From a virus: DNA of 41,025 bases. Under the pieces are notes generated by a model. That model did not search any database, was not told the origin of the DNA, and was given only the letters and a program-made list of their open reading frames with translations. Made by a program: the position numbers and the translations under genes. Positions 1 to 41,025 of this stretch are shown one piece after another. Position 1 is the stretch's first letter. Each line of letters starts with the position of its first letter. The stretch lies in the IMG/VR virus record IMGVR_UViG_3300045303_000058, positions 1 through 41,025 of that record, one strand, 5' to 3'.

Positions 1-207
1 GAACAGCCGGACCACCTTCTGGTTCATCGGCGTCATCAGGCCCAGCCAGTTCTCGACCGCACGGGCCGGGATCATGCCCCGGGTCGGGACGATGATGATG
101 GTCGAGATGTCGCGGTACGCCTTGCCTGCCTTCAGTCTCGCGCGGGCGTCCTTGGCGTGGTCGTTGTGGAAGCCGACGTCGCCGCCGATGAAGATCGCTG
201 GTTCCAT
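1..207 (-). CDS. Glycosyltransferase, 5' part only (same gene as 40285-41019)
   Basis: The reading frame starts at ATG 207-205 and runs off the left edge after 69 codons. It matches the first 69 codons of the gene at 40285-41019 except for one Lys/Arg change. The ribosome-binding region GAGGGCAGG lies just upstream and touches the TAG stop of the fibre gene at 217. Closing the circle makes this and the right-hand gene one complete gene directly downstream of the large fibre gene. It should not be counted as a second glycosyltransferase. Confidence 0.8.
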   Translation of the reverse strand, partial: MEPAIFIGGDVGFHNDHAKDARARLKAGKAYRDISTIIIVPTRGMIPARAVENWLGLMTPMNQKVVRLF

Positions 208-213
208 GCCTGC
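1..213. repeat. Left copy of terminal direct repeat (contig overlap)
   Basis: These 213 bases recur at 40813-41025 with 207 identical positions. The six differences all fall between 127 and 142. On the coding strand they alter four codons and only one amino acid (Lys here, Arg in the right copy). The simplest reading is that the assembled contig runs once around a circular or circularly permuted genome and overlaps itself. A true tandem duplication of the gene start is possible but less likely. Confidence 0.85.
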
Positions 214-216
214 CCT

Positions 217-2832
217 CTAGTTGTTCCGTAGGACCGGACCGATGTACTTCCGGTTCGTCCAGCTGACCTGGGATGCCTGGTGGGTCTGGTTGGTCGCGGT
301 CAGCATGACACTGTTGACGCCGTCCATCGGACTCACCGGGTTGACGGTGGAGTTCGTGCCGTTGACCCCCATCTCAGCCCAGATCGGACCCAACCCGGCC
401 GGGGCGGCTCCACCGACCATCATGCTGATCGTAGCCCGCAGGGCCGTCGTTGCGGTGCCGATGCTCGACGTGGAGTTGGTGGAGAACTGGAACCCGAAGT
501 AGTACTCGCCAGCCGTGAGCCGGGTGGCGAGGTTCCAGCTGAACACCCGTTGCCCGGTAAGTGAGCCGAAGTTGGACGAGTTGCTGGCCCACGTATAGGT
601 CGTGCTGGCAGCCTGCCCGACGATCGGGTTGAGCGTGGAGTCGTTGCGGGTGTAGATGACCCCGTACGAACTGATCACCAGCGCGGCGGTGTTGGCGGCC
701 GCACTCGTTGCCAGCGAGATGCTGACCGGCATATCGACGCGGGTGAACGAGATGGCGTCGGGTAGCTCGAACCGGACGAGCGTCATGGTCGCTTGGTCGT
801 GGCCTGACCCCAACGCGGCCGTCCCGATGAGCGCCGAGTTCACCCAGAACCGGCTCATCTGGCCCTCGCCGACGATGCTAATCGTGTTGTTCGACTGGGC
901 GTCGGTGGACTGGGAGAGGCTAATCCCGCTGACCCCGGCGAGGACGATGTTGGACCCCGGGAATACGCCCGTCGTGCCGAGCGTGTTGCCGCCCGTTGAC
1001 ATCCCCATCCGCCGAACGCCCTCGTGGATGTGCGCCTCCATCGCGAACCGGGAGTTGTTCGCGCCGACCGCGTTGGCCGACGACACCGACGAGACGGTGG
1101 TGGCAGTCGAGTGCATGTTGCGGAAGCTGATCGTCCCGCCGTTGGCATCGGTGGTCTGCGACAGGCTGATGTCGTCTGTCCCCACGAACACCATCCGTGT
1201 CCCGGTGATCCCCGTAGCCCCAGCGGTGTTGCCGCCCGTCGACACACCGGCCGAGAACGCCCCGCCACCCGACGGTACGGAGATGACCACCGATCCCCCG
1301 GTGACACCGACCGACGCGATGCCCGCCCCGGCGAACGACAGCGCCGACTTGTGCGCCGTCCCCGAGGTGGACTGGGTGGTGTTCGACACCGCGAACATGC
1401 TGATGGACTGGTTGACCGACGCCGTCACGGTCTGGGCGTTCGTCCCGAAGGTGACGCCGTTGCTGTCCGACAGCACCACCGTCCCGGAGGTGTAGGTCGT
1501 GAGCGCGTTGACCGCGATCGCGCCCAGGTTGCCGGTCGCCGTTGCGCCGTTGGGGACCGAGAAGCCGATGGATCCGGCGGCCGTCGAGATGGTGATGGCC
1601 CCCGACCCCGACAGCACGACGGTTCCCGAACTGAACAGCCGGTCCGACGCTGACAGCGCCACCATGTTCTGCGTCTGGACGGTCTGGCTGTTCACGCTGA
1701 TCTGGAACTGGTTGCCGGTCGTGCTCCGCACCGTGACCGCGCCAAGCTCCGACCACGACACGGTCCCGGACGTGTAGGTCGTCTGCGAGTTGGCGATGCC
1801 GCTGATGCCCGTCTGGGCGGGCTGGACGCTCTGGCTGACGCTGAACTGGAACGCCTGCCCCGTCGTGGAGCGGATGGTCAGCAGGCCGCCGTTGACCGAG
1901 AGGTTGACGGTCCCCGAGGTGTACGTCGTCTCGGAGTTCCCGATGCCCCCGACGAACGTCTGCGTCTCGGCCTGAACCGACTGCACCGGGACCGAGATGC
2001 GGATCGTCCCCGCGGCGGTGTTGACCGTCGCCGCCCCGAAGCCCGACATGACCACGGTGCCAGACGAGAACAGGTTGTTGCTCGCGCTGATGGCGACCAT
2101 GTTCTGGGTCTGCACCGACTGGGGGTCGACGCTGATCTGGAACTGCTGGCCCGTGGTGGAGCGGATCGTGACCGCGCCGAGCTCGGAGAACGACACCGTC
2201 CCCGAGGTGTACGTGACCTGGGAGTTCGCCAGCCCCGAGATGCCCGTCTGTGCCCCGCCCGCGTTGGCTCCCGAGATCGTGATGGACTGGCCGTTCTGGC
2301 TCAGGGTGATGTTGTTGCCGCCGGCCAGGATGGCGGTCCCCGACGAGATGAGCCCCAGCGCCCCGGAGGTATTGCCCGAGAGGGAGACGGCTACCCCGCC
2401 GCCCGACGCCGTTCCTGCCCCGCCGCCCCCGCCCGGTCGCGCGAGGAGCACCGTCCCCGAGTCGCCGCGCTTCGCCATGAGGTCCCAGTCGCCCTTCGGC
2501 GGCTTGGTCCGCGTCCGCGCTCGCGCGATGTAGCTCGAGCCCTCGAACTCGACCGCGTCCTGGGCGGCGTAGACCGACCGGGCCGACCACTTACCCCGCC
2601 AACGAATCGATTCGCCGTCGCTGCCGTTGCGTCCGTCCGTCCCATCGCGGCCATCGGTGCCATCTTGACCGGCTGGTCCCTGCGGTCCGGTGTCGCCCTT
2701 GGAGCCCTGCGGCCCGCGCTCGCCCTTGGGTCCGGGTTCACCATCGGTGCCGGCCTTGCCTTCCGGTCCTTTCAGGAGGTCGACGTTCTCCTCGACCGCG
2801 ATGAGTGCGGCGGCAAGCGGATCGAGGCCCAT
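217..2832 (-). CDS. Large collagen-like fibre protein (871 aa)
   Basis: A long virion fibre candidate. After a short helical N-terminus it has about 18 Gly-X-Y triplets (residues 22-75), predicted to form a collagen-like triple helix. Next comes a roughly 50-residue module with WRGKWSA and GSSYIA motifs, similar to small carbohydrate-binding modules of phage fibres, and a glycine linker. Residues 150-640 are Ser/Thr/Gly/Val-rich beta repeats with recurring TYTSGTV, SVQ and GGNTxGxTG motifs. One unit of about 140 residues is duplicated, starting near 195 and 338. The C-terminus looks like a separate globular domain. The start overlaps the preceding stop (TGATG). Its N-terminal modules are shared with the 334-aa fibre gene at 3416-4420, so the two are paralogues. 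Its position beside head genes favours a head fibre over a tail fibre (inference). Confidence 0.75.
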   Translation of the reverse strand: MGLDPLAAALIAVEENVDLLKGPEGKAGTDGEPGPKGERGPQGSKGDTGPQGPAGQDGTDGRDGTDGRNGSDGESIRWRGKWSARSVYAAQDAVEFEGSSYIARARTRTKPPKGDWDLMAKRGDSGTVLLARPGGGGGAGTASGGGVAVSLSGNTSGALGLISSGTAILAGGNNITLSQNGQSITISGANAGGAQTGISGLANSQVTYTSGTVSFSELGAVTIRSTTGQQFQISVDPQSVQTQNMVAISASNNLFSSGTVVMSGFGAATVNTAAGTIRISVPVQSVQAETQTFVGGIGNSETTYTSGTVNLSVNGGLLTIRSTTGQAFQFSVSQSVQPAQTGISGIANSQTTYTSGTVSWSELGAVTVRSTTGNQFQISVNSQTVQTQNMVALSASDRLFSSGTVVLSGSGAITISTAAGSIGFSVPNGATATGNLGAIAVNALTTYTSGTVVLSDSNGVTFGTNAQTVTASVNQSISMFAVSNTTQSTSGTAHKSALSFAGAGIASVGVTGGSVVISVPSGGGAFSAGVSTGGNTAGATGITGTRMVFVGTDDISLSQTTDANGGTISFRNMHSTATTVSSVSSANAVGANNSRFAMEAHIHEGVRRMGMSTGGNTLGTTGVFPGSNIVLAGVSGISLSQSTDAQSNNTISIVGEGQMSRFWVNSALIGTAALGSGHDQATMTLVRFELPDAISFTRVDMPVSISLATSAAANTAALVISSYGVIYTRNDSTLNPIVGQAASTTYTWASNSSNFGSLTGQRVFSWNLATRLTAGEYYFGFQFSTNSTSSIGTATTALRATISMMVGGAAPAGLGPIWAEMGVNGTNSTVNPVSPMDGVNSVMLTATNQTHQASQVSWTNRKYIGPVLRNN

Positions 2833-3419
2833 CAGGCGAGGAAGCCCGCGGTTCGCATGGCAGCCATCAGTGCGTTGAGCTTGTTCGCCACATCCTCGGC
2901 TGTGGCCGTAGCCGGATTAGCGATGTCGCCTGGATCGGCCGCTTGGATATACGTGAGGACGCTGCTAACCGAGACGAGCACGCCAGGACCATTGGAGCCG
3001 TTGGTCCGCAGGCTTGCGCCGCCGGGTGTCGCTGAACCATCGCCAGCTTGAAGTCCTAGTTGCGCCGCTAGTACGTTGCCGGTATCGCCATCACCGCCAT
3101 TGAGTACGAGACCGCCGCCGCCCAACCCGGCACCGCCCGTTCCCCCATACAGGGATGCCGCAGCTGATCCGGCCCCTCCGAGCGTCAGGGACGCCGCTCC
3201 CCCTGCACTGGACGCACCGCCGGAGACGGTCGCCGAACCAGCCGCACCACCGCCAGTGTTCTCGCCCCCTACAAGAAAGAGCAACCCGGGAGTCGTAGCC
3301 GATGGCCCAGCGTTGATGTTGACGGCTGTATCGACGGGAGCGAGATAGGCTGGCAGTTGCTCGCCGACGAAATCCGCCCATTCCCAATGTCCACCGGAAA
3401 GGATCAGGTGCTTCGTCAT
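2832..3419 (-). CDS. Gly/Ala/Ser-rich probable head fibre protein (195 aa)
   Basis: Residues 1-40 are hydrophobic or aromatic, the middle is extremely rich in Gly, Ala and Ser, and the C-terminus ends in a helix of the type TAEDVANKLNALMAAMRTAG. A very similar C-terminal helix occurs in proteins called head fibre protein in other phages, a family named after phi29 gp8.5. That resemblance is from memory and is the only basis for the name. The ATG at 3419 was chosen because it overlaps the previous stop as ATGA; the frame is open further upstream only as a shadow of the neighbouring gene. It lies between the two collagen-like genes. Confidence 0.55.
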   Translation of the reverse strand: MTKHLILSGGHWEWADFVGEQLPAYLAPVDTAVNINAGPSATTPGLLFLVGGENTGGGAAGSATVSGGASSAGGAASLTLGGAGSAAASLYGGTGGAGLGGGGLVLNGGDGDTGNVLAAQLGLQAGDGSATPGGASLRTNGSNGPGVLVSVSSVLTYIQAADPGDIANPATATAEDVANKLNALMAAMRTAGFLA

Positions 3420-4420
3420 GCGAGCCTCACAATCTTGAGGACGCCGTACTCCCACGCGACGTAGCCGGGAGTGGTCGGCGTCGCACCAAAGAGGGTTGCC
3501 TTGACTTGCAGGCTGACACTCCCGATCTGAGCCGCGATGACGGGCAGCATGCTGCTCAGGGTCGCTTGAGCGTTGACAGCGAGCGACAACAGCTTCACCC
3601 ATGGACCGCCGGCGTAATCACCCTGGATGTTCATATGCAGGGTGACTTGAGCGGTTTGGTCCGTTGCGGGGCTGGCCGTAAGTTCCAGCCACCACACGCC
3701 AGCCTCGTCGACCTGAACAGTGGTATCCCCCGACACGAGAGACACTCCCATCGAGGCGGGGATACCCGTTCCGGTGATGTCGTTGAACAGCTGATCGTAG
3801 ATCGTGTCCCACACGGCGGGGGCACCATCTGCGACAGGGTTGCTCGATTCCAGGTAGACGATATTGGCCGGGTCGATACCGCCACCACTCGCAGCAACGG
3901 CGACCGTCACCGCATGACCGACGTTGGTAGCTATGACACCCGCTCCGGTGAAGTCAACGGACGTGACCGCGCTATCGAGCACGACGCCCTCATCCTTGAT
4001 GATCAGTGCCGACCCTCCTCCTCCGCTACCGCCTCCACCGCCCGGGCGCGCCAGCATCGTGACCCCGCCCACGTTCTGCCCCTTCTGCGCCATGAGGTCC
4101 CAGCTCGGACCCGGCGGCTTGGCTCGGGTCATGTCCCCGGCGCAGATATACGACGATCCGTCCAGTTCCACCGCATCGAGGTAACGGTAGACGGAGCGTG
4201 ACTTCCAGCGCCCGCGCCAGTTGATCGACTGCCCGTCCTCGCCGTCCGTCCCATCTTGTCCCGGAGGACCGACTGGCCCAACGTCGCCCGCCTTACCCTC
4301 GGGACCCGGTTCACCATCCAGGCCGTTGCGACCGGGCAGCCCGTCACGTCCGTCCAGCCCCGCCTTGCCCGGGGTGGCGTAGACCCGGACGAGGTCCTCG
4401 AGTTCAGCCCTCCCCGACAA
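3416..4420 (-). CDS. Collagen-like fibre protein with C-terminal C1q-like domain (334 aa)
   Basis: The gene starts at a TTG codon (4420-4418) inside the end of the portal gene, preceded by AGGAG. Residues 18-65 contain collagen-like Gly-X-Y triplets. They are followed by the same WRGxW...DxVELDGSSYI module and ARPGGGGG linker as in the 871-aa fibre. The remaining 200 residues are beta-rich and end in a pattern (GVWWLELTAS, TLHMNIQG, AWEYGVLKIVRL) typical of trimeric C1q/TNF-like jelly rolls on phage fibres. It is probably a trimeric surface fibre. Whether it sits on the capsid or the tail is unproven. Confidence 0.65.
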   Translation of the reverse strand: MSGRAELEDLVRVYATPGKAGLDGRDGLPGRNGLDGEPGPEGKAGDVGPVGPPGQDGTDGEDGQSINWRGRWKSRSVYRYLDAVELDGSSYICAGDMTRAKPPGPSWDLMAQKGQNVGGVTMLARPGGGGGSGGGGSALIIKDEGVVLDSAVTSVDFTGAGVIATNVGHAVTVAVAASGGGIDPANIVYLESSNPVADGAPAVWDTIYDQLFNDITGTGIPASMGVSLVSGDTTVQVDEAGVWWLELTASPATDQTAQVTLHMNIQGDYAGGPWVKLLSLAVNAQATLSSMLPVIAAQIGSVSLQVKATLFGATPTTPGYVAWEYGVLKIVRLA

Positions 4421-6794
4421 GCTCGATCTCCTCGACGATCCGGCCGGTGTCGTCGCGGATGTATGAGGTCCGCTTGGTCACGGGTGGCACCGACCCACGG
4501 AAGGGGTCGTCCATCGGTTCCTCGTGCGATCCGATGACCTTGCCCGTCACAAGGTCGCGGTCGATGACCGTCCGGGACGCCTTGCCTTCGCTGACGAACA
4601 CGTTGACCGGATCCGGGCGTGACGAGTTGAGCACCTGGGCGATGGACGCGATGAGTTCGGGGATGTCCAGCTGAGGAGCCGCCACCGGCTGGGGGGGAAC
4701 AACCGGCAGCGGCTCCGTGGGAAGGCCGGCCATGCCCGACGTGGCCTTCCCGAAGTACGGCACCCAATCGAGGGTCCCATTGGGGTGATCCTCGTCCGCG
4801 AGTGCTTCGGCGATGGACACCGGCCCGCGTTCCAGTCGGGCGATGCACTCGGGGTCCTGGTCGCCGTCGATCGGCTCGACCATGTCCACCCCGAAGTCGG
4901 TGTACGACTCCAGCGCCGCGGTGTTGTACGCGAACATCGTCTCGGTCCGGGCGATGCGCTCGGCTCGTTCCTCCCCGAACACCCCGAGGGCTTCGATGCG
5001 GTCGCCGAGCTCGGCTGCCCCCAGCCCCTCGTCGATGCCTTCGGAGATCGTCTTGGCGACCTGTTCGCGGGTGAAGTCGTTGATCCCGACGATGCGCTTG
5101 TTGACCTCTCGACGAAGGACCGCCTCGATGGTGACGTCGCGGGCCTTGCCTTCGCCCATCACGTCCTTGACCCGCTTCTGCGTCGTCTGGCCGATGGTCA
5201 GGTAGTGCGCGTCCAGCGCGGCGCGTAGGCGTTCCTCCTCGCGCTTGGAGTTCCACCACGCCGTGTCCTTGGGCTTGGAGGTGAGGTGTGCGCCGTGGGA
5301 GCGCACCCACGACACGATGGCCCGACGCTGCTCCAGGAGCGCAGCGTTGACGTCCTTCCGCAGCGCGGGGACGAATCGGCTGTCGAGCGCGGATCGGAGG
5401 CCGAGCAGTTCCTTCTTGCTGGCCTTCTCTTCGGGCTGCTCCTCGTCCTCGGCCGGCGGTTCTTCGCCCTCGATAACGCCAACCGCCTGCCCGTTGACGG
5501 GGGCGGTAGCCCAGACGGTCTGGAGGCTGGACAGGATGATCGCCTTGTCGATGGCCTCATCACCCGTGGGCGGCAGACCGATCAGTGCCCGCCGCTCCTC
5601 GTTGGTCATCGCGGTGTCCTTGGACTTGACGAGCAGTTCGTAGGCCGGTCCCTCGTCGTCGAAGGTCGGCTCCTCGATCTCCAGCTCGATGACCAGCGGG
5701 CGGTACTTGTCGAGCCAGCCGTACTGGATGGACTCTCGGATGGAGATGACCCGGTCGTGGACCGCGCCCTGCATCAGCACGGCTTCGTCATAGGCTTTCG
5801 TCTCGCCCGAGTTCAGCCCCGCCGCGGTCGGGATGCCTGCCTGAGAGGGTGGCACGCCCCAGCCCGCGAAGATGTCCTCGCGGCTCATCTTGGCGAGTTC
5901 GTCAAGCTGGAGATCCTTCGGTGCGACGGCGGTCGGCGTGAAGTCGATCGGCCCCTGCATGATCGTCGTCCGCTTGGCCGCGTCGGGTGCCTCGGCAACG
6001 TTGCGGACCTCCCGGACGAGCGTCTGGAACTTCTCGTCGGGGATGGTGCCGTCCTTTGGCGAGATGATGCCCGCGATCCGGCCGCCCGTCTCCAGGACGT
6101 AGGAGCCGTGCTGGATCGCCGACGACGACGCCCGGGCCACGCTCATCATCCGCTGGTAGATGCCCGTCCCGTAGTGGCCGTGGTCCGGCGGGTCGAGGTA
6201 GAAGGTCAGGATCTCGGAGAGCTCGAAGTGCAGCCCGCCCTGGGGATTGCCGTAGCCGTCCTCCGAGGTAGCGTCCAGCATCCAGCCGGTCAGGTTGTTC
6301 GACGAGTCCTGCTCGGCCCACATCCGCGCGGGGTTGACGTACAGCCACGCCTCGGGGATGCCGAACTGGTCCATCCGGTCGCCGTACCAGTGGGTCATGC
6401 CGCACAGCCCGAGATGCCGAGATGTCAGCGACCACATCAGCCGCCGGGTCGCGGTGCTGGGTTGGAGGTTGCCGAGGATCAGCTGGGGCCGCTCGATGAG
6501 GTCGATGACCGTCTTGACATCGGGCGGGGCGTCGTCGCCGTATTCCTCGTCCTCGCCGTCCTCGAGGTGCCACGGCAGGCCCACGACCTTGCGCGTCACC
6601 ACGGCCTCGGCGGTCCCGACCCACGGGTTGGTGTGGTAGGCGATCTGCGCGCGCTTCATGAGCTTCTGCGGCGTCTGGTCGTAGGACGTCATGGGCAGGG
6701 CGTTGGTGTAGAAGCCGACCCCTGTCCCGGTGGCGGCCTTGGCGACGACCGCGGCCCTACCTTCCCACGGGGTACCGTCCCACTCGCTGGTCAT
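4404..6794 (-). CDS. Portal protein fused to MuF-like head morphogenesis domain (796 aa)
   Basis: The portal forms the dodecameric DNA gate of the capsid. The first 420 residues match portal proteins in composition and order, including WVGTAEAVVTRKVVGLPW near the N-terminus and a long helical stretch. A Glu-rich linker (about 450-480) follows. Residues 560-680 then carry a MuF-type minor head domain, seen in ERIARTETMFAYNTAALESY, an Asp-rich segment with one Cys, and DHPNGTLDWVP. Portal and MuF are usually separate adjacent genes; here they form one chain. The last 115 residues are proline-rich and unassigned. The start ATG at 6794 overlaps the TerL stop as ATGA. A longer upstream frame only shadows terL. 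Confidence 0.85.
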   Translation of the reverse strand: MTSEWDGTPWEGRAAVVAKAATGTGVGFYTNALPMTSYDQTPQKLMKRAQIAYHTNPWVGTAEAVVTRKVVGLPWHLEDGEDEEYGDDAPPDVKTVIDLIERPQLILGNLQPSTATRRLMWSLTSRHLGLCGMTHWYGDRMDQFGIPEAWLYVNPARMWAEQDSSNNLTGWMLDATSEDGYGNPQGGLHFELSEILTFYLDPPDHGHYGTGIYQRMMSVARASSSAIQHGSYVLETGGRIAGIISPKDGTIPDEKFQTLVREVRNVAEAPDAAKRTTIMQGPIDFTPTAVAPKDLQLDELAKMSREDIFAGWGVPPSQAGIPTAAGLNSGETKAYDEAVLMQGAVHDRVISIRESIQYGWLDKYRPLVIELEIEEPTFDDEGPAYELLVKSKDTAMTNEERRALIGLPPTGDEAIDKAIILSSLQTVWATAPVNGQAVGVIEGEEPPAEDEEQPEEKASKKELLGLRSALDSRFVPALRKDVNAALLEQRRAIVSWVRSHGAHLTSKPKDTAWWNSKREEERLRAALDAHYLTIGQTTQKRVKDVMGEGKARDVTIEAVLRREVNKRIVGINDFTREQVAKTISEGIDEGLGAAELGDRIEALGVFGEERAERIARTETMFAYNTAALESYTDFGVDMVEPIDGDQDPECIARLERGPVSIAEALADEDHPNGTLDWVPYFGKATSGMAGLPTEPLPVVPPQPVAAPQLDIPELIASIAQVLNSSRPDPVNVFVSEGKASRTVIDRDLVTGKVIGSHEEPMDDPFRGSVPPVTKRTSYIRDDTGRIVEEIELVGEG

Positions 6795-8098
6795 GCCGTC
6801 CCCGCCCCGATCGCTCCGCCCCACGAGCCCGAGCCCCAGCCATCGGTTCGCAGCGCCATGACTCCGTAGCGTAGGGCATCGCAGGCGTCGTCGTTCACCT
6901 TGACCGGCTCCTCCTTGAACCCGCCGCCCCGGTTCGGTGCCCAGGTGTAGCCCGGGATCTCGCCGAGCAATCCTTGGCATTCGGGCGATACCGTCATCCC
7001 CGCCTTGATGGCCGAGGCGACCTCCTGGAGGCCGGGGTCCACGTCGTTCGTGGCGGCGGTCATGGGGATCCCCGCGTTGATGCAATCGTTGATGTAGGCC
7101 GGCTCCGACGGGTCAGCGTAGAACATCGAAATGCCCCACTTCGCACGGAGCGCCTTGAGCATCGGGATCAGTTCGTCATTTACGGAGCGTCCGCGTTCGT
7201 AGACCTCGTCCACCACGGACAGGCTGCCCGATCCAGTCTGGCCGATGACCTCGCAGGCAAAGGCATGGACGAACCCCCAGTCCACACCGGCCACGACACG
7301 CTTGTACGGGCTGACCTGACCGGGTACGGGGGTCCACGCCTCGCGCCGGATGACCTGACTGTCGGGCAACGTCCAGATAACGCCCTCGGCCGCGGCCCAT
7401 TCGCCCTTGCCCAGCCGCTTGCCTTGGGCTGTGTCTGGTAGGTCGCCCAGCATTTCCATGTAGTCCGAGGTCAGGAACTTGTTGGCCCGGATGGTGATGA
7501 AGTCCCGCTTGGGATCGGCGAGCATCCGCATCCGCAGCCAGTGTTTGGGCTGGGCGGGGTTGGTGGCTGCGGCGAGCTGGTGCCACGGCATACGAGGATC
7601 ACGCAGACGCCCAAGGAGCATGATCCAGTCGCCTTCGGACAACTCTACGGCCTCGTCAACCCCGGCCCAGCCCAGGTCAAGTGAGCCGATGCGGGACGGG
7701 ACGCCGGTCATGGGGTCCGGGTCCAGTCCGAGGAAGTAGATGCGCGACCCGTTGGTCAGTTCCCAGTAGTGGTCGGTCTTGTTACGACGGGCGATGAACC
7801 GCCGATCGACCACGTCCCGCTCGAACGTCCGGCCGGTGGTGAACGGGATGGAGTTCTGCGTCTTGCGGAACAGCCCTACCGTGACGCCCGGATAGCGACG
7901 GGCCACCATCCACGCCTTCTGGCATAGAACCCGGGACTTGCCGGCACCCATCCAGCCGGACGCCACGATCTCGAGGGCTCGTGACTCGAAGAAGGCCCGA
8001 TGCTCTGGGCTGGCGTACTCGTGCGGCTCGCCGAGCTCGTCCTGGATGGCGTGGATGACCGGGGTCGGTAGCGCCTTGAGGCGGTCAGTCGTGAGCAT
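6791..8098 (-). CDS. terL: Terminase large subunit (435 aa)
   Basis: This is the ATP-driven DNA packaging motor with a headful or cutting nuclease. A Walker A-like SGWMGAGKS motif is at about residues 47-55 and a Walker B motif with acidic VDEA at about 150. The C-terminal RNase H-like nuclease is marked by GVDWGF near 265, YADPSEP near 325 and NDDACDALRYG near 410, which supply the acidic residues for metal binding. Length is typical. I chose the ATG at 8098, which overlaps the small terminase by 14 bases. The frame is open for 17 codons upstream, but these only shadow terS. Confidence 0.93.
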   Translation of the reverse strand: MLTTDRLKALPTPVIHAIQDELGEPHEYASPEHRAFFESRALEIVASGWMGAGKSRVLCQKAWMVARRYPGVTVGLFRKTQNSIPFTTGRTFERDVVDRRFIARRNKTDHYWELTNGSRIYFLGLDPDPMTGVPSRIGSLDLGWAGVDEAVELSEGDWIMLLGRLRDPRMPWHQLAAATNPAQPKHWLRMRMLADPKRDFITIRANKFLTSDYMEMLGDLPDTAQGKRLGKGEWAAAEGVIWTLPDSQVIRREAWTPVPGQVSPYKRVVAGVDWGFVHAFACEVIGQTGSGSLSVVDEVYERGRSVNDELIPMLKALRAKWGISMFYADPSEPAYINDCINAGIPMTAATNDVDPGLQEVASAIKAGMTVSPECQGLLGEIPGYTWAPNRGGGFKEEPVKVNDDACDALRYGVMALRTDGWGSGSWGGAIGAGTA

Positions 8099-8531
8099 CG
8101 GCCGTCTCGACGACATCGCGGAGCACTTGGGCCAACAGGTCACGCTCATGGTCGTCGAGCGAGTCGGTCAGGTCACGATGTTCGATACGGCCTGTGGCCT
8201 GCCCCTGGAGCAGCTGGAGGATGGTCGATGCCTTCTCGGCTGCGAACATGGCATCACGGGGATGCATCTTCGGCATCGTCTCGGCCACTCGCGCCCAGGC
8301 AAGATGGGCGACGGTCTTGACTTCCTCGACCAGATCCTCGCGCGTCTTAGTACGGAACTCGGCGAACTCCGGCTTGTGGAGCCAGTACTCGATGGTGGTG
8401 GCCGGGATGCCTGTCTGCTTCGACGCCTGGACGACCCCGCTCATCTCGGCGGCCATCACGGCGGCCAGCTTCACCCGCTTGGAGCGTCCGTCGACCCTCT
8501 TGCGTCGGATAGGAGTCGGTTCGTCAGCCAT
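8085..8531 (-). CDS. terS: Probable terminase small subunit (148 aa)
   Basis: It lies directly upstream of terL and overlaps it. The N-terminus is basic. An HTH-like segment follows at residues 20-50 (GVVQASKQTGIPATTIEYW), as expected for a subunit that recognises packaging DNA. A helical central region and an acidic C-terminus complete the usual small-terminase layout. No strong Shine-Dalgarno sequence precedes the ATG. Identification rests on position and HTH rather than on a unique motif. Confidence 0.75.
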   Translation of the reverse strand: MADEPTPIRRKRVDGRSKRVKLAAVMAAEMSGVVQASKQTGIPATTIEYWLHKPEFAEFRTKTREDLVEEVKTVAHLAWARVAETMPKMHPRDAMFAAEKASTILQLLQGQATGRIEHRDLTDSLDDHERDLLAQVLRDVVETADAHD

Positions 8532-8632
8532 AGTTCAGTGGACCCATCCGGTACGCACATAGCAGCAGACCGACTGATGATCCAGCCGGCCTGCCCAGAG
8601 AACACTATACGCGATGCCGAAGCCCGAATAGG
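8532..8632 (-). promoter_or_regulatory. Intergenic gap before terS with a weak -10-like element
   Basis: A 101-base gap separates terS from the upstream membrane-protein gene, which is unusual in this tightly packed genome. A TATAGT hexamer on the coding strand (8609-8604) would suit a -10 element, but no recognisable -35 lies 16-18 bases upstream. It could be a late promoter read by a phage-specified factor, or simply spacer that includes the packaging site. I cannot separate these. Confidence 0.25.
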
Positions 8633-8761
8633 TCATGGCTCACCCGTTGGGGTCCCCGCGTCGGTGAACTCCGACTCCTCGACGGGCAACCAGTCGTCGA
8701 TGATCGCTCCCAAGATGAGCGCGAAGCCCATCATCGCGATGAGGCCGTAGAACACGATCAT
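8633..8761 (-). CDS. Small one-helix membrane protein (42 aa)
   Basis: The frame encodes an N-terminal hydrophobic helix (VFYGLIAMMGFALILGAII) followed by an acidic tail. The start ATG at 8761 is preceded by AAGAGGGCAG and overlaps the previous stop as ATGA. It is the last gene before the gap upstream of the terminase, close to the holin-like genes, so a lysis or membrane role is possible. Function is unknown. Confidence 0.6.
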   Translation of the reverse strand: MIVFYGLIAMMGFALILGAIIDDWLPVEESEFTDAGTPTGEP

Positions 8762-8934
8762 TGGTCTGCCCTCTTAGCGTAGATGCGTAGGCATGTCTCG
8801 CAAGACTTCTCGCCCAGCGGCAGGAGGTCCACTGGCTCGTTGTGCGCCCGTTTGCCACATAGCGTGACGTACACCCCGGGCACCCGGGTCGCGGTGCGGA
8901 CGCCGTGCCACGAGCGGATCAGGACCCAGTCCAT
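8758..8934 (-). CDS. Small zinc-knuckle-like protein (58 aa)
   Basis: The product has three or four cysteines in the pattern LCGKR and SCETC, as in small zinc-binding phage proteins. It overlaps the upstream stop by one base (TGATG) and the next start by four bases. Nothing in the sequence indicates a specific role. Confidence 0.6.
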   Translation of the reverse strand: MDWVLIRSWHGVRTATRVPGVYVTLCGKRAHNEPVDLLPLGEKSCETCLRIYAKRADQ

Positions 8935-9173
8935 CAGATGGTTCCCGTGATAGTGCCAGTGGACTTGTGGGGGGTGTAACTCCAGAGTTCGTTCTCGCGC
9001 GGCTTAAACGGGACGATATCCATCTGGACGTCCAACGTCTTCGGGAATAGCCACGCCTGATATGGGCCATCTCCCGACAAGAGGATCGCCGGCCCTTCCC
9101 GGTCCGGCTTGGCGATGATCGGCACGGGCGCAACCAACTTCGCGATGCGCCATCGCAGACCGTGGATGGTCAT
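8934..9173 (-). CDS. Hypothetical protein (79 aa)
   Basis: I do not recognise a family. The sequence alternates hydrophobic and charged residues and looks like a small beta-rich soluble domain (PAILLSGDGPYQAWLFPKT). The ATG at 9173 overlaps the previous stop as ATGA, and the end overlaps the next start by one base, so the gene is translationally coupled to its neighbours in the lysis-proximal group. Confidence 0.6.
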   Translation of the reverse strand: MTIHGLRWRIAKLVAPVPIIAKPDREGPAILLSGDGPYQAWLFPKTLDVQMDIVPFKPRENELWSYTPHKSTGTITGTI

Positions 9174-9292
9174 GTGACCGTCTTGAGCAACGGCAGCAGG
9201 ATGTTCTGGAACAGGTACACCGCGATCACCGCGATGACGACGAGCGCGACGATCCAGACAATCAGCGCGCCGGGGGTGGAGGGGATGTTCAT
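9170..9292 (-). CDS. Small one-helix membrane protein (40 aa), holin-associated
   Basis: Nearly the whole protein is one hydrophobic helix (residues 9-28, ALIVWIVALVVIAVIAVYLF) with a short lysine-containing tail. It starts within the stop of the holin-like gene (ATGA). Phage lysis cassettes often contain a second small membrane protein beside the holin, so a helper or antiholin role is plausible but not shown. Confidence 0.6.
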   Translation of the reverse strand: MNIPSTPGALIVWIVALVVIAVIAVYLFQNILLPLLKTVT

Positions 9293-9534
9293 TCTGTCGT
9301 CGCCCACTTGAGGATGATGCGATAGGCGGCGCGGATGGTCGCCCCGAGCAGCGCGAAGGCCACGACCTGGGGTTGGGCGACCGCACTACCGACGTCGACG
9401 ATCTGGACCGCGACGAGGGCCGCGGCACCCGACAGCAGGACGTCCGCGATGAAGTCCTTGATGATCTTGGGGACCGTGATCTGTGAGACGCCAGTCCCAT
9501 CGGTCAGGGCTGATGCGCCGGGGATCTCTGGCAT
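9289..9534 (-). CDS. Holin-like membrane protein (81 aa)
   Basis: Two hydrophobic segments occur, at about residues 31-50 (LLSGAAALVAVQIVDVG) and 57-75 (VVAFALLGATIRAAYRIIL), separated by a short turn. The short charged C-terminus and total length fit small two-helix phage holins, which form membrane lesions that release the endolysin. It lies downstream of the putative endolysin gene. The name rests on size, topology and position. Confidence 0.55.
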   Translation of the reverse strand: MPEIPGASALTDGTGVSQITVPKIIKDFIADVLLSGAAALVAVQIVDVGSAVAQPQVVAFALLGATIRAAYRIILKWATTE

Positions 9535-9538
9535 TCGC

Positions 9539-9823
9539 TTATTCCTCCTGCTTGGGTGGCAACCTGAGCCAGCCCATCGCTGCCCAGAACTCGGTTGCCG
9601 ATGATGTTCCCGTCCGTTGGTAGGCGATCGACCGATAGTTGCGCACCGTCTCCCGCGTCAGTCCCAGGCGGTGTGCGGCCTCCTTGGTAGACCCACCGCA
9701 TTCGACCACGGTTCGCATGACCTCCAGTTCGCGCGGCGATAGGGTCGTGCTGATCGTGCCATCCGCCCTGGGGCGGATACGTGCTTCGCTCCGTGGTTCG
9801 ATGCGGCCGTCAGGCATCGCCAT
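9539..9823 (-). CDS. LuxR/GerE-type HTH DNA-binding protein (94 aa)
   Basis: Residues 27-85 match a GerE/LuxR-type four-helix HTH: LSPRELEVMRTVV, STKEAAHRLGLTRETVRNY, and a following helix with FWAAMGWL. There is no receiver or ligand-binding domain, so it is a stand-alone DNA-binding module. It may control transcription of the late or lysis region. It overlaps the small acidic gene upstream by 14 bases; an internal start would remove that overlap without touching the HTH. Confidence 0.75.
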   Translation of the reverse strand: MAMPDGRIEPRSEARIRPRADGTISTTLSPRELEVMRTVVECGGSTKEAAHRLGLTRETVRNYRSIAYQRTGTSSATEFWAAMGWLRLPPKQEE

Positions 9824-9965
9824 CCTCGGGCGGGTCCGCTAGTCCGGGATCGGTCGCGTCAGCGTCAGGCCCGACCGGCTCTTCGATCTCGCCGTTCTTG
9901 GTATCCGCCGGCAGATCCTCGGCTCCCTCGACCGGCTCCCAGTCCTGGTCCCGCAGTTCGGTCAT
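9810..9965 (-). CDS. Small acidic protein (51 aa)
   Basis: The protein is dominated by Asp, Glu and Pro with no hydrophobic core, so it is probably disordered. The ATG lies two bases after the stop of the peptidase gene and is preceded by GAGGAC. I do not recognise it. A strong negative charge could suit a DNA mimic or a chaperone for the adjacent peptidase, but this is a guess. Confidence 0.5.
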   Translation of the reverse strand: MTELRDQDWEPVEGAEDLPADTKNGEIEEPVGPDADATDPGLADPPEDGDA

Positions 9966-9967
9966 GG

Positions 9968-10876
9968 TCAGTCCTCCGTGACGTAGGTGCCGGGTTGACC
10001 CTTGAGCGACCCGACCAACAGGTACTCGTTGAAGAACCGCGAGGCGGGTGAAAGCACCTTGACCGTCACCGCGCCCGACTTGCCATCGCACGTCTCCCGG
10101 TGAACGGGCTTGGTGCAGGCGACCTGGGATGCCTTCGGACCCCAGCGTTCGTCGGTCCATGACTTGATGCAGTTGATGGGCTGGGCCGCCTGCATCTCGT
10201 ACATCCGCAGCAGCGCCTTGGGCTTGATGTGGAGCACCCACGTATCGGTCCCGGTGTCCGGCATACCGGGCGTTGCTGGGTAGATGCCCGCGTAGAACTT
10301 GCCCGGGCCGAGCGTCCGCGGATCGGCCTCGCCCCACGGATGAAGTGCCGCGGCGAACCGCTCGAGAAGCGTCACCGGCCACCACTCGGCGTTCGGCCCA
10401 GCGATGTCGGGTCGACGATGGTCGGCGGCCGGGTCCCCGACCAGCACGTCGTTCGGCCGACCGTTGCTCCATGAGCGCCCAGCGAGCACGGCCACGTTGT
10501 GGTTGACCGAGTTGTTCGTGGACTTGTGGATAGTCGGGATGAGCGGCCCGGTGCTGCCCTGGAGCGCGAATGGTCGGTCGGCCGCGAGACGGCGGTAGGC
10601 GTAAGACGGGGCGCAGGCGTTGGAGCCCGTATAGACCTCCACCCGGATGCCATAAGACTGGGCCAGGACCGAGGCGATGGCGCTGATCGGTTGACCGCCG
10701 ACGCTGTCCCCGGTCGCCTGTCGCAGCTTGCACCCGTCCGGCTTCGTCCCGCCCGCCGTCGACTGATCCGCGGCCGTTGCCATGCCATAGGCAGTGCAGG
10801 AGATCCAGCCGACGCACTTGCCGTTGACGACGCAGTGGCACAACGGTCCCTCGTGCTGGTTCGTGGCGACGTACAT
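9968..10876 (-). CDS. Putative papain/C39-like cysteine peptidase, possible endolysin (302 aa)
   Basis: The N-terminal 150 residues carry the order expected of a papain- or C39-like fold: a Cys-rich segment (CVGWISCTAYGMA) that could hold the nucleophile, then NHNVAVLAG with a candidate His, then DVLVGDPA with a candidate Asp. There is no signal peptide, which suits a holin-dependent endolysin. The C-terminal half has paired cysteines and may bind the cell wall. It overlaps the secreted crystallin-like gene by one base and lies two genes before the holin-like gene. The peptidase assignment is moderate and the endolysin role is inferred from position. Confidence 0.45.
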   Translation of the reverse strand: MYVATNQHEGPLCHCVVNGKCVGWISCTAYGMATAADQSTAGGTKPDGCKLRQATGDSVGGQPISAIASVLAQSYGIRVEVYTGSNACAPSYAYRRLAADRPFALQGSTGPLIPTIHKSTNNSVNHNVAVLAGRSWSNGRPNDVLVGDPAADHRRPDIAGPNAEWWPVTLLERFAAALHPWGEADPRTLGPGKFYAGIYPATPGMPDTGTDTWVLHIKPKALLRMYEMQAAQPINCIKSWTDERWGPKASQVACTKPVHRETCDGKSGAVTVKVLSPASRFFNEYLLVGSLKGQPGTYVTED

Positions 10877-11310
10877 CAGCAGCCGCCACTCAGGATGCGG
10901 AAGGACGAGACGGTGTCATTCCAGTACGAGGACAGGTTGTAGTAGCCCTGAGAGCAGATGGTGAAGGTCTCGCCCGTGTAGCCGGCACCGAGGTACAGCA
11001 CCAAGCGAAGTCCCGGCTCCATTCCGGGGATGTAGACCGAACTGATGCAGTTGTCCCACGTCGAACTCGCGAATGGGAAGGCGTTGCAGCCGCTGTGTAG
11101 GCCGGTCGTGTAGGCGGCCAGATTCCCCCGGTGGACATCCTGCCAGAGCGCCGGACCCGTCCGGAGCACGTCACCGCCGTTCCAGCCGTTCGCGTCCTCA
11201 TAGACGTAGACCGTCATCGGCTGCGGCTCGGGAACGTCGACGCTGGCTCTGACCGAGCCGGTCCCGAGGGTGAGCGCCAACAGCGCCAAGATCACCGATA
11301 GCCTTCTCAT
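10876..11310 (-). CDS. Secreted beta/gamma-crystallin or I36-like protein (144 aa)
   Basis: A clear signal peptide (LSVILALLALTLGTGSVRA) is followed by a domain whose repeats VYVYEDANGWNG and LYLGAGYTGETFTI, ending WNDTVSSFRIL, resemble the Greek-key motifs of beta/gamma-crystallins. They also resemble the I36 peptidase-inhibitor family, common in actinobacteria. Four cysteines suggest disulfides outside the cytoplasm. The start has a strong GGAGGGCAGG ribosome site. The gene directly precedes and overlaps the putative peptidase, which makes an inhibitor/peptidase pair worth testing. Confidence 0.6.
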   Translation of the reverse strand: MRRLSVILALLALTLGTGSVRASVDVPEPQPMTVYVYEDANGWNGGDVLRTGPALWQDVHRGNLAAYTTGLHSGCNAFPFASSTWDNCISSVYIPGMEPGLRLVLYLGAGYTGETFTICSQGYYNLSSYWNDTVSSFRILSGGC

Positions 11311-11320
11311 TCCTGCCCTC

Positions 11321-11518
11321 CTATACCCGTGCTCTCACGGCCACGATGACGGTCGGTTCGGGCGGATTCTCCGTCCCTTCGACCCACGTCACAAGCTCGA
11401 CGACCAGCGACGGGGCCTCGGGGCCGTTCTTGACCCGGATATGCTCCCCGAAGCGCGGCACACCCGCCAGTAGCACCTCCCGTGTCTGGCCGCTGGGGTA
11501 GGCAAGGGTGACGCGCAT
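11321..11518 (-). CDS. Hypothetical protein (65 aa)
   Basis: A small, predicted all-beta protein (MRVTLAYPSGQTREVLLAG... VVELVTWVEG) without recognised motif. Its start overlaps the preceding stop by one base. It lies between the membrane-bound double-psi barrel protein and the secreted crystallin-like protein. Confidence 0.55.
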   Translation of the reverse strand: MRVTLAYPSGQTREVLLAGVPRFGEHIRVKNGPEAPSLVVELVTWVEGTENPPEPTVIVAVRARV

Positions 11519-12294
11519 CACGTAACGGCCGCCGCGTCCGATTCGACCTTCCGCTGGGCCACGAGGCGGTCGGCGAGGATCTGCTCGAGCTCGGTAGCGC
11601 GGGCTTCGGCGGTGGTGATCGCATCGGCGACCGTCGGATCGTCGGGCGACTGACGCTTGAGGGAGAGGATGAGCAGCCGGGTCGTGGTGAGCTCGGCGGT
11701 ACGCGCGGCGGTCATGTCGCTGTTGACGAGGGTATGGATCTGGTGGAGCGTCGCGGTGTTCGCGGACTGGGCCGCAGCTGCAACCTTGGCGACCCTCTCG
11801 ACCCGCTCCGCGACCTTGTCCTGCCGTGCCCAGTCCTCGCGCTTCTCGGCTCGTCGCTGGCGTCCGGTGAGGTATGCCAGGAGGGTGGGCGCGATGACCG
11901 ACACGATCAGGGCGACGATGACGGTCTCGTTCACGACGGACGGTAGCGTACCACCCTCGGATGCCGGCGCAACGGTGTCTGTCGCTGGCAACGTGACCGG
12001 CTCCACGGTGACGTCGATGACGCCCTGGGACAGCGGCGCGAGCGAGGCGAATGCCCAGTCGTCGAGGTCGATGAGCCGTGAGCCATAGCACTGGCACCAG
12101 TCGGTGAGTCGAACCGTGACCGAGTCGGAACCGTGACGGACGATGACCCATGAGCCGCGCCAGTTCCCGACCCGGAGCGCGGGACCGGCGGCTGCGTCCT
12201 GCGGCGAGGGAGCGTCGTACCAGGTCGCGGTCCCGGTGTGGACGTCGGCGATCGGGACCACGAGCAGCCACGCCGAAAGAAGCGCGCCGATCAT
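11518..12294 (-). CDS. RlpA-like double-psi barrel protein with membrane helix and coiled coil (258 aa)
   Basis: The layout is: signal-like hydrophobic N-terminus (GALLSAWLLVVPIA); a domain with TGTATWYDA, VTVRLTDWCQC and RLIDLDDWAFASLAPLSQG, which follows the RlpA/double-psi beta-barrel pattern including the conserved Asp; a membrane helix near 135-155 (IVALIVSVIAPTLLAYL); and a long charged alpha-helical region likely to form a coiled coil. The barrel would face the cell wall and the coiled coil the cytoplasm. A second barrel protein at 16427-16774 shares the same motifs. RlpA-family proteins bind or cleave peptidoglycan glycans; activity here is untested. The ATG at 12294 is chosen as the start of the signal-like segment and overlaps the mini-gene upstream. 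Confidence 0.7.
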   Translation of the reverse strand: MIGALLSAWLLVVPIADVHTGTATWYDAPSPQDAAAGPALRVGNWRGSWVIVRHGSDSVTVRLTDWCQCYGSRLIDLDDWAFASLAPLSQGVIDVTVEPVTLPATDTVAPASEGGTLPSVVNETVIVALIVSVIAPTLLAYLTGRQRRAEKREDWARQDKVAERVERVAKVAAAAQSANTATLHQIHTLVNSDMTAARTAELTTTRLLILSLKRQSPDDPTVADAITTAEARATELEQILADRLVAQRKVESDAAAVT

Positions 12295-12356
12295 GCGGGC
12301 TTCTTGCCGAGGAGGTCGGCGGCCTCTTGGACGCTCAGAGCCCAACGCTCGGTCAT
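12291..12356 (-). CDS. Mini-gene (21 aa) resembling a truncated excisionase-type HTH
   Basis: The frame MTERWALSVQEAADLLGKKPA is coupled to both neighbours by ATGA overlaps. Its second half looks like the first helices of an HTH_17/excisionase motif, but it stops before the recognition helix. It may be a leader peptide for translational coupling or the remnant of a longer gene. Confidence 0.3.
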   Translation of the reverse strand: MTERWALSVQEAADLLGKKPA

Positions 12357-12724
12357 GCCGCCCTGTCCGAGTCAGGTACCGCGAGGTCACGGTGACGGGC
12401 GATGACGAGCATCAACGTCTGCATGTCGTCGTAGGTCAGCGGGAGGTCGCGTTCCTTGGCCCATGCCTGGAGTCGCAGCCGGAGGTACTCCAGACCGGCC
12501 GGGACCGGGACCGTCTTGACGTAGCGGTAGACCGTCCGGGTCGAGATGCCGTACCGCTTCGCCAGTTCGCGGGCGGTGCGGCCAGACTTCCGGTTGGCCT
12601 TGGCCTCCCGCATGAGCCGCTGCACCTCCAACTGCTCATCGAGAGACAGCGCCCGCAGCGGCCCGCGCCAGTTCTCCCGCCGTCCGGGGAGGTTGACCCA
12701 TGCGGCTCGCCGTCCTCGCGTCAC
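12353..12724 (-). CDS. HTH DNA-binding protein (123 aa)
   Basis: Residues 25-65 form a resolvase/homeodomain-like HTH (SGRTARELAKRYGISTRTVYRYV) preceded by a basic helix. The rest is helical. It could act as a transcription regulator of the late switch. The GTG at 12724 was taken as the start because it overlaps the upstream stop as GTGA; the upstream open frame shadows the neighbouring genes. Confidence 0.65.
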   Translation of the reverse strand: MTRGRRAAWVNLPGRRENWRGPLRALSLDEQLEVQRLMREAKANRKSGRTARELAKRYGISTRTVYRYVKTVPVPAGLEYLRLRLQAWAKERDLPLTYDDMQTLMLVIARHRDLAVPDSDRAA

Positions 12725-12801
12725 GCCACCAACCACAGCCAGGCCACCGCGATCGTCGCCGCAGCGAGAACCGACCAAGCCACGAACCAGAAGCGGGTCA
12801 T
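12721..12801 (-). CDS. Micro membrane protein (26 aa)
   Basis: Almost the whole product is a hydrophobic helix rich in Trp and Ala (FWFVAWSVLAAATIAVAWLW). It is coupled at both ends by four-base overlaps, which supports it being translated. Function is unknown. Confidence 0.45.
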   Translation of the reverse strand: MTRFWFVAWSVLAAATIAVAWLWLVA

Positions 12802-13202
12802 CGGGACAACTGCTCGATGATCGCGGTGGCCTCACGCATGGCTTTCCAGCGACGGCGATGCACGTCACCGACCAGTCGGCCCCATTCGTGCGGCGTCATC
12901 GTCGCCGGTCCATCCTTGGGCAGTTCCTCAAACCACGTCGGGTGCATCGCCCGCGACAAGTCGTCGACGGTCACGAATACCCCGGACTCGGGGAGGAGGG
13001 CCAGGTCCCGCGCGAGCCAGTTATCCACGACGGCGAGTGCCGCCCCGCGGATGGCCTCCCGCTCAGGCGGCGTCGAATGCCCGCCGCTAACTCCCGTCTC
13101 ATCCATGACTGTCCGCGTTGGAGCGACCGCGATCAGGCGTCGAACGCAGCCTTGCCAAGCTTCCACCTTCGCCCGTAGCTCGGCGGCGGTCATGGCGGTC
13201 AT
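12798..13202 (-). CDS. Hypothetical protein (134 aa)
   Basis: A helical soluble protein with no motif I recognise. It has several Trp residues near the C-terminus (TPHEWGRLVGDVHRRRW). Two Met codons occur at the start (MTAMTAAEL); the first overlaps the upstream stop as ATGA. It belongs to the early-region run of small coupled genes. Confidence 0.6.
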   Translation of the reverse strand: MTAMTAAELRAKVEAWQGCVRRLIAVAPTRTVMDETGVSGGHSTPPEREAIRGAALAVVDNWLARDLALLPESGVFVTVDDLSRAMHPTWFEELPKDGPATMTPHEWGRLVGDVHRRRWKAMREATAIIEQLSR

Positions 13203-13381
13203 CCTTGCCGCGTTCCGAACACGCCGCACTTCTGGCACATGCCCATCGGCGCGGTGGTGTCGTGGCAACTGGCGCAGCGCCACGTCTCGCCCTCGTCCAG
13301 CGCCCCGCTATCGGCTGGCGGTGTGGCCTCCTGATGCTCCTCGCTGTAGTCGTCACAGCCGGGGCAATGCCCGCCGTTCAC
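13199..13381 (-). CDS. Small zinc-ribbon protein (60 aa)
   Basis: It contains HCPGC near the start and CASC...CQKCG near the end, giving paired CxxC knuckles likely to bind zinc. It starts at GTG 13381, overlapping the previous stop. A 21-base segment coding for ATPPADS is shared with the gene at 13551-13937, suggesting local duplication. Confidence 0.6.
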   Translation of the reverse strand: MNGGHCPGCDDYSEEHQEATPPADSGALDEGETWRCASCHDTTAPMGMCQKCGVFGTRQG

Positions 13382-13554
13382 CGAAGCACCGTCAACGTCG
13401 GCAAGGGCTCGACAAGGCCGCAGCCCTTGCACGCCTTCCACGATCCGAGATGGAACGAGAACCGTCGAACGAACCGGTGTCCCTTGACACAACGAAGCAG
13501 CGCCAACTTGCCTTGTCGTTCGGCCCATGCAATATCGAAGGCGTCCGGGCTCAC
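13378..13554 (-). CDS. Small zinc-binding protein (58 aa)
   Basis: The product has a CVKGH motif and a CKGCG motif about 20 residues apart, a common zinc-finger arrangement in small phage proteins. The start is GTG 13554 overlapping the preceding stop as GTGA. No specific function can be given. Confidence 0.55.
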   Translation of the reverse strand: MSPDAFDIAWAERQGKLALLRCVKGHRFVRRFSFHLGSWKACKGCGLVEPLPTLTVLR

Positions 13555-13937
13555 GATCCTCCCTCCGTCACGGGACGGTCGATACCGATGCCCTGCTCGT
13601 ATTCCCGAAGGGCGGCGTTGCGTGCCTTGTCGGGGTGACGTTCGATAGGTTCTTCCGGGGATAGCCCGAGGTTGTCGAGGATGACCCCAGCGTCCGCGAT
13701 GCACGTCTCGCGGTTGTTGTCGCGCCAGTACGGAAGCGCCCGCGCCAGCCGTTCCACGTCCAGCCCCGCCTCGGATCGTGGGCTATCGGCTGGGGGTGTG
13801 GCGGACCCGCTCGTCTCCATGACAATGAACCCGATAAGCGTGTTCAGCGCCTCGCTGTCGTGAACGAGCGCTGTCTTGTCCGGGTTCCACGTGATCTTGG
13901 TGACGACGTTATCTAGGGCCTCTCGTAACCGACTCAC
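13551..13937 (-). CDS. Hypothetical protein (128 aa)
   Basis: A soluble, helical, acidic protein without recognised domain. Two GTG codons are adjacent at the start (13940 and 13937). I prefer 13937 because it overlaps the previous stop as GTGA and lies well spaced after GGAGG. It shares an ATPPADS coding repeat with the zinc-ribbon gene downstream. Confidence 0.6.
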   Translation of the reverse strand: MSRLREALDNVVTKITWNPDKTALVHDSEALNTLIGFIVMETSGSATPPADSPRSEAGLDVERLARALPYWRDNNRETCIADAGVILDNLGLSPEEPIERHPDKARNAALREYEQGIGIDRPVTEGGS

Positions 13938-14488
13938 CACTCACCCTCCGAGATCGTGACTCGCTCGTTGTGCGTAAGGACCGACACGTTGAGGAACCCG
14001 TTTTCACCACAGGCCATACACCGCGTGACGAACTCATGGGGCGAGCCTGGATGCGGTTTCAGCCCCTCGGCTTCGGGCGACAGGAGACTGTCGAGGATGC
14101 CCGCGATGCGGCCCCGTTCGGCACAGATGCCTTCGTTGTATTCGATGCCGTTCGCCGGGTCCTCGGCAAGCGGGTAGCACTCCTCCTCCAGCATCGCCGT
14201 GACTCGTTCCAACGCCTCTCGCAGCCCCTCCGCTCGCGGTTCGGAGCCCGCTAGGTATTGCGTATCTCCATGACCGGGAACGTCTGTCATAGCCTCTCGC
14301 GGTTCGGAGCGGTCCCCGTAGACAAACGTTCCGCCGTCATGAACGCCCGTTACCAGCGGTTCGGAGCGGGCGGCGAGGGCGGCGAGGAGACGTTCCGCGA
14401 TGAGGTCGGCTGGTATCTCAGCGACATAGCCGCCCTGCATCGCAGCTTGCACCATCGCGCCATCGAGCCGCCGCAGATCGTCAGTCAT
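13934..14488 (-). CDS. Hypothetical protein with repeated SEP motif (184 aa)
   Basis: A mostly helical protein ending in a zinc-type RCMACGENG segment. Three copies of the 12-mer GCGGTTCGGAGC occur in its gene at 14236, 14299 and 14356 (plus strand), in the same frame, each coding a SEP-containing turn. The start ATG 14488 overlaps the preceding stop. Function unknown. Confidence 0.6.
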   Translation of the reverse strand: MTDDLRRLDGAMVQAAMQGGYVAEIPADLIAERLLAALAARSEPLVTGVHDGGTFVYGDRSEPREAMTDVPGHGDTQYLAGSEPRAEGLREALERVTAMLEEECYPLAEDPANGIEYNEGICAERGRIAGILDSLLSPEAEGLKPHPGSPHEFVTRCMACGENGFLNVSVLTHNERVTISEGEW

Positions 14489-14997
14489 CGGACGCCCTTC
14501 CATTCCGGGTCATCGCGTGCCGGACCGTCTGGCATCCGGTCGGACGGCTCCTCTCGGGTGGCGACCCCGATCCGATGCGGGATACCGTCCTTGACCCGGA
14601 GCACGGTCGCTTTACACGGCCACGGTTCGCCGCATTCGATACAGCGTCGCTCCGGCATCGGCGGCGAACCGAGAGCCGCCTCGACATCGTGGTAACGCTC
14701 CCACCAGGGATAAGGACCAACCGGAAGCGCGAGCATCGCCTCCACAGCCCTCCGCAGCGCAACCAGTTCGGCGGCTAGGGCTTCACGGGCTTCGGCGGCT
14801 ACCGTCGCAAGCTCGGCGTGCCATTCAGGACTCAGGGCCGCTGGTACGTATCCTTCGCGGGCTTCGGCTTCGATGGCGAGGATGTCGGCGGCGAAGTCAT
14901 CAGCCATTGCGTTTAGACGGGACGAACGAACGGCATCCAGCATCCGTCGTCCGGCTTCCGTCGTAGGTTCGAGGGTCGGGCGGGTGGTCGGGGTCAT
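14485..14997 (-). CDS. Hypothetical protein, helical N-terminus and zinc-type motif (170 aa)
   Basis: Residues 15-95 are strongly helical with repeated Ala/Glu (AAEAREALAAELVALRRAV), a likely coiled coil. A CIECGEPWPC motif follows around 120. The C-terminus is charged and probably flexible. Similar layouts occur among hypothetical proteins of high-GC phages. I cannot assign a role. Confidence 0.6.
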   Translation of the reverse strand: MTPTTRPTLEPTTEAGRRMLDAVRSSRLNAMADDFAADILAIEAEAREGYVPAALSPEWHAELATVAAEAREALAAELVALRRAVEAMLALPVGPYPWWERYHDVEAALGSPPMPERRCIECGEPWPCKATVLRVKDGIPHRIGVATREEPSDRMPDGPARDDPEWKGVR

Positions 14998-15077
14998 CGG
15001 ACGTCCACGACGGCGATAATCACGATGGCAACGAGCGTCGCCAGAAACGCGATCAAGTCCCAGGTCGTTTCGCTCAT
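14994..15077 (-). CDS. Micro membrane protein (27 aa)
   Basis: MSETTWDL followed by a single hydrophobic helix (IAFLATLVAIVIIAVV) and a short polar end. GGAGAG lies eight bases upstream and the end overlaps the next start as ATGA. One of several such micro membrane proteins in this genome. Confidence 0.5.
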   Translation of the reverse strand: MSETTWDLIAFLATLVAIVIIAVVDVR

Positions 15078-15083
15078 CGCTCT

Positions 15084-15103
15084 CTCCTCACTACTCGCCG
15101 GAC
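15084..15103. repeat. Gene-boundary repeat, copy 1
   Basis: CTCCTCACTACTCGCCGGAC (plus strand). Identical 20-mers lie at 15563-15582 and 15825-15844. On the coding strand each copy ends in GAGTAGTGAGGAG, supplying a Shine-Dalgarno sequence for the next gene. In this copy it lies wholly between genes. Confidence 0.9.
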
Positions 15104-15105
15104 AC

Positions 15106-15555
15106 TCAGTGGAAACCAACCGGCTCACCAGCCGCATGGGCACGCCTCAGGCCCGCCGCGAAGCGGAGCGTGGCCGCGCGGAAGCCGTCATACGTTGCGC
15201 GAGGCTCCATGTCTGGCGTCCAGTTCGGGTGAATGTCGGCCAACGGGTCGATGAGCGGAGCCAGGCCCTCCAATCGTTCCGCGAGCGGGAGCAAGCCATC
15301 GACGGGGAGCGAACCGCTGCAATCCGAGTGCGCGATGAGAAGGATCAGCGGGTCTTCCGGCAACCGCTCCCACTCGCCTTCGATGTTGGCATCAGTCAAC
15401 GCCCGCCAGTTGATGACCGTCGTCTCCATGAACGGGAGGCCCCGGTCTTCGACCTCGTGCAATGGCCAGCCCGCCGCTCGTTGGAGTGCCACCCGCCACC
15501 GCGAGAAGGATGAATACGGTCCGTGCCAGCAGTCGTGTGTCGTATCGAGACCCAT
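15106..15555 (-). CDS. Conserved-type phage hypothetical protein (149 aa)
   Basis: The N-terminus (MGLDTTHDCWHGPYSSFSRWR) is of a type I have seen in uncharacterised proteins of other phages. The rest contains an HSDCSG motif and many Trp and Asp residues. No function is known to me. It begins after boundary repeat copy 2, which provides GAGGAG. Confidence 0.65.
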   Translation of the reverse strand: MGLDTTHDCWHGPYSSFSRWRVALQRAAGWPLHEVEDRGLPFMETTVINWRALTDANIEGEWERLPEDPLILLIAHSDCSGSLPVDGLLPLAERLEGLAPLIDPLADIHPNWTPDMEPRATYDGFRAATLRFAAGLRRAHAAGEPVGFH

Positions 15556-15562
15556 TCAGCGG

Positions 15563-15582
15563 CTCCTCACTACTCGCCGGAC
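15563..15582. repeat. Gene-boundary repeat, copy 2
   Basis: Second copy of the 20-mer. It overlaps the last codons and TAG stop of the 82-aa gene and supplies the ribosome-binding site of the 149-aa gene. Together with copy 3 it extends to a 23-base match. Confidence 0.9.
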
Positions 15583-15818
15583 CCGAGGGACTTCACGGCC
15601 GCGCGAAGGGCGTGCTCGGTGTCACGTCGGGACAGACCACGGCTCTGGACGAAAGCGAGCGCGGCCTGGATGACGGCCCGTTCCGGGGAGGCCCAGCCGA
15701 TCATCCCCTTGCCGGTGGCCGAACGATTGACGTGCGCTCCGGGATGGCCCGCATCACGGCTACACCAGAACGGGTCGGAGACGGGGCAGCGGACTCCGGG
15801 GTCGGTTTCGTCGTTCAC
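15570..15818 (-). CDS. Hypothetical protein (82 aa)
   Basis: The product has CPVSDPFWC and GHPGAH segments that could bind a metal, then a helical C-terminus. I chose GTG 15818 because GAGGAG from boundary repeat copy 3 lies six bases upstream. An in-frame ATG further upstream would overlap the Dam-type gene by 32 bases. Confidence 0.55.
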   Translation of the reverse strand: MNDETDPGVRCPVSDPFWCSRDAGHPGAHVNRSATGKGMIGWASPERAVIQAALAFVQSRGLSRRDTEHALRAAVKSLGSGE

Positions 15819-15824
15819 ACTCGG

Positions 15825-15844
15825 CTCCTCACTACTCGCCGGAC
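15825..15844. repeat. Gene-boundary repeat, copy 3
   Basis: Third copy of the 20-mer. It spans the last four codons and TAG stop of the Dam-type methylase gene and carries the ribosome-binding site of the next gene. Confidence 0.9.
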
Positions 15845-16329
15845 GAACCAGCGGATGACCCATGAAGGACGAAGCACGCGATGTGCTCCCCGGTCCCGGG
15901 GCCCACGGACCCGTCCTCAGTCGCCAACCATCGAACGTCGCCCAGATTGCGAACCCCCGTCCCCATCTCCTCTAGGAGCATCAGCCGCCACTTGTGCATG
16001 GGATAGACGAGCACGACTGTCTTGCCCTTCCGGTGCTCCTCGATTGCCTTTCGAGCCCAAGCGGTGGGCCCCTTCTTCTTGCCCTCGTGCCAGATCGAGC
16101 CGAACGGCGGGTTGACGTAGTTCGACTGACCCCACTCGCACGTCAACCCATCGAAGCCGTCCGGGAGCGGGTAGGGGCACGGGTCGAAGTCGAAGTGGAA
16201 CTCGGCGTCCAGTTGGGCGTACAGGTCCGGTGGCGTCAGCCAGTAGTGCTTGCCATCCTGGCCGTTTCCGTTGTGGAAGCGGTTGGCGACGTGGCTGGCG
16301 ATCTCCGGGAACATCGTTGGGCGGTTCAT
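15832..16329 (-). CDS. Dam-type N6-adenine DNA methyltransferase (165 aa)
   Basis: It resembles the short phage DNA N-6-adenine methyltransferase family (Dam type). WLTPPDLYAQLDAEFHFDFDP is followed by NYVNPPFG, where NPPF is the catalytic motif of adenine methylases. The enzyme would methylate phage DNA, for example against host restriction; the target site is unknown. The ATG at 16329 overlaps the previous stop as ATGA. Its last ten codons are built from two repeated sequences found elsewhere nearby, so the C-terminus (GSSAGSSGE) looks replaced. Confidence 0.85.
   Translation of the reverse strand: MNRPTMFPEIASHVANRFHNGNGQDGKHYWLTPPDLYAQLDAEFHFDFDPCPYPLPDGFDGLTCEWGQSNYVNPPFGSIWHEGKKKGPTAWARKAIEEHRKGKTVVLVYPMHKWRLMLLEEMGTGVRNLGDVRWLATEDGSVGPGTGEHIACFVLHGSSAGSSGE
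15840..15859. repeat. 20-base direct repeat, copy a (partner 16345-16364)
   Basis: CGGACGAACCAGCGGATGAC occurs here and at 16345-16364. Here it codes the Ser/Gly-rich end of the methylase; at the other site it codes the WFVR-containing end of a 34-aa product in another frame. It abuts boundary repeat copy 3. Confidence 0.85.
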
Positions 16330-16430
16330 CGCCGGAACCAGTGGCGGACGAACCAGCGGATGACATCGCGCCACGAGGGCGACGGGGGATCGGGTGGCGG
16401 GGTGAGCTCCAGGTGGGCGCGGTCGATCAC
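16326..16430 (-). CDS. Small basic amphipathic protein (34 aa)
   Basis: A proline-rich first half and a C-terminal cationic, Trp-rich helix (WRDVIRWFVRHWFRR) that could lie on a membrane. Start GTG 16430 overlaps the preceding stop as GTGA and the end overlaps the methylase start. Its small size makes the call tentative. Confidence 0.4.
   Translation of the reverse strand: MIDRAHLELTPPPDPPSPSWRDVIRWFVRHWFRR
16345..16364. repeat. 20-base direct repeat, copy b (partner 15840-15859)
   Basis: Same 20-mer as at 15840-15859, here coding part of VIRWFVR in the 34-aa gene. Confidence 0.85.
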
Positions 16431-16774
16431 GAGTCGGTCGCCGGCATCGTCGGCCCCGGATCGGCCATGCGCTCGATGGTCACGCGCACCAAACCAGCCG
16501 ACAACGGGGCCAGCCTGGAGAACGCCGCGGGGCTCAGGTCGACCACGCGGTTGCCAGGGCAGCCGCAGAAGTCCCGGACCGTGACGACGACGCTGCGCCC
16601 GTTGCCGCTGACTCGGATCCGGTACGGCGTGTCGCCGTAGTGCCAGGAGGGGACGGCGGCGTAGAGCCCAGGGCCGTCGGAATACCACGAAGCCATCCCG
16701 GTGACGGCGGTATCGGTAGGCGGGGCGATCGGGGTCGAGGTGAGGAGCCACGCGGAGAGGATGAGGGTGGTCAT
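16427..16774 (-). CDS. Secreted RlpA-like double-psi barrel protein (115 aa)
   Basis: A signal-like N-terminus (TTLILSAWLLTSTPIAPP) precedes a barrel domain with TGMASWYSDG, VVVTVRDFCGC and RVVDLSPAAFSRLAPLSAG. These follow the RlpA pattern with its conserved Asp before DLS. It is a close relative of the barrel domain at 11518-12294 but lacks the membrane helix and coiled coil. It would act at the cell wall. It is unexpected beside replication genes. The ATG at 16774 overlaps the replication gene stop. Confidence 0.7.
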   Translation of the reverse strand: MTTLILSAWLLTSTPIAPPTDTAVTGMASWYSDGPGLYAAVPSWHYGDTPYRIRVSGNGRSVVVTVRDFCGCPGNRVVDLSPAAFSRLAPLSAGLVRVTIERMADPGPTMPATDS

Positions 16775-17289
16775 GCCGGCCTCGGGACGCGCTTGCGCCA
16801 TTCGGAGAGCTCGGTAGCGCCCGCGCCGTCAGGCGTGTTCGCGGGCGCGTCTACCGAACCATTACTGACCGTTCCCTTAACGTTCCCTCCTACGTTCCTA
16901 ACCGTGTCGGGGACTTGCGGGGATGTGCGGGGAGTAGCGGGGATGTGCGGGCATGCCTCGTGTTCCCGCTTGACGGTGTGGACGCGCCTGGTCTCACCGG
17001 CTAGCCGTTGGTGGTTCGTGAAGGTCGGGATGAAGGCGTGACCGCAGGGGTACATGACGATCCGGCCGGACTCCCGGAGGGCATCCAGGTGGCACGTCAC
17101 CGTCCGCTCGCGGCTCTTGCGGGGGTCGTATCCGAACAGTTCGATGCCGAGCTCGGGCACGTCCGCGCGGAGCCAGCCCCCGTCGTCGGCCACCATCCAC
17201 AGACCGATGTAGAACAGCCGGACGGCGGGCGACAAAGCAGCTAGGCGGGCATCCTTGAAGAACTCGGGCTTGACCTGACGGATCCTCAT
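16771..17289 (-). CDS. Replisome organiser / replication initiator-like protein (172 aa)
   Basis: Residues 1-100 match the N-terminal winged-helix domain seen in many phage replication proteins (MRIRQVKPEFFKDARLAALSPAVRLFYIGLWMVADDGG, with GYDP later). The following 50 residues are a low-complexity linker (PHIPATPRTSPQVPDTV) encoded by the short DNA repeats listed next. A short basic C-terminus follows. Known phages such as lambda place origin iterons inside the equivalent gene. No helicase or DnaC-like gene is seen nearby, so it presumably recruits host replication proteins. Confidence 0.65.
   Translation of the reverse strand: MRIRQVKPEFFKDARLAALSPAVRLFYIGLWMVADDGGWLRADVPELGIELFGYDPRKSRERTVTCHLDALRESGRIVMYPCGHAFIPTFTNHQRLAGETRRVHTVKREHEACPHIPATPRTSPQVPDTVRNVGGNVKGTVSNGSVDAPANTPDGAGATELSEWRKRVPRPA
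16868..16951. other. Candidate replication origin with 12-base and 10-base iterons
   Basis: Two adjacent repeat sets lie within the replication gene. Three 12-base units (ACCGTTCCCTTA, ACGTTCCCTCCT, ACGTTCCTAACC) cover 16868-16903 in a locally AT-richer stretch. Four 10-base units with consensus GGANNTGCGG cover 16911-16950, two of them identical (GGATGTGCGG). Ten-base spacing puts the units on one face of the helix. The location within the initiator gene is the lambda-type arrangement. Confidence 0.55.
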
Positions 17290-17639
17290 GCGTGGACCCG
17301 GCGCCGCAGGGCCTCTTTGTCCATGACCCGGCGCGACCGATGGCCGTCAGCGTGCCCGATCGCACGATCGCAACGCTCGCCGCGGTGTGCCTGCCACTTC
17401 GCGCCCTTGTACTGGAGCAGGTGTGAACAGCGGGGCAGCGTATTCTCGGGACTGATGCTGGGGGTGGACGGATCGGTCGGCCGGGCGCGCTTCTGGTAGT
17501 TCGTCGGGTGGATTACCTGGAGCATGTGGCCGATGACCTCGACAGGGCGCGAGCCGAACGCCGACTGGTGGCCTACCGCTACCTGGGGTTCGTTGTCTGA
17601 CCAGCCATAGATGCCGTCGACCACGACGCGCGTCCTCAT
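17286..17639 (-). CDS. Hypothetical protein (117 aa)
   Basis: The protein has a beta-like N-terminus (MRTRVVVDGIYGWSDNEPQ) and a His/Cys-containing second half (RCSHLLQYKGAKWQAHRGERC) that may bind zinc. It sits between the DNA methyltransferase and the replication gene and overlaps both by four bases. No family recognised. Confidence 0.6.
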   Translation of the reverse strand: MRTRVVVDGIYGWSDNEPQVAVGHQSAFGSRPVEVIGHMLQVIHPTNYQKRARPTDPSTPSISPENTLPRCSHLLQYKGAKWQAHRGERCDRAIGHADGHRSRRVMDKEALRRRVHA

Positions 17640-18808
17640 GCCCCGAGCCCCAGCGGTATGTCGCGGTTCCGTTCCATGACTTGCGTCAGGTAGTTGCCGT
17701 TCAGGTCGATCAGGACCGCGCGGCGGGAGAGGGACTGCGCTACTAGGCCGGTGGTCCCGCTGCCGGCGAAGGGGTCGAGGACGGTGGCCGGGACGGGCAC
17801 CCATCCGCCGCCGTCATGCTCGCAGCGGCAATCGGGACGCCAGCCGGTCGTGGTCGTTCGCGGCTCCAGACCCGTTACGAAGACGGACGATGGCGACACA
17901 TCCCCGAGTGCGGCGCGGTTGCCCTTACCACTAACGCGGCCGGGCACCATCTCGCGCTCCACCTCCCGCACCCACGGTGCCCCACACTTCGGGCATACGC
18001 CCTTCTCTGACGTGCCCGCCTTGATGCACGGCTCTACCAGGGCACGCGGGAACGTGGCGAAGTGAGCGCCGGGGTAGGGCTGGGTGGCGATCGTCCAGAC
18101 GGAGCGGAGGTTGCGACCGGCTAGCCCGCTTTCCTCTTGCGACCTCCCGCCATCATTCCGTTGCCCATTGTTGGACGAGTTGAACCGACCCTCGCTGCCA
18201 TAGAAACCCTCAAAGCGTGTCGCCGGCTCTCGCACCGCGTCTTGGTCGTAGTAGTACCGTGTGGACTTCGACAGCAGGAACAGGTACTCGTGGCTCTTGG
18301 TCGGGCGATCCGTGACCGACTCGGGCATCGGGTTCGGCTTCGACCAGATGATGTCGGAGCGCAGATACCAGCCGTCCGCCTGGAGGGCGAAGGCGACGCG
18401 CCAGGGGATGCCGACTAGATCCTTGGGCTTGAGGCCGGGGATCGGCATCCGGTTCGGCTGTGTCCCGATCATCCCGGCGCGGATGAACCGCTCGCCCTGA
18501 TCGCCGCCTCCCGGAGCTCGCCCAACGGAACCGCCTCCCGTCGCATACGAGTCCCCCAGGTTCAGCCACACCGTCCCGTCCTTCCGCAGCACGCGCCGGA
18601 CCTCGCGGAACACGGCCACCATCGACTCGACGTAGGCTTCGGGGGTCGGCTCGAGGCCCAGCTGGCCGGGTGATCCGTAGTCTCGCAGCCCCCAGTAGGG
18701 AGGCGAGGTGACGACGCAGTGGACCGACTCCAGTTCCATCGCTGCCATGACCTCGCGGCAGTCGCCGAGGTAGACGGTGAGCCAGTCGTCGGCGTAGTAC
18801 GGCGTCAC
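17636..18808 (-). CDS. Beta-class DNA methyltransferase, N4-cytosine or N6-adenine (390 aa)
   Basis: The catalytic TSPPYWGLRDYG motif lies near residue 35 and the SAM-binding motif DPFAGSGTTGLVAQ near 350. This order defines beta-class amino-methyltransferases; SPPYW is common in N4-cytosine enzymes. Between them is the target-recognition region and a likely zinc module (CPKCGAPW and CRCEH). No restriction endonuclease is encoded nearby, so it probably protects phage DNA. The GTG start at 18808 overlaps the previous stop as GTGA; the longer frame shadows the upstream gene. Confidence 0.88.
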   Translation of the reverse strand: MTPYYADDWLTVYLGDCREVMAAMELESVHCVVTSPPYWGLRDYGSPGQLGLEPTPEAYVESMVAVFREVRRVLRKDGTVWLNLGDSYATGGGSVGRAPGGGDQGERFIRAGMIGTQPNRMPIPGLKPKDLVGIPWRVAFALQADGWYLRSDIIWSKPNPMPESVTDRPTKSHEYLFLLSKSTRYYYDQDAVREPATRFEGFYGSEGRFNSSNNGQRNDGGRSQEESGLAGRNLRSVWTIATQPYPGAHFATFPRALVEPCIKAGTSEKGVCPKCGAPWVREVEREMVPGRVSGKGNRAALGDVSPSSVFVTGLEPRTTTTGWRPDCRCEHDGGGWVPVPATVLDPFAGSGTTGLVAQSLSRRAVLIDLNGNYLTQVMERNRDIPLGLGA

Positions 18809-19017
18809 AGCCCCAGCGTCCCAGCGGCTGTCAGGATCCGATAGCGATAGACGCCCTTGTCGTCGCGCCACTTCTCGAAGTAGTAGCCCGAGTCCCGGAG
18901 ATCGGACATTCTGGCCGTCACGTTCGCAATATGGAGGTCGACCGCCATCTCCCACGTCGACGCCCCAGGGTGCTCCATGAGGTAGCGCGCAATCCGCGCG
19001 GCCAACGTGTTCTTCAT
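18805..19017 (-). CDS. Small winged-helix protein (70 aa)
   Basis: The sequence reads as a compact winged helix: RIARYLMEHPGASTWEMAVDLHIANVTARMSDLRDSGY followed by a beta-hairpin (KGVYRYRIL). Such single-domain proteins are frequent in phage early regions. It may regulate transcription or assist replication. The start ATG 19017 overlaps the upstream stop. Confidence 0.65.
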   Translation of the reverse strand: MKNTLAARIARYLMEHPGASTWEMAVDLHIANVTARMSDLRDSGYYFEKWRDDKGVYRYRILTAAGTLGL

Positions 19018-19364
19018 ACCGTCGACCACCGGGCCGCTTCGCCCAGAATCAACGCCGCGTGCCCCTCGACGTGAGGCCCATAGCCGAAGGACGCCAAGTG
19101 GACGCGGCAGGCGTTCCGGTTGTCCCGGTTGGTGCACCACACGAAGCCCGCTTTCATCCCCTGCTCCCGGTGGCCGTCGCACAGGACGAGCAGCGCGCAA
19201 GGACAGGACGGGGCGCGACGGCTCATCCGGGGTTCGGCCTTGACGTGCTCTAAGCCTGTCGGACCGGCGCAGTCCGTGAACGAGCCGCCGAGACTCGGCG
19301 CAACGCAGGCCTGATCGCGCGCGTACACGAACAGCGCCACGTCGGGCGTCACCTTGTCACGCAT
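19014..19364 (-). CDS. HNH-like zinc protein (116 aa)
   Basis: The N-terminal half contains FVYARDQACVAP, then GLEHVKAE, then LLVLCDGHREQG, a spacing like that of HNH/zinc-finger nuclease domains in which His residues and Cys pairs bind metal. The C-terminal half has CTNRDNRNACRVH. It could be a nicking or recombination nuclease, next to the annealing-like protein. The match is partial. Confidence 0.45.
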   Translation of the reverse strand: MRDKVTPDVALFVYARDQACVAPSLGGSFTDCAGPTGLEHVKAEPRMSRRAPSCPCALLVLCDGHREQGMKAGFVWCTNRDNRNACRVHLASFGYGPHVEGHAALILGEAARWSTV

Positions 19365-20193
19365 TACTGGCTTCGGCCATCTCGAGGGCAAGGATCGCGG
19401 CTTCCTCGTCCGCGTCTGGTCCGGGCGTCCCGTTGTCGAACATGGCGATCGGTAGGGCTTCGGGCTTAACCGGGCTGTCCGTGGACGGGGCCGGTGCGAC
19501 CCAATCCGGCGTGGCGATCCGCTCGAGGGTGACCCGCAGGAACTTGCGGTCATAGTTGCCGACCCGCATCGTCACCGGCTCGACTGGTCCGTAGACCTGG
19601 ACGCGCTTCCCCATGAAGTCCCATGAGGCGTGGAGGATGTTCGCCAGTGCGCCGTACGCGACCACCTGGACCTTGTCGCGGCCTTCCCCGATGACGAAGC
19701 CGACCGACATGCCCTGCGGCGTCTCGCGCATCTCACCGTCGACGGGTGACGACTTGCCGACCGACGCGACGCCGATCAGGCCGCCCTCGGTCTGTTCCAC
19801 GGTCGTCTGTGCCGGTGCGGCCTCGCCCGACTTGCCCCGGATCTCGTCCGCCGATGCGATGCTCTTGTCGAGGGCGATGCCGAGCGACCCGATGGCCCGA
19901 CCCCATGCCGACGTCTCAGTGTTCTCCAACTCGGAGCCGCGGGTGTAGTTGGTCGTCCCCGGCAGTCCCATCCACGACCAGCCGACGCCGGGGTGCGGGT
20001 CGTCGATGGTGCGGTAGGCCAACGCCCGGACCACGATCCGCGGGACCTCGTCGTCCTGCCAGATCTCCACCCGATCCGTGACGAGCCGGCCATCGGGCCA
20101 CGCGGCGTAGAACAGCTTGATCCGGTCCTTGACCTCGACGTAGTCGCCAAGGGCGAACCCGCCCTTCGACTTGGGCTGGTCGACGACCGGCAT
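19357..20193 (-). CDS. ERF/annealase-like recombination protein with OB-like C-terminus (278 aa)
   Basis: The signature region is NYTRGSELENTETSAWGRAIGSLGIAL (positions about 95-120), which recalls the conserved ENxETSAxGRAL core of ERF-type single-strand annealing proteins. A flexible segment follows, then residues 175-240 with beta-strand pattern (VQVVAYGALANILHA, KRVQVYGPVEPVTM, FLRVTLERI), possibly an OB-fold that binds ssDNA. The likely job is DNA repair or recombination during replication. The start ATG 20193 shares one base with the upstream stop. Confidence 0.55.
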   Translation of the reverse strand: MPVVDQPKSKGGFALGDYVEVKDRIKLFYAAWPDGRLVTDRVEIWQDDEVPRIVVRALAYRTIDDPHPGVGWSWMGLPGTTNYTRGSELENTETSAWGRAIGSLGIALDKSIASADEIRGKSGEAAPAQTTVEQTEGGLIGVASVGKSSPVDGEMRETPQGMSVGFVIGEGRDKVQVVAYGALANILHASWDFMGKRVQVYGPVEPVTMRVGNYDRKFLRVTLERIATPDWVAPAPSTDSPVKPEALPIAMFDNGTPGPDADEEAAILALEMAEASNA

Positions 20194-20456
20194 CACTCCT
20201 CCTCCATGTAGCTGAGGGGGACGGACACGCCCATCTCGTTGTCCAACTTCCAAGCCGTGACGTCAGCCGGTCGGTCAGCGATGGGTCGCCATGCGTTCAG
20301 GGACTCGACCCATTCCAGGGAGTCGACGCGCCGTTCGATGAGCCAACCCCGGGCGTCCTCGGTGACTACGACCGGACCGTGACCTCGGTCGGTCATCCGC
20401 CGGATGAGCATGGATTCCCCGTACAGCACGATGGTATCGCCGGTCTTGGGGGTCAT
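20193..20456 (-). CDS. Hypothetical protein (87 aa)
   Basis: A small, predicted beta-rich protein (MTPKTGDTIVLYGESMLIRRM) ending in an acidic tail. No domain recognised. It is coupled to both neighbours by short overlaps and lies just before the annealase-like gene. Confidence 0.6.
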   Translation of the reverse strand: MTPKTGDTIVLYGESMLIRRMTDRGHGPVVVTEDARGWLIERRVDSLEWVESLNAWRPIADRPADVTAWKLDNEMGVSVPLSYMEEE

Positions 20457-20815
20457 CGGAACGCACCGTTGAACTCGGGCTGGCCCTCGCGCCAACCGGA
20501 GTCGTCGCGCCAGTCCAGCATCGCGGTATCGAGTCGGGTGCGTTGACCATATACGGGCGAGCCATCGGGGTAGACCGGCCATCGGTCGTCCTCTCGCTTC
20601 GCTTGGTCGATGGGGTCCGGTGCGACGTTCCGCGCGGTGTGCCGGCCTGCCCGGGCGATGCGGATCAGCGATCGCAGGATGGCGATGTTCTCCTTGCGGA
20701 TGTCCGGCCAGTTGGCCCAGGAGTTGGCGCGATACCACTGCTCGTCCGCCCAGCGGGAACGGATCTGTTCCTCCAAGCCGGTGAGGGTGGCGTGGGCCAC
20801 GAGTGTGCGATCCAT
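20453..20815 (-). CDS. Hypothetical protein (120 aa)
   Basis: Helical, Trp- and Arg-rich first half (RSRWADEQWYRANSWANWPD), then a charged, Asp-rich end. The ATG 20815 is preceded by AGGAG. I know of no function. Confidence 0.6.
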   Translation of the reverse strand: MDRTLVAHATLTGLEEQIRSRWADEQWYRANSWANWPDIRKENIAILRSLIRIARAGRHTARNVAPDPIDQAKREDDRWPVYPDGSPVYGQRTRLDTAMLDWRDDSGWREGQPEFNGAFR

Positions 20816-20838
20816 GAGGACTCCTACCCTTCTGAGGA

Positions 20839-21006
20839 CTACGAAAGGTTGAGGCGCGCCCGCCAGGAGGGGGGTGTCGCCAGACGGGCGCGCCTTGGGG
20901 CTACCGGGTCCTCGTCCGACGCCCCGGTCCGCGCAGCGTATTCCCCGCTCGTGGCTGCCCCAACAGCCTTTGAGTCGAACGCTGCCCGGGCCGCGGAGCC
21001 GGTCAT
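20839..21006 (-). CDS. Small Ala/Arg-rich protein (55 aa)
   Basis: The product is rich in Ala, Ser and Arg and probably disordered (TGSAARAAFDSKAVGAATSG). The start ATG 21006 overlaps the stop of the membrane-protein gene upstream. It may be a real coupled gene, but the composition gives weak support. Confidence 0.4.
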   Translation of the reverse strand: MTGSAARAAFDSKAVGAATSGEYAARTGASDEDPVAPRRARLATPPSWRARLNLS

Positions 21007-21113
21007 TGAGGAGCCAGTGCGAACAGGAGGGCCATGCCGAGCCACATCGCCACGAGGACGATGATCGCGGCGGGGATCGCCAGGACGAGTTCGCGCCAGT
21101 CGTCGCGGGTCAC
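21003..21113 (-). CDS. Micro membrane protein (36 aa)
   Basis: TRDDWRELVL then a long hydrophobic helix (AIPAAIIVLVAMWLGMALLF). It starts at GTG 21113 overlapping the preceding stop. Typical one-helix early phage membrane protein of unknown role. Confidence 0.5.
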   Translation of the reverse strand: MTRDDWRELVLAIPAAIIVLVAMWLGMALLFALAPQ

Positions 21114-21253
21114 CGATCGCCCCACGCAAGCCGCTTCTCGGCCTCGGTCCAGAGGGTCATCTCCCACCACGGGCGCGAGCGGTAGCGGCGGAACAGCTGC
21201 GTGGTCTGGAGTGTCGCCTTGACGCGGAGCCTGCGGACTGTCAGCGGTGTCAT
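21110..21253 (-). CDS. Small basic protein (47 aa)
   Basis: Arg- and Trp-rich (RRYRSRPWWEMTLWTEAEKR) with no recognised fold. Coupled at both ends by ATGA/GTGA overlaps, which is the main reason to accept it as a gene. Confidence 0.45.
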   Translation of the reverse strand: MTPLTVRRLRVKATLQTTQLFRRYRSRPWWEMTLWTEAEKRLAWGDR

Positions 21254-21627
21254 GCTGCGCTTTCCCCCATGAGTTCGACCAAGCGACGGAACATCTGCCG
21301 GCGCTCGTGGTCATTGAGAAGGCCGAAGAGCCGTTCGATATGAGCGATGGCTGGCTTCGGGCCGGTCGTTTCGCTGTACTGCCAGTGGCGAGGTTCCCGG
21401 TAGAACCGCCGGGGCTGGGCTGCGCGCATCTGGCCGTGCTCTTCCTCGTGGTGGTAAGCGCATAGCCATACAACCCGCAGCGGGTCCACGTAACCCCAGC
21501 GATGATGCGCGTGACTGAACGGGTCGCTGCACATCTCGCAAGGCTGACGGACGAGCGTCCCATTACGAAGCGCCCGCCTCACCGCCAGGTACGCCTTGCG
21601 TCGCAGTTCGCGCTGCTCGCCATTCAT
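21250..21627 (-). CDS. HNH-type zinc-binding protein (125 aa)
   Basis: Residues 29-67 contain CEMC, HAHH, then WLCAYHHEEEH, the CxxC...HH...CxxH spacing of HNH-like zinc proteins common in phages. Other parts are helical and basic. It could nick DNA, but many relatives are uncharacterised. It directly follows the excisionase-like gene in the early operon. Confidence 0.55.
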   Translation of the reverse strand: MNGEQRELRRKAYLAVRRALRNGTLVRQPCEMCSDPFSHAHHRWGYVDPLRVVWLCAYHHEEEHGQMRAAQPRRFYREPRHWQYSETTGPKPAIAHIERLFGLLNDHERRQMFRRLVELMGESAA

Positions 21628-21797
21628 GCCGCCGTACCTTCGGAGTTCCGATGCTCGCGGCGGTATCGCTCGACTTCCTCAGTCGTCAGATACCAGTCGC
21701 GCGACACCTTCCGGGCGGCGAGCTTGCCGTTCTTGATCTGATGGCGAAGGGTGGAGGGCTTGAGGCCGAGCGCCTTGGCCGCTTCCGGTAGGGTCAT
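21624..21797 (-). CDS. Excisionase/MerR-like HTH protein (57 aa), first early gene
   Basis: The whole protein is one small winged HTH: MTLPEAAKALGLKPSTLRHQ, then IKNGKLAARKVSRDWYLTTEEVERY, the usual HTH_17 layout. Such proteins bind DNA as excisionases or regulators. No integrase is present, so regulation of the early promoter directly upstream is more likely. The ATG lies only about four bases from the predicted transcription start and lacks a Shine-Dalgarno sequence, so the mRNA is probably leaderless. Confidence 0.75.
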   Translation of the reverse strand: MTLPEAAKALGLKPSTLRHQIKNGKLAARKVSRDWYLTTEEVERYRREHRNSEGTAA

Positions 21798-21807
21798 CAC
21801 AACCGGA

Positions 21808-21835
21808 ATACTACACCCTGCGCGTACGCTGTCAA
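21808..21835 (-). promoter_or_regulatory. Early promoter, sigma70-type
   Basis: On the minus strand TTGACA (21835-21830) is a perfect -35. A 16-base spacer separates it from TAGTAT (21813-21808), a 4-of-6 match to the -10. The spacer contains the palindrome GCGTACGC (21829-21822), a possible operator. It lies between the last tail gene and the first early gene, the natural place for the early promoter. The expected start of transcription is near 21801, four to five bases before ATG 21797. Confidence 0.7.
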
Positions 21836-21844
21836 TACCCTAAT

Positions 21845-22414
21845 CTACACCACCCGCATGATCGACATGACGGCCTGCGTGATGACGCCCAGCGACGTGG
21901 TGCCGTTGGTCGCCGTGACCACCTTGAACGTCTCGCCGACGTCGAGCCACACGCTGAAGCTGATGTTGGTCCGGCCCGGCGGGTTGTTGTCCACGCCGGT
22001 CGTCCACACGCCCCACTGGACGTAGTCCTCGGCGAGGTAGCCCGAGGTCAAGAAGAAGATCGTACTGCCCTGGAGTGCCGGCGCGGTGCGCGGGGTGAAG
22101 CTCAGTTCGAGGTGGTAGATGCCGATCTCGGTCGTGGTGAACACGTTGCCGCTAAGGGTCAGGTTCATGGCGGCCAGCGCAGCGGTCAGGCCCGCCCCGC
22201 TGATGACCCCCTGCCCCTCGTCGCGGTAGGTGTCGAAGGGCAGGGGGTTCTCCCCGACCGTCGCCGAGGGCGTGGTGCATTCGGCGTAGACGACGTGCGG
22301 CGTGATCCCGGGAGCACCCCAGGACGCGGTGCCGGTGCCGGTTCGGATGAGGGTCTGTCCGACAGTCGCGCCGCTGTCGCCCAGCCGATCCTCGTGCGGT
22401 CGCGTGTAGGTCAT
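21845..22414 (-). CDS. C1q/TNF-like minor tail or receptor-binding protein (189 aa)
   Basis: After a flexible N-terminus (QTLIRTGTGTASWGAPG) the remaining 150 residues are beta-rich, with the patterns NVFTTTEIGIYHLELSFTPR and ISFSVWLDVGETFKVV expected of a C1q-like jelly roll. These usually form trimers at fibre tips. As the last late gene it is a candidate receptor-binding protein. No host range evidence is visible. Confidence 0.6.
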   Translation of the reverse strand: MTYTRPHEDRLGDSGATVGQTLIRTGTGTASWGAPGITPHVVYAECTTPSATVGENPLPFDTYRDEGQGVISGAGLTAALAAMNLTLSGNVFTTTEIGIYHLELSFTPRTAPALQGSTIFFLTSGYLAEDYVQWGVWTTGVDNNPPGRTNISFSVWLDVGETFKVVTATNGTTSLGVITQAVMSIMRVV

Positions 22415-24444
22415 GGTGTCCCCGCTGCCTTATACGTCGTCCGGATCTCCTCACCGTTGAATGGCGGCGAGCCGAAGGTGTACGCGCCCGTCGTCGGGTC
22501 CGTCTCGGTGATGCTGTACTCGGGCAGCCCGCTACAAGTAACCGTCAACGACCCGGCGAGATACGGGAAGTCGGTCGAGAACAGGGTTGTCACCCCATCG
22601 CCCGTTCCATCGTCCTCGTCCACCACCTCCTGCGCCCGCACCGGGACCCGTTCGGCCTCGTAGGTGAGGATGTAGTTCTGAGTCGATGGGTAGGCTGATA
22701 CGATCGCGTGGCCGATCCCATCCGTGGATTGTGCATACGTGTTCAGGAAGTTCGGATATCGCGGGTAGGCGTGCCACGTTCCGCCCTGGAAGCTATTGAC
22801 GTAGACCTGATCGGGATCGTACAGGCTGACCAGCTGGATGCGTCCATCCACGACCGGGATACGGATGGTCGGATCGACCGTGTCGAAATCCCCGATGGTC
22901 CCGGCCGTCGTATCAGGGTTGAGGGTGCCCGAGCCGATGATGTCGCGGATGGAATCCCAGGTCGGTCCCGTCGTCGGGTCGAACAGAGCCGTTCGCAGCT
23001 GCCATCGGACCGTCGTGGCATAGACCCCCGAGAACCCGGTATAGGCGTAGGCCCGCGTATTGATGATGGCAAACTCCGTCCCAGCTGGGACGTCGTGGGA
23101 AACGAATACGCGAGTCTCTTTCTCATAGGGGATGCCATTGCCCGAACTCTGCGGGAAGTTCTCGAGTGATGCTCCAATCACGGGGGTCCCGAGCTCGTGT
23201 GTTATCAGATCGCCCGGACCGAACACCGTGTTGACGCCGCGATAACGCTTCACTGACCATATCGCGGCGGCGTTCAGGACTGATTCCGTTCCGAGCGTCG
23301 TCAGGCCAGTGCCCTCGAAGGGCAGCGTTGCCGGCGGTGGCTCGGTCGGGGCCGGCACGACTTGACGGATGTATGGCTTGACCCGCGCCCGACGCCGGAT
23401 CGGTGCGCCGAGCTCGAGCGCTGCGTTCCAGCCAAGCCCGCTCGCAGCCGCCGAGACGGGTGTCAGGGTCATGTGCGAGATGCGCTGCGCCGATGCGGTC
23501 AGGCCCATGACCGACGACGTCGTGGTGATGTAGTCGCCCACCCGTATCTTGGTCAGCGCCGTCCCATCGAGGGGTCCGATGGTGCAGCGGTAGGTGATGG
23601 TGTCCTCTTTGTTCGACGCAAGCAGGGCTGCGGTCTTCACCTCCAGGTCCGCCTGACTAAGCGCCTCGAAGTCGTACAACTCCTCGTGTCGCAGCCCATC
23701 CGCGTCGTGGGTGGTGATCGACGTGGAATCGGACTTGGTTGAGGTCCGGCCCGACTGGTCACGGCCCATGATGTTGTTGCGGAGGTCCATCGAGGTCTTG
23801 GTGCGCGTCGGGGATTGCGGCGCGAACACCGTGATCCCGTTGACCGCCGAGGGCACGTCCGAGATGGTCAGCGTCGAGGTGTGGCCCGAGGTCAGGAGGT
23901 GGTAGTGGAGGCACCGTCCGCCAAACGCCTTGTCGTGGACGAACAGCGTCTTGCCGGTGAACTCCACGAGGTCGGTGATGAGTTCCGACCAACCTGTACC
24001 CGAGTAGTCCTTGGCGGGCATCGTGACCGGTGATGCGGACAGGACCCAGGTCGTATCGACGTCCCAGCGGTCCATGTCCGCCGCTACGAACGCGATGACC
24101 CGGGCGTAGTCCGTCTCGGAGGGGCGGGAGCGGACGACCCGGAAGCCCTCGAGGATGGCGTTCGGATCCGCCACCGAGTAGACGTACTCGCGGGCCGTCC
24201 CAGCCGGTAGGGGTCCGCGGTCGCGGTCGTGGTCGACGATGAAGCCGTCGACGACCCGGGCGTTGGACTCGGAGATGCGGACCGCCCGCCCGGTCGCGAC
24301 GTCGATCGCGGCCAATGCGTCGTTGACCGGCAGTTGCCCGTAGCCTATCTCGCCGTCCATCGCGGCGAGCTCCAGGGATACCCGCCCAAGCTGGTCGTCG
24401 TCGGGCTCGTAGGTGATCGAGGAACCGGCGAGGGTGACGTCCAT
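22411..24444 (-). CDS. Tail hub / minor tail protein (677 aa)
   Basis: It is directly downstream of the tape measure gene, where siphophages encode distal tail and hub proteins. Residues 1-330 have the mixed beta character of hub proteins (SITYEPDDDQLGRVSLELAA, TLFVHDKAFGGRCLHYHLL). A proline-rich linker near 360 leads to a beta-rich C-terminal half that may contact the host. The assignment rests on position, size and composition. Confidence 0.55.
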   Translation of the reverse strand: MDVTLAGSSITYEPDDDQLGRVSLELAAMDGEIGYGQLPVNDALAAIDVATGRAVRISESNARVVDGFIVDHDRDRGPLPAGTAREYVYSVADPNAILEGFRVVRSRPSETDYARVIAFVAADMDRWDVDTTWVLSASPVTMPAKDYSGTGWSELITDLVEFTGKTLFVHDKAFGGRCLHYHLLTSGHTSTLTISDVPSAVNGITVFAPQSPTRTKTSMDLRNNIMGRDQSGRTSTKSDSTSITTHDADGLRHEELYDFEALSQADLEVKTAALLASNKEDTITYRCTIGPLDGTALTKIRVGDYITTTSSVMGLTASAQRISHMTLTPVSAAASGLGWNAALELGAPIRRRARVKPYIRQVVPAPTEPPPATLPFEGTGLTTLGTESVLNAAAIWSVKRYRGVNTVFGPGDLITHELGTPVIGASLENFPQSSGNGIPYEKETRVFVSHDVPAGTEFAIINTRAYAYTGFSGVYATTVRWQLRTALFDPTTGPTWDSIRDIIGSGTLNPDTTAGTIGDFDTVDPTIRIPVVDGRIQLVSLYDPDQVYVNSFQGGTWHAYPRYPNFLNTYAQSTDGIGHAIVSAYPSTQNYILTYEAERVPVRAQEVVDEDDGTGDGVTTLFSTDFPYLAGSLTVTCSGLPEYSITETDPTTGAYTFGSPPFNGEEIRTTYKAAGTP

Positions 24445-26121
24445 CTAGTTGAGGTTCGGGAACCGGGTGTCGATGGACGACAGGTAGCGGGCCGTGGCCG
24501 CGTTGAACAACCGCCCGTTGACGTAGGTGAACTGCTTGACCGTCTGGTTGATGTTGACCGAGAGGGCCTTTCGCTGGATCGCCACCGTCGTCCGCCGCGC
24601 CTCTCCCCGCAGCTTCTCGATGGCGTCGTGGGAACGGTCCTCGATGCCGGTCTGCCGATTGTTCGTAGACAGGAGCCGTGCCAGCAGTGCCCGCTGATCG
24701 GCGAGTTGCCGTTGGGCGACCCTATCGCCAGCCAATGCCCGACCCTCGAGCGCCGCGATGTTCTTCTGGACGTTCAGGATCCGCTCCGATAGGACGTTCG
24801 TTCCTCGGAATACCCGAGTCTGTCCGGTATCCGGGTCGGTGAACTGGTGGTTCGGCTGGAAGATGCCCGAGAACTGCAACGCCGCCTCGGCCCCGATCGT
24901 GACAATAGCGACCGGGATGATGGCCTTGGCGATCGTCCCCACGACTCCCGGACCGCCGGTAGGTGCCACGCCAGGAATACCGCCACCGCCCACGACGTTG
25001 ACGTTGGCCGCCGCGATGTTGACGACCGCCGACCTGAGTTGACCCAGCACCGCCGAGAGCAGTCCGCCCGCGATGTTCGTGACCAGCCCACCGGTCAACT
25101 TGTTGATGGCGAGGCCCGCGATGGCGAGCGACTGAATCTCGGGCGGAAGCGACTTGAACAGGTTGACCGCCGTCGTGATGACGCGCCCGGTGATCTCGGC
25201 GGATGTCTGAATGATCGGGGCCAGGTCGCGCACCGTCTTGAGGAGCGAGTCGATGGTGTCCGAGGCACCGCCCGACTCAAGAAAGCCGGCGAGCTTGTCG
25301 AGTCCGGCGATAGCAGATGGCAGGATCGCGTTGATGAGCTCACCGAAGGCCGGGACCAGCCTCCGCCCCACGACGTCGGTGATCTTGGTCAGCGCAGGGA
25401 GCAACCGGATACCCGCCTCTTCCCGGATGTCGGCAAGGTGCTGACCGAGCGCCGCCAGCCGAGTGTCGAACTCGCCGGACAGTGCCTTGGTCGTCCCGCC
25501 AAAGGACTTGGTTAGCGCATCCTGGGTAGCCGTGAACGGGTCGACCTTGGCCTTGGCCTTGTCGACGATGACGCCGTACCGAGAGAGCGCCCCGGTGTTG
25601 CCCTCGACCGCCTTGCCGACGAGCTTGGTGGCGGTCAACAGGTCGACGCCCGTCGCCTTGGAGAAGTCGAGGATGAGCGGCGTTATCTTGAGGATCTGGT
25701 CGCCGGTCAGCCCCATCTGGATCAGACGGGTCTGCTCCGACTTGATGAGCTCGTCATCGACCCCGCCTAGATCCTCAAGCGCCTTCTGCTGCGCGTTGAG
25801 CGCCTTGACGTAGTCCGCCGATACCTTGCCCGAGTTGGCGATGGCGGTCGCGTAGATCTTCTGGACGCGCTGTGCCTCCTGCCCCTCCTTGGCCGACAGG
25901 ACCAGCAGCGCGACGAGACCGCCGATGGCGACGGTGGCGATCTTGATGCCGTTTTTGATGCCGGTCCCGATCTGCTGACCGGCCTGGTAGCCGCGGGTCG
26001 ACGTCCGGGACAGGTTGGCATCGAAACCCGTCAGGGTCTTGTTGGCGTTCTTGAGGGCACCGGAGAACTGGTCGTTGAGCTTGAGCAGCGCGACCAGTTC
26101 AGCCGTTTCGCCGAAGGCCAT
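24445..26121 (-). CDS. Tape measure protein (558 aa)
   Basis: A long helical protein with an N-terminal coiled coil (LVALLKLNDQFSGALKNANKTLTGFD), hydrophobic segments near 55-80 (IATVAIGGLVALLVLSA) and 340-420, and a charged C-terminus. It is preceded by frameshifting chaperone genes and followed by tail tip genes, the standard siphophage order. Tail length scales with this protein; at the usual 0.15 nm per residue it predicts a tail of roughly 80 nm. The ATG follows the chaperone stop directly (TAGATG). Confidence 0.85.
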   Translation of the reverse strand: MAFGETAELVALLKLNDQFSGALKNANKTLTGFDANLSRTSTRGYQAGQQIGTGIKNGIKIATVAIGGLVALLVLSAKEGQEAQRVQKIYATAIANSGKVSADYVKALNAQQKALEDLGGVDDELIKSEQTRLIQMGLTGDQILKITPLILDFSKATGVDLLTATKLVGKAVEGNTGALSRYGVIVDKAKAKVDPFTATQDALTKSFGGTTKALSGEFDTRLAALGQHLADIREEAGIRLLPALTKITDVVGRRLVPAFGELINAILPSAIAGLDKLAGFLESGGASDTIDSLLKTVRDLAPIIQTSAEITGRVITTAVNLFKSLPPEIQSLAIAGLAINKLTGGLVTNIAGGLLSAVLGQLRSAVVNIAAANVNVVGGGGIPGVAPTGGPGVVGTIAKAIIPVAIVTIGAEAALQFSGIFQPNHQFTDPDTGQTRVFRGTNVLSERILNVQKNIAALEGRALAGDRVAQRQLADQRALLARLLSTNNRQTGIEDRSHDAIEKLRGEARRTTVAIQRKALSVNINQTVKQFTYVNGRLFNAATARYLSSIDTRFPNLN

Positions 26122-26810
26122 CTACAGCTTCTCCAACTGCTCGCGCCGCAGCGCCTCGAGGCTGGCGTCCTCGGTCGCGTTGTCGCTGCGGGACTGCTGA
26201 CGCAGGGCGACGCCGATCTCCTCCTCGGCCACGAGTTGGAGTGCGGCGAAGCCCTCCCGCCAGGTCATGGGTTCGGTACTGACTGCCGACCAGCCGAACC
26301 GTTGGCCGACGATGAGGCGCGCCGCGAGGGGCGAGGCTTGGATGAACGCGGGATGCGACGGGTCGACGCGCCGGTCTGCCCATTCCCGGATGTACCGTTC
26401 ATCCTCTTGAGCAAAGGGTCGATGAGCGCCTGCGAATACAGATCGTCCGCAGCCTCCGCGATCGGGTATGCCCAGGTGTAGTTCGCCAGCAGCACCTCGA
26501 CATCGAGAGGCACCGGACCGTCCTCATTGACAAGGTTCCAGCCCGTGACGCCTGCCCGGATGTAGACCGGGCCGACCAGTTCACCGGATCGGCTGTTGTC
26601 GACGATCGGATCCTGCCCGCTCGGCCCGCCTCCGGTCGGCGAGACGACGATCATCGCCTCGCCCAGCATCCGCACCGCCTCGGCCCCAGCCGCGAAGCCG
26701 AGAACCGGGCGCAGATACACGATATCTCCGTCGTCCGCCCCGTCCTTGCCGTTGTGCGGCGTGCCCGGGCACTGGCAATCGCGGAACCGGACCTGCCCTT
26801 CGGTGCCCAT
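26122..26810 (-). CDS. Tail assembly chaperone fusion made by -1 frameshift (229 aa)
   Basis: Ribosomes reading the 181-aa gene can slip back one base at CCCTTTG (26418-26412) and continue in another frame to TAG at 26124-26122. The product joins 133 residues of the first frame to 96 residues that include DERYIREWADRRVDPS and a Glu-rich C-terminal helix. The extension frame has no own start near its beginning and ends directly before the tape measure ATG. This is the G/GT arrangement of lambda-like tails. Confidence 0.8.
26265..26810 (-). CDS. Tail assembly chaperone, unshifted form (181 aa)
   Basis: It lies between major tail and tape measure genes and starts at ATG 26810, overlapping the major tail stop. 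The first 133 residues look like a folded domain (LDVEVLLANYTWAYPIAEAADDLYSQALIDP). The last 48 residues are Ser/Arg/Pro-rich and read like out-of-frame sequence, as expected where the unshifted frame simply runs to a stop. It helps tape measure folding in related phages. Confidence 0.75.
   Translation of the reverse strand: MGTEGQVRFRDCQCPGTPHNGKDGADDGDIVYLRPVLGFAAGAEAVRMLGEAMIVVSPTGGGPSGQDPIVDNSRSGELVGPVYIRAGVTGWNLVNEDGPVPLDVEVLLANYTWAYPIAEAADDLYSQALIDPLLKRMNGTSGNGQTGASTRRIPRSSKPRPSRRASSSANGSAGRQSVPNP
26412..26418 (-). promoter_or_regulatory. Slippery heptamer CCCTTTG for -1 frameshifting
   Basis: In the zero frame the site reads C CCT TTG, a perfect X XXY YYZ heptamer. Slippage re-pairs the two tRNAs on CCC and TTT. 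No strong stem-loop is evident directly downstream by eye. Confidence 0.8.
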
Positions 26811-27832
26811 TACAGGGTGGTCCGACTGTTGACGATGGTCTGCTTGTAGGCGTAGGTCAGCGTGGAGTCGTAGAAGGCGTGGTACGTCAGGATCAGGGTC
26901 GCGTTGCCGCCGATCTCACCGTCCGCCGCGTTGTACAGTTTGAACGCGCCGTCCCACTGGTAGCTGTACGGCGTCGCGGTGGTCGGGACCACGGTCTGGG
27001 AGACGTTGTTGAACCGGATGTAGCGCGCCGATGGGGTGGCGTTGGTGAGGGTCGCCCGCTCGGAGATCGGCAGAGCTTCCTTGGCGAAGGTCAGGACGAG
27101 CTCGATCTGGCGCGCCCCGCGGGCGTAGCCGGCATACGCGCGGCGGGAGTTGGAGCCGTTCGCCAACCGCTTCTTGTCGAGGTTGTTGGTGATGCTCAGC
27201 TGAAGTCCATGCAGGGCGTTGTTGACGACCGTGATGCCCATCGAGCCGGGAGCCACGTCGATCGAGATGTTCGACTCGTCGCCCATGATCGGGGTCGGGG
27301 CCGAGTCGACGGTCAGCGCGCCGGTCCGGTTGGTGGCGAGGGAGCCCTGCGCGAAGGCCCACGTATCCGAGAAGGTCAGGACGCCAAGATCCTCAGGGAC
27401 CGTCTCCTGGTAGGTGTCGATGACACCGTCACGGAACACCATGCCGTCAGTGGCCGACGTATCGTCGCCGGTCTCTAGGGTGAAGTACTCGAACGGATCC
27501 GCGGTGAGCGAGGCGATCTGGTAGACCCACGTCTTGGCCGTCGCGCCCGTGGGGGTGACGCCGCCCTTGAGGCACGCCGCCGCCCGGGCGGGCTGCTCGT
27601 TGTAGAACATCGGCCCGGTGGGCGACCAGCTGATGTTCGGAGCCCCGGCGATCGGCGGGATGATCGGGTCGATGGACCCGGTGTCCACGTCGAGGTCGGT
27701 CCGCTGGGGATCGTAGACGCCGATGCCCTTCCACGGGACCCGGCGGGTGGCTGCGACAGCAGTGCCGAATACGGTCTGCTTGCCCAGCTGGTTGGTGCGA
27801 AGCCTGACTAGGCCATCGCCGACTGGAGCCAT
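26810..27832 (-). CDS. Major tail protein (340 aa)
   Basis: The expected tube-forming protein: beta-rich and following the tail terminator and preceding the chaperones. Motifs such as RTNQLGKQTVFGTAVAATRRVPWKG at the start (residues 12-36) are typical of major tail proteins of siphophages, and the length is usual. A strong SD (GGAGG) precedes the ATG. The leader carries the inverted repeat listed separately, suggesting controlled expression. Confidence 0.8.
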   Translation of the reverse strand: MAPVGDGLVRLRTNQLGKQTVFGTAVAATRRVPWKGIGVYDPQRTDLDVDTGSIDPIIPPIAGAPNISWSPTGPMFYNEQPARAAACLKGGVTPTGATAKTWVYQIASLTADPFEYFTLETGDDTSATDGMVFRDGVIDTYQETVPEDLGVLTFSDTWAFAQGSLATNRTGALTVDSAPTPIMGDESNISIDVAPGSMGITVVNNALHGLQLSITNNLDKKRLANGSNSRRAYAGYARGARQIELVLTFAKEALPISERATLTNATPSARYIRFNNVSQTVVPTTATPYSYQWDGAFKLYNAADGEIGGNATLILTYHAFYDSTLTYAYKQTIVNSRTTL

Positions 27833-27834
27833 AG

Positions 27835-27908
27835 CGTTCCTCCGATGGTGTGGCGGTGCGAGGGATCAGGAGATGCGATGCGACCTCACGCCTGCCCACG
27901 GAGGAACG
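27835..27908 (-). promoter_or_regulatory. Leader of major tail gene: inverted repeat covering the ribosome-binding site
   Basis: CGTTCCTCCG (27835-27844) and CGGAGGAACG (27899-27908) are perfect 10-base complements 54 bases apart. In the transcript the second half of this pair is the Shine-Dalgarno region of the major tail gene; its partner begins 13 bases after the previous stop. Pairing would hide the ribosome site. This is one of the few intergenic gaps (88 bases). Confidence 0.6.
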
Positions 27909-27920
27909 AATGACCCAGGG

Positions 27921-28373
27921 CTATTGGCGGCCCTCCAGCTTGGCGGTGCGACCGAGGGTGAACACGACACCACGATACGCCACCGTGGTCCCGTCTGGAC
28001 GGAGAAGTTCTACATCGACGTCCACAATGGACGTGATCTCGATGATCGACGAGGCGATGCGCTGGACGTTCGTGATGATGTCGAAGCGGTCCACGAGGTT
28101 GTCCACGACATCGTCGAGGGGATCCGTCGTCTGGATGTTGTCGCGGTAGGAGTCGACGATCGTGAAGGTCAGGCCGTCGAACGTTCGCGTCCGGGTACCC
28201 GAGTCGTGGGTGATGCTCTCGGCCCGACCCGAGATGTAGGCCGCTGGCGTTTCCCCGAACGACCCGGGACGGGATGGGTACGCCTTGCGGAGCAGGGTCG
28301 GGTTGGCGGCGACCTCATCGTTGAGGATGGCGACCACGGCCGCAGTCACGTCCGCCCGCCAGGTGGTGGTCAC
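27921..28373 (-). CDS. Tail terminator / tail completion-like protein (150 aa)
   Basis: Size, mixed alpha/beta pattern (RADVTAAVVAILNDEVAANP at the N-terminus) and place between the gp10-like and major tail genes fit a tail terminator, the ring that ends tail polymerisation and contacts the head. No invariant motif defines this family, so the call depends on gene order. Confidence 0.6.
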   Translation of the reverse strand: MTTTWRADVTAAVVAILNDEVAANPTLLRKAYPSRPGSFGETPAAYISGRAESITHDSGTRTRTFDGLTFTIVDSYRDNIQTTDPLDDVVDNLVDRFDIITNVQRIASSIIEITSIVDVDVELLRPDGTTVAYRGVVFTLGRTAKLEGRQ

Positions 28374-28831
28374 GCGCCGCTATCCCACAACGCGACGACG
28401 GCCTTGGAACCCTCCTGCTTGACGGCCTCCTGCAAGCCAGGCACGAGGTACGGATGCGGCCGGTTGCCCGGGTGGTGGACGATGGTGGCGAAGTGGGTGG
28501 CACTGGCCCCGGTTCGCAGGCTACCGGACAGCCGCCGATCGCCGCCCCACGCCAGCGCCTTGCGCCGGACGGGTCGGATGATGTGCGGCCGGCTGCCCAC
28601 CTCGACAGGCTTGGCGTAGCCGACATTCAGGCGTCCGCCCGCCACGAGCTCGCCCGTGGTGGGGGTGATCCGGCCCGGTCTGATAGTCCGGCCGAGGTTG
28701 CCGGTCTTGCGGGGGACGATGTGCTTGGCGTTGGCGGTGCCGCGGATGACGATCTTGCGGACCAGCTGCTCCGTCTTGCCCAGCGCCTTGAACCGCGCCT
28801 GGAGTTGCGAGTAGCCCTTGAGGTCGCTCAC
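28370..28831 (-). CDS. HK97 gp10-like head-tail joining protein (153 aa)
   Basis: The basic helical N-terminus (LQARFKALGKTEQLVRKIV) and the segment KHIVPRKTGNLGRTIRPG strongly recall gp10-type proteins, in which a PxxTGxLxxS-like motif is conserved. The GTG at 28831 overlaps the previous stop as GTGA. It acts at the connector between capsid and tail. Confidence 0.75.
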   Translation of the reverse strand: MSDLKGYSQLQARFKALGKTEQLVRKIVIRGTANAKHIVPRKTGNLGRTIRPGRITPTTGELVAGGRLNVGYAKPVEVGSRPHIIRPVRRKALAWGGDRRLSGSLRTGASATHFATIVHHPGNRPHPYLVPGLQEAVKQEGSKAVVALWDSGA

Positions 28832-29499
28832 GTCCCGGCGACCGACACCGGGATGGCCCACGAGGAGATGAACTCCTGCACCGGCAGCGGCCAGCCCGAG
28901 TAGTCGATCGTGCCGTCGTTGGCTGTGGCGATGGACGACACCAGCACGGCATCGGGGTACTTGGTCAGGAATGCCGCGAGCACCTTGGTCGCGAACCGAA
29001 CCGGCTCGGGGAGGTTGGCGTCTGAATAGCCCCACGTCGAGGCGGCACTGAACACGAGGTCGTTGGGCAACGCGCTCGCTCCAGCACCGCCCCACTTCGG
29101 TGAATCCTTGTTGGTGTCGAACCAGTCCGAGTAGGCGAGATACGCTGGGCCATCGGTGCGGGTGTTGAAGCCGCGCAGCTGGATCCCGGTGAACACCCCG
29201 GTCTGCTGGAGGTCCGGGATGAGCCAGTACGACTGATCCTGGATGAGCGTCGAGCCTGCCCACGTCACCGTCCCCGGCGTCCGAAGCCCCGGGATCGTGA
29301 CCGAGGCGTTGCCGTTGGTCGAGAAGGTCATGGCCTGGGTGCGGTCCCCGAACAGCCGGTTGGTCGCGCGCTCGAGCATCCATGACGCCATCCGGATGTT
29401 GGAGTTGATGGTCTGATCGGTGTACTTGGACGTGCTGTCCACGTCGAGGTCGAGGAAGTCGCGCACCGCCTGTGCGAAGGTCAGGCTGGGTGCGGTCAT
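28828..29499 (-). CDS. Head-tail adaptor/connector protein (223 aa)
   Basis: The N-terminal helix bundle (FAQAVRDFLDLD...IRMASWMLERATNRLFG) fits the gp6/gp15-like head-tail connector layout, with a beta-rich middle. Position directly before the gp10-like gene supports this. It resumes the structural operon after the interposed glycan block. Confidence 0.6.
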   Translation of the reverse strand: MTAPSLTFAQAVRDFLDLDVDSTSKYTDQTINSNIRMASWMLERATNRLFGDRTQAMTFSTNGNASVTIPGLRTPGTVTWAGSTLIQDQSYWLIPDLQQTGVFTGIQLRGFNTRTDGPAYLAYSDWFDTNKDSPKWGGAGASALPNDLVFSAASTWGYSDANLPEPVRFATKVLAAFLTKYPDAVLVSSIATANDGTIDYSGWPLPVQEFISSWAIPVSVAGT

Positions 29500-30710
29500 G
29501 CGGCGGCCCTCAAGCGGTCGGAGATAGCCGCCGAGAACTGGATGGCGGCCTTGGCCCAGCTGAAGTTGGCGGCGACGTGCCCCGGCCCAGCCATGCCCAG
29601 CCTACGCCGGAGCACGTCATCATCGAGCAGCGAGGCCACGATGGGGCCGTACGCCTTCTCGTTGGGCAACGCCCAGAAATGGTCATAGCCGTTGTCGATG
29701 AGGCCCGCGATGGGGGCCGTCAGCCCTGCGGGGCCGATGACTTCGGGGACGGCGGAGTAGTCAAGCCCGACCGCCGGGGTCCCGCAGGCGATCGCCTCGG
29801 CCACGGTCAGCCCAAACCCCTCGGCGGAGGTTGAGACGTACACGTCCGCCGCATTGTACAACGCGGTCAGTATGTCCCGACTAGCCCCACCCGCCATATC
29901 GTGGAAGCCCGTCAGCACCATGCGCCGGCTGATGAACGCAGGGTACTTGGCGATGGTGTCGGGGAGGTAGCCACCCTGGTCGATGGACCGGCAATGGATG
30001 ACCATCTGCACGTCGGGGTGCGAGGCCAGGACCGGCGCGATGGCCCGGAGCATGGCCGGGTACATCTTGCGGGGCATGAACCGATCGGTCCGCAGCAGCC
30101 ACCGTGACCGGGGGTCGGCCCCGAACATCGCCTTGCAATCAGCCTTGGAGCGCAGCGCCTTGCCGCCGATCCAAAGCGGCCTCGTGGGGGAGACGGGGCG
30201 GAACTGGTCGGTATCGACGCCGTGGTATACGACCGGCGGCTTGGACCCGGTCACCTTCTCGATGCACAACGCCCCGAACTCGGACATGGCGATGGGTGCG
30301 ACGACCTCCCAGAGCGCGCTCCAGGTCGGTGGAAGGTCGACACCCTCGATCGGACAGTAGTGGAACGTCGGCACGGTCGAGAAGGCGGTGCGCGTCTCCT
30401 CGTTCGCCAGCACGACCTCGCGGATCGCGAAGAAGTCGCCAAGGACGATGCCCGCGTCGGGGATCCAGTGGTCCGGCCAGACCGTGCCGTCCATGAGCCC
30501 GGTGATACCCGCCGCCTTGAGGGCCAGCCAGCCGTTCGGATCGTTGACCCGGAACGTCCGCGAGTCGAACGGTGCGGGGAGGTCGCCGAGCTCGTTCTGG
30601 CTGATGAACCGGACGTCGTGGCCGAGGTCGAGCAGCGCCTTGCCCAGATCGAGCGTGACCGAACCGAAGCCCGTCCCGGCTAGGTCGCCCCAGAACAGGA
30701 TCCGCGTCAC
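29496..30710 (-). CDS. Glycosyltransferase, GT-B fold, GT4-like (404 aa)
   Basis: A full-length GT-B enzyme. The N-terminal domain begins TRILFWGDLAGTGFGSVTLD. The C-terminal nucleotide-sugar domain carries VYHGVDTDQF, LRTDRFMPRKMYPAML and the hallmark EGFGLTVAEAIACGTPAVG near residue 310. It transfers a sugar from an activated donor; donor and acceptor cannot be read from sequence. Start GTG 30710 overlaps the previous stop as GTGA. It is the last gene of the glycan block. Confidence 0.85.
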   Translation of the reverse strand: MTRILFWGDLAGTGFGSVTLDLGKALLDLGHDVRFISQNELGDLPAPFDSRTFRVNDPNGWLALKAAGITGLMDGTVWPDHWIPDAGIVLGDFFAIREVVLANEETRTAFSTVPTFHYCPIEGVDLPPTWSALWEVVAPIAMSEFGALCIEKVTGSKPPVVYHGVDTDQFRPVSPTRPLWIGGKALRSKADCKAMFGADPRSRWLLRTDRFMPRKMYPAMLRAIAPVLASHPDVQMVIHCRSIDQGGYLPDTIAKYPAFISRRMVLTGFHDMAGGASRDILTALYNAADVYVSTSAEGFGLTVAEAIACGTPAVGLDYSAVPEVIGPAGLTAPIAGLIDNGYDHFWALPNEKAYGPIVASLLDDDVLRRRLGMAGPGHVAANFSWAKAAIQFSAAISDRLRAAA

Positions 30711-31684
30711 GCCAGCAGCGCCCGGATAGCCTCGGCCTCGCCGTCCCAGTCGATGGCGTCGAACTCGGCCCGGATCGCCAGGCACATCTCCTCGTGCCGC
30801 TCGGGCGTCATCGTCCGCACCATCTCCACCGTCTCGGGGATCGTGTGTCGGTCGAGGTCGATGCACGTCACGCCGTCCTGCCAGAACCGTTCGGCCATCC
30901 GGTCGGCGTAGTGGGAGGCGTGCCCGATGAGCGGCCGACCGACCGCCGCCCAGGTGTGGATGACGTGCCCGAAGCCGTCGCCCTGCGCCTTGTCGTGCCA
31001 GCCCCAGCCGTAGATACCCATCAACTCGACGAGTCTCCGATACGGCTTGATGATCCCGCAGCGCCCATAGGGACTGTCGATCCCGTACACGGCCACGGGT
31101 AGCCCCTTCCTATACGCCTCCTCCACTAGGTCCCAGCAAGCCCCCATTGAGGTCATGCAGTTGACAAACGACGCCGCCGACCGAATACGCCCGCGCGCGC
31201 CCACGCTGGGTTCATCAAACGCCACCGGGTCCATCTCCTGGTGATAGACCACGCCCCGCCCCTCGATGGGCATGAACTCCGAGGACGACAGCACCAGCGG
31301 ATCGCGCGACCAATCGACCCATTGCCCGGTGTTGCCGACTTGCATGACGAACTTCGCGCCGTGCTCGGATGCGAAGCGCGCGAACCCGGGCTCGTTATCG
31401 GGGACCGAGGCGATGACGTAGGCCCACTCCATGCCCTGCGCCTCGGTCAGCGTCACGGTCGGCACGTCCCAGTCGGGGAACTCGCCGTCCGGTCCGGGGT
31501 CGGCCATGAGGAACTGCTGGGCCAGCCGGTCGTCGCCGTACGTCGAGCGCCCGAACTCCCAATAGTCGGCGTGCCACCAGTCCATGCCCGCCGGGGTGTA
31601 GAGCGTCCAGCCGAAGCGCGCGGCCATCAGCTGGAGGGAGTGGTACAGCCCCGAATGGTGGCGATCGGCCAGGACGTTAGGCAT
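30707..31684 (-). CDS. Glycosyltransferase-like protein, GT-B type (325 aa)
   Basis: The protein has the size and layout of a GT-B enzyme, with GHVIHTWAAVGRPLIGHASHY in the C-terminal half in place of the usual EAxxxGxP motif, and an N-terminus reading NVLADRHHSGLYHSLQLMAA. It lies between two clear glycosyltransferases and overlaps the upstream one by eight bases. Activity is likely but the catalytic residues are not defined. Confidence 0.55.
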   Translation of the reverse strand: MPNVLADRHHSGLYHSLQLMAARFGWTLYTPAGMDWWHADYWEFGRSTYGDDRLAQQFLMADPGPDGEFPDWDVPTVTLTEAQGMEWAYVIASVPDNEPGFARFASEHGAKFVMQVGNTGQWVDWSRDPLVLSSSEFMPIEGRGVVYHQEMDPVAFDEPSVGARGRIRSAASFVNCMTSMGACWDLVEEAYRKGLPVAVYGIDSPYGRCGIIKPYRRLVELMGIYGWGWHDKAQGDGFGHVIHTWAAVGRPLIGHASHYADRMAERFWQDGVTCIDLDRHTIPETVEMVRTMTPERHEEMCLAIRAEFDAIDWDGEAEAIRALLA

Positions 31685-32711
31685 GGACCGTCACGCCGAG
31701 GAACAATGCCCACTGGTCAGCGATGGTGTCGAGGCCGAATGTGCGGACGGCCATCTCTCGCTGAAGCGCCGACCACGACTGCCCGATGTCTGTCGTCAGA
31801 ACTTGGTCGAGCATATAGGCCGCGCCATCCGGCGTGGGTGCCCAATGGACCGCGAGTTCGTGGCCCTCGAACAGTTCCGGGTAGCCGAAGATCTGCATGT
31901 ACCCGGGACCGATGCTGACCACCGGGACGCCGGTCATCATCGCCTCGATGAGTCCCAGCGTGTAGGACGCGGGCTGGGTGCCGGTGTAGAGGTAGACCCG
32001 GATGTCCCGGAGGTACTGGCGCATCTCGTCATAGCCGAGCTCGCCCAGCCCGCCGTGGAGTTCCGATCCCGGACCAGCCGGGAGCCGTGGAAGCCCACGG
32101 GTCACCTCCTCCCAGAAGCCGTAGTTCGTCCACGGGTCACGCCGCAGTAGTCCCTGGGTCACGTTGCCCACCACCGCCTTGTCGCCCGTCCATCCGTACC
32201 AGTCGGTGGGGTCCTTGCCGAACCGGATCAGCGCATCGTGCCCGATGTAGCCCGGGATGAACCGCTCGTTGGGTGAGTAGGCGACCCGCTCGAGCCCGTC
32301 CGCCCGGAGCGGTCCCATCATCCGCTCGTTGTTCTCTACCGACTGCCCGACCGTTCGCCAGATGACCCGCCGACCCGGAGCGCCCCGCATCCAGTCACGG
32401 ATCCGCGGCCAATCCCCGACCAGGCGTTCTAGATAATGGTGGAACACGATCACGTCGGCCCAGTCCAACAGCGCGTCGGGAAGATGCTCCTGGGCAGCGG
32501 TCAGGTTGTCGTCTGAGCCGATGGCATCGACGGCGCCCTTGAGGTCCGGGAAGAAGGTCATATCGGACGGCGGCCGGGTATCGACGTGGGGATGCTGGGG
32601 ATCGATGTAGGGACCGATATCGAAGGCTTCCACGCCGATCCGCTTGTAGAGCTTGAGCATGTCGTAACTCTCGACGCTGTGCGAGAGCGCCTGGACGACG
32701 TGGAGCATCAT
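31677..32711 (-). CDS. Glycosyltransferase, GT-B type (344 aa)
   Basis: The C-terminal donor-binding domain contains YTGTQPASYTLGLIEAMMTG followed by VPVVSIGPGYMQIFG, a clear GT4-like motif with the conserved Glu. The N-terminal acceptor domain begins MMLHVVQALSHSVESYDMLK. The ATG at 32711 overlaps the HNH gene stop as ATGA. Sugar and acceptor unknown. Confidence 0.75.
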   Translation of the reverse strand: MMLHVVQALSHSVESYDMLKLYKRIGVEAFDIGPYIDPQHPHVDTRPPSDMTFFPDLKGAVDAIGSDDNLTAAQEHLPDALLDWADVIVFHHYLERLVGDWPRIRDWMRGAPGRRVIWRTVGQSVENNERMMGPLRADGLERVAYSPNERFIPGYIGHDALIRFGKDPTDWYGWTGDKAVVGNVTQGLLRRDPWTNYGFWEEVTRGLPRLPAGPGSELHGGLGELGYDEMRQYLRDIRVYLYTGTQPASYTLGLIEAMMTGVPVVSIGPGYMQIFGYPELFEGHELAVHWAPTPDGAAYMLDQVLTTDIGQSWSALQREMAVRTFGLDTIADQWALFLGVTVHA

Positions 32712-33106
32712 CGGGCTGCCCTTGCTCGCCGGGTTTCCCAGCCCGCCAGCGCAGCGCGATGGGCAACCCCCGGCGCGAACCGATGCGGGCTATCCGATCC
32801 CTTCTTGGTACGGCCTTTCGCGTCTCGGTCCCGGATATTGTCCAGTTGCGTCCCAGCGAACAGGTGCGACGGGTTGATGCACGGCGGGTTGTCGCAGGCG
32901 TGCAGGATGCGTTCGTTGGGACCGATGACCGGATGCCGCTGGAGGATCCACGCGACCCGGTGCGCGAGCATATAGCGCCCCCGGAACTTGAGCCGCCCAT
33001 AGCCGCGCTCCTTGCCCCTGTTCAGGCCGCGCTGCCATTCCCAGCACCCGCGCGGCGTCACCTTCGCGCGCGACCAGAACTCCGCTTCTGTTACCGGGTT
33101 ACCCAT
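32708..33106 (-). CDS. HNH endonuclease, homing-type (132 aa)
   Basis: The domain follows the pattern of stand-alone phage HNH nucleases: RGCWEWQRGLNRGKERGYGR, then LAHRVAWIL, then HACDNPPCINPSHLFAGTQ with catalytic His/Asn residues. It lies between the acetyltransferase and a glycosyltransferase gene, overlapping both. Such genes are often mobile. GGAGGGCAGG precedes its ATG at 33106. Confidence 0.85.
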   Translation of the reverse strand: MGNPVTEAEFWSRAKVTPRGCWEWQRGLNRGKERGYGRLKFRGRYMLAHRVAWILQRHPVIGPNERILHACDNPPCINPSHLFAGTQLDNIRDRDAKGRTKKGSDSPHRFAPGVAHRAALAGWETRRARAAR

Positions 33107-33479
33107 CGTCCTGCCCTCCGTAGTACTTGACGACCCGCGCCGGCACCCCTGCCACCAGGGCGTAGTCCGGCACATCATCGACCACCACCGAGCCCGCCGC
33201 CACCACCGCGAACCGACCGACCGTGACCGGCCCCACGATGATGCAGCGGGTGCACAGCCAAGCGCCCTCCTTGATGTGGACCGGCCCGCCGCCCGACGTC
33301 ACCCTACGCTCGGCTCCGAACACGTTGGGGTCGTGGCTGCCCGTCAGGATCATGACGTCGTGCCCCGAGAACGCATCCTTCTCGATGGTCACCTTGTGGA
33401 TGCAGTCCACCATCGCGTCCATGAGCACCGACGGGTGGATGTCCGGCTCGACGCCCGTCTCCCGGCTGGTGAACCTCAC
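33099..33479 (-). CDS. Hexapeptide-repeat acetyltransferase (126 aa)
   Basis: The C-terminal half shows left-handed beta-helix repeats (IKEGAWLCTRCIIVGPVTVG) ending in the family signature AAGSVVVDD...YALVAGVPARVVK. A central GSHDP supplies the likely catalytic His. Members O-acetylate sugars using acetyl-CoA. Start GTG 33479 overlaps the FkbM gene stop as GTGA; the longer frame is a shadow. Slightly short for the family, so it may be a minimal form. Confidence 0.8.
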   Translation of the reverse strand: MRFTSRETGVEPDIHPSVLMDAMVDCIHKVTIEKDAFSGHDVMILTGSHDPNVFGAERRVTSGGGPVHIKEGAWLCTRCIIVGPVTVGRFAVVAAGSVVVDDVPDYALVAGVPARVVKYYGGQDDG

Positions 33480-34168
33480 CGCCGCACCGCCCGGAACCCG
33501 CCCGGTCCCTCGAACGGCCCCGAGAACGTAACGACGTGCGTCTCGGACAGTAGGCCGATGATGTCGTCCTGCGTGCCGTGGGTGTTGTGCCATTCCCCGA
33601 CGAACGTCTCCACCTTGCCGACCGCGGGGCTGTCGAGGAACGCGAACTCCGCGCCCTCGGTGTCGATCTTGCAGAACGCCACGTCCCCGCCGGCCATCGC
33701 CACAAGGGTCTGCAATGTGGTCGCGGGGTAGCTGATGGTCGCTGCCGCGTCGCTCGTTGCTAGGATGGACGAGTTCCCCACGAAGGCGTGGTGGGTCGCC
33801 GACTCGCTGCCGGTGAACCCGTAGGACACGTCGACGAACCCCGACTTGCCGACCGCGCCTTCGATGAGCCACACCCGCGCGCCGACGCCGTTGGCCTCGA
33901 TGTTCGTGCGGATGAGGTCGATGTTCGGCGGCACGGGTTCCACGATGAGCACCCGGAGGTCGGGGTTGTCGACGGCCAGCGCGATGCCGACCGAGCCGAG
34001 GTAGCCGCCGATGTCCAGCGCCACGCCCTCGAGGTCATGGGGCAGCCCGTACTCGTCCTGGTCGAGCGATGCGGTCAGGGTGTTCGCGTCATTGGTGTGG
34101 TCCCGGTACGTCATCAGCAGATCGTGACCGCCCGGGGTCCGGAACCGCCCGATCCGGAGGTCATACAT
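33476..34168 (-). CDS. FkbM-family methyltransferase (230 aa)
   Basis: The SAM-binding motif ALDIGGYLGSVGIALA is near residue 50, followed by VEPVPPNIDLIRTNI and the family-typical CKIDTEGAEFAFL near 165. FkbM enzymes O-methylate hydroxyls on sugars or polyketides. Within this block it most likely methylates a transferred sugar. It overlaps the upstream glycosyltransferase gene by eight bases. Confidence 0.85.
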   Translation of the reverse strand: MYDLRIGRFRTPGGHDLLMTYRDHTNDANTLTASLDQDEYGLPHDLEGVALDIGGYLGSVGIALAVDNPDLRVLIVEPVPPNIDLIRTNIEANGVGARVWLIEGAVGKSGFVDVSYGFTGSESATHHAFVGNSSILATSDAAATISYPATTLQTLVAMAGGDVAFCKIDTEGAEFAFLDSPAVGKVETFVGEWHNTHGTQDDIIGLLSETHVVTFSGPFEGPGGFRAVRR

Positions 34169-35084
34169 CCCACGTCACCCACGGTGCGAACCGGGCGTCC
34201 CAGCGCGCGAGCTCGTCCAGGTCGATGTCCATCCGGGCGAGATACGGTGTCGTGTCGATGCCCATCCTGCCCCACCACGCCAGCCTACGGGTCCACAAGC
34301 CGCCGCCCGGGCCGTAGTCGGGGAGGGTCGCCAATGGACCGTCCAGCTGGTCGAGTGTCGAGAGGCCGGTGACGTGGAACCACGGCGGATCCTCGGCGAT
34401 CCATTGCTCCACCGCAAGGGCATCGAACAGGCGGACGTGGTGGACGAGCCTCGTGAACAGCCCTCGGTTTCGCAGCTGGAAGGTCGTCCCGAACAGGGTG
34501 TCGAGGTGGATGTAGTCGGGGTCTACTCCAACGAACTCGCACGCCTCCTTGGTCACATTGCCCCAGCCGACGATGCCCTCGCCGAGCCACCATCGTTGGT
34601 CCCCGAACTCGCGGTCAGTTTCCATGAGTGCGGCCCGACGGATAAACAGGAAGGTCGGCCACAGTCCATGCCGTAGTTCGGCAAGGTCGCCCCGCTGATA
34701 TGGCCCCCACTCTTGAAGCGGCGATGCGGCGTAGTCCTCATGTCGCGGCGAGCCGACAATATCCACATGGCGGCGTTCAACTGAGGTGAAAGCCGCCCAG
34801 ACGGCTTCGGGATGCCGGACGTAGGCGTCGTCCTCGCACAGCACGACGTATTCGGCAGACGTCCCATTGAGCAGCGCCAGCAGCGCCCCGTCGTGGCCCA
34901 GCCGTTCCGGGGTCATGACGCACCGGCCGCCCGCTTCGCCAACCATCCGGGCCAGCCGTTCGTCGGTCGAGCCGTTGACGAGCACCAGGAGTTCATCGAC
35001 GTAGTTCGACCACGTTGCGAAGTTACGGAGCCAGTAGGCCAGCGTCTCGACGTTGCCCGGTGTCGGGAGCAGGGCTGCCCTCAT
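34161..35084 (-). CDS. Glycosyltransferase, GT-A-like (307 aa)
   Basis: The N-terminal Rossmann-like part (ELLVLVNGSTDERLARMVGE) leads to VVLCEDDAYVRHPEAVW, where EDD acts as the DxD-type metal and nucleotide-sugar site near residue 105. Later Trp/Gly-rich segments fit GT-A enzymes. The start ATG 35084 overlaps the previous stop as ATGA. Confidence 0.75.
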   Translation of the reverse strand: MRAALLPTPGNVETLAYWLRNFATWSNYVDELLVLVNGSTDERLARMVGEAGGRCVMTPERLGHDGALLALLNGTSAEYVVLCEDDAYVRHPEAVWAAFTSVERRHVDIVGSPRHEDYAASPLQEWGPYQRGDLAELRHGLWPTFLFIRRAALMETDREFGDQRWWLGEGIVGWGNVTKEACEFVGVDPDYIHLDTLFGTTFQLRNRGLFTRLVHHVRLFDALAVEQWIAEDPPWFHVTGLSTLDQLDGPLATLPDYGPGGGLWTRRLAWWGRMGIDTTPYLARMDIDLDELARWDARFAPWVTWDV

Positions 35085-35344
35085 CGTCGCGGCCGAACGT
35101 AGACGGCTCGCTGGTGTGCGCTGTAGGTCACAAGATTCATCGCGAAGTCGTTGTCGACCCGTTCCGATGACTGGACGTCGTAGGGCAATCCGATTGGCCG
35201 ATACCGCCCGCCCCTCGGTCCACGGAGATCCTCGTCGCTAGCGATATTGAGCATCTGTTGAGCGAAGGCGTCCGCGTCCTTCCGTTCGGCCTTCCAGTAC
35301 TGACGGCTGACCTTGACCGCAAGCACGAATACCGTGGTCCTCAT
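35081..35344 (-). CDS. Hypothetical protein (87 aa)
   Basis: Begins with a beta strand (MRTTVFVLAVKVSRQYW) and is basic with several Tyr residues. No family recognised. Coupled at both ends within the glycan block. Confidence 0.6.
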   Translation of the reverse strand: MRTTVFVLAVKVSRQYWKAERKDADAFAQQMLNIASDEDLRGPRGGRYRPIGLPYDVQSSERVDNDFAMNLVTYSAHQRAVYVRPRR

Positions 35345-35853
35345 AGCGGTTCGAGGGTCGCCAGCCCGAACGGCAGTTCGTTGTCGATGAGGTGCCAGCC
35401 CTCGCGGGCCATGAACTCGTACGCCGCCCGGGCCACCGGCTCCATGACGAAGTCGTGCATCACGATCCGCTTCGGCTGGAAGGTCAGCGAGTAGGCGAGT
35501 TCCCGAACGGTGTGCTCGTATTCGTGGGACGTGTCGATGAACACGAGGTCCGCGCGGTCCGGGAGTTCGTCTTGGATTGCCGAGTCCATGTCATCACCGA
35601 CTAGGAACAGCCATCGCGGGTCATTCTGAACGCGCGGCGGGACCACGCAATCCACGATATCGACCGACCACAGCGACCCGTCAGCGGGCAGCCCGTCGAG
35701 GAGCGCCCAGGTTGAGACGCCGCCCCTAACCCCGAACTCGATGATCGTCTTGGCCTGGGCCGCCCACTTGGTGAGCGTCTGGATATGCGGGGCCATGTCT
35801 ACCTGTTCGTCGGCCCACTCGCGGAGGGACGTAGCCTCAAGAGCGCCGCTCAT
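35341..35853 (-). CDS. SAM-dependent methyltransferase, Methyltransf_24-like (170 aa)
   Basis: Motif I reads TIIEFGVRGGVSTWALL near residue 40. The segment ADLVFIDTSHEYEHTVREL near 115 is typical of Methyltransf_24/cephalosporin-hydroxylase-like enzymes that modify sugars or natural products. ATG 35853 overlaps the upstream micro-gene stop as ATGA. The extended upstream frame (to 36054) shadows that micro-gene. Confidence 0.75.
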   Translation of the reverse strand: MSGALEATSLREWADEQVDMAPHIQTLTKWAAQAKTIIEFGVRGGVSTWALLDGLPADGSLWSVDIVDCVVPPRVQNDPRWLFLVGDDMDSAIQDELPDRADLVFIDTSHEYEHTVRELAYSLTFQPKRIVMHDFVMEPVARAAYEFMAREGWHLIDNELPFGLATLEPL

Positions 35854-36011
35854 CGCGCTAACGCCCAAGAATGGAACCATTCGAGGACTGTGATGGTCGT
35901 GAGTGCCGCCGCGAGTCCCCAGCCGCACCGATCGGCAGGGAAGCCAAGGCCAAGGCAAATCCCAAAGCCGATCAGACTCCCAACGGCGTATCCGCCCATT
36001 CGCTCGCTCAT
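35850..36011 (-). CDS. Small two-helix membrane protein (53 aa)
   Basis: Two hydrophobic stretches are visible: GGYAVGSLIGFGICLGLGF (6-24) and GWGLAAALTTITVLEWF (30-46). ATGA overlaps join it to both methyltransferase genes. A membrane anchor or scaffold for the glycan enzymes is conceivable; no direct evidence. Confidence 0.6.
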   Translation of the reverse strand: MSERMGGYAVGSLIGFGICLGLGFPADRCGWGLAAALTTITVLEWFHSWALAR

Positions 36012-36481
36012 CGTCGCCTCCCCGTGACTTGTGGACCGCCCGATTGGGGGTCATCGCGTTCGTCCACGATCTCGCAGCCCGCCAGCCCCATCAGGATGGG
36101 CACGGTGGCCGGCAGGAACCGCCAGTAGTCGGGTTCGTTGTGGACCGGGAACGACTCGCGGACGGTGGTCAGGATCAGGTAGCCCCCAGGTCGCAGGACC
36201 CGCCCGACCTCGGGGAGCGTCCGCCAGAACGCGGGGTCGTGCTCCAGCATCGAGGTCGAGACGACGACATCGAACGAGGCGTCATCGAAGGTCAGCGCGG
36301 CGGCGTCCATGACCTCGTCCACGCCCTTGCCCTCTTGGGTGTCGATGCCGACGTACTCGCCCGTGAACAAGCCCCGGACCGTGCCGTTGAAGTCGTAGGA
36401 GCCGATCTCCAGGGTTCGGAGTCCAGCGAGCTCGCGCGACTCAACGATCCCTGTCACGTATTCCATGACGGATTCGTGCAT
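36008..36481 (-). CDS. SAM-dependent methyltransferase, Methyltransf_11-like (157 aa)
   Basis: The fold is shown by TLEIGSYDFNGTVRGL (motif I, near 24), YVGIDTQEGKGVDEVMDA, SFDVVVSTSMLEH and VLRPGGYLILTT. It is compact but complete. It is the first gene of the glycan block and follows a hairpin-rich leader; its start AAAGGGCAGGGATG has a perfect upstream complement. Confidence 0.8.
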   Translation of the reverse strand: MHESVMEYVTGIVESRELAGLRTLEIGSYDFNGTVRGLFTGEYVGIDTQEGKGVDEVMDAAALTFDDASFDVVVSTSMLEHDPAFWRTLPEVGRVLRPGGYLILTTVRESFPVHNEPDYWRFLPATVPILMGLAGCEIVDERDDPQSGGPQVTGRRR

Positions 36482-36563
36482 CCCTGCCCTTTCGCTACTG
36501 CCCTAACTGCCCGACAGTATAGAGGAGTCCCGGGACCCAAAGGGCAGGGATGGGTCCCGGGAC
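36479..36563 (-). promoter_or_regulatory. Regulatory leader: strong hairpin plus anti-ribosome-site repeat
   Basis: A 13-base perfect stem (36527-36539 with 36551-36563, arms GTCCCGGGACCCA and its complement, loop 11 bases) lies upstream of the methyltransferase. Its loop and arm edges contain CATCCCTGCCCTTT on the coding strand (36552-36539), the exact complement of AAAGGGCAGGGATG at 36492-36479, which holds the ribosome site and start codon. A TATACT hexamer (36521-36516) lies between. The hairpin is not followed by a U-run, so attenuation or translational control is more likely than simple termination. Confidence 0.6.
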
Positions 36564-36569
36564 GGTGGC

Positions 36570-36599
36570 GTCGGACGGGGTTGAACCGAACCATCCGAC
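36570..36599 (-). terminator. Hairpin downstream of the small Lys-rich gene
   Basis: Nine-base stem with one G-U pair (36570-36578 with 36591-36599) and a 12-base loop, directly after the stop at 36610. No U-run follows. It stacks with the stronger hairpin 7 bases further on and may slow or attenuate transcription after the capsid genes. Confidence 0.4.
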
Positions 36600-36609
36600 T
36601 CCATGTGGT

Positions 36610-36783
36610 TCAGCCAGGGTGTGAACGCTGGCCGGTTGGCAGATCGGCGGCGGGCGGTTCGTTCGCCGGCTTCGCGGTGTCGGCAGGATCCGTGGCGGTT
36701 GCCACGTTGCCCTTCTGGACACGCTCGGTCGCCTTGTCAACCTCTTTGTCGACTGCCTTCTTGAGCGACTTGGACTGAGCCAT
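36610..36783 (-). CDS. Small Lys/Ala-rich protein downstream of capsid (57 aa)
   Basis: MAQSKSLKKAVDKEVDKATE opens a charged helix, followed by an Ala/Pro/Thr-rich disordered tail. A clear GGAGGG lies seven bases before ATG 36783. It is flanked by hairpins on both sides, so its messenger may be processed together with that of the capsid gene. A capsid accessory or decoration role is only a positional guess. Confidence 0.6.
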   Translation of the reverse strand: MAQSKSLKKAVDKEVDKATERVQKGNVATATDPADTAKPANEPPAADLPTGQRSHPG

Positions 36784-36803
36784 CTCTGGCCCTCCGTGCG
36801 GGT

Positions 36804-36832
36804 GTGGACGGTGGCACTACACCACCGTCCAC
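36804..36832 (-). terminator. Perfect 11-base hairpin after the capsid gene
   Basis: GTGGACGGTGG and CCACCGTCCAC pair around a seven-base loop, 14 bases after the capsid stop codon. No U-run follows. It could protect the 3' end of capsid messenger or act as a partial terminator that lowers transcription of downstream genes. Confidence 0.5.
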
Positions 36833-36846
36833 GTTGCGGATGCGCC

Positions 36847-38352
36847 TTACGGAATGACGTCCGTGTTCATCTGGAAGTAGCCGGCATAGACGGCCGGTCG
36901 GGCGTCGAAGCCCATCTCCTCCTCGCCTCGGAAGCCGGTGAGGTTCGTGTCCCAGCGGGTGCCTGCCTGGTCGGACGAGTCGACCCGGTAGGACTGCCCG
37001 AAGAAGATCTTGAACTTCTTCCAGTTGCCGACCACGAGGTTGTCGGCCACTGCCGCGGTGCCCTCCAGGTCCGCGTCGGCGTCCGGGTAGACCGGGATGC
37101 CGAACGGGCTGATGAGCGTCCCGGCGGGGACATTGATGGCCGTCGGGCCGGCCGACGGGTTGAAGAAGAAGCCCGCCGAGTCGGTGCCCTGCGCGAGCAT
37201 CGTCCAGTAGGCCGTCGCCGAGAGCACGGCCGCCAAGCCCTGCCCGCTGGTGCTTGCCGCGCCGCGGCCCGCGAGGACCCCGGCATCGGTGGCGATCGCC
37301 ACTGCGATGGAACCCGCGAGGGTCGTCGCCGACGGCGTGAAGGCGGTCCGGAACGCGGCCGGTCCGTTGGTGAGCGCCGGGGTGTAGCCGAACGGCTGCG
37401 AGGAGCCGGTGCCCTCCCGGATGTAGAACGCCTCGCCCTGGGCGAACGCTGCGGCGAGCTCGGACAGGACGTCCTGCTCGGCCGCACCGCGCGACTGGCG
37501 AAGGAACTGGTTGCCGATGTCGTAGATGCGGGCCAACGTGTACATCGTCGCGGTGTACCCGTTGTAGTCGAGGTTGACGTTCTCCTTCGTCTGGCCGAAC
37601 GCCACGATGGCGGCCCGGGTGCGGACTGCGGATCGGAACGGGAGGTCGACCGCGAACGCGGTGACACCACTCACGACCGTGCAGATCGTCCGGTAGATAT
37701 CAGCGACCTGGCCCGGGACGATGAGGTCGTCCACGATCGCGTTCGGGATGATCCAGCCACCCGTCGCGTCGGTCGTGCCGAGCGTCGCCTTGCCCCAGGC
37801 TTCCTCGTACTGGTAGGCGTGACGGTCGCCCGAACGGAAGCCGGTCAGTTCCTCGAGGATCGCCTTGCCTTCCGGCGTGGCGGCCTTCATCGGATCCGGT
37901 CGGCCGTCGCGCAGCGCGGCGAGGATCGCCTTGCCCTCCGCCTGACGATCGGTGTCGCGGGCGTTGGCCTCGTGGACGCCCCACAGGAACGCGCCACGGG
38001 TGTCGGCGTCGAAGTGCTCGGGTCGCGGACCCGCTCCGATGAGCCGCGCCTTCGAGGGGGTGCGGTAGGAGTCGGCGAATGCCTTGGCCTCCCGCGCGTT
38101 CTCGATGGCCTCGGTGATCTCGGACTCGCGGGCCTGCTCGTCGGCCTTGGCCTTCAACTGGGTGAGATCGGCGGCCACGCGCTGCTGCTCTTCGCGCAGC
38201 TCGTTGTACCGGCCAGTGTCGTCCTTGCGTGCTTCCTGGAGGTCAGCGGCGAGCTTGTCGAGATTGGCAGCGGCCTTCCCGATCATCTCTGCCGTGACCG
38301 TGTCGGGATTGGCGTCGCCTACGACGCCCTCCCGGACGAACGATTCGGACAC
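36847..38352 (-). CDS. Major capsid protein, HK97 fold (501 aa)
   Basis: The first 100 residues form a long charged coiled coil (NLDKLAADLQEARKDD...ELREEQQRVAADL), the delta scaffold removed by the protease in this family. The body has the standard features: GGWIIPNAIVDDLI near 190, E-loop-like beta region, and LVVGNWKKFKIFFGQSYRVD near the C-terminus. Start is GTG 38352, with GGGAG eight bases upstream inside a small hairpin. It follows the protease gene directly. Confidence 0.92.
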   Translation of the reverse strand: MSESFVREGVVGDANPDTVTAEMIGKAAANLDKLAADLQEARKDDTGRYNELREEQQRVAADLTQLKAKADEQARESEITEAIENAREAKAFADSYRTPSKARLIGAGPRPEHFDADTRGAFLWGVHEANARDTDRQAEGKAILAALRDGRPDPMKAATPEGKAILEELTGFRSGDRHAYQYEEAWGKATLGTTDATGGWIIPNAIVDDLIVPGQVADIYRTICTVVSGVTAFAVDLPFRSAVRTRAAIVAFGQTKENVNLDYNGYTATMYTLARIYDIGNQFLRQSRGAAEQDVLSELAAAFAQGEAFYIREGTGSSQPFGYTPALTNGPAAFRTAFTPSATTLAGSIAVAIATDAGVLAGRGAASTSGQGLAAVLSATAYWTMLAQGTDSAGFFFNPSAGPTAINVPAGTLISPFGIPVYPDADADLEGTAAVADNLVVGNWKKFKIFFGQSYRVDSSDQAGTRWDTNLTGFRGEEEMGFDARPAVYAGYFQMNTDVIP

Positions 38353-38417
38353 GTTGAAACTCCCGCGGGTAGGGAGACGCTGGTCCGGCCTTCACCCGCA
38401 CTCGGGCCGGGGCGGTT

Positions 38418-39251
38418 CTATTCGGTGGTGGGCTGCTCCTTTGGGGAGTAGTCCGGCTGTCGGCCGATGACCGCGCTCGCGCGGGCCATCGCCTGCTCGA
38501 GAAGCTTCAATGCTTCCCGTAGGTCCGCCTCGTTGTTGGCGTTCAGCACGCGCCCTGCCTTCGCCTCGAGGTCGCCGCGCGGGGTTCCCCGAAGGTCAGC
38601 CGAGAGGTTACGCATCGCGCTCTCGATGTCGGACCACATCGCCTCGCTGGGGGAAGCGCCGTCAGACCAGAGGTCGTCGAGCGCCGCCTTCAGCGGTCGG
38701 ATGGTCGATAGGGTGTTCTGTGGAGAGGTGGAGAGGGTCTGGCGCATGTACGGCCACACCATGACCTCGCGCGCGAGCCCGCGTCGGAGGGGGTGGTCCT
38801 GGCGCAGCGCCGAGTCCGTGAGCGCCTTGCCGCCGCCCTGCCACGGACCGTACGCGGTGAACCGGGGGAACGGCTCGCTGCTGCCGAAGATCTGCGCCTT
38901 GCCGCCCGCCTTGGCCTGCTCCGCCAATCGCCGGATGAGGTCGAGCCGCCGGGAGCCGTGATCCAGCCAGATGTCGACCCACCAGCCATCCTCTTCCTCG
39001 ACCATGTTGATGGCTTTGCCGATGACGTCGCGGCCCATCTTCGTATCGCCGCCGTGATGCCAGTCGGTCGGACGGGCGTCCAGCCATGCCTTCTTAGGGT
39101 CAGTCCGGCCGGTGAACGTCTCGCCGTCGAGGTCGACCCCGCGGGGGAACGCGGGGTGGGGGATCGGACCGCCGAAGGGGATGGCGAGGAGCCTGAACTT
39201 GTCGTCATCCAGGATCGTCGCTTTGACCGGCCTCAGGTCCACGGCACACAT
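38418..39251 (-). CDS. Prohead protease (277 aa)
   Basis: Location just before the capsid gene, an N-terminal beta core (KFRLLAIPFGGPIPHP), a His/Asp-containing segment TDWHHGGDTKMG, GKAINMVEEEDGWWVDIWLD, and AQIFGSSEPFP near 125 with a candidate catalytic Ser fit prohead proteases that cleave capsid delta domains. The C-terminal 100 residues are helical and may act as scaffold. Catalytic residues are proposed by eye only. Confidence 0.7.
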   Translation of the reverse strand: MCAVDLRPVKATILDDDKFRLLAIPFGGPIPHPAFPRGVDLDGETFTGRTDPKKAWLDARPTDWHHGGDTKMGRDVIGKAINMVEEEDGWWVDIWLDHGSRRLDLIRRLAEQAKAGGKAQIFGSSEPFPRFTAYGPWQGGGKALTDSALRQDHPLRRGLAREVMVWPYMRQTLSTSPQNTLSTIRPLKAALDDLWSDGASPSEAMWSDIESAMRNLSADLRGTPRGDLEAKAGRVLNANNEADLREALKLLEQAMARASAVIGRQPDYSPKEQPTTE

Positions 39252-39263
39252 CCTACACCACCG

Positions 39264-39839
39264 TCAACGGCGCTTGAGCTCAACCGCTAGGTCGGGGATC
39301 ACATTCCAGTAGTGCGCGCGCGCGTATGCTTGGTGCTCCGGGGTCCGGGTGCTGATGTCGTCGGCGATCCCGGTCCCGGAGATCACGACCACCTCGAAGT
39401 CTGCTTCGGTGTAGTGGCCGAGCCCGTTCAGCTCGCGCCACGGCTTGTCGAGGTAGTACCACGACATCTCGTGGATGAACCGGACGTGGGTCGGGTCCCA
39501 AAAAGCCCGCGCCGACATGACGTAGGGGTGCACGACGTGGATCAGCGCGCCCTTCTTGGCGATCCGGTGGACTTCCTCCCAGAACAGGAACCAGCCGTCT
39601 CGCACGCCCCACTCGGGCCGATAGTGGGGTATATGCTCGGCGAAGTGCGATACCGATATCTCCTGCACCGACCCCGTCTTGATGGGCCACGGGAACCGGA
39701 ACAGGTCCCAGACGATGTCGCTGTCGGGTTCCAGGTCGATGCCGACGTAGCCGTCGCGCTTGTTCCGACCGGCGGCGATATCCAGCCGCTTCGGTGCCCA
39801 GATCTTGGGTTCGTCGTCCACCGCGTGTAGCGCGCTCAT
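39264..39839 (-). CDS. SAM-dependent methyltransferase-like protein (191 aa)
   Basis: RLDIAAGRNKRDGYVGIDLEP (motif I region), then DIVWDLFRFPWP and SVSHFAEHIPH are typical of predicted methyltransferases that act on sugars or small molecules. The C-terminal half is Trp/Tyr-rich. ATG 39839 overlaps the HNH stop (ATGA), with AAGAGGGCAGG just upstream. It lies between fibre and protease genes. Confidence 0.75.
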   Translation of the reverse strand: MSALHAVDDEPKIWAPKRLDIAAGRNKRDGYVGIDLEPDSDIVWDLFRFPWPIKTGSVQEISVSHFAEHIPHYRPEWGVRDGWFLFWEEVHRIAKKGALIHVVHPYVMSARAFWDPTHVRFIHEMSWYYLDKPWRELNGLGHYTEADFEVVVISGTGIADDISTRTPEHQAYARAHYWNVIPDLAVELKRR

Positions 39840-40291
39840 CCTGCCCTCTTGCGTTCGTAGAACCGTTGCTGACTCGCCTTGGCACAGATCCGACAGACAC
39901 GCCCGCCCGACTTCGGGAGGATGTAAAGGTTCGACCCCGAGTAGGGGTGGCCCTGGGGACAATGCGTCTTGGCCCGCTGGAGTGCGGCGACCGCTTGGTA
40001 GCCCGCTCGGTAGTCGCCCCGCAGGATGTTCTCGCGGTGAGTGACGGCCTCAAGATGGTCGGGATTGACGCAGGCATGGTTCCGGCAGAGATGGTCGAGT
40101 TCCAGCCCGTCCGGAATCGGCCCACGCATCAGTTCGTAGCCCACGCGGTGAGCCAAGGCCGAGGTCCGCTTGCTGTTCAGGACGAACCGCCCATAGCCGC
40201 CCTTGTCGATCGCGCCAGTCCAGAGCCAGCAGTCGTCCTCATACCGCACGAACCGCATGAACCGCTGGCTGGTGGGCTCGCCCCTTACCAC
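39836..40291 (-). CDS. HNH endonuclease with zinc-type C-terminus (151 aa)
   Basis: Motifs CWLWTGAIDKGGYGRFVL, LAHRVGYELM, LDHLCRNHACVNPDHLEAV mark a stand-alone phage HNH nuclease; HCPQGHPY and CRIC add a C-terminal zinc module. GTG 40291 is proposed as start because it overlaps the glycosyltransferase stop; ATG 40257 would also leave the domain intact. It sits between two sugar-modifying genes and is probably mobile. Confidence 0.8.
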   Translation of the reverse strand: MVRGEPTSQRFMRFVRYEDDCWLWTGAIDKGGYGRFVLNSKRTSALAHRVGYELMRGPIPDGLELDHLCRNHACVNPDHLEAVTHRENILRGDYRAGYQAVAALQRAKTHCPQGHPYSGSNLYILPKSGGRVCRICAKASQQRFYERKRAG

Positions 40292-41019
40292 ACCTGGCCC
40301 TCTGGCCCGAACGAACCGTTGTAGTCCAAGTGCCCAACCTTTACGCGCGTGTCGCACGCGACTTTGTAGCCCGCCTTGGCTAGCTTCTCAAAAAGAAATA
40401 GGTCCTGAGTATAGCCCCGCGAGCCTCGGTCGGGATGGTAGTCCTGCACGGTCTGGAACCACGGGCGCTCGATGGCGGGGTCGCGAAAGACCTTCATGTC
40501 GAACAGGGTGAACCCCATTCCCAGTCCGCGACACTCTTGGACCGTCTCCACGCGGGGAATCTGGGGGATGAAGTTCAGCATGCCCTTGGGATCCCCATAG
40601 ATCATCGGTTGGCCTCCAGGACCCTTACACCAGTAGAGTCCGCCCACGACCGCGTACTTATCCATCGACTCATACAGCTTCAGCAGCCCGTCCGGCGGGG
40701 GAAGGTTGTCCTCCTCGAGGGTGAGGATGTACTTCCACTTGGACAGGTCGGGGTGGGCCAGGATCGTCTCGATGGCCTTGGTGTAGGCGTCACCCACCTC
40801 CATGCCCGCCACGAACAGCCGGACCACCTTCTGGTTCATCGGCGTCATCAGGCCCAGCCAGTTCTCGACCGCACGGGCCGGGATCATGCCCCGGGTCGGG
40901 ACGATGATGATGGTCGAGATGTCGCGGTACGCCTTGCCCGCCCGCAGCCGCGCCCGGGCGTCCTTGGCGTGGTCGTTGTGGAAGCCGACGTCGCCGCCGA
41001 TGAAGATCGCTGGTTCCAT
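40285..41019 (-). CDS. Glycosyltransferase, GT-A / GT2-like (244 aa)
   Basis: The N-terminal core (ISTIIIVPTRGMIPARAVENW) and ILTLEEDNLPPPDGLLKLYE near 100 give the nucleotide-binding fold with an acidic EED in the DxD position. RGLGMGFTLFDMKVF and TQDLFLFEKLAKAGY complete the GT-A pattern. When the circle is closed it begins 10 bases after the large collagen-like fibre gene, which makes that fibre a natural acceptor candidate (inference). Confidence 0.8.
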   Translation of the reverse strand: MEPAIFIGGDVGFHNDHAKDARARLRAGKAYRDISTIIIVPTRGMIPARAVENWLGLMTPMNQKVVRLFVAGMEVGDAYTKAIETILAHPDLSKWKYILTLEEDNLPPPDGLLKLYESMDKYAVVGGLYWCKGPGGQPMIYGDPKGMLNFIPQIPRVETVQECRGLGMGFTLFDMKVFRDPAIERPWFQTVQDYHPDRGSRGYTQDLFLFEKLAKAGYKVACDTRVKVGHLDYNGSFGPEGQVW

Positions 41020-41025
41020 GCCTGC
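40813..41025. repeat. Right copy of terminal direct repeat (contig overlap)
   Basis: Matches positions 1-213 with six mismatches confined to 40939-40954. It carries the start of the glycosyltransferase gene. See the left copy for interpretation. Confidence 0.85.

Follow-up and report, generated by a model that had tools for sequence, protein, structure and literature searches.

A putative virion-glycosylation locus between the capsid and head–tail adaptor genes of an environmental phage lineage

Results

A block of glycan enzymes in the head operon

The window analysed here is the complete 41,025-nucleotide stretch of the IMG/VR virus record IMGVR_UViG_3300045303_000058. Between the genes of the major capsid protein (MCP) and the head–tail adaptor (HTA), a block at 29496–36481 holds four glycosyltransferase genes, three methyltransferase genes, a hexapeptide acyltransferase-like gene, an HNH endonuclease gene and an 87-aa orphan (Table 1). 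An earlier note on this DNA had named these enzyme genes and both structural neighbours from the sequence alone, and family searches bore out the MCP, the HTA, the three methyltransferases and the HNH gene, as well as the hexapeptide gene with a score under the Pfam cut-off. The two-helix membrane protein that it also placed in the block is not there: the 87-aa product is hydrophilic, and a Kyte-Doolittle scan of the block proteins gave no 19-residue window above 1.8 and hence no membrane protein, so that the enzymes look soluble. Start-to-stop overlap, which it had ascribed to all genes, was found at nine of ten block junctions (4 or 8 nt), but about 130–155 nt lie between the genes at 36008 and 35341, and 365 nt containing a strong hairpin and a possible small ORF between the MCP and 36008 genes. 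Relatives also have a hairpin at this place (median z of −2.4, with 59% below −2 versus 3% of control windows). Start sites were revised for three genes, namely 29496 (from 30710), 33099 (from 33479) and 35341 (from 35880 or 35853). No Rfam families were found. The HNH gene was considered as a member of the pathway and rejected; HNH genes of relatives lie at scattered other positions, and it is probably a mobile passenger.

Table 1. Positions of the window's features and the evidence for each assignment.
Feature	Position	Strand	Evidence and remarks
Collagen-like fibre, alternative candidate acceptor	217..2832	−	Collagen 2.3e-9; Ser/Thr 25%
Putative tail-tube protein (MTP), candidate acceptor	26810..27832	−	Assigned by position, conserved in relatives; without family match
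Head–tail adaptor (HTA)	28828..29499	−	phrog_442 7.2e-5
Core C, GT4 glycosyltransferase, lineage-fixed	29496..30710	−	Glyco_trans_1_4 4.5e-12; in 50/50 MCP-baited intervals
Core B, divergent GT-B glycosyltransferase	30707..31684	−	AF2 pLDDT 94.3; Foldseek HepE 3.7e-10
Core A, GT-B glycosyltransferase	31677..32711	−	Weak Pfam match 0.008; profile match; in 30/50 intervals
HNH endonuclease	32708..33106	−	phrog_1872 5.1e-30
Hexapeptide-repeat acyltransferase-like protein	33099..33479	−	8.3e-5, below Pfam cut-off; also in L012, L060 and L063 cassettes
FkbM-type methyltransferase	33476..34168	−	8e-9; in 27/50 complete intervals
GT-A fold glycosyltransferase, GT2-like, EDD motif	34161..35084	−	Weak GT2 match; AF2 pLDDT 88.8; Foldseek AvpGT 3.5e-8 and GT2 enzymes
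87-aa hydrophilic protein	35081..35344	−	No significant family match; hydropathy
Methyltransferase, Methyltransf_24	35341..35880	−	1.9e-6; homologues at L005, L006 and L122 loci
SAM-dependent methyltransferase, Methyltransf_11	36008..36481	−	3.2e-11; homologue in matching phiPsal1 interval, 1.2e-13
MCP-downstream region	36482..36846	−	Two hairpins: one, strong, directly 3′ of MCP stop with stem GTGGACGGTGG/CCACCGTCCAC, the other ahead of 36008; possible 55-aa ORF
Major capsid protein (MCP), HK97-type	36847..38352	−	phrog_10 2.4e-13; 62–67% identity to relatives L002–L005
Methyltransferase-like gene upstream of protease	39264..39962	−	Inferred by reading sequence; without Pfam/PHROG match
Further glycosyltransferase-like gene upstream of protease	40285..41019	−	phrog_1574 5.9e-9

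The four glycosyltransferase-like genes proposed earlier were upheld by a combination of Pfam and profile matches with structure prediction. Core C has a GT-B C-terminal domain with the E-x7-E motif, and its profile matches MshA and PimB-type enzymes at about 2e-11 over part of the protein. Core A, of whose E-x7-E motif the second Glu alone is retained, matches TarM, Tll1590 and HepE at profile level (1e-5 to 2e-3; Tll1590 and TarM at 1.5e-5 to 2.4e-5). Core B gave no Pfam or PHROG match and lacks the canonical GT4 catalytic motif: in place of EGFGLxxxE it carries DGFGHxxH, which is near-invariant in 71 sequences and whose D236, H240 and H243 are candidate catalytic residues. The GT-B fold itself is predicted by its AF2 model, which matches GT-B enzymes at 4e-10 in Foldseek. 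The AF2 model of the 34161 product adopts a GT-A fold with a conserved acidic ED motif of the metal-binding type. At the level of predicted structure, core B and the 34161 protein, neither with a clear family match, were thus confirmed as glycosyltransferases.

Two further genes, at 39264 and 40285–41019, were missing from the earlier list and lie outside the block. The 40285 product shares 40% identity with a gene annotated ‘has synthase’ in a glycosyltransferase/methyltransferase block behind the MCP gene of podovirus ctKR88, and homologues of both genes adjoin each other in one relative (L184). A search for the host with the MCP, weak because it had no positive control, found no match among 396 genomes from the phylum to which a Nanopelagicales MAG belongs; the MAGs containing the relatives L142 and L143 had no matching MCP either. 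Terminase matches were scattered across many hosts at less than 60% identity.

One glycosyltransferase is constant while its neighbours are exchanged

Using the MCP as bait, we collected viral contigs of relatives, 50 of which contain a complete MCP–HTA interval; they fall into 47 clusters at 90% MCP identity. Core C lies directly before the HTA gene in every one of the 50, an arrangement that recurs more than by chance. Cores A, B and C occur together in 30 intervals, mostly with FkbM (27 intervals, always alongside all three), and another gene set is found in 20. Core B was found at 41 viral loci versus two loci among 84,980 species genomes, both on short MAG contigs. For MCP, core A, core B, FkbM, 34161 and MTP, no direct homologue turned up in a collection of deposited phages.

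The divergence of core C correlates with that of MCP (0.59), HTA (0.65) and MTP (0.53), values based on raw pairwise identities rather than trees and as strong as those between structural genes (MCP–HTA 0.56, MCP–MTP 0.46). Physical linkage to HTA could account for part of this co-inheritance; the weak correlation (0.17) of gp10, the neighbour on the other side of HTA, speaks against it. The correlations of FkbM (−0.06), core A (0.11) and core B (0.15) with MCP are low. Since these three do not track the structural genes, they behave as an exchangeable cassette.

The absence of a sugar-nucleotide synthesis gene, from which the earlier note had concluded that host donors would be used, holds among the scanned ORFs of the window. 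Relatives, however, carry such genes in their MCP–HTA intervals, including a GDP-mannose 4,6-dehydratase (2.8e-125), FdtA (5.2e-41), a cytidylyltransferase (1.6e-15), a UDP-glucose/GDP-mannose dehydrogenase (1e-22) and an epimerase (1.8e-49), and reliance on the host is therefore not a property of the locus. The cassettes of some members include nucleotide-sugar and acyl-modification steps.

Discussion

Our comparison suggests that the block is probably a locus for glycosylation of virion proteins, composed of one lineage-fixed glycosyltransferase and a swappable glycan cassette. We favour this reading because core C is co-inherited with genes of the capsid, neck and tail tube, the enzymes look soluble, no base-modifying partner was found among the scanned ORFs, and a functionally matching module is reported for cluster O mycobacteriophages. 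During late expression, the soluble glycosyltransferases would use nucleotide sugars to assemble a short glycan and would attach it to at least one virion protein, MCP and the tail-tube protein being the leading candidates, while the methyltransferases and the hexapeptide acyltransferase would cap or decorate the sugars. Core C, fixed beside HTA, may recognise the protein acceptor or set the protein-proximal sugar, and the genes upstream of it would determine the identity of the outer glycan, giving different glycans in related phages. The benefit would probably be shielding or altered adsorption. The data show enzyme folds and families, the fixed position, a constant glycosyltransferase with exchanged neighbours and the nucleotide-sugar genes of relatives, whereas we infer acceptor, order of action and benefit. 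The glycan on virion proteins proposed in the earlier note is the best-supported reading.

It is unlikely that the enzymes instead alter a surface or cell-wall glycan of the host during infection, for superinfection exclusion or progeny release. GMD, FdtA, UDP-sugar dehydrogenase, GT2 and GT4 are families of bacterial surface-polysaccharide clusters, and the core A profile matches the wall teichoic acid glycosyltransferase TarM. Nevertheless, the window's cassette has no membrane protein such as a flippase, a GtrA-like protein or a membrane-anchored glycosyltransferase, core C holds a fixed place within the head operon and its divergence follows that of the structural proteins, and late expression would be poor timing for exclusion. 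The serotype-conversion genes gtrABC, by contrast, encode a membrane flippase and a membrane-anchored glycosyltransferase, whereas our block encodes no transmembrane-like segment.

It also seems improbable that the virion glycan sits on a fibre, a collagen-like protein or another appendage rather than on the capsid or tail tube. The collagen-like fibre is rich in Ser/Thr, has collagen-like repeats and would adjoin the 40285 gene if the contig ends join. A recognisable collagen-like ORF is present, however, in only six of the 45 relatives with enough upstream sequence, for which reason we rejected this fibre as a lineage-wide acceptor, and the upstream glycosyltransferase/methyltransferase pair occurs in a single relative (L184), whereas core C is universal. 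Free exchange of FkbM, core A and core B, together with the HNH gene inside the block, might indicate passenger morons without a common function, leaving a role for core C alone; this is very unlikely, as almost all recognisable exchanged genes in the intervals examined are of kinds used in glycan biosynthesis and the genes overlap tightly. Hypermodification of phage DNA is hardly credible: phage glycosyltransferases acting on DNA bases are known (cited in PMC12619734), but Pfam scans of the larger ORFs and part of the small ones revealed no base-preparing enzyme such as a hydroxymethylase or a thymidylate-synthase-like protein, the genome encodes its own N6/N4 DNA methyltransferase, and the types of sugar methyl- and acyltransferase and the position between MCP and neck better suit a protein-linked glycan.

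The earlier note's term of an undescribed system is too strong, since phage virion glycosylation has been published and the GenBank entry for Pontimonas phage phiPsal1 already shows the order MCP–GT–MT–GT–neck. Freeman et al. 2023 (as cited in PMC11600133, PMC12363180 and PMC12619734) described glycosylated virions of three mycobacteriophages, Che8, Myrna and the cluster O member Corndog. In Corndog-type phages, an O-methyltransferase and three tandem glycosyltransferases of the head operon are reported to modify capsid and tail tube (PMC11600133). Common to cluster O and our lineage is the placement of glycosyltransferase and methyltransferase genes among the head genes, although the site differs, being between portal and protease in the former and between MCP and HTA in the latter. 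The cluster O enzymes (Catdawg gp33–36) show no match (E<0.01) to the core A, B, C and FkbM profiles or to window proteins, and the available portions of PMC11600133, PMC12363180 and PMC12619734 do not describe cassette exchange with nucleotide-sugar genes. Mycobacteriophage glycans were reported on C-terminal tails (PMC12619734); MCP and MTP of our lineage have flush ends with no evident C-terminal extension.

Closer in layout are phiPsal1 (MG835450) and Microcystis phage Mae-JY09 (PP395641), in which a GT4 homologue of core C (4.6e-18 and 9.3e-13, respectively) follows MCP and precedes small cassettes without core A or B, MT/GT2 or GT2/epimerase, and then the neck/HTA genes; podovirus ctKR88 likewise has a glycosyltransferase/methyltransferase cassette behind MCP. 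We found no functional account of the deposited phiPsal1 and Mae-JY09 loci, and PMC6106888 states that phiPsal1 ‘will not be further discussed’. Mae-JY09 is in culture, and phiPsal1 has reportedly been lost. In chlorovirus PBCV-1, capsid protein Vp54 is glycosylated in the cytoplasm with viral glycosyltransferases, a methyltransferase domain and a GDP-mannose dehydratase (PMC5408694). Among the matches of the core C profile is the chlorovirus GT4 B736L. Chloroviruses, unlike the present phage, are eukaryotic giant viruses, and their glycosylation genes are not known to be grouped in a single structural-operon cassette.

Going one step further, the MCP–HTA interval could, with slightly less than even probability, be a virion ‘serotype locus’, analogous in phages to the O-antigen or capsule loci of bacteria, in which a fixed, acceptor-facing GT4 and an exchangeable cassette would give each phage a distinct particle glycan. 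Glycosylation of phage particles has so far been known from few isolates. Here, across a divergent lineage, a glycosyltransferase gene belongs to the head operon as consistently as the adaptor gene does, while the surrounding glycan genes vary like those of a polysaccharide locus. A virion-glycosylation locus of this kind predicts that many environmental phages have glycosylated particles, with glycan diversity within one lineage. What selects for it, be it survival in soil or water, adsorption, or interaction with hosts or grazers, would become a directly testable question.

Organization of the locus

Positions 1-213 and 40813-41025 form a repeat with six mismatches in 213 bases, which indicates that the window is probably a near-complete genome of ~40.8 kb, circularly permuted or terminally redundant, despite the class 'linear' given to this IMG/VR virus record. 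The late genes lie on the minus strand (Table). The earlier note had described all genes of the block as overlapped start to stop, and 4- or 8-nt overlaps were indeed found between 36008 and the head-tail adaptor (HTA) at every one of the ten junctions except 36008/35341. The two-helix membrane protein reported there is absent from the block. In the gap between the major capsid protein (MCP) gene and 36008 (36482-36846), the MCP stop codon is immediately followed by a strong hairpin and then by a possible 55-aa hydrophilic ORF. A stable hairpin of differing sequence recurs 3′ of MCP in the relatives (z below -2 in 59% vs 3% of control windows), which may point to weaker expression of the cassette than of MCP.

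Late genes of the window in gene order (all minus strand)
Position	Gene	Remark
6791	terminase
4404	portal with MuF-like domain
3416	collagen-like protein
217-2832	collagen-like fibre, 871 aa	Ser/Thr-rich repeats (25% S+T)
40285-41019	glycosyltransferase (GT)-like	past likely join of window ends; between fibre and protease
39836	HNH-like	by reading
39264-39962	methyltransferase-like	between fibre and protease
38418	putative protease	by position
36847	MCP
36008	methyltransferase	block
35341	methyltransferase	block
35081	87-aa orphan	block
34161	GT	block
33476	FkbM	block
33099	hexapeptide protein	block
32708	HNH	block
31677	GT (core A)	block
30707	GT (core B)	block
29496	GT4 (core C)	block
28828	HTA
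28370	gp10-like
27921	late gene
26810	putative tail tube (MTP)
26265	late gene
24445	tape measure	

Elsewhere, an N6/N4 DNA methyltransferase (17636-18955; 2.8e-43) and a weak Dam-like match (15832) could provide DNA protection through methylation. Two DPBB lytic-transglycosylase-like proteins are encoded at 11518-12390, which also weakly matches an Rz-like spanin, and at 16427-16801.

Enzymes of the block

The GT4 carries the E-x7-E motif, of which core A, a GT-B with profile matches to Tll1590, TarM and HepE, retains the second Glu alone. Core B had no match in Pfam or PHROG; its AF2 model (pLDDT 94.3, from a 71-sequence alignment) resembles GT-B enzymes (HepE, 3.7e-10, TM 0.63), and its family has a near-invariant DGFGHxxH in place of the GT4 EGFGLxxxE. 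The model of 34161 is of GT-A type (pLDDT 88.8; Foldseek 3.5e-8).

A conserved GT4 and an exchanged cassette

All four close MCP relatives of the window carry a GT cassette in the MCP-HTA interval, with end genes like 31677, 30707 and 29496. Searches with each core gene as bait returned 111 contigs in total, and because this set is biased by the bait, the search was repeated with an MCP profile. Except for the MCPs of the window and of these four relatives, the sequences in that profile themselves came from contigs retrieved via the GTs. Among the resulting 80 contigs, 50 had a complete interval, with small redundancy (47 clusters at 90% MCP identity). A GT4 preceded the HTA in 50 of 50, completeness being defined by the HTA (or gp10), so that members without a recognisable HTA would escape the count. 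The three core GTs occurred together in 30 intervals, and another gene set, starting with a GT2, in 20. Core A/B and core C-like genes were also seen in another order and context in L089, L090, L094, L095 and L097, virus contigs mostly of ~50-130 kb.

Divergence was compared pairwise across the members that carry cores A, B and C, using raw distances and hence as a coarse test. The GT4 correlated with MCP (0.59), HTA (0.65) and MTP (0.53), the structural genes with one another at 0.46-0.56, whereas correlations with MCP were -0.06 for FkbM, 0.11 for core A and 0.15 for core B. The GT4 thus appears to be co-inherited with the structural genes, and FkbM and cores A and B to be exchanged. Physical linkage alone does not account well for this, since gp10, the neighbour of HTA opposite the GT4, also correlates weakly (0.17).

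Cassettes of related contigs encode a GDP-mannose 4,6-dehydratase (L004), an epimerase and a UDP-glucose/GDP-mannose dehydrogenase (L005), an asparagine-synthase-type amidotransferase and hexapeptide transferase (L204), a cytidylyltransferase (L200), an NTP-transferase (L168), a GDSL esterase (L214) and a putative rhamnosyltransferase (L195). FdtA, beta-ketoacyl-ACP synthase III, a short-chain dehydrogenase and a GNAT acetyltransferase in L199:12227-15966 suggest a phage-made acylated amino-sugar. The proposed use of host sugar donors is therefore applicable to the window's genome only.

Comparison with cultured and deposited phages

Similar arrangements occur in Pontimonas phage phiPsal1 (MCP, GT4, methyltransferase, GT2, neck) and Microcystis phage Mae-JY09 (MCP, small gene, GT4, GT2-like gene, epimerase, neck genes). 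In podovirus ctKR88 the MCP is followed by GT and methyltransferase genes, and Tetrasphaera phage TJE1 has a nucleotidyltransferase-kinase-epimerase-methyltransferase-GT run ahead of terminase. Cluster O mycobacteriophages have the order portal, O-methyltransferase, three GTs, protease, MCP, and a passage of PMC11600133 citing Freeman et al. 2023 names the capsid and the tail tube as the targets that these enzymes modify. No homology was found between them and the block enzymes, so the two sets resemble each other in kind and not in family. The window's 40285-41019 and 39264-39962 genes share the position of the cluster O module, and the pair was found in one relative only (L184).

We consider glycosylation of virion proteins the best explanation of the block, and a reasonably likely one; action on DNA or on the host surface is less likely. 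In virion glycosylation, the fixed GT4 would perform the protein-facing step, and the remaining genes would form an exchangeable cassette that determines the glycan.
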